From NCBI RefSeq assembly GCF_000384075.1, contig NZ_KB913025.1:1999551-2063550 (forward strand): DNA of 64,000 bases. Direction: 5' to 3'. The notes under the pieces were generated by a model. It had not been told where the DNA came from. It searched no databases and saw only the letters and a program-made list of their open reading frames with translations. Source of the DNA: Methylovulum miyakonense HT12 (lineage in GTDB: Bacteria > Pseudomonadota > Gammaproteobacteria > Methylococcales > Methylomonadaceae). Below are positions 1 to 64,000 of the stretch, one piece after another (the first letter of the stretch is position 1; each line of letters starts with the position of its first letter). The position numbers and the translations under genes are program-made.

Positions 1-629
1 TGGTCGCTTATTCAGGGACAGGCTCTAAAAATGCGCAATCGGCAGCCAAACTACTGATCACGAAAGGGGCGACCCAGCTGATCAGCTGGGGTTGTGCCGC
101 CGCCTTGAGCGCAACGCTGAAATCTGGGGATCTGACCCTGGCCGACACCTTAGTTGATAGCCAAGATGTTGAAATTGACATTGACAGTGACTGGCATCGC
201 TATAGCAAAGCATTATTGGCGCAATCGGTGACTGTCCATACCGGACGCTTAGCCGAAAGTTTGGCTATCGTATCGTCCAGTAAGGAAAAGCTCCAGATGC
301 AGTCGATAACCGGGGCGATAGCTTTAGATATGGAAAGCATTGCGGTAGCTAAGATAGCAAAATGCAATGCAGTCCCTTTTCTGGCTATCCGCGCGATTGT
401 TGATCCCGTGACAATGGATTTACCACATGCCATTGAATATGCCGAAAATGACCAGGGCGACATTGTTTTAAGCCGCCTGTTGTTATTTTTGGCACTACAT
501 CCTTTTGAATTGCCAAAGCTCATTAAATTAGGTTTGCAGTTTAATGCGGCTAAAAAAACACTTAAAGCCGTCTCGCAACACCTCAACAATATTAGTGAGT
601 TTTATCACTCCCCCAGTGTTTTACGGTAA
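1..629 (+). CDS. hpnG: Hopanoid-associated phosphorylase HpnG, 5' end outside window
   Basis: The reading frame is open from base 3 to the TAA at 627-629, about 208 codons, so the N-terminus lies upstream of the window. The visible start (VAYSGTGSKNAQSAAKLL, then a WGCAAAL stretch) matches the nucleoside-phosphorylase fold of the HpnG family (purine/MTA phosphorylase-like). In known hopanoid producers HpnG removes adenine from adenosylhopane to give a ribosyl- or phosphoribosylhopane in C35 hopanoid side-chain synthesis. The downstream hpnO supports this role over a housekeeping MTA/SAH nucleosidase. A later TTG at 105 would give a shorter ORF but would discard conserved sequence. The final ~35 residues look poorly conserved. 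Confidence 0.8.
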   Translation, partial: VAYSGTGSKNAQSAAKLLITKGATQLISWGCAAALSATLKSGDLTLADTLVDSQDVEIDIDSDWHRYSKALLAQSVTVHTGRLAESLAIVSSSKEKLQMQSITGAIALDMESIAVAKIAKCNAVPFLAIRAIVDPVTMDLPHAIEYAENDQGDIVLSRLLLFLALHPFELPKLIKLGLQFNAAKKTLKAVSQHLNNISEFYHSPSVLR

Positions 630-835
630 ACCAAAACGGGCAAACGCTAGTGCTTCAACTAGAGTGCTTTTAATCAAAAGCAGGCCGTTTAGCGGCTTGG
701 GCTAGCGAACCAATCCCACAACATGACAGGCACAATCACGGTCACGCCTCTTGGAACCAACAGCGCAAATAAATCTCGAACCGCGCTGACGAATTAACAA
801 TCCCATCTGACGTAATCTTAATTTCGAGGTATTTA

Positions 836-2227
836 ATGACTTTCAGCATCGCCGAGCTCTTCGCGCAACATAGCACCGATAAATTCGACCTGCACGAGCA
901 GTATTTGAACAATCAAATGGTTAGGGTTTTAAAAACCATAGGTTATGACCGCCATTACCAAAGGGCGGTCGGACAATATCTTTATGACCAAAATGGCACC
1001 GAGTATTTGGACTTGCTCAGTGGTTTCGGCGTTTTTGCCATCGGCAGGAACCACCCTACCGTTATCAGCGCCTTGCAAGAAACCTTAACGCTAGAATTGC
1101 CCAACCTCGTGCAACTGGATGTGTCCGTGCTTAGCGGTTTGCTCGGGCAGGAAATCGTGAAAACCACCCCCGAAAACCTTAACAAGATTTTTTTCTGTAA
1201 TTCAGGCACCGAAGCCGTGGAAGCGGCGATTAAATTTGCCCGTTATACGACCAAACGCGAAAAGATCGTTTTTTGCGAACATGGCTATCACGGCCTAACG
1301 ATGGGTTCATTGTCGTTAAACGGTGAAAACATTTTCCGTGAAGGCTTCGGCCCGTTACTGCCCGGTTGTAGCGCAATCCCCTTCAATGACTTGGGCGCAT
1401 TGGAAGCCGCATTAAGCCAAAAAGATGTCGCCGCATTCATCGTTGAACCGATTCAAGGCAAAGGCGTTAACCTGCCGGATGACAACTACCTGCCAGAAGT
1501 CGAACGCTTATGCAAGCAATACGGAACCTTGTTTGTCGCCGATGAAGTCCAGACGGGCTTAGGGCGTACGGGCAAATTCTGGGCGGTCGACCATTGGAAT
1601 GTCAGCCCCGATATGATTTGTATGGCGAAAGCCTTGTCTGGTGGGTTTGTCCCCGTGGGGGCTGTGGCGATCACGCAAAAAATCATGGACACGGTTTACA
1701 ACCGCATGGACAGGGCGGTCGTGCATGGTTCGACGTTTTCCAAAAACAATATGGCCATGGCGGCGGGCCTTGCGACTTTACATGTGCTTGCCGAAGAAAA
1801 ATTGGTCGACAATTGCGCTAAGGTCGGCACCGACATTATCAATAGCCTGAACGCGATGAGCGGCAAATATGAATTTTTAAAGGAAGCGCGTGGCAAGGGC
1901 ATGATGATCGCCATTGAATTCAAGTCTCCGAAAAGTTTGACCCTGAAGGCCGCGTGGGCGATGCTGGAAGCGGCAAACAAAGGCTTGTTCTGCCAGATGA
2001 TCACGATCCCGTTGTTTAAGGAACATCATATCCTGACACAGGTGGCGGGGCACGGCATGAATGTTGTCAAGCTCCTGCCGCCGCTTAACCTGACGCAACA
2101 AGACCGCGACCATATTGTCACGTCTTTTGACAAAACCATTGCGGATACCCATCAAGTCCCCGGATCAATCTGGGATTTAGGCAAAAACTTGGCTAGCCAT
2201 GCACTGAAAGGAAAAAAAGGGAGCTAA
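836..2227 (+). CDS. hpnO: Hopanoid side-chain aminotransferase HpnO (class III, PLP)
   Basis: This is a 463-residue class III (acetylornithine/ornithine-type) aminotransferase. K265, in the MAKALSGG motif, is the expected Schiff-base lysine for PLP, and the preceding FVADEVQTGLGRTG block is the family's cofactor-binding segment. Location after hpnG points to HpnO, which makes aminobacteriohopanetriol from a ribosylhopane-derived precursor. Aminopolyols are characteristic of methanotroph hopanoids (family knowledge). The start is an ATG preceded by GAGGT six bases upstream. The stop is one base from the next gene, so it likely heads the hpnO-copC-copD-dxs transcript. A generic ornithine-type aminotransferase is the alternative. 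Confidence 0.82.
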   Translation: MTFSIAELFAQHSTDKFDLHEQYLNNQMVRVLKTIGYDRHYQRAVGQYLYDQNGTEYLDLLSGFGVFAIGRNHPTVISALQETLTLELPNLVQLDVSVLSGLLGQEIVKTTPENLNKIFFCNSGTEAVEAAIKFARYTTKREKIVFCEHGYHGLTMGSLSLNGENIFREGFGPLLPGCSAIPFNDLGALEAALSQKDVAAFIVEPIQGKGVNLPDDNYLPEVERLCKQYGTLFVADEVQTGLGRTGKFWAVDHWNVSPDMICMAKALSGGFVPVGAVAITQKIMDTVYNRMDRAVVHGSTFSKNNMAMAAGLATLHVLAEEKLVDNCAKVGTDIINSLNAMSGKYEFLKEARGKGMMIAIEFKSPKSLTLKAAWAMLEAANKGLFCQMITIPLFKEHHILTQVAGHGMNVVKLLPPLNLTQQDRDHIVTSFDKTIADTHQVPGSIWDLGKNLASHALKGKKGS

Positions 2228-2228
2228 C

Positions 2229-2579
2229 ATGAAAATAAGATTGATGATCGCTTTATTATCAATAACTTGGGTAGGTCAGGCTTTCGCCCACGCCGTAGTG
2301 ACCGAAGATTCGCTAAAGACCACGCCCATTCATGCCCATCAAGCGACGCAAGTGGAATTGAGCTTCAATTCCAAAATTGAGCGAGGATTATCACAAATTT
2401 TTTTAGTCAGTAAAGGCGACAAACATACTTTGTTGACGATTGCCGAAGGCCATAAGCAAGGGCAGATCCTTATCAACGTGCCTTCCCTGGAGCCTGGCGA
2501 TTATGCGCTTAGGTTAAAGGTTTTCGCGGCGGACGGGCACTTGACTGAAGATGTCCTCCACTTTACGGTTGCTAAATAG
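2229..2579 (+). CDS. copC: CopC-domain periplasmic copper-binding protein
   Basis: This 116-residue protein has a Sec signal peptide whose predicted cleavage after FA leaves a mature N-terminal histidine (HAVVTED). The CopC fold binds Cu(II) through the N-terminal His plus a D-x-H brace, and a DGH motif is present near the C-terminus (AADGHLTED). Methionine-rich Cu(I) motifs are not evident. It starts one base after hpnO stops and is followed nine bases on by copD, the usual partner in copper uptake or tolerance. Embedding in a hopanoid/isoprenoid operon is unusual. Metal binding is inferred from family residues. Confidence 0.82.
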   Translation: MKIRLMIALLSITWVGQAFAHAVVTEDSLKTTPIHAHQATQVELSFNSKIERGLSQIFLVSKGDKHTLLTIAEGHKQGQILINVPSLEPGDYALRLKVFAADGHLTEDVLHFTVAK

Positions 2580-2587
2580 GGTTTATC

Positions 2588-4243
2588 ATGGCTGGTATAG
2601 CTGATTTTCTGGATTCTTTAATTGGTGGTTTTGACCTGATTTGCTTTGCCTTGGCTATTGGCGGTTTATTGTGGGGGTTGTTTGTCCTGAGGCCCTGGCA
2701 GGCGCGGGATGGCTATCAGTACAATTCAGCCTTGCTGGATACTGCCGTTGCTTTGATTTACAAAGGCGCGTTTTTCCTTGCACTTGCCCAAGCTTTTAAA
2801 ATAGTCCTTAAAATTTGGTTAATGACAGCGGTGTTGGAACAATGGCCGTTTCCGGAATTTGCGCAAACCACGCAGTTTATTGGCGGCATCGTCCGCACCC
2901 TCCTGACCCTGTTTTTTGCCGTTTATTGTTACCGTTATTTGGCGAAACATCCATTTTCCAAACAATGCTGGGTAAACTCCGGGTTTGCCGCCATTCCGAT
3001 GATTGTTTCCGGCGCTTGGTTGGTGCACGCGGCGGGGCGGTTTGATAACCAGGTTATGCTGATGTCTTTGACTGTTGGCCACCAGTTGGCGGCGGCAGCT
3101 TGGATTGGAGGGGTTTTCCAACTGATCAACCTATGGTTTTTACGTAGCGGCCAAAAAGTGCCGGCCAATCTGTGGCCGTTATTGCTGAAACGCTTTTCCT
3201 TATTTGGCCTCTCCGCAGTCGGGATGATCCTTGTTTCGGGGTTGCCGATTGCCTTGCAGTATATTGATTCTTGGGATGGGTTGATCGGCACCGGTTACGG
3301 GAATTTGCTCATGGTGAAGGTTGTTTTGTTGGCATTGGCCCTGGGTTTTGCTTGGTTAAATAAAACGGCTGTTGCCCGGTACCTACAATATGGGAACGGT
3401 GACGCCCTCACTAGGAGCGTGCCTTACTATATAGAAGCGGAAGCTTTAATATTGATGATCCTGCTGTTCACGGCAGCGAGTTTGGCGTCACAGCCTCCGG
3501 CAATCGACATCCCAACGTTGACGGCGACTTGGCAAGAAGTTTTAAATACGTTTAGCCCGCAAATGCCCCAGACCAGTTCACCTACGCATACGGCGCTGAT
3601 AGCAGGTGAAGCCGGACGCGTTGCGATTGTCGGCCAAGTCCCTTCGTTGGCCGCTACGGAATGGTCAAATTATAACCATAATATTGCCGGTATTTTCATC
3701 ACCACCATGAGCTTTTTTGCCATGTTGTCGTACTTGAAATTCGCCAGAGAGAATAAGGTGTTGGCACTGAGCAAATATTGGCCATTAGGTTTTGTCGGGT
3801 TAGGCATTTTTCTGTTTTTCCGTAGTGATGCGGAAACTTGGCCGCTGGGGCCGGTAGGTTTTTGGGAAAGCACCTTTAATAATGGCGAAGTGTTACAGCA
3901 CCGGATTGCCACATTGCTGGTGTTTGTGTTGGGCGTGTTTGAACTCATGGCCAGAAAAAATCAAGACCCGCAGAGCAAACTGCCTTACGTTTTCCCGGTC
4001 TTGTCAGCGTTTGGCGGCTTGATGCTCCTTACCCATTCGCATGTTGGTTTTCAAGCTAAAAGCGCTTTCCTTATCCAGGTCGGCCATACCACTATGGGGA
4101 TTTTTTCGCTAATATTGGCATGTGGCCGCTGGTTGGAATTAAAACTCGATAATCCTGGTAAAACCATTGCCGGTTTCATTTCCGTCGCCGCCTTGTTTCA
4201 GATTGGTATCATTCTGATGTTTTATCGCGAACCCCTTTATTAA
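2588..4243 (+). CDS. copD: CopD-family inner-membrane copper protein
   Basis: This 551-residue polytopic membrane protein has many hydrophobic helices throughout and a CopD-type core (roughly residues 10-310) containing [15 protein letters not shown], where the histidine is a likely metal ligand. The C-terminal third (after about residue 365) adds several more transmembrane segments with scattered histidines ([14 protein letters not shown]), longer than a minimal CopD domain of about 300 residues. It presumably moves copper across the inner membrane with the CopC-type protein encoded just upstream. The stop is two bases from the dxs start. Confidence 0.8.
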
Positions 4244-4245
4244 TT

Positions 4246-6105
4246 ATGACTAGATCAAACTACCCCCTACTAGACGACATCAATACCCCCGCCGACGTGC
4301 GGCGGTTGCCCAAAGAGCTGCTGAAGCCGCTGGCGAAGGAGCTGCGGGAGTTCCTGACCCGGTCGGTGAGTGTGTCCGGGGGGCATTTCTCGGCGGGGCT
4401 GGGGACGGTGGAACTGACCGTGGCCTTGCACTATGTGTTCGACACCCCGTCCGACAAACTGGTCTGGGACGTCGGCCACCAGGCCTACCCGCATAAGATA
4501 TTGACGGGGCGCAAAGAGCGGATGACCAGCATCCGCAGCCGTGACGGCGTCTGCGCCTTCCCCAACCGCGCCGAGAGCGAATACGACGCCTTCGGGGTCG
4601 GCCATTCCAGCACCTCCATCAGCGCCGCCCTGGGGATGGCCATCGCCTCCCGCCTCAAAGGCGAGAACCGCCAGATGGTCGCCATCATCGGCGACGGCAG
4701 CATCACCGGCGGCATGGCCTTCGAAGCCATGAACCACGCCGGCTCCTTGGACGCCAACCTGCTGGTCATCCTCAACGACAACGACATGTCCATCTCCCCC
4801 AACGTCGGCGCGATGAACAACTACCTGTCCAAGATCCTCACCAGCCGTTTATATTCTTCCGTCCGCGAGGAAAGCAAAAAAGTCCTCAGCAAAATGCCCA
4901 CCGTCTGGGAACTGGCCAGGCGCACCGAAGAGCACGTCAAAGGCATGATCGTCCCCGGCACCCTCTTTGAAGAACTCGGCTTCAACTACATCGGCCCCAT
5001 CGACGGCCACGACGTCGACATGCTCGTCTCCACCCTCGAAAGCCTCAAGCACATCCAAGGCCCAAGGTTCCTGCACATCGTCACCCAAAAAGGCAAAGGC
5101 TACCCGCCCGCCGAAAAAGACCCCTTGGCCTACCACGGCGTGCCCGCCTTCGACCCCAGCCAAGACCGATTGCCCAAATCCACCCCCTCGCCGCACCCCA
5201 CCTACACCGAAGTCTTCGGCAACTGGCTGTGTGACATGGCGGCACAAGACCAGCGCCTGCTCGGCATCACCCCCGCCATGCGCGAAGGTTCCGGCCTGGT
5301 CAAATTCTCGAAGCAATACCCTGACCGCTACTTCGACGTCGCCATCGCCGAACAGCACGCCGTCACCTTGGCCGCCGGGCAAGCCTGCGAAGGCGCCAAA
5401 CCCGTCGTCGCCATCTACTCCACCTTCCTGCAACGCGGCTACGACCAGCTCATCCATGACGTCGCCCTGCAAAACCTCGACGTCCTGTTTGCATTAGACC
5501 GTGCTGGCCTCGTCGGCCCCGACGGCCCCACCCATGCCGGCAGCTTCGACCACAGCTACCTCGCCTGCATCCCCAACATGGTCGTCATGGCCCCGGCGGA
5601 TGAAAACGAATGCCGGCAAATGCTCAGCACCGGCTTCCTGCATCAAGGCCCCGCCGCCGTGCGCTACCCGCGCGGCAAAGGCCCCGGTGTCCCCGTCCAG
5701 GGCAACCTGGACACCTTGCCCATCGGCAAAGGCGAAATCAGGCGCCCAGGCCACAAGATCGCCTTCCTGGCCTGGGGCAGCCTGGTCGCCCCCGCGCTGG
5801 AGGCCGCCGAAGCACTGGACGCCACCGTCGCCAACATGCGCTTCGTCAAGCCGCTGGACGAAGCCCTCATCCTCGAACTGGCGAACAGCCATGACTACCT
5901 CGTCACCCTCGAAGAGAACGTCCTCTCCGGCGGCGCGGGCAGCAACGTTGCCCTGTTCCTGCACGGCCAAAAGCTCGGCAAGCCCGTGCTGGCCATCGGC
6001 CTGCCCGACTGCTTCGTCGAACAGGGCACCCGGGAGGAGCTGCTGGCGGTGTGCGGGCTGGATGTGCGGGGGATCTTGGACAGGGTCAGGGCGTTTTGTG
6101 GGTGA
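4246..6105 (+). CDS. dxs: 1-deoxy-D-xylulose-5-phosphate synthase
   Basis: This 619-residue protein is full length for DXS, the ThDP-dependent enzyme that condenses pyruvate and glyceraldehyde 3-phosphate in the first committed step of the MEP isoprenoid pathway. It has the [15 protein letters not shown] ThDP motif with the downstream N-D-N residues, the central [11 protein letters not shown] transketolase motif, and [15 protein letters not shown]. It starts two bases after copD. Its codon use is strikingly richer in GCC, CCC, GAC and AAC than the neighbouring genes, which suggests a separate origin or strong expression selection. As isoprenoid precursor supply it fits with the hopanoid genes upstream and ispA at 15.4 kb. 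Confidence 0.95.
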
Positions 6106-6613
6106 ATAGGTTAAGGCTGGCCTCAATTCAGGTTGGAATGGGGCATTAGCGGCGTAGTAGGGGAAATGTCCCGCACGTTTTGGCCAATTAACAAGAGGGC
6201 TAAACGTAAGGGACTGTGAAAGTATTGCAAAATGCTCTAAGAATTAATGATTGTCCACAAAAAACACGAAACAATTAAACAATAACTTTCAATAACTTAT
6301 ATTTAATCTGGTTTTACACTTTCGTGATTTTCGTGGACATAAAATAATTCTTTCACAGTCTCGTAAGTGATTGGGGTCAACCACATGCCCTAACTTGCCT
6401 TTTACCGTAGCCTGCGCTTGTGCGAGGTAAGCCGCAGACTGCAGGCAGAAAGGGATTGTGGGCATTCACAGCGCAGGGATGCCTTGGTAACCCTTGCCAA
6501 CGGAAACCCTTGTATGCGGCAGGGCAAGCCGGAATCACGTTGGGTTTCGTAGACCATCCCGCTTAGCGCATTCAACAGATGCTATCCACTGAACGGCATC
6601 ACCTACCGCATAA
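6106..6613. other. Intergenic region between dxs and pilE containing a MITE
   Basis: This 508-base gap holds the small inverted-repeat element at 6211-6361. The remaining part, 6368-6613, has no convincing gene. It includes a modest GC-rich inverted repeat (GCCTGC near 6411 with GCAGGC near 6441) but no T-tract that would mark an intrinsic terminator. Confidence 0.6.
6211..6361 (-). repeat. MITE-like element, copy A
   Basis: This AT-rich element, about 150 bases, begins GGACTGTGAAAG and ends CTTTCACAGTCT, an inverted repeat. It is bracketed by CGTAAG direct repeats at 6205-6210 and 6362-6367, consistent with a 6-bp target-site duplication. Its reverse complement matches 60428-60588 almost base for base, apart from a 10-base insertion in the other copy and about two substitutions. 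Internal arms (GTCCAC...GTGGAC) make the whole unit an imperfect palindrome. It encodes no protein, so movement would depend on a transposase elsewhere. Confidence 0.88.
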
Positions 6614-6970
6614 TCACCAGCATCCGGCAGGTGATTTATTGCCCAGATTGTCTATTTGTAATGTGCCGCAAGTGTCAGCATCAATAGGCACTGCTTGCAA
6701 GGTATAAGTTGTTGCAGTCGCGTTAATGACTATATTGTAATAGGGCGTCGGGTCTTGCGCGGGCACCAGGGTATAGTCATTGGTTTCTGTAAACCTACGC
6801 TCCATGATGTTTACCAAATTCATCAAAACGGCTTGGGCATCGGCCCGGTGTGATTTTCTGACATTTTCTTGGTAGCTCGGATAGGCAATACCGGCAAGGA
6901 TGCCGACAATGGCCACTGAAATCATCAGCTCAACAAGTGTAAACCCCTGGTTTTTTTTTGCTACATTCAT
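6614..6970 (-). CDS. pilE: Type IV minor pilin PilE
   Basis: This 118-residue prepilin has a short basic leader (MNVAKKNQG) followed by the class III cleavage and hydrophobic helix FTLVELMISVAIVGILAG. G at -1 and F at +1 are the PilD prepilin-peptidase site, and E at +5 is present. The next stretch (AYPSYQENVRKSHRADAQAVL) is typical of the minor pilin PilE. Two cysteines (CGTL and the GCW C-terminus) probably form the D-loop disulfide. It is the last gene of the fimT-pilV-pilW-pilX-pilY1-pilE run, 233 bases after pilY1. Confidence 0.9.
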   Translation of the reverse strand: MNVAKKNQGFTLVELMISVAIVGILAGIAYPSYQENVRKSHRADAQAVLMNLVNIMERRFTETNDYTLVPAQDPTPYYNIVINATATTYTLQAVPIDADTCGTLQIDNLGNKSPAGCW

Positions 6971-7203
6971 AATTTTTAACTGTATTCGTTTCCGGTAAAT
7001 GCCAATTGTGAGATTTCGATTGGGTAGGCGTATATAACTCTATACTTTTTAGTGACGGAGGGGTATGAAGAGATTAGTTTCATAGGCAACCCGTTCCGTA
7101 GTGTTTGGATAGTGCTTAATATTTGCTACGTTATCAACGGGGCCCGTAGCCCCGTCTCGCTTTGCTTCACAACCTATAACAAGCGATTAGATGGTTTTGC
7201 TTG

Positions 7204-10200
7204 TTATTTGAGTTGCTGCCAGGATCGGCGGCCATTGTTACCACCGCCACCGCCACCGCCACCGCCACCAAAGTCAACCGCCTTGCCAATAGCTCCCGTG
7301 GAGCCGCTGACATATTTGTAATCAACGGCTGTAGCTTCAATTACGGCAGGCGTTTTAACAATCCCGACTTCCAGGTCGATACCCGCTGCAAAGTGTTCGA
7401 CACCATTCACGACTACTTTATCATTATTGTCAACGCCGCCACCGCCGCCGCCACCGCCGCCGCCACCGCCGCCGCCACCACCGCCGCCGCCACCACCGCC
7501 ACCACCACTGCCGCCGTTCCCATTGGTGTCAAAAGGCGCTCCGTTGAATTCACCGCCATTAAGCGCATCGATTTCCATTAACCATGAACTACCACCAGAT
7601 TCACATGGATCGGCACTAGGAATTAGGGTTGAAAAAATTACCAAGCCCCGGCGGATGAGAGGGAAACTAACCACCCGTTCGCCTTGCGCCCCTTTAATGG
7701 GGCTGATCAAATTTAATGCCCAGCCAGTTTTTAATGACGAGCTGGTTGTGCAACCAACGCTGGTAGGTGCATAACACACGGGGGTTTTAGACACCACCCG
7801 GATGGGATGTATAGTTGTATCGCCACTTACGGTTTGTGCCGACCCTTCAAAATCGACAGTCTGCTCTTGCAACATGTTCCGGTCAGTGATTGCCGAGCCT
7901 TGATCCCATAAGCCATAAAACGATTGCATTTGGGGGCTTGCATTAACAATGTTGTCACTCGTCTCAAAGTATTTGCCCGTGCCAAAGTAGACCATACGGC
8001 CAACACCATTTTGATCAGTCCCAGTCCCGCCTGCCGCACCTACGTTAGGTTTGCCCGTGATAGGTTGGCGATCCGCTGTGCTACAGCTAGAGCCGCCTGT
8101 TGTTGTACATGCTACAAAGAATGGGCTAGCAGGCACTGTCCAGCTTCCGGCATTGCCGGATAGGTCAAATTTCCATAAATTACCGTATAAATCGCCTGCG
8201 TAAACGGTATCCACACTGTGGTCATTGTTGGTGTCCACGGCAATAGGTGACGATAAGCCATTTTTGTTGGCGGTAGTGCCAACGCCAGTATTTATTTTTT
8301 GCAGCACTGTACCGGTTTGGGCATCCAGAACGAACAGTACAGCAAGACCGTTATCACTGTTATAGCCATTGGCAACAATCACCGCCCAATGGCCATCTTG
8401 CAGCCTGACCACTGCCGGTTGCGCGAAGGTATATCCCAAATCGGCATCATTGGCGTTGGTAAACTCCCACAAGACACTGCTGGAATCAAACGCGTCCGGA
8501 TTTGTGACGTCCAGTGCAAATACAGCCCTGCCTCCAGCACCTGTAGTGCCTGCCAAAAGGGTATGCCAAGCCGAGCTAAAAAATACATCGCCCACTCCAG
8601 ATAAGCCGTCGACATAATATTGGTGGACATAGTTAGGTGATGTCAATTTGCTTAATTGTGGGAATACGGCATTGGGGATGTAAGCGAACACCTCTTTGCC
8701 GCTATTTGCTGCGCTATTGGCATCGAAGCCATGCAACATACCGTCATTGGCTCCCACATAAAGCATGGGCCGCCGATTTAAATAAGTGCTGGACGTCCTA
8801 AATGCAGTATATTGGCTGCCTTCAGATCCGGGTAGTGCAGCATAACCATAATCCTGGCTACCCACGAAGATAGGGTCGGAATTGACAATGTCTCCCAGGA
8901 ATTTGGTTCTGTTCCTAAAAATGCCTCCAGCGCGTTTTTGCTCATTGCTATCATCCCCACGCAACCAGTCAACACGTAATTCCCCATTACTGTCGTTAAC
9001 ACCTAACAAGGTGTCCAAGTAATTCTGTTGTGAAGCTTCGAGGCTGTTCCATAAAAAAGGGATGCCACGTGAACCGGCTGCGGCTGATGGGGCAAGTGTG
9101 AGAATGTTACGGCTTGCAGCGGCAGGCAACAAATCGGCCGCATCCCAATCGGGCGATAACGCCCCATTGGCAATATTAACGCTGTAGGCTATCAATTGAC
9201 CACTCCAGTCAGTTGTGTTGAATTTAGCCTGATAGATTTTGGAGCCGCTGTCCAAGCGTGTGGAGTTGGCGGCCACTGCGGAAGCGGAGCTTACAATATT
9301 GAGTGCCTTGGCAAAGGCTTTACCCAGTTGTTCCGGCAGCTTACCCGCATTTGTCACTAAAAAATAACCATCGGGTACACCATCGTTATTGCTATCCCAT
9401 TCTTCATTATCAAGAATGCCGTTTTCATTATTATCATTTACCCCCCATTTTGCAGCATACCAAAGCGGGTCATGTTTGATAAAGCTTGCAGACGCAGCAG
9501 ACCCAACTGTAAACGTCCTGGTTGTGCTCAAAGGCAAATCTGTATGGTCAACCCAAGCGCCACCAGGTAATTGGCCGGGCGGAGTATCTAGGAAATAATC
9601 CGGGTCAGTGCCGGCAGCCGTATCTTTATCGCGGACTTCCAAATAAACGCCATCATGCGTTGTGCCGGATATAACGTATCCCATGTGTTGGATAATGCTA
9701 CCCGCCGCATAAGTGCAATTAAGGTTGATGACGAGCTGGTTTGAGGCATCAACATAGATGGTGTACTGGACGATCGCGTCCATATCATGATCTGCGGCTT
9801 GCTCCGAGTCCTCGTAGTTTATTCGGAATACGGCATAAGGGCGGCCACCATTTACCGAGCTATTGCTATTGTCTTCAGAGGTATTAACAATTGTTTCAAC
9901 ATAAAAATCAACAATTTGGTTGGTTGGTTGAAAACTGGCTGCAGGGTCAATGCCAAAAGAACCGCCGACTGATTTCGCAAAAGGCACGATGGTCACTATT
10001 TTGCCATTAATTGGAATTTCAATACGGGGCAAAGTAGAAGCTAAGGCCACCGCCAATGTGTTGACCTTTTGGTCTTTCGTTGCGGGGTTCAAATCGTTGC
10101 CCGTGCCGAACAGGGCGATACTGCCCGCATAATAACCGCCCATTTTAGTTGGCTCTTCAGGTGCCAATCCCCGGATATTTTTAAAACTGCTTACCGGTTT

Positions 10201-12228
10201 TGGGTCGGGCGTGCCGTTGCTAATAGAACCTGATTGGCCAATAAATACAGAGCTTGCTTCTGATTCGCCCGCCCAAATCGTGTCTGCCATAGTAGACACA
10301 TCAAGCCCCCCCAAGTCACCAGAAAATGAATTGAAAAAACTGCCAGGCAATTGGTCGGTATCGTAAGAAACATTAATGTCCCCAATTACCAAGTCTATTG
10401 GTTTCGCACAACTCAGGTAGCCACCACCTCCAGAAGCTGCTGATTGGTAAGGGTCAAGCCAGGTGGGCGCAGGCAATCCAAGAGAAAAGTCTGGATCATC
10501 GTTTGTATTTATTGAATAGGCGGGTGTTGGAATGGCTTTTCCAGCGAAATAGCGCAGGCTCTCATACATCATTTCGGCTATGGGCTCGCCCCATTCGGCC
10601 GCTTCCCCCTCATTGATCGGGCGAGTTTCTATCCAACCCGATGCGTAGCAATAAGGGCATGCATAGTTAAATGTAGTGACACGTAATTTATTGATAGTGC
10701 TTACGATACCGTTTACATTGGTAAATATGCCTGTATTGGAATCCACTTCGTTTTTGAACGACGATATATTTTTTCTGAGCATGCCACCTGAGATATTTTT
10801 CTTGTATGACCCTGATAACAAACCAAATTCCATTGAGTCATTTTCACCATAAGTGTGCAATAAACCGGTTGGTTTATAAGTCGTGGTAGACCCGTTGTTA
10901 TAGGCTTTGCAATTGGCTTCTAATTTACCGGGTACGCAGCTTAGGACGTTGACGCTATAGTCAGTCATATTAGATGCAGGTAATGTTTTTTTCCAATTTA
11001 AGACAAAGCTGTCCCCTCCTGTTTGTTCTTCGTGGCGGTACTCAATGGTATAAGGGGTATTCGCGGTTAAAGAAATTGAGCCAGTATGGGTGTTACAGCC
11101 ACAGGTTCCATGCCCGCCGTACCATCCGGCCACGACTGTGCCGTTAATAATGACTTCTACCGCATCATCGCCATCCACAGAAAACGTATAACTGCCCGTA
11201 GTGGGTACGGTAATGGTCCCTTTTACTACGGTCATGTAGTAATCATCAGGGCCGTAAGGGTTGTTGTCATTGCCATTTAAGGTGGACATCGAACCGCTGC
11301 CAAACTTCCGGGCCGTTACCGCATAGGTGCTGATCCAATTGTTAAAATCAGTGTGGTTATTGGGATGGCCATTGGTTCCGCCTGAACCCGAAAGGTCGTA
11401 GGTGGTGCGCACCAAGTTGTTCAAAACGCCGCTCGGTACGATAGGCCATGAATCACCGCCCGCTGTTACACAATCAGGCCCGGAGCTTCCATCCAAGCAT
11501 TTTGACCCTGCGACAGGGCGTTCAATAGACACCCATTCCCATATCCGGTACTGGCTATCGTTAAGTATCCGCATCAATGGTTGTCCGGTATAGCTCAGCG
11601 ATGTGTTGGCAAAGAGATGGCTGGTTCCCAATGCCGGTTCGTTGAGCGGGGTATAGTCTGAAATATGGTAACCGGGATTGTTGACAGGGTTATATTCTTT
11701 CCCCCATGAATGGGCATCTTGCGGTATGAAAGAGCGTTTTAGCATTGTCTGTGAAGTCGTGTCCGTGCTCCTGTATCCCCCATAGAGCACTTTGCGCAGG
11801 GCATCAATCCGGGCCGTCGTCACATAATTTAAAAAATCACCGCTCCAAGCCCCGGAGCCCGCCACGCTTGAACAGGTTTTATCCAGGGTGGCATCTTTGG
11901 GTTCAAAATAGCCTCCGGAAGAGGTGTTGTAGTCATAGCAACGGTGCGAGTCAAAATATCCGTAATAATCAATTCCTGGCTTATATCCCACATCAACCAA
12001 ACCGTCATCGTCTAGGTCCGATGCATCATTATAGGCTTCGTAATAAAGCCTATGGTCCCGCCCCAAGACCAACATCACGATTGGAGGGACGCTGGTGGAA
12101 AGGAATAGTGGGGATGACGCAATATCTGCACGGGCCGCATTGGCTGAAAACCCTATCAGTAAACTCAGTGCCAGCCTGTGCAACCAAGTGCTTGGGATTA
12201 GATGACTTATATGGTTAAAAGTGTTCAT
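7204..12228 (-). CDS. pilY1: Type IV pilus tip adhesin/assembly protein PilY1, with PA14 insertion
   Basis: This 1674-residue secreted protein has a signal peptide (cleavage near ANAARA) and a long N-terminal region. Around residues 290-425 there is a PA14-like domain (TGSYTFSVDGDDAVEVIING, then YRHEEQTGG). The C-terminal half is the PilC/PilY1 beta-propeller, with the DTNNDHSVD calcium loop that in Pseudomonas PilY1 controls pilus extension and retraction. Near the C-terminus a run of about 25-30 glycines (DNA about 7435-7515) and a second one of about 10 (7240-7270) are encoded by GGC/GGT triplet repeats. GGAGAT lies just upstream of the ATG. It probably caps the pilus with PilVWX and acts in adhesion. 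Confidence 0.93.
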   Translation of the reverse strand: MNTFNHISHLIPSTWLHRLALSLLIGFSANAARADIASSPLFLSTSVPPIVMLVLGRDHRLYYEAYNDASDLDDDGLVDVGYKPGIDYYGYFDSHRCYDYNTSSGGYFEPKDATLDKTCSSVAGSGAWSGDFLNYVTTARIDALRKVLYGGYRSTDTTSQTMLKRSFIPQDAHSWGKEYNPVNNPGYHISDYTPLNEPALGTSHLFANTSLSYTGQPLMRILNDSQYRIWEWVSIERPVAGSKCLDGSSGPDCVTAGGDSWPIVPSGVLNNLVRTTYDLSGSGGTNGHPNNHTDFNNWISTYAVTARKFGSGSMSTLNGNDNNPYGPDDYYMTVVKGTITVPTTGSYTFSVDGDDAVEVIINGTVVAGWYGGHGTCGCNTHTGSISLTANTPYTIEYRHEEQTGGDSFVLNWKKTLPASNMTDYSVNVLSCVPGKLEANCKAYNNGSTTTYKPTGLLHTYGENDSMEFGLLSGSYKKNISGGMLRKNISSFKNEVDSNTGIFTNVNGIVSTINKLRVTTFNYACPYCYASGWIETRPINEGEAAEWGEPIAEMMYESLRYFAGKAIPTPAYSINTNDDPDFSLGLPAPTWLDPYQSAASGGGGYLSCAKPIDLVIGDINVSYDTDQLPGSFFNSFSGDLGGLDVSTMADTIWAGESEASSVFIGQSGSISNGTPDPKPVSSFKNIRGLAPEEPTKMGGYYAGSIALFGTGNDLNPATKDQKVNTLAVALASTLPRIEIPINGKIVTIVPFAKSVGGSFGIDPAASFQPTNQIVDFYVETIVNTSEDNSNSSVNGGRPYAVFRINYEDSEQAADHDMDAIVQYTIYVDASNQLVINLNCTYAAGSIIQHMGYVISGTTHDGVYLEVRDKDTAAGTDPDYFLDTPPGQLPGGAWVDHTDLPLSTTRTFTVGSAASASFIKHDPLWYAAKWGVNDNNENGILDNEEWDSNNDGVPDGYFLVTNAGKLPEQLGKAFAKALNIVSSASAVAANSTRLDSGSKIYQAKFNTTDWSGQLIAYSVNIANGALSPDWDAADLLPAAASRNILTLAPSAAAGSRGIPFLWNSLEASQQNYLDTLLGVNDSNGELRVDWLRGDDSNEQKRAGGIFRNRTKFLGDIVNSDPIFVGSQDYGYAALPGSEGSQYTAFRTSSTYLNRRPMLYVGANDGMLHGFDANSAANSGKEVFAYIPNAVFPQLSKLTSPNYVHQYYVDGLSGVGDVFFSSAWHTLLAGTTGAGGRAVFALDVTNPDAFDSSSVLWEFTNANDADLGYTFAQPAVVRLQDGHWAVIVANGYNSDNGLAVLFVLDAQTGTVLQKINTGVGTTANKNGLSSPIAVDTNNDHSVDTVYAGDLYGNLWKFDLSGNAGSWTVPASPFFVACTTTGGSSCSTADRQPITGKPNVGAAGGTGTDQNGVGRMVYFGTGKYFETSDNIVNASPQMQSFYGLWDQGSAITDRNMLQEQTVDFEGSAQTVSGDTTIHPIRVVSKTPVCYAPTSVGCTTSSSLKTGWALNLISPIKGAQGERVVSFPLIRRGLVIFSTLIPSADPCESGGSSWLMEIDALNGGEFNGAPFDTNGNGGSGGGGGGGGGGGGGGGGGGGGGGGGVDNNDKVVVNGVEHFAAGIDLEVGIVKTPAVIEATAVDYKYVSGSTGAIGKAVDFGGGGGGGGGGNNGRRSWQQLK
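7238..7519. repeat. Two GGC/GGT (glycine) triplet-repeat tracts inside pilY1
   Basis: On the plus strand, 7240-7270 and 7435-7515 are runs of GCC/ACC triplets that read as glycine codons in pilY1. Such tracts can change length by replication slippage in steps of three, altering a flexible linker without breaking the frame. The segment between them is ordinary coding sequence. Confidence 0.85.
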
Positions 12229-12334
12229 TGCAAATCTCCAATCATTGGATTGCTGCTGTCGTTAGTGGGCATTATTCGGAATGGTTTTGGTGAACTATTC
12301 AGGTCATGCCCTTAAAAGCCTTAGGTAATGTGAA

Positions 12335-12847
12335 TTAAGAAGGCAAGTATGTTGATTGTAAAATAACCACCGCATTGAGGGAGCCGCCTGTGGCCCTGAC
12401 CGTGATCCTATAAAGTGTTGTAAGGGCTGCGGGCGGGCAGCCAGCGGGATCCAAACAAGCTGGTAACCTTTGAATGATATAAAGGGGTCTGGCGATGCCG
12501 CTGGCTAATCCGGTGATAGTGGATGTGCGTACGGGGTTAGTTGTCCAAAAAAGGTCAGTCGAAAGTGCTGATTGGGTTGGGATGGTCGATGTCTCGGAAT
12601 AAAACCCGCCCGTACCTGCATCATCAAAAGTTGGGGGCAATGCCGGCGAGTTCAGGCTGTTTTCCGCCACTATCAAGGCGGATTCAGCCGTTTGGAAGGC
12701 TAAGCTTTTATCGCGCAGGTTACCGGCCATCTTCTCTTCCAGGGAACTGTTCTGGGTGCCGGAAATGCCGATTAAGGTCAGCAACAATAGCATCACCAAA
12801 CTGATGATCAGAACTGCGCCGGATTGATATTTATAAGGTTTGCACAT
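12335..12847 (-). CDS. pilX: Type IV pilus minor pilin PilX
   Basis: This 170-residue protein has the PilX N-terminus: a short basic leader, SGAVLIISLVMLLLLTLIGIS as the hydrophobic helix, and the diagnostic NSSLEEKMAGNLRDKSLAFQTAESAL stretch in two parts around residues 50-75. PilX is one of the minor pilins that prime pilus assembly and join PilY1 to the fibre. Cysteines (ACLDPAGC) in the C-terminal part could form a disulfide. It sits between pilW and pilY1, with 107 bases before pilY1. Confidence 0.9.
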   Translation of the reverse strand: MCKPYKYQSGAVLIISLVMLLLLTLIGISGTQNSSLEEKMAGNLRDKSLAFQTAESALIVAENSLNSPALPPTFDDAGTGGFYSETSTIPTQSALSTDLFWTTNPVRTSTITGLASGIARPLYIIQRLPACLDPAGCPPAALTTLYRITVRATGGSLNAVVILQSTYLPS

Positions 12848-12871
12848 ATTTCTCGCCTTCCAATAAACGGG

Positions 12872-13924
12872 TCATCGGTTGCGGATGGAAATGGTTGAGG
12901 TAAAAACCCGTCTTAACAGGCCGTCAGTGGTTTGGGTGCGGTTGCCGTTGTAGATGAATTGCACGGGGCCTGAAGCCACGCTTTCAAGTGACACTGCCAA
13001 TAAGCTGATGCGGACGCTGATGATTTTGTTTTTCCCCGTGTCCAATTGATCTGCGGTCACATAATAGTTGGCGGTCCCGTCAGCGGCTTCAACGCTGGGG
13101 TCAGGGGTGTCCACTCCGTACCATACTTGCATTTGTTCTATGCCTTCCACTAATTCTGCGGCATTATTTCCATCAATCCGTTGATAAAGCGAGGGCTGGC
13201 CATTTGGGTTTGTCCGTATGAAGTAACTGATGGTGTGGATGGGGTAGACTTGACCGCCTTGAAAGGGCGCGCCCAAGTCAGCCGTGGAGTTTCCGATACC
13301 ACAGCCACCGACAGCATGGGAAAGGTTGTTTCCCGCTATGGCGGCGATCTGGAATACCTTAGCAACCGAGCAAGTGGACGCCACGGCAAGGGCGCAATTG
13401 TTGGCGCCGAGGGAGTCCAAAAAACCAGCGGCTTGCAAATTGGCGGTGGTGGCCGTCCCATCTAAGGTAATGGGAGAAGCCCCTGTCGGATGGGATGCTA
13501 TCGTAAAGGCGTTTATGTTATCCGCACGGCGTATGGTGATGACATCCGAGCCACCGACTGGCGACGTGATTGCGGCATTGATTACAGGTGTCCAATCCGT
13601 TGCCGAGGTGGCCTCAAAGCCTTCAATGGCCCTGTCAAAACGGTATAAAAAATCTCCTGGTGCCGCGGGCATATTCAATATGTCGTTAATTGGCGACGTT
13701 GGCCTGTTGCAGCCTATAAATCCAGCCATACGAAGGTCATTGGCAAGAAAATCTAATGCATACCGGCCATTTTCCTGCATTCTGGAAAGTGCTTCCAACA
13801 TTTGGTTGGTCCGTTTGCTGCCGACAAAGGTTTGCAAGACTCCGCCTAGCAAAAACGCCCCAATCAGCAGGGAAACCATGATTTCTATGAGGGTCATGCC
13901 AGTTTGCAAAGGTTTATTTTTCAT
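12872..13924 (-). CDS. pilW: Type IV pilus assembly protein PilW
   Basis: This 350-residue minor pilin has a leader ending in G at -1, followed by MTLIEIMVSLLIGAFLLGG; methionine at +1 replaces the usual phenylalanine, as is common in PilW. The RMQENGRYALDFLANDLRMAG segment is the PilW signature. The C-terminal domain (SIRNR end) is beta-rich and contains cysteine pairs. Its start overlaps the end of pilV by four bases, so the two are translationally coupled. Confidence 0.9.
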   Translation of the reverse strand: MKNKPLQTGMTLIEIMVSLLIGAFLLGGVLQTFVGSKRTNQMLEALSRMQENGRYALDFLANDLRMAGFIGCNRPTSPINDILNMPAAPGDFLYRFDRAIEGFEATSATDWTPVINAAITSPVGGSDVITIRRADNINAFTIASHPTGASPITLDGTATTANLQAAGFLDSLGANNCALAVASTCSVAKVFQIAAIAGNNLSHAVGGCGIGNSTADLGAPFQGGQVYPIHTISYFIRTNPNGQPSLYQRIDGNNAAELVEGIEQMQVWYGVDTPDPSVEAADGTANYYVTADQLDTGKNKIISVRISLLAVSLESVASGPVQFIYNGNRTQTTDGLLRRVFTSTISIRNR

Positions 13925-14367
13925 AACTGGAAACTTGTTTGGAAACTGTGGTCATTGGCATCAACAGCACCATCATGGTTTTCGTCCCAAATGATGGTGA
14001 TGGTGTACACTCCCCCGGCAATAGCGATGGTTCCTTGGCCGAGGGGTAGGGTGGACACCATGGCGTTCCATTGGGCAAGGTCGGTTTGGGCCATGTCCGC
14101 CGGACTGCATCCGGTCGTGATGAGGCAATCAGCATTTTCTACCGCTGATTCTGGTGCGATAGTTGTGTAAGTGGCTATTCCAAGGGAGTTGGCGCGCATT
14201 CTGTCCGCAATGTCATAGGCGAATTCTGTGGCTTGGCTACGATTGTAAGCATCTTGGTTATTGCCAAGGCTGGTGGCCTGTAAGGCCGCCATGCCAAGCA
14301 ACCCGCCTGCGAGCAGAAGCATGGCTATCAGTACTTCGACTAGGGTGAATCCGGTGTCTTTATACAT
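13921..14367 (-). CDS. pilV: Type IV pilus modification protein PilV
   Basis: This 148-residue minor pilin has a very short leader (MYKDTG) and FTLVEVLIAMLLLAGGLLGMA, then a PilV-type stretch AALQATSLGNNQDAYNRSQA and FAYDIADRMRAN. It belongs to the priming complex with FimT, PilW, PilX and PilE. It lies 19 bases after fimT and overlaps pilW by four bases. Confidence 0.9.
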   Translation of the reverse strand: MYKDTGFTLVEVLIAMLLLAGGLLGMAALQATSLGNNQDAYNRSQATEFAYDIADRMRANSLGIATYTTIAPESAVENADCLITTGCSPADMAQTDLAQWNAMVSTLPLGQGTIAIAGGVYTITIIWDENHDGAVDANDHSFQTSFQL

Positions 14368-14386
14368 AGTGCATATTATTGAAATA

Positions 14387-14944
14387 TTATGGACAAGTTC
14401 CAGGCGGAGCTGCCAATGGGTCGATTCTTGCCCGACCCATTGGGCTTATGACAATTCTACGGGATTGGTTGTCATCATGTGAGCCATCACATAAAGTAAA
14501 AGTGTCGCCTATCGGAGTCCAACTGAGGCCATTGGGTAAATAAGTCGCCCGGTCATCGTAACTATTGCCCGTTCTCAGCGTGTAACCCGCTGGCAATGCT
14601 TCGTGGCTCCGCAATAGACAGTCTTGGTTGGGCAAGCATTGTGTGGCCACATCAGGGATAAAGGTGTTGTCACCATCGGCATCGACAAAAATATCCCAAC
14701 CGGATTCCCAAACCGCCGAATTAGAGTCTTTCCGTAAGATGGTGACTTGAATCCCCCGCTTGACCGCCTCGCTCCTGGCAAAACTTAATGCGCCGATTAA
14801 CTCATTAGTTGCGCCCGTTAACCGGCTATTGCTGATCATGGTCTGGAAGCTGGGGGTGGCGATGCCAACAAGGATTGAGGCAACCGCTAGCGTTACCATT
14901 AATTCAACCAGAGTAAAGCCGGGCAGTGATTTTCTGTTGTGCAT
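14387..14944 (-). CDS. fimT: GspH/FimT pseudopilin
   Basis: This is a minor pseudopilin of about 185 residues with the FTLVELMVTLAVASILVGIA helix, then the GspH/FimT body (ATNELIGALSFARSEAVKRG) and a cysteine pair near the C-terminus. I chose the ATG at 14944, which leaves a normal short basic leader (MHNRKSLPG). The longer ORF starts at a TTG (14989) and adds 15 residues before the leader. It is the first gene of the minor-pilin operon. FimT in competent bacteria binds DNA at the pilus tip, but whether this one does cannot be told from the sequence. Confidence 0.85.
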   Translation of the reverse strand: MHNRKSLPGFTLVELMVTLAVASILVGIATPSFQTMISNSRLTGATNELIGALSFARSEAVKRGIQVTILRKDSNSAVWESGWDIFVDADGDNTFIPDVATQCLPNQDCLLRSHEALPAGYTLRTGNSYDDRATYLPNGLSWTPIGDTFTLCDGSHDDNQSRRIVISPMGRARIDPLAAPPGTCP

Positions 14945-15417
14945 TAGTGGATGGAAGGTTGTCTGGTTAATTTTATTTGCCACCAACAAACCTGCACTTT
15001 TTTTCCTGCAGGGATATGGCAGAAAACGGCAGTGCGTTAATGCGTGGCTTCATTTAATGGGGTGGGGCGCAAAGCTAGGTTTGTACCCCCTAAAAAGCAC
15101 GGATTTAACCCATCACCATTTTGTTTTCAATTTACCCAAGAATTGCTAAACCGTTTGGCAAGATTGCCGTCAGGTATATAAAGCAAATCATTAGGGTTAG
15201 TATAGTTTCAATTCACGATATTTAAAGTTAAATAATCGTATTACGGTTGTTGGTTTTATTCCCTTGCCAGGAGTTTGTGCCTATTGCTTTCCTGACAAGG
15301 GATATTAGCGGTTTTTACGGCTTTCAGGGTTGGGGGTGGCTGGGCGCGAACTCATTTATGTATACGGCAATTGGCCATAATGTACTTATTTGCACGTCAG
15401 CGGAACCGGTATTTTTC
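14945..15417. other. Divergence-free gap between ispA end and fimT start
   Basis: These 473 bases probably hold the promoter of the minor-pilin operon (read leftwards) and the 3' end signal of ispA. I found no GG-N10-GC sigma-54 site, no convincing hairpin-plus-T terminator and no RNA gene. A short inverted pair (CCCTTGCCAGGA near 15261 and TCCTGACAAGGG near 15290) could form an imperfect stem. Confidence 0.4.
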
Positions 15418-16314
15418 CTAGTGGCTACGCTCAATAATATAAAGCGACAAATCGCGCAATAAATTCGCTTCGTCCCCAAAAATGCTTAAATTGTCCAGAG
15501 CCATTTCATGCAGCTCCCTGGCTTTTTGTTTGGCGCCCGCCATGCCCAATAATGCGGGGTATGTCGGTTTGTTGTTGTCCTTGTCTTTGCCTTGTGTCTT
15601 GCCCAAGGTCGCCGTGTCACTTTCTTCGTCCAAAATATCGTCTTTCACTTGGAAAGACAGGCCGATACATTTGGCATAGTGGTCAAGCTTGATCGCCACT
15701 GCCGGATCCAAATCACTTTTTGACAAGGTCGCCAGGGTGACGCTGGCCCGGATCAATGCCCCTGTCTTGTGGATATGCATGTTTTCCAGTTCAGGCAAAC
15801 TCAGCATAGTGCCGACCGAATCCAGGTCTATCGCCTGGCCGCCGACCATGCCTTGCGAACCGCTGGCTTTTGCCAATGCGGTGATCATTTTCAAACGGTT
15901 GGCATCGCTGGCGACAATGCTAGGGTCATGGGCCAGAATTTCAAAGGCCAAAGCTTGCAAGGCATCACCGGTCAAAATGGCCGTCGCTTCATCAAATTCG
16001 ATATGGCAGGTTGGTTTGCCACGGCGCAAAGCGTCATCATCCATCGCTGGCAGGTCATCATGGATTAAGGAATAGACATGGATAAACTCAACCGCACACG
16101 CCGCGCCATCCAAGGCTGCCGGAGCAATGCCTAAGGTCTGTCCGGTGGCGTATGTCAATAACGGGCGTGTCCGTTTACCGCCATCCAACACACAATAACG
16201 CATGGCTTGATGGAGCTTTTGCGGCAAAATGCGTGCGCTTGGCAAGCGTTGTTCCAGCGCGTGCTCGACACGGTGTTGGCAAAAACTAAGGTATTCTTTT
16301 AACGCTTGGCTCAT
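15418..16314 (-). CDS. ispA: Farnesyl diphosphate synthase (IspA)
   Basis: This 298-residue trans-prenyltransferase adds two isopentenyl units to DMAPP to make farnesyl diphosphate, the precursor of squalene, hopanoids, carotenoids and quinone chains. The first aspartate-rich motif [15 protein letters not shown] and the second KDDILD are both intact, and the GGKRTRP IPP-binding motif is present. Length is normal. Its start overlaps the end of xseB by 29 bases, the common xseB-ispA arrangement. In many proteobacteria dxs follows directly; here the dxs in view lies about 9 kb away on the other strand. Confidence 0.94.
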
Positions 16315-16540
16315 CGGTAAAGGGCTCCAGGGATTGAGTGCCGTTTTTTTCTATCAGGATCTGGACTTTTTGTTCCGCTTCTTGCAATGCCTGTTGGCAG
16401 GTGCGGGTCAGGGCGACGCCACGCTCAAAAGACTTTAATGATTCTTCCAAGGCAATGTCGCCTTGTTCTAGGCGGTTGACCAGCTGTTCGAGTTCGGCAA
16501 GCGCGTCTTCAAACAAAGTCGCAGATTTTTTTTTCGGCAT
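16286..16540 (-). CDS. xseB: Exodeoxyribonuclease VII small subunit
   Basis: This 84-residue protein has the compact helical XseB pattern: [26 protein letters not shown], then [22 protein letters not shown]. It associates in several copies with XseA to form exonuclease VII, which degrades single-stranded DNA to oligonucleotides. Its end overlaps the start of ispA, so the two are translated together. Confidence 0.93.
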
Positions 16541-16796
16541 GTACAGGGGGATTAAAAATAGGGCTGGTTTAAAAGCGACATTATATATGAAATCAGTGGC
16601 GGCATGTTTATGGGCAGAAATTGAATCGTTGCAATAGGGAAGATTGCCTGTAAGTTATCCGATTTTTGTTAAAGTAAACGGGAGTGTCCAACTATAAAAG
16701 TTGCTGTGGATAAAATAGCCGTAGTGGTTAGTCATTTGTTTTTTGTTACAATACATAGCATTATTAATTTTACTGATTACTAGGCGAGGAAAGGCG

Positions 16797-17249
16797 ATGA
16801 TGAAACATATGATTTTTGCGGGGGCATTTTTATTGGCAAATGCCCTGGCTGGCGAGGCAATAGCCGCTTGTAGTGTTGGTGGGGGCTGGACACAGGTGCA
16901 GAACTTAGTTGCTGCGGCGACGAACAATAACGCTGCCTTAGGCCGGACGGCTTGTAGTTTGGTTGGGCAAGGCACGCAAGAGGAACATCATGCTAATGGT
17001 GAATTGTGGGACTACAAACTAGGTAACGGCCATCCGGTAGATCCAAGGGTTCAGGTTGGTACGTGGTCTGTATCTAATGATGGTACGACTAATGCCGCGA
17101 TTTCATATAATTATTTTGATGGCGGCTCATTTGGGCCTTTCAAAGTTTTCATCAACGCAGGGGTCTCTGATTTTTGTAATGCCAGTAATGTTAGTGTAGG
17201 CACATTTAATTATGTTAATACTACGGGGACAACTCGGGTCTGTCCTTAA
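16797..17249 (+). CDS. Small secreted protein of unknown function
   Basis: The ATG at 16797 (or the adjacent one at 16800), preceded by GAGGAAAGG, gives about 150 residues. The longer ORF from 16743 lacks a ribosome-binding site and would place sequence before the signal peptide. The signal peptide (MIFAGAFLLANALAGEAIA) is followed by a mature chain of about 125 residues with four cysteines (ACSVGG, TACSLVG, FCNAS and a C-terminal CP), probably two disulfides. The chain is rich in Asn, Gly and Thr. I do not recognise a family. It is a single-gene unit with its own intrinsic terminator. Confidence 0.7.
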   Translation: MMKHMIFAGAFLLANALAGEAIAACSVGGGWTQVQNLVAAATNNNAALGRTACSLVGQGTQEEHHANGELWDYKLGNGHPVDPRVQVGTWSVSNDGTTNAAISYNYFDGGSFGPFKVFINAGVSDFCNASNVSVGTFNYVNTTGTTRVCP

Positions 17250-17274
17250 CCTGATTAAGCTAAAGGTGTTTTTT

Positions 17275-17314
17275 AAAACCCTTGCCACACAATTATGTGC
17301 GCAAGGGTTTTTTA
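17275..17314 (+). terminator. Intrinsic terminator after the small secreted protein
   Basis: An 11-bp stem, AAAACCCTTGC with GCAAGGGTTTT, encloses a ~15-base loop and is followed by further T residues. It lies 26 bases after the stop codon. The A-tract on the left arm means it could also work for transcripts in the opposite direction. Confidence 0.85.
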
Positions 17315-17382
17315 TGTCAGATTGTTTTTGGGCTATTAAGGATTAATTCGCGTAATTTCTACAAAATATTGCAAATATTCCT

Positions 17383-20300
17383 ATGAACCGTCGCCTTTTC
17401 TTCGTCACCTTCGCTTACTGGTTGTTTGTCATTTACGGTAGCCTTGTCCCGCTTGAATTTAAATACATTCCTTTCGAAACGGCGTTAAGCCAATTCACTA
17501 ATATCCAAAACCTCACCCTAGGCGCAGAATCCAGAGCCGACTGGATAGCGAATATTGTCCTTTACATCCCTTTGGCATTTGCCGCTTCCGCATCCTTTGG
17601 CGCGATACGTTACCCGATAGTCCGCGCTTTTTTGTCGGTATTGGTGTTGCTGTTTTGTTTGGCGACGGCGGTGGGCATTGAATTCACTCAATTATATTTC
17701 CCGCAACGCACCGTTTCTTTGAATGATTTGGTTGCGGAAACCTTAGGTTCTGTAACAGGCGTTTTGGGCTGGCAATTTTTCGGGGCGTATTTTGCCAAAC
17801 TCTATGCGCAAATGTTGCGCGGTAGTTTGGTGTCGGCGCAGGCGGCGATGGTTTTTTATTTGCTGGTTTATATCGCACTCAGCCTGTTCCCTTATGATTT
17901 TGTCACGTCTTTTGATGAATTGTCCGTGAAGCTGGAGCAAGGCAATGATGCGGTGGTTTTGCCGTTTGATGCCTGTGCCTCGGAGCCCTTGCGTTGCGGG
18001 GTGAAATTATGGGTGGAAATGCTGGTGCTGATGCCGTTAGGCATACTGTTTTGTTGCATCCCGTATTTGCGCAATCCCTTGGCCGTGGTGGTGTTGGTCG
18101 GGTTTTTTCTAGGCCTCATTATTGAAATAACCCAAGTTTTTTTAATATCCGGCAATGCCCAAGGCCTTTCTGTGCTGACCCGCATGGTTGGCATGGGTGC
18201 AGGGGCGAGCCTGTTCGCTTGGGCCAAACAACACGATTTTGGCGACATTATGCGGCAGTTACGGCGTGGCGTAGGGATGGCCATCGTGCCGTATTTATTA
18301 TTGGTGCTATCGGTTAACGGTTGGTTCGCAGGTGGCTGGCTATCGTCCCAGGAAGCCTTGCAAAAATTATCAGAGACGCATTTTTTACCGCTGTATTATT
18401 TTTACTACACGTCTGAAAGCGTTGCCTTTGTCAGCCTGTTAAGCAACATAGGCTTGTATTTGCCGGTGGGTGTTTTGTGCTGGGTAGTTTTTTTTAAGCA
18501 GGACCGTGAAGAGGGAAGTTATGCCCCGCATTGGGCTTATGTGGGCTTGCTGGCGGCCGTATTTGCCCTTGTGGTTGAGGCAGGGAAATTGTTTTTAGCG
18601 GATAAGCACGCTGACCCTAGTGATGTGTGGTTGGCTTTTATTGCGGCAGCGGTTTGCTATGAGTTATTGAATCGTTTGCCGCAATGGTTGGCCCACGATA
18701 AAACGGTAATGCCAACGATCTTTGCCGAGCCTTTGGTTGCGGTTCCAGAAAAGCCAGTTGACACGGTTCTGCCTGCTGAAGAAACCAACAAACATTGGCG
18801 GGTACTGTCATTTTTGTTGTGGGGGGTGATTGCCGTCAAATTGTCCGGCTACCCTATCGCCGCCGTTGCTGCCGCTTTGGGGGTGGCTTTCATCGCTTAC
18901 ACCTTGTTGCTTAGGCGTTTCCCTTATGCTTGGTTAATCGTCGTCCCGGCCTTGTTGCCCGTCATGGATTTTACCCCATGGACAGGCCGGTTTTTTTTTG
19001 ATGAGTTCGATTTGCTGATCCTGGCGACGTTGGCGTTTTATTATTGGCAAAAACCCAAAGCACGGACGCGGACGTTATTGTCCGTTGCAAGCCTTTTTTT
19101 GTTGGTGGCGTTCACCTTGTTTTATACGGTGAGTTTGTTTAAGGGATTGTTGCCTTTGCCAGCAATCGACGCCAATGCCTTCAGCAGTTATTACAGCCAC
19201 TACAATAGCTTGCGCGTCGCCAAAGGGTTTTTCTGGAGTTTGCTGTTGCTGCCATTGTTGCAGCTCACGCTACGGCGTTACCCATACGCGCCCCATTATT
19301 TCGCTTACGGGGTGCTCTTAGGATTGGCTGGCGTGTCCTTGTTTACGGTTATCGAACGGATGGTTTTTGTCAGCTTGTTGGATTTTGCCAGCGACTACCG
19401 CATTAACGGTTTGTTTTCGACGATGCATGTGGGTGGCGGGCATTTTGAATCGTATTTAATGCTGGCCTTGCCGTTTATCGCAGTCTTGTTTGTGGAACCA
19501 AGGCCTAAGCCCATTAACATTTGCGCCGGTGTTGGTTTGTTTATTGGCGGTTTTTATGCCTTGTTGGCGACCTTCTCGCGCGGCGGCTTGATCGGTTTTG
19601 CCATAGCTTTTGTGGTGTTATTGCTTGCCTTGCTGGTTTGTTACCGGAAACGCTTCCGGTTTACAAAAAGCCTGTTGTTGCTTGTGCCCTTGTTGGTGGC
19701 GGCTGTGCTGATGGCCTTGCCGGTCTTGCGTGGTAGCCTGTTCCAACAACGCCTTGAGGCCGTCGGGCAAGACCGTGATAGCCGTGAATACCATTGGCGC
19801 GACGCCCTTGCGATGATGGATGATGACCTGGGCACGGGGATGTTCGGTATGGGTTTGGGCAGTTATCCCCGGACTTTTTTTTGGCTGAATACAGAAAACA
19901 TCCGTCCTGGCACTTATGAGACCGCCACCGAAAACGGCAATCATTATTTACGTTTACGGGGGGGGGATGCCTTGTTCATGGGGCAGTATGTGGCTGTCGA
20001 AGCCCATACGGACTACCGTTTAGTGATGGATGTCAGGGGTGAAACCGCCCACTTGACTTTAAATGCGTCGCTTTGTGAAAAATCCGTACAGTATTCCATC
20101 AGCTGCAGCTCAGTGGACACGGTGACCGCTAAGCCAGGGTGGGGGCATGTCGAGCAAGCCCTTAACAGCGGGAATGTCGGCGGGCCCGTCGTTGGCGGTT
20201 GGTTGAAGCGCCCTGTCCAGTTGGCATTTTTTAACGGCGACGCCACAGGTAAATTACTGGATGTCGATAATGTGCAATTGTTGGATAAAAACGGGGATAA

Positions 20301-20664
20301 CGCGGTGGCAAACGGTGATTTTTCTAAAGGCGGTGATTTTTGGTTTTTTGCCACTGAAAAACATAACCCTTGGCATATCTTTAATTTTTGGGTGCATCTG
20401 TTGTTTGACCAAGGCTGGCTGGGGGCGGGCGCGTTTGTGTTGTTATTTGCCAACGGGCTTTTCACTTGCTACCGAAAGCTACGGCGGCAGGATTTGTTTG
20501 CGGCTATCACTTTGGCCGCTTTCAGCGGTTTTATGGTCGTTGGTTGGGTAGACAGCCCCTTTGATGCGCCCCGTTTGACGCTGTTGTTTTTTTTGCTGCT
20601 GTTTTTGGCTTTGCTGCGGACACCTAGCGCATGGGCCCAGCCCCATGTGAGGAAATTGCCTTGA
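17383..20664 (+). CDS. Composite membrane protein: VanZ-like repeats fused to O-antigen ligase/polymerase-like domain
   Basis: This 1093-residue polytopic protein begins with a VanZ-like unit (residues about 1-140: YGSLVPLEF, WIANIVLYIPLAF, GIEFTQLYFPQRT, NDLVAETLG). A second diverged unit (about 150-290: LFPYDF, MPLGILF, IIEITQVFL) and a third (about 320-430: VALVVEAGKLF) follow. Residues about 470-810 resemble the Wzy/WaaL O-antigen ligase family, including FSRGGLIGFAIAF and HVGGGHFESYL. A soluble segment (about 850-980) looks like a carbohydrate-binding beta-sandwich, then WHIFNFWVHLLFDQGWLGAG and more helices. It likely acts in surface polysaccharide assembly. A nine-G tract occurs at 19958-19966, inside the frame. 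Confidence 0.75.
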   Translation: MNRRLFFVTFAYWLFVIYGSLVPLEFKYIPFETALSQFTNIQNLTLGAESRADWIANIVLYIPLAFAASASFGAIRYPIVRAFLSVLVLLFCLATAVGIEFTQLYFPQRTVSLNDLVAETLGSVTGVLGWQFFGAYFAKLYAQMLRGSLVSAQAAMVFYLLVYIALSLFPYDFVTSFDELSVKLEQGNDAVVLPFDACASEPLRCGVKLWVEMLVLMPLGILFCCIPYLRNPLAVVVLVGFFLGLIIEITQVFLISGNAQGLSVLTRMVGMGAGASLFAWAKQHDFGDIMRQLRRGVGMAIVPYLLLVLSVNGWFAGGWLSSQEALQKLSETHFLPLYYFYYTSESVAFVSLLSNIGLYLPVGVLCWVVFFKQDREEGSYAPHWAYVGLLAAVFALVVEAGKLFLADKHADPSDVWLAFIAAAVCYELLNRLPQWLAHDKTVMPTIFAEPLVAVPEKPVDTVLPAEETNKHWRVLSFLLWGVIAVKLSGYPIAAVAAALGVAFIAYTLLLRRFPYAWLIVVPALLPVMDFTPWTGRFFFDEFDLLILATLAFYYWQKPKARTRTLLSVASLFLLVAFTLFYTVSLFKGLLPLPAIDANAFSSYYSHYNSLRVAKGFFWSLLLLPLLQLTLRRYPYAPHYFAYGVLLGLAGVSLFTVIERMVFVSLLDFASDYRINGLFSTMHVGGGHFESYLMLALPFIAVLFVEPRPKPINICAGVGLFIGGFYALLATFSRGGLIGFAIAFVVLLLALLVCYRKRFRFTKSLLLLVPLLVAAVLMALPVLRGSLFQQRLEAVGQDRDSREYHWRDALAMMDDDLGTGMFGMGLGSYPRTFFWLNTENIRPGTYETATENGNHYLRLRGGDALFMGQYVAVEAHTDYRLVMDVRGETAHLTLNASLCEKSVQYSISCSSVDTVTAKPGWGHVEQALNSGNVGGPVVGGWLKRPVQLAFFNGDATGKLLDVDNVQLLDKNGDNAVANGDFSKGGDFWFFATEKHNPWHIFNFWVHLLFDQGWLGAGAFVLLFANGLFTCYRKLRRQDLFAAITLAAFSGFMVVGWVDSPFDAPRLTLLFFLLLFLALLRTPSAWAQPHVRKLP

Positions 20665-20723
20665 TTATTCGGGTGGTTTAGTTTTTAGTACGGCAACGGT
20701 TGTTTGTTAAGGGGGCGTCCATC

Positions 20724-21905
20724 GTGAAAATAACCAGGCTAATAAAAGTTATTGCCGCTGATTACCTGATTTGTTCCGGCCTATGCCTGAATGTGCTGCT
20801 CATCGGCCTTTATGTTTACGACGTGACCCTTATCCATTTGGTTTATGAAAGGGCGGAAAAAGTGTTGCAATCGGGTTTGTCCCGCAATCCGCCTATAAAC
20901 AAGCAGGGCCAACTAAAAGAACAATTGGCCAACGACATAGCGGGTAATTTTGGGGAATGGCGGCCATTGCCGCATTTTGAGCCGGTTGCCGCCGGACAGG
21001 CCAGCGTCGATGGCATCCTGTCCAATTCTCTAAGCGACGCGATGGCGAACCTCCATGATGGCCAGCTGCTGGTGATAGGTTCAGGGACTTATCGGGAGCC
21101 TTTGGTGGTCACCGCCAACAATGTCACCATCATCGGTTCGGGACGGGTGGCCTTCGATGGCGCCACAGCCGAAGGCAAGGCGGCCATTGTGACCAAGGGC
21201 AAGCAGATCACTATCAGCAATATTGAATGCAAAAACATCGCCGTTGATGACCTAAATGGTGCTTGCATCCGTTCCGAAGGGGGTAGCCTGACGGTGGACC
21301 ATGTGTATTTCCACGATTCCGAACAGGGCATCTTGGCCAATAACAACCAATATCTGCATATTTCCAATAGCCGTTTTGAGAAACTGGGCAAATATGGCAG
21401 GGCGCATGGGGTCTATGTCGGGGAGGGCGGGGAATTGCTGGTCGAAAATAGCCTGTTCCTGGCTTCGGTGTCCGAAGGGCATGAGATCAAATCACGCGCC
21501 AGCAAAACCATCATCAAAAATTCTGTGCTTGCCTCGCTGGATGCCGATGATAGCCGCCTGATAGATGTCCCAAACGGCGGGGAATTGCTGGTCGTCGATT
21601 CGGTTCTGGAAAAAGGCCCGCAAAGCGTCAACGCCACGGCGATAGGCTATGGCTTGGAAGGGATAAAATATGGCCTGAATTCCATTACGCTCAAGAAAAA
21701 CGTCATTATCCTTGAACGTGACGGGCAAAATGCCTTGTTGGACAAACCTGCAAAAGAACCCATACCGCTAAGGGTCGTCGGCAATATCATCGTCTCTAAG
21801 GACGAGGTGGATGTCCAAGGCTTGAATTGGCCCTATTTGTCCAGGCAAGAGGCGAAGATGGAGGCCTATCCCAAGCTCCCGGTTTTAGAAGACAAACAAC
21901 CCTAA
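20724..21905 (+). CDS. Membrane-anchored right-handed beta-helix protein
   Basis: I start at the GTG at 20724, which has AAGGGGG eight bases upstream; the longer ORF uses a TTG at 20700. The ~393-residue product has an N-terminal transmembrane segment (about residues 12-35), a linker, then parallel beta-helix repeats from about residue 120. Their signs are ladder-like turns such as VTIIGSGRVAFDG, LTVDHVYFHDSEQGI, LHISNSRF and LLVENSLF. Proteins of this fold bind or cleave polysaccharides, but I see no pectate-lyase catalytic set. It follows the VanZ/ligase composite gene by 59 bases, so a role in the same polysaccharide system is an inference. Confidence 0.7.
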   Translation: MKITRLIKVIAADYLICSGLCLNVLLIGLYVYDVTLIHLVYERAEKVLQSGLSRNPPINKQGQLKEQLANDIAGNFGEWRPLPHFEPVAAGQASVDGILSNSLSDAMANLHDGQLLVIGSGTYREPLVVTANNVTIIGSGRVAFDGATAEGKAAIVTKGKQITISNIECKNIAVDDLNGACIRSEGGSLTVDHVYFHDSEQGILANNNQYLHISNSRFEKLGKYGRAHGVYVGEGGELLVENSLFLASVSEGHEIKSRASKTIIKNSVLASLDADDSRLIDVPNGGELLVVDSVLEKGPQSVNATAIGYGLEGIKYGLNSITLKKNVIILERDGQNALLDKPAKEPIPLRVVGNIIVSKDEVDVQGLNWPYLSRQEAKMEAYPKLPVLEDKQP

Positions 21906-21910
21906 AAATG

Positions 21911-22074
21911 TAGTGCCTAGGGCTCGGTCAATGTTGAATTGCCAGACTTATTTTCGTAGGGGCGGACGGTTGCCCGCCTGATCGCCGCGGACTTTGGCAC
22001 AGGCCCTAAAAAAGGCGGACAACCGTCCGCCCCGGGTTTAGATTGGCCCGACTAAAAATTATTGACTGGGCACT
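21911..22074 (+). repeat. Palindromic interspersed element, copy 1
   Basis: This is one of three related ~160-base elements (others at 28170-28331 and 29004-29143). The core is CAATGTTGAATTGCCAG, then CGTAGGGGCGGACGGTTGCC, a spacer AGGCCNTAAAAAAGGCGGAC, and an inverted GTCCGCCCC arm. The right end TTGACTGGGCACT mirrors the left-end AGTGCCCAGTCAA of the other copies, giving terminal inverted repeats. The left end here is altered (AGTGCCTAGGGCTCGGTCAA). It fills most of the gap between the beta-helix gene and the DUF3240 gene. Confidence 0.85.
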
Positions 22075-22112
22075 GGGGCCTGTGGGGCACTAAGCACTAC
22101 CCCACGGGCCCT
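22075..22112 (-). terminator. Strong hairpin downstream of the first RND operon
   Basis: GGGGCCTGTGGGG pairs with CCCCACGGGCCC across a short loop, just after the DUF3240 stop codon as read on the minus strand. No T-run follows immediately, although a TTTTT lies about 20 bases further. It may terminate the operon or protect its 3' end, or it may be part of the neighbouring repeat. Confidence 0.4.
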
Positions 22113-22118
22113 TGAAAG

Positions 22119-22424
22119 TTAAATCACCCCTTTTTCGATTACGGGCAACACCCAATATTGGATCCCCGCACCAGAAAACTCCGCTTTCAGCAGCGTCAAT
22201 AACTCCGCCAAACCTTGCGCGTCGACATACATCTGGAAACGGATCCTCTTCTGCCGCCCGCTGACTTGCTCGGCCAATGACAAGCCTTGGTTTTCATGGT
22301 GATGGGCGTTGACCGGCAGGCTGCTGAAACCGTGTTCGGCTTCCAGCGTCAACAGGCTGTCGACCACGGCTTCTTCAAGGCTGGGCGGGACGTTAAGCGT
22401 GAGTAGATATTCACTGTGGGTCAT
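22119..22424 (-). CDS. DUF3240 family protein of the RND efflux operon
   Basis: The ATG at 22424 gives a 101-residue soluble protein starting MTHSEYLLTLNVP. It overlaps the stop codon of the RND pump gene (ATGA), which fixes the start; the much longer ORF running to 22805 is just an open frame inside the pump gene. The sequence has a ferredoxin-like alternation, with LEEAVVDSLLTLE and HHHENQG near the middle and a strand pattern near WVLPVI. DUF3240 proteins are regularly found at the ends of CzcCBA-type operons. They resemble PII/CutA-like small proteins and may sense metal or nucleotide; the function is not established. Confidence 0.8.
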   Translation of the reverse strand: MTHSEYLLTLNVPPSLEEAVVDSLLTLEAEHGFSSLPVNAHHHENQGLSLAEQVSGRQKRIRFQMYVDAQGLAELLTLLKAEFSGAGIQYWVLPVIEKGVI

Positions 22425-25400
22425 ACGGTTGCCTCGTTTGGGTTGGCTAGCTCTGCTTTGTCCTGGCCAAATAACCGGAAGAGTATCGGCAGTAAAAATA
22501 AGGTGAGGAATGTTGAGGACACCAGCCCGCCGATGACGACTATCGCCAAGGGGCGTTGGATTTCCGACCCGGGGCCGGTGGCGAACAGCAAGGGGATCAA
22601 ACCGAAGGCGGCGATGCTGGCGGTCATCAGCACCGGCCGCAAACGGCGGGAGGAACCGACCAGCACGACTTTGGCAATGTCCATGCCCGTGGCGAGCAAT
22701 TGGTTGAAATAGCTGACCATCACCACGCCATTGAGCACGGCGATCCCCAATAGGGCGATGAAGCCGACCGAGGCGGGGACGGACAAATATTCCCCCGACA
22801 CCCACAAGGCGAACACGCCGCCAACCATCGCCAGCGGAATGTTGGACAACACCAAGGTGGCCTGGCGCACCGAGCCAAACGTGGAAAACAGCAGCAAAAA
22901 GATCAGGCCTAGCGATACGGGGACTACCACGGACAAGGTGGCGGCGGCGCGTTGCTGGTTTTCAAACTGGCCGCCAAATTCTAAGGTGTAGCCTATCGGC
23001 AACGCCACCTGCCCGGCGACGGCTTTTTTGGCCTCTTCGACAAAGCCCACCAAATCCCGGCCTTGGACATTGCTGCGCACCACGGTAAAGCGTTGCCCGT
23101 GTTCGCGGCCTATCGCCACCACGCCTTCGACTTTTTTCAGTTGCGCAATCGCCGTGACCGGGACATGCCCGCCATTGGGCAAGGTGATTTGCAAATTGTC
23201 AAAATTGGACGTGTTGCTGCTGCCCCGTAAAATCAACGGGGTACGCTTGATGCCTTCCTGGATAATGCCCAGGTTCAGGCCTTCGATTTGGGCGCGCAAC
23301 AAGGTCTCGATGCTGTCGCTGTCCAGCCCCAAACGTCCGGCGGCGGATTTGTTGATCGTCAGTTGCAGGAACTGCATCCCGGCGTTTTGTTTGACGAAGA
23401 CATCACTGGAACCGTTGATGTGCCTGAGGGTTTCGGCGATTTCGATGCCTTTTTCGTTGAGTACCGCCAAATCGGGGCCGAACAATTTCACGGCGACATC
23501 GCCGCGTGTCCCGGTGAGCATCTCCGAAACACGCATTTCTATCGGCTGGGTGAAACCAAAAGCGATGCCGGGGGTTTGCATCATGACCTTGCGGATGTCT
23601 TCGATCAGATGCTCTTTATCAGGGGTATGCCATTGCTCTTTGGGTTTCAGCACCAAAAAGGTGTCGGTTTCGTTTAGCCCCATCGGGTCTAGGCCCAGTT
23701 CATCAGAACCGACCCGCGAAACCACTGTGGCAATTTCGGGGACATTTTTCAGCAAGTTCTTTTGTACCTGGCCATCCAGCATCACCGATTGCGCCAAGGT
23801 GATGGACGGCAGTTTTTCCAGTTGCACGATGATGTCGCCTTCATCCATGGTCGGCATAAAGGTGCTGCCGATTTGCATGAACACGACCACCGTTGCCGCC
23901 ATCAGCACGCCCGCGCCAACAAAAACTTTTTTGCTGTTGTCCAGGCACCAAACCAATGTGGGCTTATAAAGCGCCTGCAAATGCCTCGGTAGCCACGGTT
24001 CCTCATGGGACACTTCTTTCAAGAGATAGGAGGCGATCACCGGGATCACGGTCAGCGACAAGATTAAGGAGCCGCTCAAGGCGAACACGATGGTCAGGGC
24101 GACAGGCGTAAACAGCTTGCCTTCCAAGCCTTGCAGGGTCAACAAGGGCAAGAACACGATGATGATGATCAAAATGCCTGACGTGACCGACGCGGCGACT
24201 TCGCGGGTGGCGCGGTAAATGACATGCAGGCGTGGCAAACGTTGTGCGGTTTGGGTGTGCGCCAGATGGGTGATGAGGTTTTCCGTGACCACCACGGCGG
24301 CATCGACCAACATGCCGATGGCAATCGCAAGCCCCCCCAAGCTCATCAGGTTGGCGGACATGCCCATGGAGTTCATCAGGATGAAGGTGAACAGCGCCGC
24401 CAACGGCAAGGCCAAGGCGACGACCAAGGCCGCGCGTAAATTGCCTAAAAACAGCAGCAACAGCACCACGACCAACGCGATGGCTTCCAGTAAGGCATGC
24501 AATACGGTGTCCACGGCCTTATCGACCAGATTGCCACGGTTGTAAAACACTTTGGCTTCAACGCCTTTAGGGAAGGCCTTGCTGATTTGCGCGAGTTTTT
24601 CTTCAATGCCGACAATGGTTTGCCGCGCATTGGCGCCGCGCAAGCTGAGCACCAAGCCCGTCACAGATTCGCCGTCACCGTTTTTGCTGACCGCGCCATA
24701 ACGGGTTAACGCGCCAATTTTGATCTCGGCAATGTCGCCAACCGTCACCGGAATCCCGTTTCTGTTGTCAACGACCAAGCTGCGCACATCGTCCAGCGTT
24801 TTCAAGCGGCCTTCGGCGCGGACGATCAGGGCTTCTTCACCGTCACTGAGCCGGCCTGCACCATCGTTGCGGTTATTGTTTTTCAGGGTTTGGACCAGTT
24901 TGTCCATATTGATGCCACGCGCCGACAAACGGGTGTTGTCGGGGATGACTTCAAAACTCCTGACCATGCCGCCTAGCGAGTTGACATCGGCGACCCCGGG
25001 TACGGTGCGCAGGGCAGGGCGGATCACCCAATCCAGCAAATTACGCCGTTCCATCAGGCTTAAACCGCCGCCTTCAATGCTGAACATAAACATTTCACCC
25101 AACGGCGTGGTCATGGGCGCAATGCCGCCCTGGACGTCGGCGGGCAAGGAGCCCCACAAGGTGTTCAGGCGTTCGGCGATTTGCTGGCGCGCCCAGTAAA
25201 TGTCGGTGCCCTCGGTGAAATCGACGGTGATGTCGGTCAACGCGTATTTGGCGACCGAGCGCAACATGGTTTGGTGCGGGATGCCCAGCAACTCAACCTC
25301 AATCGGCGCGGTGATACGCGCTTCGATTTCTTCGGGGGTCATGCCGGGGGCTTTGACGATGATTTTCACCTGGGTAGGTGACACTTCGGGGAAAGCGTCA

Positions 25401-25504
25401 ATCGGGATTTGCTGGAAGGCGTAATAACCGCCGCCCGTCAGCATCAGCACGACGATCATCATCAGTAGCCGCTGGCTTAAGGCAAAACTGATCAAATGTC
25501 CCAT
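22421..25504 (-). CDS. CusA/CzcA-family heavy-metal RND efflux pump
   Basis: The ATG at 25504 (MGHLISFALSQRLL) overlaps the stop of the adaptor gene as TAATG and gives 1027 residues, full length for HME-RND. The alternative 1036-residue ORF starts nine codons upstream inside the adaptor gene. Typical features are a first helix, FPEVSPTQVKI, PGMTPEEIEARIT, ALLEAIALVVVLLLLFLGNL, the transmembrane helix-4 region GGLAIAIGMLVDAAVVVTEN with the proton-relay acidic residues, and MDEGDIIVQLEKLPS. It pumps metal ions out of the periplasm or cytoplasm with the adaptor and outer membrane channel encoded upstream. The metal cannot be assigned. Confidence 0.9.
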   Translation of the reverse strand: MGHLISFALSQRLLMMIVVLMLTGGGYYAFQQIPIDAFPEVSPTQVKIIVKAPGMTPEEIEARITAPIEVELLGIPHQTMLRSVAKYALTDITVDFTEGTDIYWARQQIAERLNTLWGSLPADVQGGIAPMTTPLGEMFMFSIEGGGLSLMERRNLLDWVIRPALRTVPGVADVNSLGGMVRSFEVIPDNTRLSARGINMDKLVQTLKNNNRNDGAGRLSDGEEALIVRAEGRLKTLDDVRSLVVDNRNGIPVTVGDIAEIKIGALTRYGAVSKNGDGESVTGLVLSLRGANARQTIVGIEEKLAQISKAFPKGVEAKVFYNRGNLVDKAVDTVLHALLEAIALVVVLLLLFLGNLRAALVVALALPLAALFTFILMNSMGMSANLMSLGGLAIAIGMLVDAAVVVTENLITHLAHTQTAQRLPRLHVIYRATREVAASVTSGILIIIIVFLPLLTLQGLEGKLFTPVALTIVFALSGSLILSLTVIPVIASYLLKEVSHEEPWLPRHLQALYKPTLVWCLDNSKKVFVGAGVLMAATVVVFMQIGSTFMPTMDEGDIIVQLEKLPSITLAQSVMLDGQVQKNLLKNVPEIATVVSRVGSDELGLDPMGLNETDTFLVLKPKEQWHTPDKEHLIEDIRKVMMQTPGIAFGFTQPIEMRVSEMLTGTRGDVAVKLFGPDLAVLNEKGIEIAETLRHINGSSDVFVKQNAGMQFLQLTINKSAAGRLGLDSDSIETLLRAQIEGLNLGIIQEGIKRTPLILRGSSNTSNFDNLQITLPNGGHVPVTAIAQLKKVEGVVAIGREHGQRFTVVRSNVQGRDLVGFVEEAKKAVAGQVALPIGYTLEFGGQFENQQRAAATLSVVVPVSLGLIFLLLFSTFGSVRQATLVLSNIPLAMVGGVFALWVSGEYLSVPASVGFIALLGIAVLNGVVMVSYFNQLLATGMDIAKVVLVGSSRRLRPVLMTASIAAFGLIPLLFATGPGSEIQRPLAIVVIGGLVSSTFLTLFLLPILFRLFGQDKAELANPNEATV

Positions 25505-26736
25505 TATTCGCCACTCCCCAAGCCCAACCAATTGGCTTTGAGCGCGACCGCGCCTTTGACGGCGATGGTTTCTTCGCCCGTGAGCCCGCCGCTGATGGTG
25601 GATTCGTCATTCTGTTTGCCGATGACGGTGACGGGCCTGGCTTCAAACCCATCGTTGGTTTGGACAAACACAAACGCCTTGCCTTCTTGTTGGGCAATCG
25701 CCGTGTTCGGCACAGTAAAGGCTTGGGTGCTATGGGGTTGGATAATCTGCGTGTTGATGCGCTGGCCAGGACGCACATCCGCTTGCCCGCCTTTAATCAC
25801 CGCCCGCGCCAGGATAGTTTGGTTTTCAGGGTTGACCGCTTGGCCTAGCAGGGTGATTTTTGCGGTTACCGGCAAGGCTTGGGTGGTTTTGCGCTGTTCC
25901 AGTTCCTGGGTTTCGGTGACGGGTTTTTCCAATAAGACCTTGTCGCCGATTTTGATTTGCCCGATACGCTCTTGCGGGATGTTGATCTCCAGCCAAAGTT
26001 CTTCCAGATTGGCGATACGGTACAGGGGCGCGAAACTGTCAATACGCGCCCCGGCGACCGCCATCCGTTCCAATACCACGCCCGTGATGGGTGAGTGGAT
26101 ATACAGCAGACTGGATAAACGGTGGGTTTTTGTCAGGCGGTCTATCTCGCTTCGGGTCATGCCGGCAATTTCCAGTAATTGGCGGTGTTCATGGGCGACA
26201 AAGTTTGCTGAATTGTACTGGCTACGGGTTTCTTGCCAGCGGCGTTCAGGGGTCACGCCTTCATTAAACAATTTTTTGTCGCGCTGGAAACTGATTTCAC
26301 TTAAGGCCAAATCGCTGGCGGCTTTGAGATAAAGCTGTTGCAGGGATAGCAAGTCCGAACTGTTGAGTTCGGCCAGCACGTCGCCTTGCTTGACGTTATC
26401 GCCGATTGCCGCCGTCAGTTTGGTGATCAGGCCCGCTTGCGAGGCGCTGACGATATATTCATGCGCCGGAGGCACCACAACCTTGGCAGGCGCATAGAGC
26501 ACCGGAATTTGTGAGGCAGGGGACGGCTTGCCTAGGGCCACGCCCAAGTTATTGCTATGTTCCGTAGAAATTTTGATGGCATTGTCCAGCGCGTGGGCTG
26601 GAGAAAGGCATGGCGGCAACACCATCAAAAGTGCGGCCACCAACAAATTATCTAAAACATTACGGAACGGCTTGCAAAGTTGTTCCGGCTTTGTGCATAG
26701 GTGTGTGGGAATTGTGTGGTTTAAGGGCGTAATCAT
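25504..26736 (-). CDS. RND efflux periplasmic adaptor (CzcB/CusB type)
   Basis: This 410-residue membrane-fusion protein has a hydrophobic N-terminal segment (NVLDNLLVAALLMVLPP) that probably exports it, two half-lipoyl segments (VVPPAHEYIVSASQAG and IHSPITGVVLERMAV), a helical hairpin between them, then the beta-barrel and membrane-proximal domain. It links the inner-membrane pump to the outer-membrane channel. The start overlaps the channel gene by four bases and the end overlaps the pump gene by one base, so all three are translationally coupled. Confidence 0.88.
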   Translation of the reverse strand: MITPLNHTIPTHLCTKPEQLCKPFRNVLDNLLVAALLMVLPPCLSPAHALDNAIKISTEHSNNLGVALGKPSPASQIPVLYAPAKVVVPPAHEYIVSASQAGLITKLTAAIGDNVKQGDVLAELNSSDLLSLQQLYLKAASDLALSEISFQRDKKLFNEGVTPERRWQETRSQYNSANFVAHEHRQLLEIAGMTRSEIDRLTKTHRLSSLLYIHSPITGVVLERMAVAGARIDSFAPLYRIANLEELWLEINIPQERIGQIKIGDKVLLEKPVTETQELEQRKTTQALPVTAKITLLGQAVNPENQTILARAVIKGGQADVRPGQRINTQIIQPHSTQAFTVPNTAIAQQEGKAFVFVQTNDGFEARPVTVIGKQNDESTISGGLTGEETIAVKGAVALKANWLGLGSGE

Positions 26737-28043
26737 GGCATGGCTCCTACGGCTTGGTTATAAAATGCCTGGTCACGTTCCAACATCACGGCGCGTTCTT
26801 TGGCGTTCAAAATGGCTTGTTGGGTGCGTGATTGGATTTTCAGCAAATCAATCAAATCAATTTCCCCTACCGAAAATGCCGTTTGGGTCATGGTCAAATG
26901 CTGTTCGGCGACTTGTTTCAATTCATTGGCGATGCCCAATGCCACCCGGTTAACCTCCAGATTATGCTCGGCCTCGTGATGGAGCTGCTCCAGATTGCGG
27001 TACAACAATTCCCGCTCGGCAATCAGGCGGTTCAGTTCCACATTCAGCGCGGCGATATGCGGCTGGATATGCGCGCTGCCGCCAAACGGCACGTTGACGC
27101 CGATGTTGAAACTCTCGGTTTTGTTACTGCGCGGGTCGTTGGTTAAGCTGTCGCTATTGACGCCAATCGCCACGTTGCTTTGCCCCGACCCGATCAGTTT
27201 CACCGCGTTTAGCTCCGCTTGCTTACGGTCGATTTGGCTGTTGATGGCTTGCAAGGCGGGATGGTTTTGTTGGATTTCCCGCAACCCCACCAGTTTCTCG
27301 GCAAAGGCGCCAGGCATTTTTGTGGTTTGTGTCAAGCTGGAATAGCGTTTGCGCGAGTGCATCAGTTCCGCTTCCGCCATCGTCAGCAGCGTACGTTTTT
27401 GCAACAGTTCGGTTTGTGCCAGCAATTCATCGGCACGGGGCAAATCGCCCAGCTCCACACGGCGTTTGATCTTTGCCAATAGCTGCTCAAAAACCGCAAT
27501 TTCCGCTTGCGCCTGTTCATAACGGATTTTTTGCAGGGATATGTCCCACAAAGCGGCACGGACTAATCCGGCGATACGCAAACGGGTTGCCTGCATCTGC
27601 ATTTCCGCGCTCATTTCGGCTTTCGTACCCGTTTTCCGTTCCGCCTCCCGTTGCCCCACATTCCACAACGGCACTTGCACTTGCGCGTCAATATAATGCA
27701 GGGTGCCGCTGGTTGCTTCCTGAAAGCGCAAGCTCGCTTGTGGCGCGCCTGCAACCCAGCTTTTGCCGCGTTGCGTAATCGCCGTGGCTTCTTCTTCCAA
27801 GGCGTTTAGCCAATGGGTGTCGGGGTACTTTTCCATCGTCAACTCAACCAGCTTGCCTAAGCTTAAATGGGGGTCCACGATGATCGGGTCCTGATGGGGG
27901 ACGAGGGTGTGTTCTTGGGGGGCGGCAACTTCGTCGGCGGCCATGCAGGCAAAGGCGGCAAGCCCCAGTGGTAGCGTCCCCAAAAGGGCGGCTAGGCAAA
28001 CAGGCCTAAACCCGTAGCGGGGGTGGGGGGTCATATCAGTCAT
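26733..28043 (-). CDS. TolC-family outer membrane channel (CzcC type)
   Basis: This 436-residue protein has a signal peptide (cleavage near AFACMA) and two repeats of the outer-membrane efflux protein fold: long helices rich in Gln, Ala and Glu (YEQAQAEIAVFEQLLAKIK, AEQHLTMTQTAFSVGEIDL) with membrane strands between. A repeat boundary near residue 240 is typical. It is the first gene of the minus-strand operon channel-adaptor-pump-DUF3240. No sensor-regulator pair is visible nearby, so the regulation is unknown. Confidence 0.87.
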   Translation of the reverse strand: MTDMTPHPRYGFRPVCLAALLGTLPLGLAAFACMAADEVAAPQEHTLVPHQDPIIVDPHLSLGKLVELTMEKYPDTHWLNALEEEATAITQRGKSWVAGAPQASLRFQEATSGTLHYIDAQVQVPLWNVGQREAERKTGTKAEMSAEMQMQATRLRIAGLVRAALWDISLQKIRYEQAQAEIAVFEQLLAKIKRRVELGDLPRADELLAQTELLQKRTLLTMAEAELMHSRKRYSSLTQTTKMPGAFAEKLVGLREIQQNHPALQAINSQIDRKQAELNAVKLIGSGQSNVAIGVNSDSLTNDPRSNKTESFNIGVNVPFGGSAHIQPHIAALNVELNRLIAERELLYRNLEQLHHEAEHNLEVNRVALGIANELKQVAEQHLTMTQTAFSVGEIDLIDLLKIQSRTQQAILNAKERAVMLERDQAFYNQAVGAMP

Positions 28044-28169
28044 AAAGTCGTCTCAGTGCGGCTCAAGCCGTGTGTTAGCTGGCTAAGGGGGCGGTGGCGG
28101 GGTAAACCAATTATCTTCGAAAACGTTAGCCGTTACGAAAAAAAACGCTGCTAAGGTTTACAACGCAAA

Positions 28170-28331
28170 CCTAGTGCCCAGTCATTGATTTTTTGTCGGG
28201 TCAGTCAATCCGTAGGGGCGGGCGGTTGTCCGCCTTGTTTATGGCCTATGCCAACATCCGTAGCGATCAGGCGGGCAACCGCCCGCCCCTACGAAAATCA
28301 TACTGGCAATTCAACATTGACTGAGTACTAG
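28170..28331 (-). repeat. Palindromic interspersed element, copy 2 (inverted)
   Basis: This is the most complete copy of the family. CCTAGTGCCCAGTCA at the left mirrors TTGACTGAGTACTAG at the right, and between them are two GGGGCGGGCGGTTG / CAACCGCCCGCCCC palindromes. It is in the opposite orientation to the copies at 21911 and 29004. It occupies the region between the RND operon start and the small secreted protein gene, so it may affect transcript ends or promoters. Confidence 0.88.
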
Positions 28332-28774
28332 TGTGTCCAAGCAAACGGGAAGGAAAAAGGTGGGGCGCGGGGAGCATGGGGGGTGAAGAGAGAACCGCGG
28401 GCTATCGGTGTTGCCGGATGGGGGAGCCACTTTACTTCATCAGACCCGGCAAGATAAACGCTAAACGCCCACCAAGCCGTATGCAGATAATATGCGACGG
28501 CATGATCCGGCAAAACATCCCGTTGGACGGGCTTCATGCCGCTATCGACATCCACCAGCACCCCTTCGGAAGGGGCGGATAAAGCCGCTTGCACATAACC
28601 ATCAAGGCCATCTGGCGCATGGCTTAATGTTTCCAGCCCCGGGATGTGCAGTTTGCCAAACCCGGTGTCCAGATCTGCAAATGCGGCCCGTCCTGCATGT
28701 GCATGGACTAGGGGCGTAAGCAATTGGAGCAGCACCAGCAAAGCAAGCAGACTGATACGGATGGCTGGGAGCAT
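28328..28774 (-). CDS. Secreted protein of unknown function upstream of the RND operon
   Basis: This 148-residue protein has a clear signal peptide (LLALLVLLQLLTPLVHAHA) and a mature chain with His (HAHAG, HIPG, HAPD, HPAT, FTPHAPRAPP) and a Pro-rich C-terminus. I do not recognise the family. It reads in the same direction as the RND operon 284 bases downstream, separated by a palindromic element. The histidines would suit metal handling, but that is only suggestive. The C-terminal end overlaps the edge of the repeat (28328-28331), so its last codons may come from the insertion. Confidence 0.55.
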   Translation of the reverse strand: MLPAIRISLLALLVLLQLLTPLVHAHAGRAAFADLDTGFGKLHIPGLETLSHAPDGLDGYVQAALSAPSEGVLVDVDSGMKPVQRDVLPDHAVAYYLHTAWWAFSVYLAGSDEVKWLPHPATPIARGSLFTPHAPRAPPFSFPFAWTH

Positions 28775-29297
28775 GTAAAAGGGGGCCTTTGTGAAGTTAA
28801 ACAGGAGTGGCTGGCATTATAGCATTGAGTGGCTGTTTAGGGGGTAGAACCGTATCGCTGAAAATCCGCCGGATACCCTGTGTCCGGGCATTTAATCCTA
28901 ATACGGCATGTACAGGAAATATCTTTAGCAAGGGTCATTGCCGATACATGGGCTTGGGTAATGGGCCAAATGCCCGGATTGGCTGGGCTGGACGTAGTGT
29001 AAACCTAGTGCCCAGTCAATGTTGAATTGCCAGTATGATTTTCGTAGGGGCGGGCGGTTGCCCGCCTGATCGCTGCGGATGTTGGCACAGGCCATAAAAA
29101 AGGCGGATAACCGGTCCGCCCCTACGGATTTAGATGGGCCCGCCACCTGGGAGTGTTCGCCAAGCGTCCAGATTGCGGGGCAGGCTTATAAAAATTTACC
29201 GGGTTTTAGTGGCTGGCGGAGAGGCACGCGTCCCCATTTTCGAAACGGCGGAATTCAATTACAATCCTTGCTTTTCCAATTGGATTTTGGTGCCGCC
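28775..29297. other. Gap upstream of the P450 gene, with a palindromic element
   Basis: Apart from the repeat at 29004-29143, nothing gene-like is visible in these 523 bases. The ORF that extends the P450 gene back to 29079 begins inside the repeat and has no conserved sequence. The promoter of the P450 operon must lie in 29144-29297 or in the repeat itself. No clear -35/-10 pair stood out. Confidence 0.45.
29004..29143 (+). repeat. Palindromic interspersed element, copy 3 (right end lost)
   Basis: CCTAGTGCCCAGTCAATG, the GCCAG spacer, and GGGGCGGGCGGTTGCCCGCC are close to the reverse complement of the copy at 28170. The right terminal repeat TTGACTGGGCACTAG is missing: after GATGGGCCCGCC the sequence diverges. 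The copy is therefore truncated, about 150 bases before the P450 start. Confidence 0.85.
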
Positions 29298-30638
29298 ATG
29301 ATGAAACCCATTCCCACCGGGCCTTGCAGTAGGTTCCCTTTCGAAAATGAATTGTCCTGGAGCAAAAATGCAAGGGAATTCCTGTTGCGGACGGCGCAGA
29401 AATACGGTGACATTTGCAAATTCCGTTTGCGGGGCATTGACCTTTATTTCGTCAGTGACCCGGAATTGGTGCGCGAGGTGTTGGTGACGCAGGACAAGTT
29501 ATTTGTCAAAGGGCTGGGCTTCGAAAGGATCCGCCCTTGGTTGGGTAATGGCTTGGTGACCAGCGAAGGGGAGGTGCATAAGCGCCAACGCCGGCTGCTG
29601 CAATCGGCGTTCCACCGCCAGCGTATCGAAGCCTACGCACAAACCATGCAGGAAGAGGCGGAAAAAGCCTGCGCCAGCCTTCAAGACGGGCAAGCCATCG
29701 ACTTGCTGCCTTTCATTGAGGATGTCGCCTTTAGGATTGCCACGGCCTGTATGTTCGACGAAAACTTGGATGCCGAAAGGCCGGCGGTTATTCAGGCGAT
29801 GCGGCTGTCCTCACGTTATATGGACGCCGTAAAATCCTACTCGGTTGCGGCCTTGTGGCGACGTTGGACCGGGCAGGCCGAGAAGGAAAAATGGGAGGCT
29901 ATCCGTTTGTTGCACACGATGGTCGATGGCATCATCGCCTCCAGGCGGCAAGATACCGAAGACCGGGGTGACTTGCTGTCCATGTTGGTGTTGGCGCTGG
30001 ATGAGGAAGGCGATGGCAAAGGCTTGTCCGACCAAGAAGTCCGCGACCAAGTGATCACACTGTTGGTGGCGGGGTTCGACACGATAGCGTCCTCACTGAC
30101 GACCTGCATTTACCTGCTCGCACGCCATCCTGACGCGGAACAGTGTGTGGTGGATGAAATGGCGGGCCTGTTAGGCGGACGGCCTGCGGGTTTTGCCGAG
30201 TCACTCGCCCTGGGGCGGGCAACAGCGGCCTTTAGCGAGGCGATACGCCTGTATCCGGCAGGCTGGTTATTACCGCGCCGCGCCACGGCGGACGTCCAAA
30301 TCGGCGATTATTTGATCCCTGAAAACGCCACCGTTGTGGTTTCGCCGTATGTCAACCATCATGACCCGCGCTATTTCCCTGATCCCGAGCAATTTAAGCT
30401 GGAGCGTTGGCCCGAACAGCGCGGTGGCCTGCCTAAAATGGCCTATTACCCTTTCGGTGCCGGCTCGCGGGTCTGCATTGGCCAACAGTTCGCTTGGATG
30501 GAAGCCAATATTGTCTTGGCTTCGTTCCTGCAACGCTGGCGGTTTGAACCCGCTTTTGACGGGCCTTTGCCGTATAAATCGACCATGAGTTTGCGTCCGG
30601 CCAATAGTTGCCCAGGTTTTATCAGGAAACGCACATGA
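29298..30638 (+). CDS. Cytochrome P450
   Basis: The ATG pair at 29298/29301 gives a 446-residue soluble P450; sequence upstream of it is repeat-derived. The I-helix oxygen-activation motif AGFDT is at residues 258-262, the K-helix E-x-x-R at 314-317, and the heme loop FGAGSRVCIGQ places the thiolate at Cys393. The overall length and the WLLPRRATAD and FKLERW segments resemble CYP102/CYP110/CYP4-like fatty-acid or terpene hydroxylases. It needs external redox partners; none are encoded next to it. The stop codon overlaps the GH3-family start (ATGATG), so it is the first gene of an oxidative cluster. Confidence 0.9.
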   Translation: MMKPIPTGPCSRFPFENELSWSKNAREFLLRTAQKYGDICKFRLRGIDLYFVSDPELVREVLVTQDKLFVKGLGFERIRPWLGNGLVTSEGEVHKRQRRLLQSAFHRQRIEAYAQTMQEEAEKACASLQDGQAIDLLPFIEDVAFRIATACMFDENLDAERPAVIQAMRLSSRYMDAVKSYSVAALWRRWTGQAEKEKWEAIRLLHTMVDGIIASRRQDTEDRGDLLSMLVLALDEEGDGKGLSDQEVRDQVITLLVAGFDTIASSLTTCIYLLARHPDAEQCVVDEMAGLLGGRPAGFAESLALGRATAAFSEAIRLYPAGWLLPRRATADVQIGDYLIPENATVVVSPYVNHHDPRYFPDPEQFKLERWPEQRGGLPKMAYYPFGAGSRVCIGQQFAWMEANIVLASFLQRWRFEPAFDGPLPYKSTMSLRPANSCPGFIRKRT

Positions 30639-32284
30639 TGCAAACACTCGCAGCTTGGTATGGGGCGTGGTTGTGGCGTAATTTCGAACGGGCGTCCCGT
30701 AACCCCGAAGCCGTGCAGCGGCGGTTGCTGGCTAACATCCTCCATGCCAATGCCGATACGGCGTTTGGCCGCAGCCACGGCTTTTCCTCAATAAAATCCT
30801 TGGCCGAGTATCAGCAATCCGTCCCTATCCGTACGTTTAAAGGCTTATCGGCTTGGGTGGATCGGATTGAAGCCGGGGAGCCAGCCGTCTTGACGCGTGA
30901 CCCGGTGGTTTTTTTCAACCAAAGCAGCGGCACCTCCGGCAAGCAGAAACTGATTCCGGTCACCCGCCAATGGCTACAAGACACCGGACGCTTGCGGATG
31001 ACCTGGGGGGCTTTAGCCACCCGGGCCCATCCGGGGCTGATGTCGGGCAAGACCGTTTCGGTGGTGTATGCGGCTTCCGGCGGCAACACGTCCGGCGGGA
31101 TAGAATACGGCTCATTATCGGGGCGGGTGTTCCTGCAAAGCCCCAAACCCTTGCGCCAACGCTACGCCCTGCCTTATGCCATCGCCCGCATCGCCGACCC
31201 TGAGTCCAAACAATACGCCGCCATGCGCATGGCGGTTTCCCAAGATGTGAGCTTCCTGTTTTCCACCAACCCGGCGACCGTCCTCGCCATGCTGGAAACG
31301 GCGGAACGCAGGCAAGACGAGCTGTTGCGCGACATCCATGAGGGGACGTTAAGCGAAGCTTTGCTATTGCCGCCCGGAGTGCGTGAAGATTTGCTCGGCC
31401 TCTGTCGGCCTGACGCGCAAGCCGCCCGCCGTTTGGCGGCTTTGGCGGCACAAAATTCAGGACGTTTGCGCCCGATGGATTACTGGCCTAATTGCGCGGT
31501 GTTCGGGTGCTGGTTGGGCTCCACGGTAGGCGTGGCGGCACGGCGGATCCCTGATTGGTTCAGCCCGTCACTGGCTTTGCGGGACGTCGGCCTGGCGGCG
31601 AGCGAGGGCGTGTTCACCCTGCCTATCCAAGATAACGTGCCTTACGGGCCGCTGACCGTGGCCAGCAATGTCTATGAGTTCATCCCGGTGGCGGATGCCG
31701 ACCAGGACGACCCTCCCGTGTTGGCGGCGTGGGAATTGGAAGTCGGGGCGGAATATGTGCTGGTCATCACCACGCTGGCGGGTCTGTACCGTTACAACAT
31801 CAATGACGTGGTTAGGGTCACCGGAAAATTCAACGCCACGCCCATGCTGGAGTTTGTCCGTAAGGGCAGCGACAACGCCAACCTCGCCGGGGAAAAAATG
31901 GACGTGGCGCATCTGCTGGAAGCGGTGGACAAGGCGCAAAAAGCGACAGGGCTGCACATTGCCCATTTCCGTGTCCAAGCCGACCCGCAACAGATGCGTT
32001 ACCGTTTTTATCTGGAGCTGTCAGGGGGCGTTCCGGTGGATTCCTTGGACAAATTAGCGGACGAACTGGAACAGTCATTACAAGCCGCCAACGCCTACTA
32101 CGCCAAATGGATAAACGAAAAACAACTGTTGCCATCGACAGTGTGCCTGATGCAAGCGGGTTGGTTTGGCCGGTATGTCAACGACGCGATAACCCAAGGG
32201 GCACGGCATGGCCAGTTCAAACCCGCCTTGCTGACTTTGCAGCCCGAACCCGCGCATGAAATTGTCGCCAGGACAGCAGAATGA
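30635..32284 (+). CDS. GH3 auxin-responsive-family acyl-adenylating enzyme
   Basis: The ATG at 30635 overlaps the P450 stop and gives 549 residues. The ATP-binding loop is at residues 97-103 (SSGTSGK), followed by the GH3-type YRYNINDVVRVTGKFN and the C-terminal DNANLAGEKMDVAHL motif. GH3 enzymes belong to the adenylate-forming superfamily and, in plants, join jasmonate, auxin or benzoates to amino acids; bacterial homologues are much less studied. By position it would activate a carboxylate made by the P450 or the aldehyde dehydrogenase and join it to an amine or thiol. Substrate unknown. It overlaps the next gene by four bases. Confidence 0.85.
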   Translation: MMQTLAAWYGAWLWRNFERASRNPEAVQRRLLANILHANADTAFGRSHGFSSIKSLAEYQQSVPIRTFKGLSAWVDRIEAGEPAVLTRDPVVFFNQSSGTSGKQKLIPVTRQWLQDTGRLRMTWGALATRAHPGLMSGKTVSVVYAASGGNTSGGIEYGSLSGRVFLQSPKPLRQRYALPYAIARIADPESKQYAAMRMAVSQDVSFLFSTNPATVLAMLETAERRQDELLRDIHEGTLSEALLLPPGVREDLLGLCRPDAQAARRLAALAAQNSGRLRPMDYWPNCAVFGCWLGSTVGVAARRIPDWFSPSLALRDVGLAASEGVFTLPIQDNVPYGPLTVASNVYEFIPVADADQDDPPVLAAWELEVGAEYVLVITTLAGLYRYNINDVVRVTGKFNATPMLEFVRKGSDNANLAGEKMDVAHLLEAVDKAQKATGLHIAHFRVQADPQQMRYRFYLELSGGVPVDSLDKLADELEQSLQAANAYYAKWINEKQLLPSTVCLMQAGWFGRYVNDAITQGARHGQFKPALLTLQPEPAHEIVARTAE

Positions 32285-35088
32285 AAATCGCCCGCAACAA
32301 ATGGCTAGTGCTGGCGGTGGTGGAGCTAGGTGTCTTGCTGTGTTCCATCGACGCGACCATTGTGGTCCTGGCCTTGCCGACCATGGCCGCGGATTTGGGC
32401 AAAAGCATCGCCGACATCCAGTGGGTGAGCGTCGCTTACGGCATCACTTGCGCGTCCACCTTGGCATTGGCCGGAAAATGCGCGGATTCGATAGGCCGTA
32501 AAAACGCCTACCTGATCGGTTTCGCCATTTTTACCGCGGCTTCCTTGGCGAGCGGCCTGGTCACCAATTTTCCGCTGCTGGTCACTTTGCGTGTGTTCAC
32601 GGCGGTGGGGACGGCGTTCCTGCTGTCCAGCGGCAACGCCATCATCACCTCGGTGTTCCCAAAAGAGCAGCACGGGCTGGCCTTGGGTTTGGGCGCGACG
32701 GTTTTTTCTTTAGGCGTCGCCGCAGGCCTGTCCTTAGGCGCACTGATCCTGCATATCGCAACATGGCAATGGATTTTTCTGATTAACTTCCCGGTCGGTT
32801 TGGTTGCCCTGGCGGCTGGGGCCGTGGTTTTCGACCCGGCCGCGTTGGGCCGGCCGCAACAACGGCGACGGCAAGCGGTGGATTGGCAAGGCGCCATTTT
32901 CTTGTTGGGCGGGCTGACCAGCCTGTTACTGGGGGTCGAATCCCTAGTGGCCGTTGAATGGGGCTTGTCCTTGAAATTGGCGGCCTTGTCGGTGTTGTTG
33001 TTTGCCCTCTTTGTCCGTGCCGAACGCCAGGCGGCTGACCCGATCTTGCCGCTTTGGCTGTTCAAAGTCCCGGAGATTTTCCGTGGCTCGGTCATGCGCA
33101 TCATCATGCGGATGGCAGGGGCGGGCGTGGCTTTTACTTTGCCGTTTTATTTGCAACGCAATTTAGGCTTGTCGCCAGCGGCGGCGGGCATGTTGCTGCT
33201 GGCGAATGTCACCGTGTTCGCCATCGCCGGGCCTTTGTCGGGGCATTGGGCCGACCGTTGGCAAGCACGTAAGCTCATTTCCATAGGCTTGGCCTGCCTG
33301 TGTTTGGGCGTGTCGCTACACCTGCTGTTGCCGGACGGCGTGGCGAAACCTGATGCCCGTGTCTTGGGTTATGTCGTGCTGGCCCAGGCGGTGATGGGCC
33401 TGGGTGCCGCCATGTTCGGTTCACCCAACGCCAAGGCCACCATGCACTCGGTGGCACGCGAACATCACGCGGTGGTGTCCGGGCTGTTGTGGACGACCAC
33501 TTTCATTGGCCAATCATTGGGGACTGCGGCGGCGGCTGTGGTGTTGGGGGTTGCTGGCAGCGACGGCAACGCCCCCTTGCAAAATGCATGGCTGGTGTTT
33601 GTCCTGATGGCGGCGGCGGTCGCGGTGGCTTTGGGCATGTCCTTACGCCGTAGCCGTGCGCAAAAATCCTACCGCATTAGCCTAGGGCAAACCGGGGGCG
33701 GGGGGGGCGCCATATTATCGCCCGAGGAAATCGCCGGGCTTTGCCGGAACGCGCAAAGCCTGTCCGCTTCAGGCAAAACCCGGCCAACCCGTTTCCGGAA
33801 GGCCGCATTACGGGATTTGTTGCGCATCATCGAGGAAAATGAAGGCCTGATGTTCGACGCTTTGCGCCAGGACTTGGGCAAGCCTGCCATGGAAGCTTAC
33901 ATGTCGGAAATTTTTTGCGTCAAGGAGGAGCTGCGCCTGTCCCTGAAAAAACTGGACGCTTGGGCACGCGATGAAGCGGTGGCTACGCCTTGGTGGTTAT
34001 GGCCCGCGCGTTCCTGGATCAGGAAAGTGCCTTTTGGCACGGTGCTGGTTTTAGTGCCATGGAATTACCCTTTGCAATTGGCATTGATGCCCTTGGTGGC
34101 GGCGTTGGCGGCGGGCAACACCGTGGTCATCAAACCTTCCGAACTGGCCCCCGCATCCGCCGTGCTGTTACAGGCGATCGCCCGGCTGTTTGAGCCCGGA
34201 CTGGTGTCTGTGGTGAACGGTGGCGCCGACACCGCCCGTAGCTTGCTGGAACAGCCGTTTGATTTCTTTTTCTTCACGGGCGGCGCGGAGATTGGCAGGC
34301 AAGTCGCGCTGAAGGCGGCGGCGAAAGGCATCCCTTGTGTGCTTGAGTTAGGCGGCAAAAACCCGTGTATCGTCGATGAGAGCGCACCCTTGGCCTTGGC
34401 GGCGCGGCGCATCGTCTGGGGCAAATTTTTCAATGCCGGGCAGACTTGCCTGGCTCCCGACCATGTGTATGTGCACCGCGATGTCTATGAGGCGCTGTTG
34501 CTGGAGATGGCGAAAGTGGTTGGCGATTTTTACGGTGGACAGCCCTGGTTGAGCCCGGATTTGGCGCAGATAGTCAACGTCCGGCATTTTGCGCGCCTGT
34601 TGGGCTATTTAGAAGAAGGGCGCGTGGCGCACGGCGGCCGTTATGACACCGATGCGCGCCGTATCGGGCCGACCTTGTTGGTGGATATTGTCCCTAATGC
34701 GGCGGTGATGCGGGAAGAGATTTTTGGCCCCATCCTGCCGGTGTTGCCTTATGATGACCTGTCCGTGCTGTTGGACACCTTGCAATCGCAGCCCGTGCCC
34801 TTGGCGATGTATTTGCATACCCGGCGGCGGGATACCGAGGCCCTCGTGTTGCAAAGGACGCGTTCAGGCAGTGTTTGTGTCAACGACCACCTGATGCAAG
34901 CCGGTGTGCCGGCGTTGCCGTTCGGTGGCATGGCGCACAGCGGGATCGGGCGTTACCATGGCCGCCATGGCTTTGACACTTTCACCCATGCCCGCGCCGT
35001 GCTACGCCAGTCGACGCGCTGGGACAACCACTTGCGCTACCCACCAGGAGACGCCAAATTAGTTTGGCTTAGGAGATTGCTCGGATGA
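32281..35088 (+). CDS. MFS transporter-aldehyde dehydrogenase fusion protein
   Basis: This 935-residue ORF joins two full domains. Residues 1 to about 465 are an EmrB/QacA-type 14-helix MFS exporter (DATIVVLALPTMAADLG, WVSVAYG, GKCADSIGRKNAYLIG). Residues about 480-935 are a class 3-type aldehyde dehydrogenase: VPWNYPLQ with Asn595, catalytic base Glu689 in LELGGKNP, nucleophile Cys723 in NAGQTCLAPD, and EEIFGPILPV. The junction (about residue 474) is coded by a G-rich stretch with an eight-G run at 33700-33707, giving a short glycine linker. No good start codon lies just before the dehydrogenase part. The start overlaps the GH3 gene and the stop overlaps the MpaB gene by four bases each. Confidence 0.85.
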   Translation: MKIARNKWLVLAVVELGVLLCSIDATIVVLALPTMAADLGKSIADIQWVSVAYGITCASTLALAGKCADSIGRKNAYLIGFAIFTAASLASGLVTNFPLLVTLRVFTAVGTAFLLSSGNAIITSVFPKEQHGLALGLGATVFSLGVAAGLSLGALILHIATWQWIFLINFPVGLVALAAGAVVFDPAALGRPQQRRRQAVDWQGAIFLLGGLTSLLLGVESLVAVEWGLSLKLAALSVLLFALFVRAERQAADPILPLWLFKVPEIFRGSVMRIIMRMAGAGVAFTLPFYLQRNLGLSPAAAGMLLLANVTVFAIAGPLSGHWADRWQARKLISIGLACLCLGVSLHLLLPDGVAKPDARVLGYVVLAQAVMGLGAAMFGSPNAKATMHSVAREHHAVVSGLLWTTTFIGQSLGTAAAAVVLGVAGSDGNAPLQNAWLVFVLMAAAVAVALGMSLRRSRAQKSYRISLGQTGGGGGAILSPEEIAGLCRNAQSLSASGKTRPTRFRKAALRDLLRIIEENEGLMFDALRQDLGKPAMEAYMSEIFCVKEELRLSLKKLDAWARDEAVATPWWLWPARSWIRKVPFGTVLVLVPWNYPLQLALMPLVAALAAGNTVVIKPSELAPASAVLLQAIARLFEPGLVSVVNGGADTARSLLEQPFDFFFFTGGAEIGRQVALKAAAKGIPCVLELGGKNPCIVDESAPLALAARRIVWGKFFNAGQTCLAPDHVYVHRDVYEALLLEMAKVVGDFYGGQPWLSPDLAQIVNVRHFARLLGYLEEGRVAHGGRYDTDARRIGPTLLVDIVPNAAVMREEIFGPILPVLPYDDLSVLLDTLQSQPVPLAMYLHTRRRDTEALVLQRTRSGSVCVNDHLMQAGVPALPFGGMAHSGIGRYHGRHGFDTFTHARAVLRQSTRWDNHLRYPPGDAKLVWLRRLLG
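33694..33707 (+). repeat. Homopolymeric G tract at the MFS/ALDH junction
   Basis: Five Gs, one C and eight Gs in a row lie exactly where the transporter and dehydrogenase domains meet. A one-base change in the tract would end the transporter early and take the dehydrogenase out of frame, so the tract could be a slippage switch or a site of sequencing error. Confidence 0.8.
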
Positions 35089-36224
35089 CAACTTTCCAAC
35101 AACCCGCCACCGAGCTTAGCGAAGCCGTGCGCCTGCAACGTTTCCGGCGGATGGGTGACCCGCTCGCAGACGCCGCCGTGGCCGACTTGGCGCATCTGCC
35201 TAAAAGCGGTATTGAACGTTTGTTGCACCAAATCCTGGAAGAAGGCATAGACGCTGTGCCCGATGCGCCAGAAAGCTGGAAAGCCTTGTTCCGGCAGGCA
35301 GACCATGTGCCTTATTGGGTCAACTGGAAAGTCATGAACCAGGCATCGCAGGTGTTTTTGAAAGCGGGGGTCTTAGGCGTTTTTTCGCTGTGTTGTTATG
35401 CGACGCCGTTGTTTTATTCCTTGTCGCTAGGCAACAAGCCCTTGGCCTCTTCGGGCGAACTGAAAGGGCGCGCCCCCAGGCGGGGCCGGGAAACCGCCCG
35501 CTTTGTCATTGAAACCTGCCTACCCAACAATCTCCAACGCGGCGCCGATGGCTTTAAGGTGACGATGCGGGTGCGCCTGATGCACGCGCATGTCCGCGCG
35601 GGGCTGCTGCGTTCAGGGCATTGGGATGCGGAACAGCTGGGGTTGCCCATCAGCCAAGTTTACATGGCGGCAATGAACGCCTTGCTGTCGATGAAGTGGA
35701 TTGAAGGGCTGCGGAAGCTGGGTTTCCATATGGATCGTGAAGAAGAGGAGGGCATCATCCAATTATGGCGTTACTCGGCTTATCTGATAGGCGTGGATTC
35801 TGAATTGCAATTCGCCACTTATGCGGAAGCGGCGCATTTTCTGGAATTGGTTTTGGCGCAGGAACCGGAACCGGATGAGGATTCGCGGCAATTGGTCTCC
35901 GCCTTATTGGCGGCAGTGCCGGATGTTTTGGGGTTGGAAGGCCGGGCGGGCGGTTTGATGCATTCGCTTTGCAGGGGGCTGTCCTATGCCATGATGGGGG
36001 AGGTATTGGGCAAGCAGCTGGACCTTCCGAAAACAAAGTGGCGTTATTTAGGCCATCTTGCCCGTGCGTTTATCCCCATCTGGCGCTTGCTGGACCGTAT
36101 TTTCCCTAGCGTCCACCGTACATCCCAATATTATGGCACACGTTTTTGGCTCAATCTGGCGGAGTTCCCCCCACAAGGCGGCCTGGAGATGTTCACCAGC
36201 CGCCATGGCCGTGATGGGGCATAA
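35085..36224 (+). CDS. MpaB/DUF2236-family oxygenase-like protein (latex-clearing-protein superfamily)
   Basis: This 379-residue all-helical protein matches the MpaB/DUF2236 family, which includes the rubber oxygenase Lcp and the fungal MpaB that cleaves a farnesyl chain. Visible family features are the GDPLADAAVADL start, TARFVIETCLPNN, the basic RVRLMHAHVRAGLL helix with the likely heme-ligand histidine, and HMDREEEEGIIQLWRYSAYLIG. Members bind b-type heme and oxidatively split isoprenoid double bonds to aldehydes. That reaction would feed the fused aldehyde dehydrogenase encoded by the gene it overlaps. The substrate here is not known. Confidence 0.8.
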   Translation: MTTFQQPATELSEAVRLQRFRRMGDPLADAAVADLAHLPKSGIERLLHQILEEGIDAVPDAPESWKALFRQADHVPYWVNWKVMNQASQVFLKAGVLGVFSLCCYATPLFYSLSLGNKPLASSGELKGRAPRRGRETARFVIETCLPNNLQRGADGFKVTMRVRLMHAHVRAGLLRSGHWDAEQLGLPISQVYMAAMNALLSMKWIEGLRKLGFHMDREEEEGIIQLWRYSAYLIGVDSELQFATYAEAAHFLELVLAQEPEPDEDSRQLVSALLAAVPDVLGLEGRAGGLMHSLCRGLSYAMMGEVLGKQLDLPKTKWRYLGHLARAFIPIWRLLDRIFPSVHRTSQYYGTRFWLNLAEFPPQGGLEMFTSRHGRDGA

Positions 36225-36284
36225 ACTTTCTTCGGCTTGCCAAGTTAATGGCTACGCCCACACCAACCTACAGAAAACTTAAAC

Positions 36285-36578
36285 ATGGACATTTCCCTAG
36301 ACACCTCAGGCAACGGCGTAGTGGTTTCGCTGGTTGGACGGCTGGATTCGATTACCTCGCCCGCCGCCCAAAGCGAATTGGAAACGCTGCTGGAAAACCA
36401 TAAAGGCCCGGTGACACTTGACTGCGCCGGCCTTGAATACCTTAGCAGCGCGGGCCTTAGGGTGTTGCTGTTGCTGGCTAAAAACAAGCGCAATGTGCTG
36501 ACAGTAGCGGGCCTGCGTGACAACGTGCGTGACGTGATCAATATCGCGGGCTTTTCCTTAATTTTCAAGGTCAAGTAA
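36285..36578 (+). CDS. STAS-domain anti-sigma-factor antagonist
   Basis: This 97-residue protein is a single STAS domain of the SpoIIAA/RsbV type, with the phosphorylation-site serines in YLSSAGLRVLL and the usual start (GNGVVVSLVGRLDSITS). Such proteins bind a switch kinase/anti-sigma factor and are released or captured according to Ser phosphorylation. No partner kinase or phosphatase gene is in the window. It lies 60 bases after the MpaB-type gene and could belong to the same transcript, but the oxidative genes upstream do not demand it. Confidence 0.88.
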   Translation: MDISLDTSGNGVVVSLVGRLDSITSPAAQSELETLLENHKGPVTLDCAGLEYLSSAGLRVLLLLAKNKRNVLTVAGLRDNVRDVINIAGFSLIFKVK

Positions 36579-36660
36579 ATCAGCGTAAAAACTTCAATAA
36601 CGCCACGCCGGGCGGCTGGCTGTAGGTTAATGCCTTATTCAGTTTAATGCCACTATGATG

Positions 36661-36685
36661 CCCTAAACTTTTTTATCTTTAGGGG
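36661..36685 (+). promoter_or_regulatory. Hairpin that covers the ribosome-binding site of the small lipoprotein
   Basis: CCCTAAA at 36661-36667 pairs perfectly with TTTAGGG at 36678-36684, around a T-rich 10-base loop. The right arm contains the Shine-Dalgarno AGGGG that serves the ATG at 36692. In RNA this stem would hide the ribosome-binding site, so translation may depend on temperature or a ligand. It could also be a weak terminator of the preceding operon. Confidence 0.45.
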
Positions 36686-36691
36686 TGTGTC

Positions 36692-36946
36692 ATGGTGGCA
36701 TTAATCAGAATCACTATAATCGCTGCGTTGTTAGGCATGTTAAGTGCCTGCGCCGTATATCCCAACCCGTACGGCGCTTATCCCGGCTCTGCGCCGACGT
36801 ATCGCCGGGTTGTGGTGGGCAATGGCTATTACCGTGCACCATCCCCGGTGATCATTGAGCGGAAGGTTTACGGCTACCCGCGTTATTATCAACGCCCTTA
36901 TGGTGGTGGTTATGGCTATGGCCATCACCATGACGATGATGACTAA
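36692..36946 (+). CDS. Small Tyr/Gly/His-rich lipoprotein
   Basis: This 84-residue protein has a lipoprotein signal (ALLGMLSAC, cleavage before Cys), then a mature chain rich in Tyr, Pro, Gly and Arg and a C-terminal HHHDDDD tail. The last codons overlap the end of mtnC on the other strand. Such short repetitive lipoproteins are common in methanotrophs and other Gram-negatives without known function. The acidic/histidine tail could bind metal. Confidence 0.65.
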
Positions 36947-37638
36947 GGGGTGCCGCCAATTTGCGCAATAGAAATCTCGGCAAAGCTAGCCACTTGCCGA
37001 TGTTCCGCTTGGGCGTCAAGCCCGCCTTCGCGGACTAGCCAAACCGTTGCCAGCCCCGCCGCTTTGGCGGCATCCAGCTCTTCTTTAATATCCGATAGAA
37101 ACAGCACTTGCCTAGGCAAAAAAGGGATGCGGGCGATGATGTTTTGGTAGGATTCCGTCTCGCGTTTGCCGCCGATCAGGGTATCAAAATAGCCGGAAAA
37201 TAACGGGGTCAAATCGCCATAATCCGTGTGCGCGAACAGCAGTTTTTGCGCCTGGACCGAGCCGGACGAATACACGTATAAATCAATGCCCTGCTGCTTC
37301 CAGTTTTGTAATTGCCCGGCGGCATCGGCGTAGATATGCCCCTGGAAATCGCCTTGCCGGTAACCGGCTTCCCAAACCAAGCCTTGTAAGGCTTTCAGGG
37401 GCGTGATTTTTTTATCTTCATCCAGCCATTGCAGCAACTGGGCAATCGCCGTTTCCACGCCAAACGCCACGTCCGCCGCCGCGCAAGTGTCCGCCAGCAA
37501 GGCCTTGACGGTGGCCTCTTCGGCATGTTGGCGGACAAATCCTGCCAAATGCGCCCGCGCATAAGGGAACAGCACATCTTTGACGAAGGCCAATGATGAG
37601 GTTGTGCCTTCAATATCGGTGATGATGGCTTTAATCAT
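36943..37638 (-). CDS. mtnC: Acireductone synthase (enolase-phosphatase E1)
   Basis: This 231-residue HAD-family enzyme opens with [21 protein letters not shown], in which the DxE replaces the usual DxD nucleophile motif, as in MtnC. Later motifs are [15 protein letters not shown] (HAD Ser) and [16 protein letters not shown] (acidic Mg site). It converts 2,3-diketo-5-methylthiopentyl-1-phosphate to acireductone in methionine salvage. It is the last of three genes, mtnB-mtnD-mtnC, each overlapping the next by four bases. mtnA and mtnK/mtnP are not visible. Confidence 0.93.
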
Positions 37639-38195
37639 GATAATCCGGCGAGGGTTTGGGCTAGGGTAGGGAAAGATGCGCCGATGCCGCTGCCCGTGAA
37701 ATTAGCGACCCAGCCGTCGGGCGTGGTGAACAGGCGGATGGCTTTTAAACAAGGGTTTTCGCCCAGGTCAAACCAGTGCTTGGTGTGGGCAGGGACGCTG
37801 ATCAGATCGCCCCGTTCACACAACACCACATAGACCTTGTCCCCGACATGCAGATAAAACAGACCGCAGCCTTCGACAAAAAAGCGCACTTCAAAATCAT
37901 CGTGCGTGTGTTCCGCCAGGAATTTTTGCCGTAAGGCGGCTTTGTCGGGATGGTCGGCGTTAAGGCTGATGACATCGACCGATTGGAAACCATATTGCTG
38001 TTGCAAGCGGGCGATAGGTTCGGCATAAGCCGCTAAAATCGTGGCCTGGTCGGCATCGGCGGCGAAAGTGCAGTTTGCCGTCCAGCGTTCAAGCACGACA
38101 TTGATGGCTTTAAGTTGGTTTTCTATGGCGGCAAAATCGCTGTAACGCTCGCCTTGTTGGGCTTGGTTGTCGTCATAAACAGTCAATAAACTCAT
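37635..38195 (-). CDS. mtnD: Acireductone dioxygenase
   Basis: This 186-residue cupin has the metal-binding motif H-x-H-x4-E ([15 protein letters not shown]) and a third histidine further on (HTKHWFDLG). With iron it makes the methionine precursor 4-methylthio-2-oxobutanoate and formate; with nickel it makes a different, CO-releasing product, so the bound metal decides the outcome. It overlaps both neighbours by four bases. Confidence 0.93.
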
Positions 38196-38809
38196 TTTTG
38201 GGCTCCGTGTAAGTGCAGTTCACAAGCAAATAAAAAATCCAGGGCTTCCAAGTAGCGTAGCGTTTCTTCAACCGATGTCCCCCAGGTGTACAGCCCATGC
38301 CCGGCGATGATGTAAGCATGACAATCGGGATGGGTGTCCAAATAGGCATCGGCCTGCGTGGCCAAGCGCGGAATATCCTGGTCATTGGCGAAAATCGGCA
38401 CGACGATGCGGCTTTCGTGGGTGTTGATGCCGCGGAATGCCTTCAGCAATTCGTAGTTCTCCAGCACGATTTCCGTGCCAAACAGTTTGGAAACCAGCAC
38501 GGTATTTAAAGGATGCGGGTGCAGGACGGCGTTGATGTCCGGGAAACGCCGGTAAATGCCCGTGTGCAAGCCCGTTTCCGCCGAAGGCTTTTTGCCGTCC
38601 AATGAATTGGCGTCGGCGTCAATCAGCATAATGTCATCGGGGTGCAAATGGCCTTTATGTTTGCCGGACACGGTGATGGCTATCGTGCCATCCGGCAAGC
38701 GCACCGAAAAATTGCCACTGGTGGCGGGGACCCAGCCTTTGCTGTCGATAAAACGTCCGGCGGCAATCAGTTGTTGTGCGGCGGTGTGGAAAGGTGTCTG
38801 CTCAGTCAT
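38192..38809 (-). CDS. mtnB: Methylthioribulose-1-phosphate dehydratase
   Basis: This class II aldolase-like zinc enzyme is about 205 residues long from the ATG at 38809 (MTEQTPFHTAAQQLIAAGRF). An upstream in-frame TTG at 38836 would overlap the MazF-like gene, but the ATG looks better. The GWVPATSGNFSVRL start, the metal histidines in VLHPHPLNTVL and the HGLYTWG stretch identify it. It converts methylthioribulose-1-phosphate to the diketo compound that MtnC uses. It overlaps mtnD by four bases. Confidence 0.9.
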   Translation of the reverse strand: MTEQTPFHTAAQQLIAAGRFIDSKGWVPATSGNFSVRLPDGTIAITVSGKHKGHLHPDDIMLIDADANSLDGKKPSAETGLHTGIYRRFPDINAVLHPHPLNTVLVSKLFGTEIVLENYELLKAFRGINTHESRIVVPIFANDQDIPRLATQADAYLDTHPDCHAYIIAGHGLYTWGTSVEETLRYLEALDFLFACELHLHGAQK

Positions 38810-38825
38810 TCCTATATCTATTTTT

Positions 38826-39161
38826 TTAAGAAACAATTAGTCTGGCCCGTTCGGTCACTTTTTCAATGATCTCTTGGGGCGCTTTTTCAATCAGGCGTAG
38901 GTTGCGTGCCTGAAAATCGAGGGATTTTAACTGATGTACCAGCACCGAACCTCTAATTGATAGCGATTCTGGCAACACCACTTCCAACTGGATGCCACGG
39001 ATAGTGCTGGTAATGGGGGCGACAACCGCTAAGTGCGTATGTCCATTGAACAGCTGTTGGGAAATGACAAAAGCGGGTCGCCGTTTAATAATTTCAATGC
39101 CGCTGCTGGGATTAAAATCCAGCCAAACGATGTCGCCTCGCTCTGGAATATACCCGCTCAA
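38826..39161 (-). CDS. mazF: MazF/PemK-family toxin
   Basis: I start at the TTG at 39161, which overlaps the antitoxin stop as TTGA and has AGGGAG eight bases upstream. This gives about 111 residues beginning SGYIPERGDIVWLDFNPSSG. An ORF back to 39200 also starts at TTG and would overlap mazE by 43 bases. Signature segments are RRPAFVISQQLFN, VVAPITSTIRG and VLVHQLKSLDFQARN. MazF proteins cut mRNA, or some tRNA or rRNA, at short sequence motifs and are kept inactive by the paired antitoxin. It lies upstream of the mtn genes in the same direction, with only 16 bases between. Confidence 0.87.
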   Translation of the reverse strand: MSGYIPERGDIVWLDFNPSSGIEIIKRRPAFVISQQLFNGHTHLAVVAPITSTIRGIQLEVVLPESLSIRGSVLVHQLKSLDFQARNLRLIEKAPQEIIEKVTERARLIVS

Positions 39162-39418
39162 CCGCGGTTCTCCCTGCCGACCGCCGACGCTGATAGCCAA
39201 TCTGTATCTTCCTCTAATAAACCGAGCTTTTCCGTTGGGCTACCCGCAAGCAAGGTTTTCAAGGTCAATCCGGTTTGTTTGGGTGCCAACACAATATGGC
39301 CGTTTTCAATCGACATATCAATTAACGCCCCTTTTTGCCAACCGACTTGTGCCATGATGGTTTCGGGTAGGCTGATGATATGGGCATCAGCCGATGTTTT
39401 TACGGTCAAAACAGTCAT
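39158..39418 (-). CDS. mazE: MazE/AbrB-type antitoxin
   Basis: This 86-residue protein starts at the ATG at 39418, with GAGG six bases upstream. Its N-terminal SpoVT/AbrB-like DNA-binding fold reads VLTVKTSADAHIISLPETIMAQVGW, then ALIDMSIENGHIVLAPK. The C-terminal acidic tail (LGLLEEDTDWL) probably wraps the toxin. It overlaps the toxin gene by four bases and should autoregulate the pair. The longer ORF to 39463 lacks a good ribosome-binding site. Confidence 0.83.
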   Translation of the reverse strand: MTVLTVKTSADAHIISLPETIMAQVGWQKGALIDMSIENGHIVLAPKQTGLTLKTLLAGSPTEKLGLLEEDTDWLSASAVGRENRG

Positions 39419-39637
39419 CTTGCGCCTCATTGAGCCGGTAACGAAAGAAATATTGTAGAGCATCTGCCACTATTTTGCTTGATGGTATGCCGCCAATTTT
39501 CACGAAAAGCACGAAAAACAAAAGGGGCATGCAATGCTGCAAATACAAGCCGGACGAAGAATTATGCACAATAAAACCTTTCGGGCTTTTCCTGGATGTT
39601 CCATCATCTAAATTTGTTGTCATTTACCCAGCGGCTA

Positions 39638-39665
39638 TTGATTAAAATATAAATGCACTTATAGT
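39638..39665 (+). promoter_or_regulatory. Candidate sigma-70 promoter of the DUF475 gene
   Basis: TTGATT at 39638-39643 and TATAGT at 39660-39665 are separated by 16 bases in an AT-rich stretch, 33 bases before the ATG at 39699. AAGGA serves as the ribosome-binding site. The match is fair and would place the start near 39672. Confidence 0.4.
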
Positions 39666-39698
39666 TGCGGGTTAAATCATTACGTTAAGGATCATTTT

Positions 39699-40730
39699 AT
39701 GCAACATTTTCGACTTTCTATTATTGTCACCGCCGTTAGCTTGGCGATTGCCTTTTATTGGGGAAGCCTGGCTGGCGGTATGGCGGGTGGCTTGACTGGC
39801 GCGGCCATCGCCATGATCTTGGGTGTGCTGGAAGTCAGTTTGTCATTTGATAACGCGGTGGTCAATGCGTCCATCCTTAAGCGCATGGACGAACGCTGGC
39901 AGCAATACTTCCTGACTTGGGGTATCCTGATCGCCGTGTTCGGGATGCGCCTGTTGTTCCCTATCACCATCGTGGCAATGGCGACAGGCATAGATTTTAT
40001 CGGGGTCACGCAAATGGCCTTGCATGACCCTGTAACCTACGCCCAACATTTGACCGAATCGCATGTGCAAATAGCGGCGTTCGGCGGCATGTTCCTGCTG
40101 ATGGTATTTTTCTCCTTTATTTTTGATGAAGGCAAGGAGCTGCATTGGCTGGGTTATATCGAGCAAAAAATGGCTGGCTTTGGCAAACTGGAGTCGATTG
40201 AAATTATTCTGGCCTTGGGTTTATTGTTGGGGAGCCAATACTGGTTACCTGAAGCTATCCGCCATGAAGCCTTGGTTGCCGGCATTTACGGTGTCATCCT
40301 GTTTGTTATCGTCGATAGCTTGTCGGCCTTGTTCGAAGACGAGGAAGAAGGCGAGGAATTGGCGGACGTGCTGAAAAAAGGCAGCGTCATGAGCTTTTTA
40401 TATCTGGAAGTGTTGGATGCGTCATTCTCCTTTGACGGCGTGATCGGCGCGTTTGCGATTACCCAAGATGTCGTTATCATCATGTTGGGCTTGGCGATAG
40501 GCGCGATGTTTGTGCGGAGCCTGACCGTATTTCTAGTGCGCCAAGGCACTTTGGATGAATATGTGTTTTTGGAACACGGCGCCCACTATGCCATCGGCAG
40601 CTTGGCGGCGATCATGTTGGTCAGCATGACACATGAAATTCCTGAGGTTGTCACGGGCCTGATCGGCGCGGTGTTGATTGGCTTGTCGGTGTATTCCTCG
40701 ATACGTTATAAAAATGAGCTGGCCGAATAA
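39699..40730 (+). CDS. DUF475 (TerC-related) integral membrane protein
   Basis: This 343-residue protein has about nine transmembrane segments. Acidic residues sit inside helices, notably VLEVSLSFDNAVVNASIL and YLEVLDASFSFDGVIGAF, a repeated E-x-x-x-S-F-D pattern also seen in TerC metal-resistance proteins. DUF475 is part of the LysE/TerC transporter group and may carry divalent metals such as Mn2+. It is a single-gene unit. A role in metal homeostasis would fit with two metal efflux operons nearby, but is inferred. Confidence 0.85.
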   Translation: MQHFRLSIIVTAVSLAIAFYWGSLAGGMAGGLTGAAIAMILGVLEVSLSFDNAVVNASILKRMDERWQQYFLTWGILIAVFGMRLLFPITIVAMATGIDFIGVTQMALHDPVTYAQHLTESHVQIAAFGGMFLLMVFFSFIFDEGKELHWLGYIEQKMAGFGKLESIEIILALGLLLGSQYWLPEAIRHEALVAGIYGVILFVIVDSLSALFEDEEEGEELADVLKKGSVMSFLYLEVLDASFSFDGVIGAFAITQDVVIIMLGLAIGAMFVRSLTVFLVRQGTLDEYVFLEHGAHYAIGSLAAIMLVSMTHEIPEVVTGLIGAVLIGLSVYSSIRYKNELAE

Positions 40731-40770
40731 TGCGCTTATCTGCCAGCCATTTCAGGTTCCAAATACTTTA

Positions 40771-40800
40771 GGGCGGGATGCGGTTGCCGCCCCGCCCTTA
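40771..40800 (+). terminator. GC-rich hairpin after the DUF475 gene
   Basis: GGGCGGG and CCCCGCCC pair around GCGGTTGCCG, 40 bases after the DUF475 stop; there is only a short TTACTT afterwards. It may end the transcript or be a fragment of the palindromic repeats seen at 22 and 28 kb, which share the GGGGCGG...GCCCC core. Confidence 0.4.
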
Positions 40801-40984
40801 CTTCCGATATGCTGATAGCTATTCGGGACGGGCAAAAAGCCGTTCCGGCAACCCAATCTGATGTTTCAATGTTGGCTGGCTACTAGGATGCCAATCCGGC
40901 CTTTGCTTCCTGGCTTAGGCGGTGCGGCAAATTATTTGCAGCCCTAACCCGCACAATTCCCTTTTTAAATGACCAGAGATTTTT

Positions 40985-41425
40985 ATGAGCAATGTCTTTA
41001 GCTTTACCGGAACCGTAGGCCGTGATGCCGAGGTCAGATACACCCCCGCCGGCTTGGCGGTGTTGAACGTCAACGTCGCCAACAACATCGGCTTTGGCGA
41101 CAAGCAACAAACCCTATGGATACGCGTCGCCCTGTTCGGCAAACGCGCCGAGGGCAGTTTGCAGAACTACCTTAAAAAAGGCCAGCAAGTGTTTGTGTCT
41201 GGGGAGCTTTCCATGAGCGAATACAAAGCCAATGATGGCACCATGCGCACGACACTGGAACTGAACGCCAATATTTTGGATTTGGTCGGCAAACGCAACG
41301 AAGGTGCTGCGCCCGCACAGGGCTACCCCAGTTCCACCACCTCGCAACGTTCAAACGCGCCGCAACCACAAGCGGCTAGCCATGATAATTTTGACGAGCC
41401 TTATGATGACGACATTCCGTTTTAA
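40985..41425 (+). CDS. ssb: Single-stranded DNA-binding protein
   Basis: This 146-residue protein has the N-terminal OB fold (NVFSFTGTVGRDAEVRYTPAG, LWIRVALFGKRAEGSL, YLKKGQQVFVSGELSM). A disordered Gln/Pro/Ser linker follows, and the canonical acidic tip DDDIPF at the C-terminus recruits replication and repair proteins. The N-terminal part is shorter and more divergent than E. coli SSB, as is often the case for extra SSB copies. Whether it is the housekeeping copy cannot be told from this window. Confidence 0.93.
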   Translation: MSNVFSFTGTVGRDAEVRYTPAGLAVLNVNVANNIGFGDKQQTLWIRVALFGKRAEGSLQNYLKKGQQVFVSGELSMSEYKANDGTMRTTLELNANILDLVGKRNEGAAPAQGYPSSTTSQRSNAPQPQAASHDNFDEPYDDDIPF

Positions 41426-41552
41426 GCGGAATAGCTTATCGGAGTACAAACCTCCTACGCGATGAGGTTATCCGTTATCATAAAAATGGCTGGCCACTGG
41501 TTTTGGACTCCGATGTTTGCTTTTAATCTGTTTGGCTTAGGCGATGGGGAAC
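41426..41552. other. Gap after ssb
   Basis: These 127 bases carry no recognisable gene. The following 207 bases are the inverted-repeat element described separately. Confidence 0.4.
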
Positions 41553-41759
41553 CAGCAATTCTCATTATGACCTCAAGCTACCCTATTTCAGGCTTTGGGG
41601 GGCGGTCAGTTGGATTTTTCCGGGGATAGATCACCCTCCAGTTATCAAAACGCCCGTGTCGCAGGCCGGGATGAAGCGGTAGCGCAATCCCAGCACCACC
41701 AGCCACCCTGCTGGGGTTCCTTGCGTCACCCCTGCTGAGTGTCATAATGAGAATTGCTG
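41553..41759. repeat. 207-bp element with 19-bp terminal inverted repeats
   Basis: CAGCAATTCTCATTATGAC at 41553-41571 and its exact reverse complement at 41741-41759 enclose 169 bases with no ORF. Inside is a REP-like GGGATGAAGCGGTAGCGCAATCC. GGGAAC appears at both outer edges but not in a clean duplication. It lies immediately upstream of the outer-membrane channel gene of the second RND operon, so it may carry or disturb that operon's promoter. I know of no named match. Confidence 0.75.
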
Positions 41760-41799
41760 ATTGGGAACCGAATATCGGACCGTAATGATGGGCTTGTCG

Positions 41800-43200
41800 A
41801 TGAATACCTTTGTTTTTAAATCCTTCGCTTTTGCTGTTCTGATATTGGGCGGTTGTGCACCGCAAACTTACCGCCCTGCAACCTTACCCCTGTACATGCA
41901 GGGGGCCGGTTTGCCCGCCATCCATCCGGTAGTGGCAGAAGCCAATCCCGCGCCAACACCGCCTGTCAAAACGCCAAGCCAAACCCAGGAGTTCACCTTA
42001 AACCAAGCGGTGCAGACGGTATTGCAAGCTGACCCACGCATCAGTGCCGCGTTTGAAAACATCAACCAAGCGCAAGCGGATTTGCTGACGGCTGGCTTGC
42101 TGCCTAACCCGCAAGTCAACACGGATATCCAGCTATTGCCGTTGACGCAGACGTTTACCGTGACCCGGCAAGGTGGCCCGCCGCAATTTGATTTTAACGT
42201 CGCCATGCCCATCGACTGGTTTTTGTTTGGCAAGCGGGCGGCGGCGATGGTGTCGGGCGAACAGGGCGTGGATGTCGCCGAAGCCGACTTCGCCAATACC
42301 GTTAGGCTTAGGATCGCCGCGGCCATTTCAGCTTTTTATGATGTGCTGGAAATGCAGGCCATGCTGGAATTGGCGCATGAAAACCAAGACAACCTCGCCA
42401 GGATGGAAAATATCATCCGCAACCGCGTGGCGTTTGGCGGGGTCGGCACGATTGAAACCGACCGCATCCGTTTGTCCATTTTTAGCGGCCGCCGTGATGT
42501 CCATGCGCGTGAGCTGGAATTGGCGGCGGCCTTGAACCGTTTCCGGGCCTTGTTGGGTATTGCCGATGCTGTGCCGGTTAACGTCAAAGGTAGTTTGGAA
42601 GTCAAATCCTTGGTCAAACCGATCAATACAGAAACGGCGTTTAAATGGGCGGAAGCAAACCGCCCTGATTTGGCTTCCTTGCGCAAGCAATTGGATAAGG
42701 CCAATGCCGACATCAAACTGGCGGAAAGCCAAGCGTATCCAAACGTCACGCCGATGGTCGGCTATACCCGGCAATTCCAAGAGCAGGCCATTGGTTTCCC
42801 CGATGCCAACTCATGGATGGCGGGGATGAATGTCAGTGTGCCTATTTTTGACCGCAACCAAGGCAATATCGGCAAGGCAAAATCGGTTTACAGCCAAACC
42901 CAGCTAAACCTACAAGCCCAGTTGGTTGATTTGCGCGCAGAAATAGACCAGGCCGTGCAAACCTTCACGTCCGCTTACCAATTTTTAAGCAATGATGACC
43001 CCGGGCAATTGGATGCGGCCAAAAACGTCCGTGACAAAATCACCCAAGCGTATGAGCTTGGCGGCAAGACCTTGATTGAAGTCTTGGATGCGCAGCGCAC
43101 GTATTTGGAGACTTACCGTGTCCATATCAGCGGACGTTCCAGTTATTGGCACTCCCTATATCAACTCAATGCCGCGATGGGCAAACAAATATTACAATGA
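41800..43200 (+). CDS. TolC-family outer membrane lipoprotein (CusC type) of the second RND operon
   Basis: The ATG at 41800 (MNTFVFKSFAFAV) precedes a lipoprotein signal with ILGGC, so the mature protein starts at cysteine. ATGs at 41785/41788 or the TTG at 41761 are less likely. The ~466 residues include two efflux-channel repeats (NQAQADLLTAGLLPNPQVN, and LRKQLDKANADIKLAESQAYPNV with MVGYTRQ). It is acylated in the outer membrane and forms the exit duct. The stop overlaps the adaptor start by four bases. Confidence 0.87.
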   Translation: MNTFVFKSFAFAVLILGGCAPQTYRPATLPLYMQGAGLPAIHPVVAEANPAPTPPVKTPSQTQEFTLNQAVQTVLQADPRISAAFENINQAQADLLTAGLLPNPQVNTDIQLLPLTQTFTVTRQGGPPQFDFNVAMPIDWFLFGKRAAAMVSGEQGVDVAEADFANTVRLRIAAAISAFYDVLEMQAMLELAHENQDNLARMENIIRNRVAFGGVGTIETDRIRLSIFSGRRDVHARELELAAALNRFRALLGIADAVPVNVKGSLEVKSLVKPINTETAFKWAEANRPDLASLRKQLDKANADIKLAESQAYPNVTPMVGYTRQFQEQAIGFPDANSWMAGMNVSVPIFDRNQGNIGKAKSVYSQTQLNLQAQLVDLRAEIDQAVQTFTSAYQFLSNDDPGQLDAAKNVRDKITQAYELGGKTLIEVLDAQRTYLETYRVHISGRSSYWHSLYQLNAAMGKQILQ

Positions 43201-44342
43201 TGACGCCACCTTCTTTTCGCCGCCATTGCACAGGGTTAAGCTTTTTTTTCCTGCTGTTTAGCCTTGCCTCATGGGCAGAAACCAAAACCGAGAATGTCGC
43301 TTCCGCCCCTGTGGTCGAATTGGCGGGTACGCGCCTGATCCGCGTCAAGTCCGGCAGTTTGCTGGAGCAAAAATTCAACATCACCACGGTCAAAAAAGAA
43401 CGCATCAACACGCCGCTGCTGGTGGTCACGGGGGCGGTGGTTGCGCGTCTGCCCATTGGTTCAGCCCCCAAGGAAGACCGTTGGCAGTTCAACAGCATTG
43501 AATTGTCGGGCGTTTATGCCGACTGGCAGCGGGCGCAGGTGGAAAAGGACTTTAATGCCAAGCGTTTGGAAAAAATCCGCGAACTGACTTCGGCACAATA
43601 CCACTCGCAAAAATTGGCGGTGGATAGGCTCAGGAAATTGGTCGCCACGGGGACTGAGGCGATACGGGATTTGACCGCCGCCGAAGCCACACTGATGGAA
43701 GTGCAATTAGGCGGGCAAAAAGACGTGTATGAAGCGGAAACCGCATTGACGGTCGCCAGCCGTAGCCGCGCCGCCTTGGAACGCAAATTGTTGCAGGAAG
43801 GTGTCGATCCCTTGCTGTTGGAAAGCTCCGCTCCAGGTGTGTCTTTGGTCATGGCGGATGTGCCGGAGCTGCGCATCAGTTTGGTGTCGGTCGGGCAAGC
43901 GTGTGCCGCGCGTTTTTACGGCCTGCCCGACCAGGTGTTTGCCGGTAAAGTGCGTAGTCTGGCACCGACCCTGTCTGCGGAACGCCACACCTTGCGGGTG
44001 TTTTTTGAACTGAATGACAAGGCGGATCAATTCAAGCCCGGGATGTATGCGGAAATTGGCTTGGGCACCGACCCGCGTGATGCGGTGATGATCCCCACCG
44101 ACGGCGTGTTGCACAGCGGCAATGCCGATTATGTCTTGATCGGTGCGCAGGATGGCTTATGGCGTATCACCCAAGTGGATGTGGGTGAAAGCATTGATGA
44201 CCGTATTGAAATCCTCAAAGGCTTGCGTGAAGGCGAACGCATCATTGGCAATGGCGCCATTTTGTTAAAACCGATGTTGGTGCAAGCCTTGCAAAATGAA
44301 GAAGTTGGCGGCCAACGTCCGCATTTTGGAACCAAACCATGA
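43197..44342 (+). CDS. RND efflux periplasmic adaptor, second operon
   Basis: The ATG at 43197 overlaps the channel stop (ATGA) and gives 381 residues with a signal segment LSFFFLLFSLASWAET. The usual half-lipoyl-hairpin order is weaker than in the first operon: a long charged helix (QRAQVEKDFNAKRLEKIREL) and barrel strands such as GKVRSLAPTLSAERHTLRVF are visible. It should bridge the pump and the lipoprotein channel. The end overlaps the pump gene by four bases. Confidence 0.85.
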   Translation: MMTPPSFRRHCTGLSFFFLLFSLASWAETKTENVASAPVVELAGTRLIRVKSGSLLEQKFNITTVKKERINTPLLVVTGAVVARLPIGSAPKEDRWQFNSIELSGVYADWQRAQVEKDFNAKRLEKIRELTSAQYHSQKLAVDRLRKLVATGTEAIRDLTAAEATLMEVQLGGQKDVYEAETALTVASRSRAALERKLLQEGVDPLLLESSAPGVSLVMADVPELRISLVSVGQACAARFYGLPDQVFAGKVRSLAPTLSAERHTLRVFFELNDKADQFKPGMYAEIGLGTDPRDAVMIPTDGVLHSGNADYVLIGAQDGLWRITQVDVGESIDDRIEILKGLREGERIIGNGAILLKPMLVQALQNEEVGGQRPHFGTKP

Positions 44343-47300
44343 TCCCGCAGTTACTTGGTCAGGCCATGCACCACCGTCTAATGGTGTTGGGCGGTACGGT
44401 CGCGGTGATCCTACTGGGTTTGTGGTCGTTCCTGAACATGCAGATTGATGCTTATCCCGATATTTCTTCGCAGATGGTGCAGATCATCACCGTCTATCCG
44501 GGCCGCGCACCGGAGGAAGTGGAACGGCAAGTGACCGTGCCGATGGAAATTGAAATGCGCAATGTCCCCAAAGTGCAGACCATCCGTTCACGGACGATTT
44601 TCGGCTTGTCGGTGGTGCAGTTGACTTTTGAGGAAGGTTCGGAAAGCTACTGGGCCAGGCAGCGTGTCCAAGAAAAATTGGCGAACGTCGATTTGCCCGC
44701 TGGCGCGTCCGCCGAACTGGGGCCTTTGGCAACGGCTTATGGGGAAATTTTGCGTTATGAATTGGTGTCCGATGGCCGCTATGACCTGACTGAGCTGCGT
44801 TCGATCAACGACTGGATTGTCATCCCGCATTTGTTGCGTGCCGCCGGGGTTGCCGATGTCTCCAACTTTGGCGGTTATGAAAAGCAATATGCCGTGCTGA
44901 TGAACCCCTCGCAATTGCAGCGTTTTGGCTTGTCGCTGAATGATGTGGTCGACGCCATCCAAACCAACAACGAAAGTGCGGGCGGCAGTGTTTTGTCACG
45001 CGGCAGCATGTCGTTTGTGATCCGAGGCAAAGGCTCCTTGCAAAGCGTTTCTGAAATCGGCGATATTTTCATCAAATCCTTCGGTGGCACACCGGTTTAC
45101 GTCCATGATGTCGCCGATGTCGAAGTGGATGCCAAAATTCCGGCGGGGATTTTAAGCAAAGACCAAACCGACGAAACCATTGAAGGCATCGTCCTGATGC
45201 GCCGTGGCGAAAACACTTCGGACACCTTGAAAAACGTCAAAACCGTGCTGGACGGGCTCAATGATGTCGATTTGCCCGAAGGTGTCAGTGTCGCGCCGTT
45301 TTATGACCGCGAGCAATTGGTGGACAACACCTTGCACACGGTAGGCCATAGTGTGTTGCTGGGCGTGTCGTTGGTCACGCTAGTATTGCTGGTTTTTCTG
45401 GGACGGCCTTCCTTGGCGATGTTGGTGGCTTTGACCATCCCGTTTTCGCTGTTGTTCGCATTGGTGATGATGAAAGCCTTCGGTATCCCGATTGGCTTGT
45501 TGTCGATTGGTGCGATAGATTTTGGCATCATCGTCGATGGCTCGGTCATTATGGCGGAGAACATCGCCCATAAACTGCATGATGCCAAGCTCAAACAGGA
45601 AAAGACAGGTGTCACCAAAACCGTATTGCAAGCGTCATTGCAAGTCGAACGTCCGGTGTTTTTTTCCATCCTGATGATTGTCGGGGCGTTTTTGCCTTTA
45701 CTGACCTTGACGCATATCGAAGGCCTGTTATTCCGCCCGATGGCCTTGACCATTTTGTTCGCTTTGGTCGGCGCGATGATTTACGCCTTGTTCATCGTCC
45801 CCACCTTTGCCAGTTTTGTGTTCAGAAAAGGCTACACCGATTGGGAAAACCCGTTGCTGACCTGGCTGTATCCGCGTTATTCGGCTTTGCTCAAACGCCT
45901 GTTGCATTGGCGCTGGCAAGCGGTGGGGGCGGCGGTGGCGGTATTGGTCGGCGTGTTGGTGTTGATCTTGCCGAAACTGGGCAGCGAATTTTTGCCGTAC
46001 ATGGACGAAGGCGTGGTTTGGGTACGCGCCAACTTCCCCGAAGGCACCTCTTTGCAACAGAGTTCAAAATTCGGGCAACGCTTGCGCGAAATCGCACTGA
46101 AGTTTCCTGACGTGGCTTTCATAGTGGTGCAGGCAGGGCGCAGTGACAGCGGCACCGACCCATTTCCGCCCAGCCGTTTGGAAATGTTGGTCAGCCCCAA
46201 ACCGCGTGACGAGTGGGTGCAATTCCAGCGTAAGCAGGAATTGGTGGCGGCCTTGGGTAATAGTTTCCGCTCCGAATTTCCGACCACCCGCTTCAACTTT
46301 ACCCAACCGATCATTGATAGCGTCACCGAAGACGCCAACGGCACTTCCGCCAATCTCGCGGTCGAATTTTCCGGTGCGGATTCCAATGTGTTGCTGGGCT
46401 TGGCAAGGAAGACTAAAGAGCTGCTCAGCAAAGTGCCAGGGGCGACCGATGTCAGCATCGAGCAAGAAGGCCCGCAGCCGCAGTTGGTCATCAGCCCCGA
46501 ACGTTCCTTGTGCGCCCGTTACAATGTCAGCGTCGAGGACGTGACGCGGCTAATTGATGTCGCCATCGGCGGCTCACCGATAGGCAACCTGTTTGAAGGC
46601 GAGCGGCGCATTGATATTGTCGCCCGTTTTGCCAAAGAACATCTGCGCTCGCCCGCCGCCATCGGACGCTTGCCCGTATACAACGCCGAAGGCATCCCGA
46701 TTCCCTTGGCGCAAGTCGCCCATATCGACATCATTGACGGGCAAACCCTGATTGCCAGGGACGACGGCCGCCGCCGCTTGACCGTGAGGACTGACATCGT
46801 CGGGCGTGACCAAGGCAGTTTCGTCGCCGATGCCCAGCGCATGTTCGCCCAAGAAATCACCGTGCCGGACGGCTATCGTGTCGCTTGGTTGGGCATGTTT
46901 GAAAATCTGGCACGGGCGGCGGAGCATTTCAAAATCCTCGTCCCCGCCAGCATCGGGGTGATTTTTATCTTGTTGTTAGTCACCTTCGGTTCCATCAGGG
47001 CATCGCTAGTCTTGTTGCTGGCGATACCCTTCGCCTTTGTCGGCGGCATCACCGCCTTGTATTTGCGCGACATGAATTTGAACGTTTCTTCCGGTGTCGG
47101 TTTTGCCGCCGTGTTCGGCGTGTCGATTATGAACGGCGTGTTGATTGTGCGCACCATCACCGAACTGCGCCTTGCAGGTGTAGCCATGGAGCAAGCCATT
47201 GTCGAAGGGGCTGTCCGCTGCGTCCGGCCTATTTTGGTCGCTTCTTTGGTGGCGATACTTGGCTTGGTTCCTGCCTCATTGGCAACAGGCTTGGGTTCGG

Positions 47301-47467
47301 ACGTGCAAAGGCCATTGGCGACCGTGATAGTCTGGGGCTTGTTCAGCGCGACGGTGATGACGGTGTTGCTGGTGCCCGTTTTGTATCGGCTGTTCTCGCC
47401 GCACATGGATTTACCAAGCACGGAAGATAAGGAATTGGACGAAGTGGATTTAAACGAAAGCCGATGA
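44339..47467 (+). CDS. CusA/CzcA-family heavy-metal RND pump, second operon
   Basis: This 1042-residue protein is full length for HME-RND. Landmarks are IDAYPDISSQMVQIITVYPGR, PEEVERQVTVPMEIEMRNVP, the transmembrane helix-4 region SIGAIDFGIIVDGSVIMAENIAHK with acidic proton-relay residues, and YMDEGVVWVRANFPEGTS. Compared with the 22.4 kb pump it differs clearly (QMVQIITVYPGR instead of TQVKIIVKAPGM), so the two are not recent duplicates and may serve different metals. This operon has no DUF3240 gene. Confidence 0.9.
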   Translation: MIPQLLGQAMHHRLMVLGGTVAVILLGLWSFLNMQIDAYPDISSQMVQIITVYPGRAPEEVERQVTVPMEIEMRNVPKVQTIRSRTIFGLSVVQLTFEEGSESYWARQRVQEKLANVDLPAGASAELGPLATAYGEILRYELVSDGRYDLTELRSINDWIVIPHLLRAAGVADVSNFGGYEKQYAVLMNPSQLQRFGLSLNDVVDAIQTNNESAGGSVLSRGSMSFVIRGKGSLQSVSEIGDIFIKSFGGTPVYVHDVADVEVDAKIPAGILSKDQTDETIEGIVLMRRGENTSDTLKNVKTVLDGLNDVDLPEGVSVAPFYDREQLVDNTLHTVGHSVLLGVSLVTLVLLVFLGRPSLAMLVALTIPFSLLFALVMMKAFGIPIGLLSIGAIDFGIIVDGSVIMAENIAHKLHDAKLKQEKTGVTKTVLQASLQVERPVFFSILMIVGAFLPLLTLTHIEGLLFRPMALTILFALVGAMIYALFIVPTFASFVFRKGYTDWENPLLTWLYPRYSALLKRLLHWRWQAVGAAVAVLVGVLVLILPKLGSEFLPYMDEGVVWVRANFPEGTSLQQSSKFGQRLREIALKFPDVAFIVVQAGRSDSGTDPFPPSRLEMLVSPKPRDEWVQFQRKQELVAALGNSFRSEFPTTRFNFTQPIIDSVTEDANGTSANLAVEFSGADSNVLLGLARKTKELLSKVPGATDVSIEQEGPQPQLVISPERSLCARYNVSVEDVTRLIDVAIGGSPIGNLFEGERRIDIVARFAKEHLRSPAAIGRLPVYNAEGIPIPLAQVAHIDIIDGQTLIARDDGRRRLTVRTDIVGRDQGSFVADAQRMFAQEITVPDGYRVAWLGMFENLARAAEHFKILVPASIGVIFILLLVTFGSIRASLVLLLAIPFAFVGGITALYLRDMNLNVSSGVGFAAVFGVSIMNGVLIVRTITELRLAGVAMEQAIVEGAVRCVRPILVASLVAILGLVPASLATGLGSDVQRPLATVIVWGLFSATVMTVLLVPVLYRLFSPHMDLPSTEDKELDEVDLNESR

Positions 47468-47660
47468 CGCTAATCAAAAATCTGTCATTCTGACGATTAA
47501 TGCACATCCGACAAACTAGCCAAAACGCTTTCACGCGGCAACTTGGCCTTTTGGTGTGGTTCATTTTGTTATTTGGAAATGTGATAGCCTAAAAATCAGA
47601 TTCCCCGATTGCTTGATAAAATACGTCATATTCACTACTCAAAATCTACAATCCCTAACC

Positions 47661-48068
47661 ATGTCCGAAAATCCCCCGTCAAACCGCACCAAAGTCACCG
47701 TCCAAGAAGCCCGTTTATTGGTGTCACCCGCGCAAAGCAGCAAGCTGGCGGCCTTGCGTGATCGGGCTAGGGGCGTGGAAGTTGCGCCTGTCGTTATTCC
47801 CGCCAATCCTATCAACACGGCATTAAGCGACGATGTCGCGGCGGAATTGCGTAAAGCCCGAAGGTTGATAGACGGGCGTTGTGCGGTGATTATGGGCAAT
47901 TATCCTAAAGCCAAACAAAACAAGTTGTTCAGCTTACGCTTTGGCCCAATCGAAGAGTTAAAGAAATTACCCGTCAGCGTGATTTTTAAGCGATTGGATT
48001 TGGATAGCCAATTGCTGGACCAACGTTTGCTAGGCAAGCTGGATTATCATGGGCATACGCCAGAATAG
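47661..48068 (+). CDS. Small protein of unknown function
   Basis: I start at the ATG at 47661, giving 135 residues (MSENPPSNRTKVTVQEARLL). The ORF extends back to 47556 without conserved-looking sequence. It is charged, with helical KLAALRDRARGVEV and ELRKARRLIDGRCAVIMGNYP segments, and has no signal or membrane segment. I recognise no family. It precedes pabB on the same strand with a 158-base gap. Confidence 0.5.
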   Translation: MSENPPSNRTKVTVQEARLLVSPAQSSKLAALRDRARGVEVAPVVIPANPINTALSDDVAAELRKARRLIDGRCAVIMGNYPKAKQNKLFSLRFGPIEELKKLPVSVIFKRLDLDSQLLDQRLLGKLDYHGHTPE

Positions 48069-48226
48069 GAAAAAGCCGTCGCGGCGATCCGCCCCGGCCT
48101 GTTTGCCAAGAAATAATGTTACAATACCGCCACATTCAAGTCCGTTCCCGAATTAATCTTGCCATAGCCTAACGCCTTACCCATCTCCGCAAGCTTAGTC
48201 CGTCCCTCCCATTACACGTCTTTTTA

Positions 48227-49624
48227 ATGCCGGTACCTCATCCAACTACTTACCTATTGCCGTATTTTGCGGACAGTGCCGCGCTGTTTTCAGCGTGGGC
48301 AGACCAGCCTTGGGCGGTGTTTCTCGATAGCGGGCATCCGTCTAGCCAACAAGGCCGCTATGATATTATCGCCGCCGAACCTTTGTGTACCTTGGTCACG
48401 CATGGCGGGACCACTACCATTACCTCGGCTAGCGAAGTCATTCAAAGCCAAGCTGACCCATTTTTGTTGGTCAAACAAAAGCTACAGGATTTTGCGGGAC
48501 GTGCCGTCAATATCAGCGGCTTGCCGTTTAATGGCGGGGCGATTGGGTATTTTTCTTATGATCTGGCGCGTCGTTTGGAACAACTGCCTGTCATTGCCGA
48601 AGATGCCGAGCAGATTGCCGAAATGGCGGTGGGGATTTACCACTGGGCGGTGATTGTTGACCATCAGCAGCGACAAAGCACGCTGGTCACGCAAGGCCTG
48701 GATGCGCAAGCTTGCCAACGGTTAATCGCCCGTTTTAGCAGGTTGCCGGAAACGCAGCCCCATCGCCCTTTTGCGGTGCTGGGCGAAATCCAACCGAATA
48801 TGGACAGGGCTTATTATGCCCAGGCCTTCCAGCGCATCAAACAATATTTGTTGGAAGGCGATTGCTATCAAGTCAACCTCACCCAGCGTTTTTCGGCCGC
48901 TTGCGTGGGCGATCCGTGGACGGCTTACCAGCTATTGCGGCAAGTCAATGCCGCCCCGTTCAGCGCCTATTTAAACTTCCCCGAAGTGCGGATTTTAAGC
49001 AGTTCGCCGGAGCGTTTTTTAAAATTGCAAAACGGTAAAGTGGAAACGAAGCCGATTAAAGGCACGCGGCCGCGCAAAGCGGACGCCGCCGAGGATGCGG
49101 GGCAAATCACTTTATTGGAAAACAGCCAGAAAGACCGCGCCGAAAACCTGATGATTGTCGATTTGCTGCGCAATGACATCGGTAAGACCTGTAAAAAAGG
49201 CTCCGTGAAAGTGCCGAAATTGTTTGCGGTGGAAAGCTACGCGACCGTGCATCATTTGGTCAGCACCGTGACGGGCGAACTCGCCGAAGGCCAACACGCG
49301 CTGGATTTGTTAAGGAGCTGTTTCCCTGGCGGTTCCATCACGGGCGCACCGAAAATCCGCAGCATGGAAGTGATAGAAGAACTGGAGCCCAACCGCCGTG
49401 GTGTTTATTGTGGATCCATCGCCTATATCGGCTTTGACGGCAATATGGACAGCAATATCGCCATTAGGACGCTGGTACAATCCGGCGAGACTATACGCTT
49501 TTGGGCGGGTGGCGGCATCGTCAATGATTCGGTGTTGGCCGAGGAATATCAGGAATGTTTCGACAAGGCGGCTGCCTTGTTGAGAGTCTTACAACAGTTA
49601 AGGAAGCCCGATGATAGTGATTAA
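48227..49624 (+). CDS. pabB: Aminodeoxychorismate synthase component I
   Basis: This 465-residue chorismate-binding enzyme has PIKGTRPR, where the PabB-type Lys marks it off from anthranilate synthase TrpE (PIAGT), plus the SSPERFL and GGSITGAPKIRSMEVIEELEP segments. It makes 4-amino-4-deoxychorismate, which PabC turns into p-aminobenzoate for folate and, in organisms with tetrahydromethanopterin, for that cofactor as well. The amidotransferase PabA is not in the window. It overlaps the next gene by 14 bases. Confidence 0.93.
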   Translation: MPVPHPTTYLLPYFADSAALFSAWADQPWAVFLDSGHPSSQQGRYDIIAAEPLCTLVTHGGTTTITSASEVIQSQADPFLLVKQKLQDFAGRAVNISGLPFNGGAIGYFSYDLARRLEQLPVIAEDAEQIAEMAVGIYHWAVIVDHQQRQSTLVTQGLDAQACQRLIARFSRLPETQPHRPFAVLGEIQPNMDRAYYAQAFQRIKQYLLEGDCYQVNLTQRFSAACVGDPWTAYQLLRQVNAAPFSAYLNFPEVRILSSSPERFLKLQNGKVETKPIKGTRPRKADAAEDAGQITLLENSQKDRAENLMIVDLLRNDIGKTCKKGSVKVPKLFAVESYATVHHLVSTVTGELAEGQHALDLLRSCFPGGSITGAPKIRSMEVIEELEPNRRGVYCGSIAYIGFDGNMDSNIAIRTLVQSGETIRFWAGGGIVNDSVLAEEYQECFDKAAALLRVLQQLRKPDDSD

Positions 49625-50177
49625 GATCGGCGGCAGTTTGGCGCAGTCACGGCAATTGCTGGCTTGCCTGGACACCATCGGGAAAAATTATCAGGGCAGG
49701 GCGGTGGTGATTGTGCCGGGTGGCGGTGGCTTTGCCGACCAAGTACGCCTAAGCCAACAAGTCTGGCAATTTGATGACAAAACGGCCCACGCGATGGCGA
49801 TTATGGCGATGCGGCAAATGGCTTTGATGTTCCATGGCCTTAAGCATGAGTTTGTCCTGGCGCATTCCGTTGACGCGATTTTGAAATTGCCCGCTTCGCC
49901 AAATGTAGCCATTTGGTCACCTGATGTGGACGAACTTGACCAAGCTGGCGTCGCCGCCAGTTGGGATATTACCTCGGACAGCCTTGCCGCTTGGTTGGCC
50001 ACAAGGCTTTCCGCTGAAGCGTTGGTGCTGGTAAAATCCGCCGCCATCGGCACGCGCATGGATTGGCAGGATTTAGCCAAGCAAGGGATTGTTGATAAGG
50101 CATTTAAAGGCTTTGCCGACCAGGCAAATTTTCCCATAACAATCATTAACGCCCAGCAGTTCAATGGCCGAATATAA
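49611..50177 (+). CDS. Amino-acid-kinase-family protein, MfnE-like
   Basis: This 188-residue protein is a small amino-acid kinase fold: MIVIKIGGSLAQS at the start, VVIVPGGGGFADQVR, and ITSDSLAAWLATRLSAEALVLVKS with SDS replacing the ATP-site pattern. In methanogens and methylotrophs, MfnE of this family phosphorylates the aminomethylfuran unit of methanofuran/methylofuran. Assignment rests on fold, length and likely methylotroph context, not on a direct match. Overlap with pabB (14 bases) suits joint C1-cofactor synthesis. It overlaps DUF2959 by 14 bases. Confidence 0.65.
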   Translation: MIVIKIGGSLAQSRQLLACLDTIGKNYQGRAVVIVPGGGGFADQVRLSQQVWQFDDKTAHAMAIMAMRQMALMFHGLKHEFVLAHSVDAILKLPASPNVAIWSPDVDELDQAGVAASWDITSDSLAAWLATRLSAEALVLVKSAAIGTRMDWQDLAKQGIVDKAFKGFADQANFPITIINAQQFNGRI

Positions 50178-50868
50178 AAATGCCTCAAATGATTTGCTCA
50201 CCCTGTCGATACGGGTGGTCAAAAAGTTTTTTACCAAACGCTTACAGACGGTTTTCTATCATGCCCGTGAATCCATTGGTGAACACAAGCGGACGATTGT
50301 GGTTGCCCAGGTTGAGCAGGCCTGTGGCAGTTTGCAGGATACCCGCGATGCGTTTGCGGATGCGTTGGAGCGTTTCAATAGCCTGGTGGCTGTCCAGGAC
50401 ACGGCGTTGGAGCATAAATACCATTTGCTGAACCGGCAATACCAGTTTTGCCGTGCCAAATCGGAGGCGGTGAGCCAGCGTATCCGAGGGATAGAGGAAG
50501 TGAGCGAAGCTTTGTTTAAGGAATGGGAAAAGGAACTTAACGAATACAGCAGCCGGACATTGCGCAACAGCAGCAAACAGCAGTTAAAACTAGCCAGGCA
50601 GCATTATGCCCGGCTGATTAAAGGGATGCACAAGGCTGAAAGCAGAATCCAGCCTGTGTTGGCGGCGTTTAAAGATCAAGTGTTGTACCTTAAGCATAAT
50701 CTCAATGCCCGGGCGATTGCCGCACTGCAAAATGAGTTTATTGGCATAAGTTTGGACATTTCGCAGTTGCTTCAGGCCATGGAGCAGGTTATTGCCGAGG
50801 CCAACCAGTTCGTCGGTATTCTGGCCCGGCAAAAATCGCTTGACCAAAAAGTGTTGCCCGGCCGATGA
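50164..50868 (+). CDS. DUF2959-like coiled-coil protein
   Basis: This 234-residue protein is almost wholly alpha-helical and charged, with long heptad-like stretches (HAREXIGEHKR, RTIVVAQVEQACGSLQDTRD and RKSLDQK near the end). The segment FADALERFNSLVAVQDTALE resembles the DUF2959 family. There is no signal peptide and no membrane segment. Function unknown. The start lies 14 bases before the kinase gene ends, and it faces the convergent lipoprotein gene four bases beyond its stop. Confidence 0.7.
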   Translation: MAEYKNASNDLLTLSIRVVKKFFTKRLQTVFYHARESIGEHKRTIVVAQVEQACGSLQDTRDAFADALERFNSLVAVQDTALEHKYHLLNRQYQFCRAKSEAVSQRIRGIEEVSEALFKEWEKELNEYSSRTLRNSSKQQLKLARQHYARLIKGMHKAESRIQPVLAAFKDQVLYLKHNLNARAIAALQNEFIGISLDISQLLQAMEQVIAEANQFVGILARQKSLDQKVLPGR

Positions 50869-50871
50869 GGC

Positions 50872-51300
50872 TTAGAGCTTATAAAGGATGTCGTTCGCTT
50901 TGTCCCTGACCACTTCTTTTTTGTTGCCTTTTCGGTTGTCCTGGTCAATCCTTTCACGGCCAAATTTGGTGATCATTTCGCCCCAGCTGGAATACTGTTC
51001 ATAACCTTTATAACCCGCATTTTTGCGTTGCTCATAGACTTCTTTGCCCAGTTCTATGATTTCTTGGGGTTTTTTGCCATCAACAATATCAAGGAATTTG
51101 CTGTCGTCCCTGTTGGCATCGCGGATAGTCCAAAAAGACACTTCAAATTCGATGCGGCTTTCCGCAGGCAGGCGTTCTTTTAATACTTTGACTGAACGGT
51201 AAGCGGTTTTAATGTTTTGTGCGTTGATTTCCTGGCCTTTACTACAGGCAAGCAAAGCGGTGCAACTTAATGCGATGAGCAGAAGCGGAAGTTTTTTCAT
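50872..51300 (-). CDS. Small lipoprotein of unknown function
   Basis: This 142-residue protein has a lipoprotein signal (LIALSCTALLAC) and a mature charged, helical domain: EVSFWTIRDANRDDSKFLDIVDG, PQEIIELGKEVYEQRKNAGY, then a Lys/Asn-rich end. I do not recognise a family with confidence. It is transcribed alone and ends four bases from the convergent DUF2959 gene. Confidence 0.7.
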   Translation of the reverse strand: MKKLPLLLIALSCTALLACSKGQEINAQNIKTAYRSVKVLKERLPAESRIEFEVSFWTIRDANRDDSKFLDIVDGKKPQEIIELGKEVYEQRKNAGYKGYEQYSSWGEMITKFGRERIDQDNRKGNKKEVVRDKANDILYKL

Positions 51301-51591
51301 AAAGATGTCCTCAATGTTTATGACGGCTTTTTTGTTATTGTAGGGATGTTGTTATATTTTAGCGGATGATATTTTATATACGGAGTCGTTGTTATAAACG
51401 CCAGATTACAGAAAGCAATGCCGACGGGAAGATTTAGCTTACCGGTTTTATTGTATTGGATACTTAAGATGGGGCGCTTAGGTTGCAAGTGCAAGCCTGA
51501 AAAACCCCCAAGGCATTCAAGTATATTGATTTTTTGGCATCGCTTAAACAAAGTAAGATGGTCAGTTATTATAACCCTGTGCTAAACAACT

Positions 51592-53331
51592 ATGCTGGAA
51601 TTTATCCAATTATTAAAACAGCGTTATCAAGCCATACTGGCCCAAGCCCACAAGCCTTCCGGTAACTTGGATTACCAGCTACGGATTGACCAATTGACCT
51701 TGGCGGAAGCTTTCGTCCGCAAAGGCAAGTTGCTGGCGTCCAAAGACAAGCAGGTGTTGCAAGTGGCGGTGGTGGGGCCCACGCAAGCCGGTAAAAGCTC
51801 GCTGGTGAATGTGTTGCTGAACCAGGCGTCGGCGGGAGTCAGCCCATTGGCGGGGTATACGGTGCATCCGCAAGGTTTTTGCCATGATGTCAAGCGTGGC
51901 GATTGCCAAGGCTTGCAACGCTATTTTGGACGTTTCCAGTGCTTGCCGCCTGAGCAACTGGGCAAGCAACGCTTTGATTGCTACGCCTTAAGTGAAACCA
52001 CAGGCCAATCGCCGTATTTGCCCGCTTGCGTGTTATGGGATACCCCTGATTTTGATTCCATTGATTCGGAGACTTACCGCGAAGGCGTGTTAAGGGCTAT
52101 CGCGCTGGCGGATGTGCTGGTCTTGGTGGTCAGCAAAGAAAAATACGCCGACCAATCGGTCTGGGAGATGATGGCGGAAGTGGAGGCATTAAACCAGCCG
52201 ACGTTGATTTGCCTGAACAAGCTCACCGAAGGTTCGGAAACGGTATTGGTCCCGTCGTTAAAAGAAAAATGGCAACACGCCCGTAGCGATGCCTTCCCTG
52301 AAGTCGTCCCTTTGTATTATCAAAAAGCCACGGGTTCCCCACAATGGCCCGGCGAATACCAAAACGCTATCGCGCAGCTGGCAAAAAAAGTCAGCCACCC
52401 AAAACATGCGCGGATGGAACAGGCTTTGTTGCAAAAACATTGGCAAGCATGGCTGGAACCCGTGCGCGAAGAACACCAATTATTTGACGACTGGCAAACC
52501 CTGCTGGACGGTTTGTTAAAACAAGCTATCGACACCTACCGGCACGATTACCTCAACCATCCGCACCATTACGAAACTTTCCACCAAGCAATGGCGGAAT
52601 TGTTGACCTTACTGGAAATCCCAGGCCTTGCCGGATTCATGACCGGCGTACGTAAGGCCCTGACTTGGCCTATGCGCCAAATGATGAAGCTGGGGCGCAA
52701 ACGTTTGCATATCACCGACAGCAGCCAAGAAGTCAAGCTGCTGAACCAACTCGCCGAACATGCCTTAATCCAATTGGCCGACCAGTTGCTTGACAAAACC
52801 GGGCAAAGCCAACAGAGCGATTGGTGGCAAGCCCTTAGCACTTTATTACGCCGCCAAAAACCGGAAATTTTGCAGCAATTTGCCGGGGCGGTAAAAAATT
52901 ACCATTTGGATTTCCAGCAAGACGTGGAAGAAAGTGCGCAGCGCCTGTACCATAAATTGCAGGAACAACCGATGGTGCTGAACAGCCTACGCGCCACCCG
53001 CGTGACCGCCGATGCGGCGGTGATCGCCCTGACCTTGCACACGGGCGGCATAGGCGTGCATGATTTGGTGATCGCCCCCGCCATGCTCACCGTCACGTCG
53101 CTGCTTGCCGAAAGCGCCATCGGCAGTTATATGCACAAAGTCGAAACCCACCTCAAGCAGCAACAGTTTACCGCCGTCAACCAAGCCTTGTTTGTTGGTT
53201 GTTTAAGCCAAGCACTTAACGCCTTGCCCGGCCAATTGGCAAACACCACCCATTTCAATATTTCGCCTGGACAACTACAGGCCATCGAGCAGCAACTGAC
53301 AGAGAAACGCCATGGTTTACGATTACTCTGA
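51592..53331 (+). CDS. Dynamin/YfjP-like GTPase, first of a pair
   Basis: This 579-residue protein has a P-loop at residues 62-69 (GPTQAGKSS), a G3-like WDTPDFDSIDS and a G4-like CLNKLTEGSE, placed in a GTPase domain of about 300 residues. A large helical C-terminal region follows with a hydrophobic patch (VTADAAVIALTLHTGGIGVHDLVIAP). The layout resembles bacterial dynamin-like or YfjP/LeoA-type GTPases, which act on membranes. Its end overlaps the second GTPase by 20 bases, so they are probably made together as a heteromeric pair. Confidence 0.8.
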   Translation: MLEFIQLLKQRYQAILAQAHKPSGNLDYQLRIDQLTLAEAFVRKGKLLASKDKQVLQVAVVGPTQAGKSSLVNVLLNQASAGVSPLAGYTVHPQGFCHDVKRGDCQGLQRYFGRFQCLPPEQLGKQRFDCYALSETTGQSPYLPACVLWDTPDFDSIDSETYREGVLRAIALADVLVLVVSKEKYADQSVWEMMAEVEALNQPTLICLNKLTEGSETVLVPSLKEKWQHARSDAFPEVVPLYYQKATGSPQWPGEYQNAIAQLAKKVSHPKHARMEQALLQKHWQAWLEPVREEHQLFDDWQTLLDGLLKQAIDTYRHDYLNHPHHYETFHQAMAELLTLLEIPGLAGFMTGVRKALTWPMRQMMKLGRKRLHITDSSQEVKLLNQLAEHALIQLADQLLDKTGQSQQSDWWQALSTLLRRQKPEILQQFAGAVKNYHLDFQQDVEESAQRLYHKLQEQPMVLNSLRATRVTADAAVIALTLHTGGIGVHDLVIAPAMLTVTSLLAESAIGSYMHKVETHLKQQQFTAVNQALFVGCLSQALNALPGQLANTTHFNISPGQLQAIEQQLTEKRHGLRLL

Positions 53332-54913
53332 AGTAGTAGGGCGCACCCAGCAGTGGGCCGAACAAGCCAGTGCGGCGGGTTGGATTAGCCACGCCACCGC
53401 CGGGTCGCTGGCCGAACTGGACACCAAAACACCGGATAGCCTGTTTAGCCAACAAGAGGCGCGGCCTTTGATCGTCGCTTTCATGGGCGGCAGCGGGGTG
53501 GGCAAAAGCTCCTTGTTGAACCGCCTGGCGGGCAAGCCCATCGCCCGTGTCGGCGTGGAGCGGCCAACTTCACGCGAAGTCACCTTGTTCCACCATCACA
53601 GCGTCGCCATCCAACAATTGCCTGAGCATTTGCCGATCACCCACATCAAAATCGCCCAACACGAGGAAGAATCCAAAAAGCAGATTATCTGGATCGACAT
53701 GCCGGATTTTGACAGCACCGAACAAGGCAACAAACAACTGGTGTTGCAATGGTTGCCGCATATCGACGTGCTGGTTTATGTGGTCAGCCCCGAACGTTAC
53801 CGTGATGAAAAAGCTTGGCAAATCCTGCTGACCGAGGGTGCAAAACATGCCTGGCTATTTGTCCTCAACCAATGGGATAGGGGCCAGCCTGAGCAATATG
53901 ACGATTTCAAACAGCAACTGCACAAGGCCGGATTTTTTGAGCCGATCATTTTCAAGACCATTTGTACGGACGAATGGCAGGAGGATGAATTCGCCGCGCT
54001 GGAAGAAACCATAATGAACCTGGCGCATGGCCACACCGTGCAGCAATTGCAACAGCGCGGGCAAGTCCAACGCAAAAAGGCCCTGCAACAACAGCTGGAA
54101 AACGTGCGCACCGGGCTCGCGGCGCAAACCACCTTGGCCGACTTGCAAAACCTTTGGCTTCAGCAATGGCAACAAGCCTGTGCCGTGTTGCGGCAAGGCT
54201 TTAGCTGGCCCATTAAAAACGCCGCCAGTTATTACGCCGAACACGCGCCTGACCTGCTGGCCAGCCCGCAAGCCCGCCGCGTCGAATTATGGGATCACTG
54301 GGCGCAAGCCCGCTTTGATGACGCGTTGGATACGTTTATCCTGGATGTCGCGCAACAATCCTTGCCCGTCGCGCCCTTGAAAACGGCGCTCGCCGAACTG
54401 CGCGGCAAAGCCGGTAAAACCCTGCAAGCCCAAACCGAACTGGGCGTCCGCCAGGCGTTGGCAAACCCAGGACATCTGCTGCACCGGGGCTTTTTAAAGG
54501 CCATGCGCCTGGCGGAAATTACCCTGCCGTTGGCGGCGATGGGCTGGGTGGGCTATCAGGTGTTTATGGGGTTTTATCACAGCAACCAGACCAGCACCCA
54601 TTATTTGGGGGTGGATTTTGCGGTGCACAGCACCCTATTGATCGCCATCACTTGGTTAGTGCCGTTTTTTATCCTGAAAAAAGCCCAGCCCTCATTGCAA
54701 AAAAGCGCGTCGAAAGGCTTGGACAAAGGTATCGGGCAAGCCTTTGGGTTGCTGGAGGATGAGGTTTTGCAAACCTTGGCCGCTTTTGCTGAAGGGCATA
54801 CCGGGCAACTCCAACAACTCGACAACTTGATCGGCCAATGCAATTGCCAAGACATGGACACGCGTTTGATGGTGGACAGCAACAGCGCGTTAAACCGCAT
54901 GTTGATAGAGTGA
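53312..54913 (+). CDS. Dynamin/YfjP-like GTPase with two C-terminal membrane segments
   Basis: This 533-residue protein has G1 at residues 59-66 (GGSGVGKS), a G3-like WIDMPDFDSTEQGN and a G4-like LNQWDRGQ. Helical stretches follow, then two hydrophobic segments near residues 390-445 (LPLAAMGWVGYQVFMGFY and STLLIAITWLVPFFIL). The G3 of both partners has PDFDS where most GTPases have DTPG, which makes them siblings. As a pair of linked GTPases, one membrane-anchored, they recall dynamin-like DynA/LeoA systems, some with roles in envelope integrity or phage response. Confidence 0.8.
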   Translation: MVYDYSEVVGRTQQWAEQASAAGWISHATAGSLAELDTKTPDSLFSQQEARPLIVAFMGGSGVGKSSLLNRLAGKPIARVGVERPTSREVTLFHHHSVAIQQLPEHLPITHIKIAQHEEESKKQIIWIDMPDFDSTEQGNKQLVLQWLPHIDVLVYVVSPERYRDEKAWQILLTEGAKHAWLFVLNQWDRGQPEQYDDFKQQLHKAGFFEPIIFKTICTDEWQEDEFAALEETIMNLAHGHTVQQLQQRGQVQRKKALQQQLENVRTGLAAQTTLADLQNLWLQQWQQACAVLRQGFSWPIKNAASYYAEHAPDLLASPQARRVELWDHWAQARFDDALDTFILDVAQQSLPVAPLKTALAELRGKAGKTLQAQTELGVRQALANPGHLLHRGFLKAMRLAEITLPLAAMGWVGYQVFMGFYHSNQTSTHYLGVDFAVHSTLLIAITWLVPFFILKKAQPSLQKSASKGLDKGIGQAFGLLEDEVLQTLAAFAEGHTGQLQQLDNLIGQCNCQDMDTRLMVDSNSALNRMLIE

Positions 54914-55044
54914 GCGGTTAACTGAACCCTAGGCGGGCAGGTTTTCAGTTTTTGGGTAATGGGGTTTAGGCGGATTTTTTAAAAAACCTCCATGGCCGCT
55001 GGTGTATGATCTTAGGCAAACCCCATCAACCTAAGAACCGCCAC

Positions 55045-56325
55045 ATGACCGAACCCACCATCCACTGCCCCCACTGCGCCACCGAAATCCGCCTCACCGA
55101 ATCACTAGCCGCACCGCTGATCGCCGCCACCCGCCAGCACTACGAACAACAACTGGCGCAAAAAGACCAAGACATCGCCCAGCGCGAACAAGGCCTGCGC
55201 GAACAACAAAAACAACTGCAAGATGCCAAACGCACGCTAGACGAACAAATCGCCCAACAAGTCGCCGCGCAACTGCAAAGCGAACGCCAGCGCATCATCC
55301 GCGAAGAAAGCCAAAAAGCCAAACAAGCCGCCGCCAACGAAATCGACAGCAAAACCCGCGAACTGGCAGAACTCAACGACGTACTCAAAGCCCGCGACGC
55401 CAAACTTGCCGAAGCCCAACAAGCCCAAGCCGAACTCATCAAAAAACAACGCGAACTCGACGACGCCAAGCGTGAACTGGAATTGACCGTCGCCAAACGC
55501 ATCCAAGACGGCCTAGGCGAAGTCCGCGCCCAAGCCAAACGCGAAGCCGAAGACAGCCTTAACCTCAAAGTGCTGGAGCGCGAACAAACCATCGCGGCCA
55601 TGAAGCAAAAAATCGAAGAACTCAAACGCAAAGCCGAACAAGGCTCGCAACAACTGCAAGGCGAAGTCCAAGAAATGGAGCTGGAAGCCATGCTCCGCGC
55701 CAAATTCCCCTACGACAGCATCGAACCCGTCGCCAAAGGCGAATTCGGCGGCGATGCCCTGCAACGCGTCATCAGCCCCACCGGGCAAACCAGCGGCACG
55801 ATTTTATGGGAAACCAAACGCACCAAAAACTGGAGCGACGGCTGGCTGGTGAAACTGCGCGAAGACCAGCGCAACGCCAAAGCCGACATCGCCGTGCTAG
55901 TCAGCCACGCCCTGCCCAAAGGCGTGGAAAACTTCGAAGAAATCGACGGCATCTGGGTCACCAGCCCCCGCGCCGCGCTCCCCGTCGCCACCATCCTGCG
56001 CCACACCCTGCAACAAATCGGCCTTGCCCGCCTCGCAGCCGTTGGCCAACACGGCAAAACCGAACTGGTCTACCAATACCTCACCGGCCCGCGCTTCAAA
56101 CAACGCGTCGAAGCCATCGTCGAAGCCTTCTCCACCATGCAAGAAGACCTAGACAAAGAACGCAAAGCCATCATGAAGCAATGGGCAAAACGCCAAACGC
56201 AAATCGAGCGGGTAATGAACGCCACCGTCGGCATGTATGGCGACTTGCAGGGGATAGCGGGGAAATCTTTGCAGGAGATTGAGGGCTTGGAGATGAAGGT
56301 TTTGGGGCTTGATGACGAGTTGTAG
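55045..56325 (+). CDS. DUF2130 coiled-coil protein with an N-terminal zinc-ribbon-like motif
   Basis: The ATG at 55045 gives 426 residues starting MTEPTIHCPHCATEIRL, a C-P-H-C zinc motif with no second pair in view. A long coiled coil (residues about 30-190, rich in Gln, Ala, Glu, Lys) precedes the DUF2130 domain (WETKRTKNWSDGWLVKLREDQ, and VLVSHALPKGVENFEEIDGIWV), which has a PD-(D/E)XK nuclease-like flavour. Codons strongly favour C in third position, unlike the AT-rich ATPase gene that follows. A later ATG choice at 55006 would add 13 residues with no evident conservation. Confidence 0.8.
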   Translation: MTEPTIHCPHCATEIRLTESLAAPLIAATRQHYEQQLAQKDQDIAQREQGLREQQKQLQDAKRTLDEQIAQQVAAQLQSERQRIIREESQKAKQAAANEIDSKTRELAELNDVLKARDAKLAEAQQAQAELIKKQRELDDAKRELELTVAKRIQDGLGEVRAQAKREAEDSLNLKVLEREQTIAAMKQKIEELKRKAEQGSQQLQGEVQEMELEAMLRAKFPYDSIEPVAKGEFGGDALQRVISPTGQTSGTILWETKRTKNWSDGWLVKLREDQRNAKADIAVLVSHALPKGVENFEEIDGIWVTSPRAALPVATILRHTLQQIGLARLAAVGQHGKTELVYQYLTGPRFKQRVEAIVEAFSTMQEDLDKERKAIMKQWAKRQTQIERVMNATVGMYGDLQGIAGKSLQEIEGLEMKVLGLDDEL

Positions 56326-56327
56326 TT

Positions 56328-56403
56328 GTAGGGTGGGCAACGCATTTCTGCCCACCATTTGCGACATGATCGGTGGGCAGAAAAGCGTTGCCCACCCTAC
56401 CAA
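56328..56403. repeat. REPIN: inverted pair of REP sequences before the ATPase gene
   Basis: GTAGGGTGGGCAACGC and its reverse complement GCGTTGCCCACCCTAC bracket a short centre, with a second palindromic TGCCCACC/GGTGGGCA inside. This is the arrangement of a REP doublet. The same sequence recurs at 58820-58892, on the other side of the ATPase gene, and as a half at 59515-59525, around the RAYT gene. Confidence 0.87.
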
Positions 56404-56448
56404 TTAAGTTGAAGTTCAATATATTTTTAAATCTTATGGTTACTTACA

Positions 56449-58806
56449 ATGCTTAAAAGAATAAAGAAAATTCAAAATATTGGTCGGTTTAAATTTTGCG
56501 AACCAAGCAAAGCTGAATTCAAAGAAATTACCTTGATATATGGCAGAAATACTTATGGTAAATCAACGCTGGGTGATTTGTTATCAAGTTTGGAAAGTGG
56601 AAATACAGATGGAATAAAACAAAGGAAAACAATACCTAACGATGAACAATCACAAAAAGCCGAAATTTCATTTTCGGCTGATGAGTTTCAGGGTGAACAA
56701 ATAATTAAATATCAAAGTGGCACTTGGCTTTCTTCAGTTCCTGCTGGATTTAAGCTAAAAATATTTGACGAAGGTTTCTACCACAAAAACCTTTTTGCAG
56801 GACGGCAATTTTCCAGAGAAACCAAAGATAATTTCAGTTCATTTGTTCTTGGCGTACATGGTGTGGCAAAAAGACAAGAAATTGAAAATAAAAATAAGCA
56901 AAAACGTGATTCCACCCGAAAACGTAAAGATTTACTGGAAGCAGCATTTAAGGATATAGAAGATTTGGAGGGGTTTCTCAATTTATCTCCAATTGAATCA
57001 AAAGAATTTCTCAATCAAAAAATTAATGAATTACGTGTTGAGTATGAAAAATTAAACAGGCAGCATAAAAATGCCACTGTAATTGAGCAACGCAAAGAAT
57101 GTAGGCTTCTTGAATGGAAAGATGATTTTTCAAAAGCAAAAACTATTCTAAACGACTCACTTATGACCTCGTTGGAATCACACCATCAACAAGCTCAGCA
57201 AAAACTTGCTGAGCATATTAGAAGCAATTTTAAATCACCGGAAAATACTGAAAATTGGATACGGCAAGGCTTAACCCAAAATAATTCAGAAACATGCCAA
57301 TTCTGTGGGCAAACGCTGAGTATTGAAGCTCTAGCTTTATTAGAGATTTATCGACAAAGTTTTGATACCGCGTATGACGAACATGACCAGCGGATCCAGC
57401 TAGATTTGAAAAACAGCAAAGCGGAATTAGTTAAAGATAGAATCAATAATTTAAAAATTGTTATTGAAGGTAATAAAGTTGCGTTGATGAGCTACCCAGA
57501 GTTACTGGAAGATAATCAGACGTTTATGCTTCTGCAAAATCAAATAGCTAATTTGGAAACAAGGTTAGGAGAAGACCTTTCACAATGGGCGCGACAGATT
57601 GCTGATTTAATTGAATATATTGATACGGCAATTAAAATTAAACTAGCTTCCCCACACAAGCCTGTAGAGGTTTTGGAATTTGATAACTTATTGTTATTTT
57701 ATAAAGCTATCACGGAAAAGGTTGCTGAATACAACCACCTAATTGCCCAAATTAATTCAATTTTTCAATCATTTAAAGCTTCTTCAAATAATACCGGAAT
57801 CACCACGCTACTTTCACAAATAACACTGAATGGCAAGACCGAAACAAGAAAACTAAAACGAATTGAATTATCAGAACAATGTGCAAATTATTTAACTTTA
57901 GATAATACAGTCAAACAGTTAAAGGAAGAAATACCTCGACTAGAAGAAGAATTGGCAATTGAACAAAGCCAATTTCTTGAACATTTTTTTGATCGCCTCA
58001 ATAAATTTTTCCCTTTGTTTGGTAGCGATGATTTTCAACTTGAAAAAGGTTTGGACACCAATGGCGACAAACCTATTTATTACTTAAAAGTTAAATTTCA
58101 TGGGCATAAAATTTCCGATAAAAATTTAGACCGCGTTTTTAGTGAATCCGATAGACGATCTTTAGCACTTGCTGTGTTTTGGGCTAACTTAGATGGATTG
58201 AGCGTGGATGAAAAGAAAAAAAGCATAGTGGTTTTGGATGATCCAGTCACCTCATTTGACAATCATCGAATAACAATGGTGTATAAAGAAATCGTCAATC
58301 TATCAGATGAGGTCAGGCAAATTATTTTGCTTAGTCATTTTGAGCAAGGTGTTACTTATTTTTTAAATACCTATAGAAATAATAAGCCGATTAAGTTGCT
58401 TTCAATTGAGCGAAATGGAAGCTCTTCTGAAATCCAAACCACAGAAATCGAACGTTTTATTAAAACAAGTCATGAAAAAGTAACACAGAACATTTTTTGT
58501 TTTATCAATCGCACTAACAACACCCATAATGCAGGTGACTTGAGGGTTTTCCTTGAAAATGAAATTAATCTTCGCTTTGCTAAGCAATTAATAGGAGTTA
58601 ACGAGCATAATCTTTCTGACAGAATTGATAAGCTTAAAGAAATTGGAGCAATCTCAGACATTACTGCACGGGCATCCCACGAATGGAGAGAAGTTTTAAA
58701 TCCAACGCATCATATTTGGGTTGGTGACGATATAGAAAATCAACGGCATACTGCATCCAAGTTTATGGATTTTATTTATCATGAACTAATTCCAGTTAGC
58801 TCGTAA
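56449..58806 (+). CDS. AAA_13-type ATPase with zinc hook (RloC-like)
   Basis: This 785-residue protein has an N-terminal Walker A at 32-40 (GRNTYGKST), long coiled coils, and a CxxC zinc hook (Cys283, Cys286: CQFCGQ) at mid-length as in Rad50. The ABC signature SESDRRS is at 565-571 and Walker B LDDPVTSFD near 596-604. The C-terminus has R699-x3-E703 and a histidine pair 754/755. Such R-E-H residues are the proposed catalytic set of PrrC/RloC anticodon nucleases, so a tRNA-cutting defence role is possible, but this motif also occurs in other AAA_13 proteins. The gene is AT-rich against its neighbours and sits between two REPINs, pointing to recent arrival. Confidence 0.82.
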   Translation: MLKRIKKIQNIGRFKFCEPSKAEFKEITLIYGRNTYGKSTLGDLLSSLESGNTDGIKQRKTIPNDEQSQKAEISFSADEFQGEQIIKYQSGTWLSSVPAGFKLKIFDEGFYHKNLFAGRQFSRETKDNFSSFVLGVHGVAKRQEIENKNKQKRDSTRKRKDLLEAAFKDIEDLEGFLNLSPIESKEFLNQKINELRVEYEKLNRQHKNATVIEQRKECRLLEWKDDFSKAKTILNDSLMTSLESHHQQAQQKLAEHIRSNFKSPENTENWIRQGLTQNNSETCQFCGQTLSIEALALLEIYRQSFDTAYDEHDQRIQLDLKNSKAELVKDRINNLKIVIEGNKVALMSYPELLEDNQTFMLLQNQIANLETRLGEDLSQWARQIADLIEYIDTAIKIKLASPHKPVEVLEFDNLLLFYKAITEKVAEYNHLIAQINSIFQSFKASSNNTGITTLLSQITLNGKTETRKLKRIELSEQCANYLTLDNTVKQLKEEIPRLEEELAIEQSQFLEHFFDRLNKFFPLFGSDDFQLEKGLDTNGDKPIYYLKVKFHGHKISDKNLDRVFSESDRRSLALAVFWANLDGLSVDEKKKSIVVLDDPVTSFDNHRITMVYKEIVNLSDEVRQIILLSHFEQGVTYFLNTYRNNKPIKLLSIERNGSSSEIQTTEIERFIKTSHEKVTQNIFCFINRTNNTHNAGDLRVFLENEINLRFAKQLIGVNEHNLSDRIDKLKEIGAISDITARASHEWREVLNPTHHIWVGDDIENQRHTASKFMDFIYHELIPVSS

Positions 58807-58819
58807 TGTGCGAAGATTC

Positions 58820-58892
58820 GTAGGGTGGGCAGCGCTTTTCTGCCCACCAATCATGCCGCAAAAGGTGGCCAGAAAAGCGTTGCCCACCCTAC
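58820..58892. repeat. REPIN between ATPase and RAYT genes
   Basis: GTAGGGTGGGCAGCGC ... GCGTTGCCCACCCTAC forms an inverted pair closely matching the one at 56328-56400. Its position 38 bases ahead of the RAYT start is the usual place for a RAYT-linked REP. Confidence 0.87.
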
Positions 58893-58929
58893 CAATACTA
58901 CAAACCACAATCCAAAAACCGCTTAAACC

Positions 58930-59478
58930 ATGTCCAATTACCGCCGCACCAACACCCAAGGGGCGTGTTATTTTTTTACGGTTGTGACTTTCCGCCGCCA
59001 GCCGATTTTGTGTGATGAAACCGTGCGGGTGGCTTTGCGGGAAGCGATCAACTCTGTGCGCAAACAAAAACCGTTCACCATTAATGCGTGGGTGTTGCTG
59101 CCCGACCACTTGCATTGCATGTGGACATTGCCCGAAGGCGATGCCGATTTTTCCAGCCGTTGGAGCTTGATTAAACGCCAAGTCAGCATCCAGTGTCGGG
59201 AACATTACCGCCGCGCCGATTGGCTCAACAGTTCCAAACGCAAGCATCGGGAATCCACGCTATGGCAACGTCGCTTTTGGGAACATCAAATCCGTGACGA
59301 ATCCGACTTTAACCGTCACGCCGATTACCTCCATTACAACCCCGTTAAACACGGCTATTGCAAACAGGTTGCCGATTGGTCTTATTCGACTTTTCACCGC
59401 TATGTGGCTGAGGGGGTTTATCCGTTGAATTGGGCGGGCGTGGCGGATGATTTAGAGGCCATCACAACAGGGGAATGA
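58930..59478 (+). CDS. REP-associated tyrosine transposase (RAYT)
   Basis: This 182-residue Y1-transposase-like protein has the HUH motif at residues 60-62 (DHLHCMW) and the tyrosine region ADYLHYNPVKHG with Tyr133 as the probable nucleophile. RAYTs cut single-stranded REP hairpins and are thought to spread them, but they do not carry classical ends. The REPINs just upstream and around the neighbouring ATPase are its likely substrates. The catalytic residues are intact and no frameshift is seen. Confidence 0.92.
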   Translation: MSNYRRTNTQGACYFFTVVTFRRQPILCDETVRVALREAINSVRKQKPFTINAWVLLPDHLHCMWTLPEGDADFSSRWSLIKRQVSIQCREHYRRADWLNSSKRKHRESTLWQRRFWEHQIRDESDFNRHADYLHYNPVKHGYCKQVADWSYSTFHRYVAEGVYPLNWAGVADDLEAITTGE

Positions 59479-59506
59479 TTTTATATACGCTAAGATGGTT
59501 ACCGTT

Positions 59507-59529
59507 CGGCATCAGCCCACCCTACGCCG
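59507..59529. repeat. Single REP-like palindrome after the RAYT gene
   Basis: CGGCATCAGCCCACCCTACGCCG contains the REP core GCCCACCCTAC between CGGC and GCCG arms. It follows the RAYT stop by about 30 bases and is probably the downstream partner of the REPIN at 58820. Confidence 0.6.
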
Positions 59530-59600
59530 AACAGCCTAAAACCAGAAGCGATTTTTTAATGTGGTATACTTTTTAAACAATCAGTTACAACGAAAAACTC

Positions 59601-59741
59601 ATGCAATTTTAATGGGATGGAAGTAAAAATAAGCTAAATCAACAAAAGCATGGTGTCGCTTTTGAAGTGGCTCAAAATGCTTTTGATGATCTGCTACAAC
59701 TGTCAAGTAAAAAACCTGATGGTATCAATTTTGGTTTTTAG
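59601..59741 (+). pseudogene. brnT: Broken BrnT-type toxin gene remnant
   Basis: The frame from the ATG at 59601 reads MQF, then TAA at 59610, then WDGSKNKLNQQKHGVAFEVAQ and FDDLL, before a stop at 59739. This is the N-terminal half of BrnT toxins (WD-x-KN...N-x-x-KHGV-x-F-x-x-A). The in-frame stop replaces a residue just before the conserved W, and the C-terminal half is gone. No BrnA antitoxin follows. The gene appears inactivated, a sign of decay in this accessory region. Confidence 0.62.
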
Positions 59742-59807
59742 GTATTAAGCAGTAATGAAGGTGATCCGATAATTGTGATGGGATCAATTTAAAGTGAGAA
59801 CGTGTAA

Positions 59808-60329
59808 ATGAATATACTGATAGTGATTGATATGCTTAACGGCTTTTGCAGGGAAGGTTATCCTCTTTCATTACCTAATTCAACGATAGAAATTGAAAGT
59901 TACATTGCATCCCGAATTACTAAAATACGGAATGAAAACGGTAAAATAATTTTTGTTTGTGATGAACATTCTTTGGACGACCCAGAAATTGGAAGGCCTT
60001 ATCCGCCACATTGCCTGAAAGGCACTTTCGAGGCTGAGATAGTGGATAGTCTAAAGCCATTTATAAAAGAATCTCTTGTTCTAAAGAAGAAAACGCTGAG
60101 TATTTTCTTAAACACTCAATTAGAAGATATTTTAGAAAAAATGAAACCTACGCAAATAGAAGTTACTGGAGTATGCGCGGACATTTGCGATTTGTTCGCT
60201 GTGTATGAATTGAGAATTAGAGGTTATGAGGTTTTTGTTTCAACAAAAGGTGTCTTATCGCTTGACCCAAATAAACAAAATGAATTTTTAAATTATTTTA
60301 AGAATCGACTCGGTGCAACAATCGAATAA
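59808..60329 (+). CDS. Cysteine hydrolase of the isochorismatase/nicotinamidase family
   Basis: This 173-residue protein has the catalytic triad positions: Asp8 (LIVIDMLNGF), a Lys in the 93-95 cluster (LKKKT), and Cys127 in GVCADICDLF. It also has the cis-peptide-like metal-site pattern CDEHSLDDPE. That composition fits nicotinamidase-type amidases. It is AT-rich compared with the surrounding housekeeping genes and may be a recent import. The reaction is uncertain: nicotinamide or another amide could be the substrate. Confidence 0.8.
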   Translation: MNILIVIDMLNGFCREGYPLSLPNSTIEIESYIASRITKIRNENGKIIFVCDEHSLDDPEIGRPYPPHCLKGTFEAEIVDSLKPFIKESLVLKKKTLSIFLNTQLEDILEKMKPTQIEVTGVCADICDLFAVYELRIRGYEVFVSTKGVLSLDPNKQNEFLNYFKNRLGATIE

Positions 60330-60742
60330 TTGGTATCAACATCATTCAGAACCTTTCCGTAAACCTCGCGCAACTAAGCCCGGCATAGCGAATATTGGCA
60401 TTCAAACATCCGGCGCATAAGCTATCGAGACTGTGAAAGAATTATTTTATGTCCACGAAAATCACGAAAAAACACGAAAGTGTAAAACCAGATTAAATAT
60501 AAGTTATTGAAAGTTATTATTTAATTGTTTCGTGTTTTATGTGGACAATCATTAATTCTTAGAGCATTTTGCAATACTTTCACAGTCTCTATCGCAAATG
60601 CGTCCTACGCGAGCTAGAAAACTATTTATGAAATTTGAAAGGGACGAAGCCAATATCCGCAAGCGGCATTGATTTCTGTGATGCCGTTTAGGTCATCCCT
60701 TTATGCACAACTATCCGCCTTGCGGAGTGCACGAATAACCAC
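60330..60742. other. Gap between hydrolase and lipA with a MITE copy
   Basis: This 413-base stretch is largely filled by the element at 60428-60588. The remaining 60595-60742 holds no gene that I can see, and no clear terminator for lipA. Confidence 0.5.
60428..60588 (+). repeat. MITE-like element, copy B
   Basis: It has a perfect 12-bp inverted repeat (AGACTGTGAAAG, with CTTTCACAGTCT at the other end) and is flanked by CTATCG at 60422-60427 and 60589-60594, a 6-bp target-site duplication. The interior is the reverse complement of the copy at 6211 with an extra ten bases (AAAAAACACG) and about two substitutions. Near-identity suggests both inserted recently. Internal arms GTCCACG...GTGGAC make a long hairpin. 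Confidence 0.9.
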
Positions 60743-61702
60743 TTATTCAATCACGCCCTTAGCCTGCAAATCCGCATGGTAAGAAGACCTAACTAGCGGT
60801 GCGCTAGCCACTTGTTTAAAGCCCAATTCCTTGGCCACCCTGCCATAGTCGGCAAACTCTTCTGGCGTGACATAGCGTTGCACGGGCAAATGCGCCTTGC
60901 TAGGTTGCAGGTATTGCCCCAAGGTCAGCATCGAGCAGCCGTGCGCGCGTAAATCTTTCATCACTTCAATCACTTCTTCGGTCTCTTCGCCCAAGCCCAT
61001 CATCAGGCCGGATTTGGTCGGGACATGCGGCAATGCCTCATGGTGTTGGCGCAATAAATCCAAAGAGCCTTGGTAATCCGAACCAGGCCGCGCTTGTTTG
61101 TATAGGCGTGGCACGGTTTCCAGGTTGTGGTTGAACACGTCGCAAGGTTGTTGCACCAGGATATTGATGGCTTTTTCGACGCGTCCGCGAAAATCGGGGA
61201 CGAGGATTTCGATTTTGGTTGTCGGGGTCAGGGTGCGGATTTGGCTGATGCACTCGGCGAAATGCCCGGCGCCACCGTCGCGTAAATCGTCGCGGTCCAC
61301 CGAGGTGATGACGACGTATTTCAAGGCCATTGCGGCTATCGCATCGGCTAAGTGTTGTGGTTCGTTGGCATCTAAGGGCAAGGGTTTGCCGTGGGCGACA
61401 TCGCAAAACGGGCAGCGGCGGGTGCATAAATCGCCCATGATCATGAAGGTCGCTGTGCCGTGTTGGAAGCATTCTGACAAATTCGGACAGGCGGCTTCTT
61501 CGCAGACGGTGTGCAGTTTATGTTCGCGCAGCAATTGTTTGACGCGGGTGATTTCTTCGTTAGCGGTGACTTTGATGCGTATCCAATCGGGTTTGCGCAA
61601 GACGGTTTCCGGTTGCTCGACTTTAATCGGGATACGCGCCAGTTTTTCCGCGCTACGTTGGTGGGATTCGGGGGTGGCGCGTGAGGGGGCTTGATAATTC
61701 AT
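60743..61702 (-). CDS. lipA: Lipoyl synthase
   Basis: This 319-residue radical-SAM enzyme inserts two sulfurs into octanoyl groups on lipoyl domains. Both iron-sulfur clusters are visible: the auxiliary cluster ligands Cys67, Cys72 and Cys78 ([12 protein letters not shown]) and the radical-SAM CxxxCxxC at 93, 97 and 100 (CTRRCPFC). The start overlaps lipB by four bases. Length is normal. Confidence 0.95.
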
Positions 61703-62307
61703 GACGGTAAGGCTGCGGTGATGTGTTCGATAACTAGGGCGGCTAAATCATTCGTGTCAATGGCGACACCACAATCTGCCAGTTGGGTCATTTGCAAACC
61801 GGAATAGCCGCACGGGTTGATGTGCGAAAACGGGCGCAAATCCATAGCGTTGTTTAGACTTAGGCCATGATAACTGCAATGGTTTTTAATACGCAAACCA
61901 ATCGAACCGATTTTTTTGCCTTGCACGTAAACGCCGGGGGCATCGGCTTTGGCATTAGCGGTGATGCCGACATCCGCCAAGGTCGCGATCATGGCGTTTT
62001 CTAGCAAGCTGACTAGTTCGCGGATGTTGATTTGCAAGCGTTTAATGTCCAGCAAGGTGTAAATCACGAGCTGCCCAGGGCCGTGGTAAGTGACTTGTCC
62101 ACCCCTGTCGCTGTGCACGACGGGGATGTCGGCCGTGTTTAGCAAATGCTCGCGCTTGCCGCTTAAGCCTAAGGTGTAAACGGGCGGATGTTCGACTATC
62201 CAAAATTCATCGGGGGTATCGGCGTTGCGCTGCACGGTGAACTCTTGCATGGCTTGCCAAGTATCGGTGTAGGGCTGTTGGTTGAGATAGCGTAGGGTAG
62301 GGGGCAT
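61699..62307 (-). CDS. lipB: Octanoyl-(acyl carrier protein):protein octanoyltransferase
   Basis: This 202-residue LipB transfers octanoate from acyl carrier protein to lipoyl domains; LipA then adds sulfur. Motifs are [15 protein letters not shown] with the lysine later in the fold (KIGSIGLRI) and the catalytic cysteine in [11 protein letters not shown]. It overlaps lipA by four bases. Downstream enzymes such as pyruvate dehydrogenase would use the product. Confidence 0.95.
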
Positions 62308-62368
62308 TGGTTAGTGTTACAGGTAAATCGTTGGGATGGCTTAGGCAATGGACGGAAAAGCCCTTGCG

Positions 62369-63172
62369 CTATCGGTGAGCTAGGAGAAAATTACGTAATG
62401 GCGGCAAGTTCTCTAATTCTGTTTCGGTCGTTTCATCTTTTAGGTTTACCCCTGACAATTCCAATTTTTCCGCTTCGGCGATTAAAAAGAGCAGTTTTTT
62501 TAATGCTTGGGCATAACTTAAGCCATTGTGATGGATATTGGAAATGCAATTGCGGTCGGCATCGGTGCTGAGGCCAGATTTGGCCTGGTAGGTGAAATAA
62601 ATGCCCATGCTGTCCGGCGAGCTTAGGCCAGGGCGTTCGCCGATTAGGACTATGCACAACCGTGCCGTGAAAGCTTCGGCAATCGCATCGCCAACGGCGA
62701 CACGCCCGTGCTTGACTAGGCAAACGGGCGGGATTTGGTAGTTGTTGTTTTGCAGTTCCGGCAGCAATAAGTTTAAAAATGGCCCGGCGTGATGGGCGAT
62801 GGCGGTGGATGACAAACCATCGGCAACCACTACAACGGCATCGGCGGGTGATAACGCGTGGTTTTTTAAGCATTTTTGCGAAGAGGGGCTTAACAATCTC
62901 CCCAAATCAGGCCGTTGTAAATACAAGCGTTGGTTTTCCGCTTGGCTTTGTAAAGTTAAAGAGTCAATGCCGTTTGCTGCCAAACGTCCGGCAAGTTCGG
63001 TAAAATCCAGCGGGATATTCACCGCATCCCGCGCCAAGGCATGGGCGAGTTGGAAGTCCAAACAGGCCTGGGTCGGCAAACTCATCCCCGCGCGGCCTAA
63101 GGCAATACGCGCGGCGGTGAATTGGTTTAAGGATTGCCAAGGGTCTGGAGTGATTTGCAGTGGGTCGCTCAT
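62369..63172 (-). CDS. eutC: Ethanolamine ammonia-lyase small subunit
   Basis: This 267-residue protein matches EutC, which with EutB forms the adenosylcobalamin-dependent lyase that makes acetaldehyde and ammonia from ethanolamine. Landmarks are DPWQSLNQFTAARIALGRAG, VADGLSSTAIAHH, LIGERPGLSSPDSMGIYFTY and SNIHHNGLSYAQAL. It follows eutB after 63 bases. None of the microcompartment or regulatory eut genes appear in this window, as in many simple eutBC operons. Confidence 0.93.
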   Translation of the reverse strand: MSDPLQITPDPWQSLNQFTAARIALGRAGMSLPTQACLDFQLAHALARDAVNIPLDFTELAGRLAANGIDSLTLQSQAENQRLYLQRPDLGRLLSPSSQKCLKNHALSPADAVVVVADGLSSTAIAHHAGPFLNLLLPELQNNNYQIPPVCLVKHGRVAVGDAIAEAFTARLCIVLIGERPGLSSPDSMGIYFTYQAKSGLSTDADRNCISNIHHNGLSYAQALKKLLFLIAEAEKLELSGVNLKDETTETELENLPPLRNFLLAHR

Positions 63173-63235
63173 GGCTGGCTGGGAGTAGAAATTGTCAGTG
63201 TTGAAATGGGGGCCAAAAACTTGTTTTTGGCACCC

Positions 63236-64000
63236 TTATTTTGAACCGTTCGCAGGCAAAATGCCCGTACCGCCAAATAGCGCAGGAATTCCTTGCCGCA
63301 TCAATTGGTTATCCGCATTAAATATCTGATGCTGTTGCAGCCATTGCTCAAACTCCGGCGCAGGACGCAAACCTAAAACTTGCCGCACATACAAGGCATC
63401 ATGGAAGGAGGTCGATTGGTAATTCAACATGACATCATCCGCGCCTGGCACCCCCATGATGAACGTGCCGCCAGCCACGGCAAACTGCGTCAGCAATATG
63501 TCCATATCATCTTGGTCAGCTTCGGCGTGGTTGGTGTAACAGACATCGCAGCCCATCGGCAGGCCGAGCAATTTGCCGCAAAAATGGTCTTCCAAGCCAG
63601 CGCGGATGATTTGTTTGCCGTCGTATAAATATTCCGGGCCGATAAAGCCGACCACCGTGTTGACCAGCAAAGGCTTGAATTGCCGCGCCACCGCATACGC
63701 CCGCGCTTCGCAGGTTTGCTGGTCTAAGCCTTCGTGGGCGTTGGCGGATAAGGCACTGCCTTGTCCGGTTTCGAAATACATGCAGTTGTCGCCGACCGTA
63801 CCTCTGTTTAGATTCAAAGCCATTGCCTGGGCTTCTTGCAACATCGCTAAATTGACACCGAAACTATCATTTGCCTTTTGGGTTCCGGCGATGGATTGGA
63901 ACACCAAATCCACAGGTGCACCTTGTTCCATCGCCTTCATGGTGGTGGTGACATGCGCCAACACACAGGCTTGGGTGGGGATTTGATAACGTTCGATGAC
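63236..64000 (-). CDS. eutB: Ethanolamine ammonia-lyase large subunit, 5' end outside window
   Basis: The frame is open from the TGA side at 63236 to base 64000, about 254 codons; the N-terminal part of the ~460-residue protein is beyond the edge. The visible C-terminal two-thirds has the TIM-barrel segments NCMYFETGQGSALSANAH, GFIGPEYLYDGKQIIRAGLEDHFCGKLLGLPMG and CYTNHAEADQDDMD, which bind substrate and B12. The apparent ATG-less start at 63964 is a GTG inside the gene. Confidence 0.93.
   Translation of the reverse strand, partial: VIERYQIPTQACVLAHVTTTMKAMEQGAPVDLVFQSIAGTQKANDSFGVNLAMLQEAQAMALNLNRGTVGDNCMYFETGQGSALSANAHEGLDQQTCEARAYAVARQFKPLLVNTVVGFIGPEYLYDGKQIIRAGLEDHFCGKLLGLPMGCDVCYTNHAEADQDDMDILLTQFAVAGGTFIMGVPGADDVMLNYQSTSFHDALYVRQVLGLRPAPEFEQWLQQHQIFNADNQLMRQGIPALFGGTGILPANGSK

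Follow-up and report, generated by a model that had tools for sequence, protein, structure and literature searches.

The closest described systems come from fungi, planctomycetes and rubber degradation. As given in an excerpt of PMC12724181, MpaB-type enzymes split C=C bonds with aldehydes as intermediates or products, and the mycophenolate MpaB cuts a terminal isoprenyl double bond to produce acetone and, through an aldehyde, an acid; the acid from this cleavage is then activated by an acyl-CoA ligase in the mycophenolic acid pathway (excerpts of PMC12724181 and PMC12591190). The GH3 enzymes join acids to amines as amides, and OlsH, a bacterial GH3-like enzyme of the OlsH/OlsI ornithine-lipid pathway of planctomycetes, converts fatty acids to N-acyl ornithine (PMC12493201, in excerpt). 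OlsH was the single characterised bacterial GH3 enzyme met in the literature searched. In the Lcp rubber oxygenase, the haem triad consists of R164, T168 and H198, according to an excerpt of PMC6311187.

The locus described here lies at 29298–36224 of the window, which is the whole stretch of 64,000 nucleotides that was analysed. It contains four intact co-directional genes on the + strand, encoding in this order a cytochrome P450, a GH3 acyl-acid amido synthetase, a fusion of an MFS transporter with an aldehyde dehydrogenase (MFS-ALDH) and an MpaB/Lcp-type (DUF2236) protein. These are known families, in an arrangement of which the samples searched gave no second example. The features predicted to be shared with the mycophenolate MpaB/MpaB' system of fungi, as excerpted, are a C=C cleavage by an MpaB-family enzyme, with an aldehyde as the intermediate on the way to an acid, and the subsequent activation of this acid. 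The mycophenolate system differs in using CoA activation in peroxisomes, whereas the bacterial locus here encodes a P450, a GH3 ligase and a transporter fused to a dehydrogenase. A GH3-like amide ligase is shared with the OlsH/OlsI pathway as excerpted in PMC12493201, its activity here being predicted, but the OlsH profile is not reached, there is no OlsI and oxidative enzymes are added. What is new at this locus is the kinship of its GH3 protein with a myxobacterial clade and with genes that have oxidative enzymes as neighbours.

Layout of the operon and its genomic setting

The sequence-only reading had described the four genes as overlapping. This was upheld when the junctions were read directly, all the ORFs being open and complete at their coordinates, with neighbours overlapping by 1–4 bases. 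The TGA stop of the P450 gene is at 30636–30638 and meets either of the two candidate ATG starts of the GH3 gene (Table 1), and ATGA overlaps are found at 32281 between the GH3 and MFS-ALDH genes and at 35085 between the MFS-ALDH and MpaB-type genes. From these overlaps, the four genes would be expected to form one transcript. That they are translationally coupled in a single operon and serve an oxidative acyl-amide pathway is a plausible reading, which we prefer but hold tentatively. The sigma-70 scan of 28780–37000 found no promoter-like site upstream of the P450 gene and gave three promoter-like sites in total, where shuffled sequences averaged 4.4. Genes for a redox partner, for a regulator or for an enzyme that builds a scaffold are absent from the operon, which counts against the pathway.

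Table 1. Features of the locus and its surroundings, in window coordinates.
Feature	Position	Strand	Remarks
RND-type efflux set	22421-28043	opposite	upstream; names by eye; OEP domain of 26733-28043 by Pfam
MITE-like 109-bp element, inverted copy	28223-28331		upstream of operon
MITE-like 109-bp element copy	29005..29113	+	neighbour just upstream of operon, outside the pathway
Cytochrome P450, 446 aa	29298..30638	+	PF00067 276.9 bits, far over cut-off
GH3-family acyl-acid amido synthetase, 548 or 549 aa	30635..32284	+	ATG at 30638 or 30635
MFS domain, DHA2/EmrB-like, residues 1-470 of fusion	32281..33690	+	MFS_1 177 bits, far over cut-off; hydropathy
Class-3-type aldehyde dehydrogenase part of fusion	33691..35088	+	Aldedh 284.1 bits, far over cut-off; Pfam match from residue 482
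Gly5 linker, MFS to ALDH	33694..33708	+	coded by GGGGGCGGGGGGGGC; G-rich tract G5 C G8 C
MpaB/Lcp-type (DUF2236) protein, 379 aa	35085..36224	+	PF09995 (MPAB_Lcp_cat) 91.8 bits vs cut-off 23
mtn-type methionine-salvage set	36943-38836	opposite	downstream; names by eye

The window belongs to a genome of 4,687,143 bases in a single contig, the gene content of which is suggestive of a gammaproteobacterial methanotroph. An ORF of 148 aa that has no Pfam match lies between the RND-type set and the operon, and small + strand ORFs lie between the operon and the mtn-type set. The two copies of the 109-bp element are 94% complementary with 673 nt between them, and this element, which is MITE-like from its repeats, is matched at 36 sites across the genome, in part of them incompletely.

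The MITE-like copies immediately upstream bear on an alternative in which the four genes are co-transcribed but share no pathway, having been acquired by chance beside mobile repeats and kept for the sake of one member. The set not having been met again in the samples also speaks for it, as does the split of the best relatives by lineage: those of the MpaB-type protein were found in Alphaproteobacteria and myxobacteria, that of the GH3 protein in myxobacteria and that of the P450 in another gammaproteobacterium, although a different sample was searched for each gene. Chance acquisition has to contend, however, with three consecutive overlaps of 1–4 bases, with intact frames and checked catalytic residues, and with a codon use inside the host range, and we regard it as distinctly unlikely. 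The codon-use distance of the operon genes was 0.25–0.28, compared with 0.16–0.39 for 20 of the 23 other window genes compared; thus, the operon has either long been resident here or came from a similar donor. The GC content of the four genes (56.5–60.1%) is above that of the whole window (51.8%), but a recent transfer marked by odd composition was rejected because the codon use is that of the host range. The overlaps, the intact frames and residues and the host-like codon use together suggested a long upkeep of all four genes.

The four encoded proteins

The P450 keeps the Cys393 haem thiolate, the ExxR motif at 314 and the I-helix AGFDT at 258, and the earlier assignment of Cys393 proved correct in this residue check. 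Its nearest named profiles were albaflavenone oxygenase (279.1 of 700 bits) and pentalenene oxygenase (269 of 800 bits), both missing the NCBIfam equivalog cut-offs, and its best-scoring solved relative was chain 3dbg (215.7 bits). Because these two profiles are far below their cut-offs, the link of this P450 to terpenes is a general resemblance only.

The N, M and C domains of the GH3 protein scored 231.7, 79.5 and 62.1 bits in Pfam, against a cut-off of 23.6. The nucleotide-binding motifs I–III of GH3 enzymes, as set out in an excerpt of PMC12493201, are present as SSGTSGKQK, AASE and GLYRYNIND, together with K528; G98, E323 and D390 are identical in all the 58 aligned rows and K528 in 55 of them. 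The protein matches solved plant auxin and jasmonate amido synthetases and also GH3.12, a ligase of 4-substituted benzoates, and it misses the cut-off of the NCBIfam equivalog for the lyso-ornithine lipid synthetase OlsH (101.9 of 620 bits). The role given to this enzyme by the sequence-only reading, the activation of an acid, fits the family; nevertheless, with the motifs kept and amide ligation described for GH3 enzymes in the same excerpt, it is better read as a putative amide-forming ligase than as an acid activator alone.

The MFS-ALDH protein is encoded in one reading frame that runs through the Gly5 linker. Its MFS domain gave 198.8 bits with TIGR00711 (DHA2 EmrB-type), below the cut-off of 230.2. 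Its ALDH part keeps the catalytic residues C723 and E689, as had been claimed before, and N595 as well. The solved relatives of this part have class 3 structures near the top and include fatty-aldehyde dehydrogenases, and its best named profile is the benzaldehyde dehydrogenase MdlD (341.2 of 550 bits, NCBIfam cut-off missed). The C-terminus of DHA2-type transporters is in the cytoplasm, and the ALDH part would therefore sit where its cofactor is. In the two other frames, the stretch from the last stop to the G tract showed no ATG, GTG or TTG (translations, with codons read by eye). Thus, the sequence provides no separate ALDH start there in a different frame, which makes a fusion produced by a sequencing error in the G tract less likely. 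The eight-G run could be prone to slippage, and an in-frame internal start of the ALDH is possible, for example at the ATG in ..ALGMSLRR.. before the linker. A single-sequence model of the fusion had a pLDDT of 42.6 and was too poor for use.

The fusion was searched for in 185 gammaproteobacterial genomes (the host and 184 others; 172 with matches), up to four candidates being scored per genome, and among the matches listed only that of the own genome covered both halves. Two of the ALDH matches listed fall in open frames that are 735 and 763 aa long (G132 and G235). Matches were also present in 3,951 plasmid records, in none of which a single place accounted for 80% of the fusion, and the plasmid searches as a whole gave distant matches only (<60% identity). 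If it is real at the protein level, the MFS-ALDH fusion offers a direct test of the coupling of a dehydrogenase to an exporter.

In the MpaB-type protein, R133, T137 and H167 align with R164, T168 and H198 of Lcp (Lcp K30 numbering) and are invariant in all nine aligned proteins. The AlphaFold model of this protein had a mean pLDDT of 84.7, and Foldseek returned Lcp (5o1l) as the first match, with an E value of 3.4e-8 and a TM score of 0.65. The protein is thus predicted to have an Lcp-like fold, and the strong match in fold and the R/T/H triad shared with Lcp suggest that it would carry haem. It differs from Lcp by an identity of 18% in the structural match and by the absence of the distal lysine, as the distal haem ligand K167 of Lcp is E136 here and E or R in all the nine proteins. 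MpaB-type matches were found in 7 of 61 relatives with the own genome counted, the best other being 39% identical. The second and much weaker Foldseek match was the t-anethole oxygenase 8s1j (E 0.029, TM 0.41/0.50), with which a predicted fold is weakly shared; to judge by its name, this enzyme cleaves its alkene.

This second-nearest solved fold, weak as the match is, brings in the possibility of a catabolic or detoxifying module, in which an external terpene or aryl alkene would be cleaved, oxidised, conjugated and expelled, the fusion coupling acid formation to efflux. The benzaldehyde dehydrogenase profile of the ALDH and the presence of GH3.12 among the GH3 matches agree with such a role, and DHA2 exporters are drug-type pumps. 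However, the four-gene operon has no ring-degrading or beta-oxidation gene, and growth on such compounds would be unexpected in a host that is perhaps a methanotroph, so that we consider a module of this kind unlikely.

Relatives of the GH3 enzyme and recurrence of the set

The genomes searched for relatives came from Pseudomonadota and Myxococcota, with eight individually chosen genomes in addition, and the samples overlap between searches. Co-occurrence of the four genes elsewhere, on which the sequence-only reading had made its pathway depend, was not borne out in the GH3, MpaB and P450 loci sampled. No MpaB, MFS or ALDH match was present near any of 58 GH3 loci, comprising 22 whose surroundings were searched at E 1e-4 (21 from Pseudomonadota and 1 from Sorangium) and 36 myxobacterial ones searched at 1e-6. 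A P450 stands beside GH3 in two of the 36 myxobacterial loci (L159 and L160), in both convergent with GH3 and outside the operon; these two loci being close kin, the pair counts as one case. Around the 22 loci, one P450 fragment came up, in L076; this P450–GH3 link was rejected as weak, the match covering 115 residues at 28% on the other strand. Similarly, none of eight close MpaB loci had a P450, GH3, MFS or ALDH match (E 1e-3); these MpaB genes, from Roseomonas, Stella and myxobacteria, were obtained by a contig scan with two peptide patterns, and one of the loci was 4.7 kb long. The other three gene families were likewise absent from all four P450 loci. Many of the relatives are on short contigs, and absent neighbours may therefore be absent sequence. 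No report of the same four-gene set was found among the titles and abstract openings listed, where few subscription journals were covered. The set never having been met again in the samples weakens the idea of a pathway, though not decisively.

The neighbours of the MpaB relatives were scanned in eight loci (20 proteins), leaving out L048–L050 and a third genome of the same genus (G010), and a sulfotransferase (PF13469) was found in four of the eight (L038, L040, L041 and L044). The MpaB relatives thus have a recurrent partner outside the set, which counts against the pathway. In L038, a P450 stands between the MpaB relative and the sulfotransferase. The pairing of MpaB with P450 in this locus was set aside and kept as a lead only, the genes being convergent and the P450 32% identical.

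In the family of the host, GH3 matches occurred in 4 of 237 genomes, and the other three were distant. The myxobacterial GH3 genes were much closer, with matches in 46 of 188 genomes and the best-scoring at 37%. A tree built from 58 GH3 rows placed the protein of the window as sister to four myxobacterial proteins (L158–L161) with support of 99/98; the short end fragment L193 was left out of this tree, and the row L074, labelled 'pseudo', is from a Sorangium genome. L193 is a contig end from the same genome as L159. An MR/MLE-type enzyme is encoded immediately upstream of GH3 in L160, L161 and L193, and its nearest named profiles (L160 and L161 scanned), muconate cycloisomerase and the N-acetyl-D-Glu racemase DgcA, were far below cut-off. 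Haem-oxygenase-like proteins, which activate oxygen, are encoded near GH3 in three loci. Those of L160 and L193 pass the cut-off of Haem_oxygenas_2, whereas that of L158 is a DUF3050 match and falls slightly short of it. L158 and L161 also have a GntC-like PLP enzyme, at about 144 of 415 bits. Thus, the myxobacterial loci share with the operon a sister GH3 clade and, in L159 and L160, a P450 beside GH3, but they differ in having MR/MLE-type and haem-oxygenase-like proteins where the operon has ALDH, MFS and MpaB.

Among the myxobacterial GH3 neighbours, however, the commonest family was glycosyltransferase 2 (9/37), which is no oxidative enzyme and speaks against the oxidative reading, followed by MR/MLE (4/37), Haem_oxygenas_2 (3/37) and FA_hydroxylase (1/37). 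This tally covered 37 of 46 co-directional neighbours, leaving out seven of ≤181 aa and two MotA/MotB-like ones in L161 that were scanned separately. In a neighbouring GH3 clade, FA_hydroxylase is either fused to GH3 (L042 and L073) or directly adjacent to it (L043 and L164) in all four rows, the link of this clade to that of the window protein being weak (support 87/61). Taken together, the haem-oxygenase-like loci of the sister clade and the FA_hydroxylase of the neighbouring clade indicated that GH3 beside an oxidative enzyme recurs. With the nearest GH3 clades beside oxidative enzymes, oxidative acyl-amide pathways become a testable class.

The fused or coupled FA_hydroxylase also agrees with a lipid role of the locus, in which the P450 and the MpaB-type protein would oxidise or cleave an unsaturated acyl chain, the ALDH would yield a fatty acid and GH3 would convert it to an N-acyl amino acid serving in membranes or as a signal. 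Such a role is in line with the formation of N-acyl ornithine from fatty acids by OlsH (PMC12493201, in excerpt) and with the class 3 and fatty-aldehyde dehydrogenases among the solved relatives of the ALDH. On the other hand, the score with the OlsH equivalog is far below its cut-off, the operon has no acyltransferase such as OlsI, and export by an MFS protein would suit a soluble product better. On balance, a lipid product seems rather unlikely, though worth weighing.

Proposed pathway and substrate

For the preferred reading of the locus, an oxidative acyl-amide pathway, the following steps can be proposed. The P450 would oxidise a lipophilic substrate or tailor its skeleton, perhaps as the first step. 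The MpaB-type haem oxygenase would cleave a C=C bond to give an aldehyde, which the ALDH domain would convert to an acid; GH3 would then adenylate this acid and form an amide from it with an amine partner, most likely an amino acid. The MFS domain, with its C-terminus in the cytoplasm next to the ALDH, would export the product or the acid intermediate. The order of the steps, the amide product and the direction of export are those that the protein families and the gene arrangement suggest. A more far-reaching version, in which cutting, oxidation, amidation and export form one line, with the dehydrogenase fused to the exporter as a new kind of transporter-enzyme fusion that makes the acid right at the pump entrance and a hormone-like amide secreted, appears improbable to us. 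The pathway as such is a fair hypothesis, strengthened by the kin of the GH3 protein and weakened by the lack of a second set.

The sequence of oxidation or cleavage, acid formation, activation and export put forward by the sequence-only reading fits the protein families and the MpaB cleavage reported in the excerpt of PMC12724181, but the isoprenoid substrate that went with it was not supported. The terpene-synthase profile PF19086 was silent in the host genome and equally in all the 14 control genomes. An isoprenoid is not favoured because fatty or aryl acids are suggested equally well by the relatives of the ALDH and GH3, and a fatty or aryl alkene is at least as likely a substrate.

Gene neighborhoods of MpaB-type and GH3 relatives

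Sulfotransferase genes were found close to MpaB-type genes in four of the eight scanned loci, one of which (L038) additionally contained a P450 and an HpnA/SdmB-like SDR with profile scores below the cut-offs. The gammaproteobacterial GH3 loci L042 and L073 belong to a clade that is placed, with weak support, next to that of the window GH3. The related myxobacterial GH3 loci (L158, L160, L161, and L193) contained differing combinations of a haem-oxygenase-like protein, an MR/MLE enzyme and GH3, and GntC-like PLP enzymes were located close to two of these four.

Loci encoding GH3 and MpaB-type relatives in other genomes
Position	Feature	Detail
L042:7829-10396	Fatty-acid hydroxylase-GH3 fusion protein, 855 aa	Gammaproteobacterium
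L073:7520-10102	Fatty-acid hydroxylase-GH3 fusion protein, 860 aa	Second gammaproteobacterium
L038, around 10959-15823	MpaB-type + sulfotransferase	PF13469
L040:8710-10931	MpaB-type + sulfotransferase	PF13469
L041:6286-8507	MpaB-type + sulfotransferase	PF13469
L044:8122-11080	MpaB-type + sulfotransferase	PF13469

Sequences flanking the operon

A STAS-like small ORF (36286-36579), read by eye, starts 61 bases past the operon on the same strand, and the operon transcript may extend to it. Upstream, inverted copies of a MITE-like 109-bp element (28223-28331 and 29005-29113) flank a 148-aa ORF without any Pfam match; this element has 36 matching places genome-wide, some of them partial.

Genes of deviant composition

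The DXP synthase gene (4246-6105) showed a GC content of 63.9% against 51.8% for the window, and odd codon use. The AAA_13 gene (56449-58806), with 34.1% GC, was well below its surroundings and looks to be of foreign origin.
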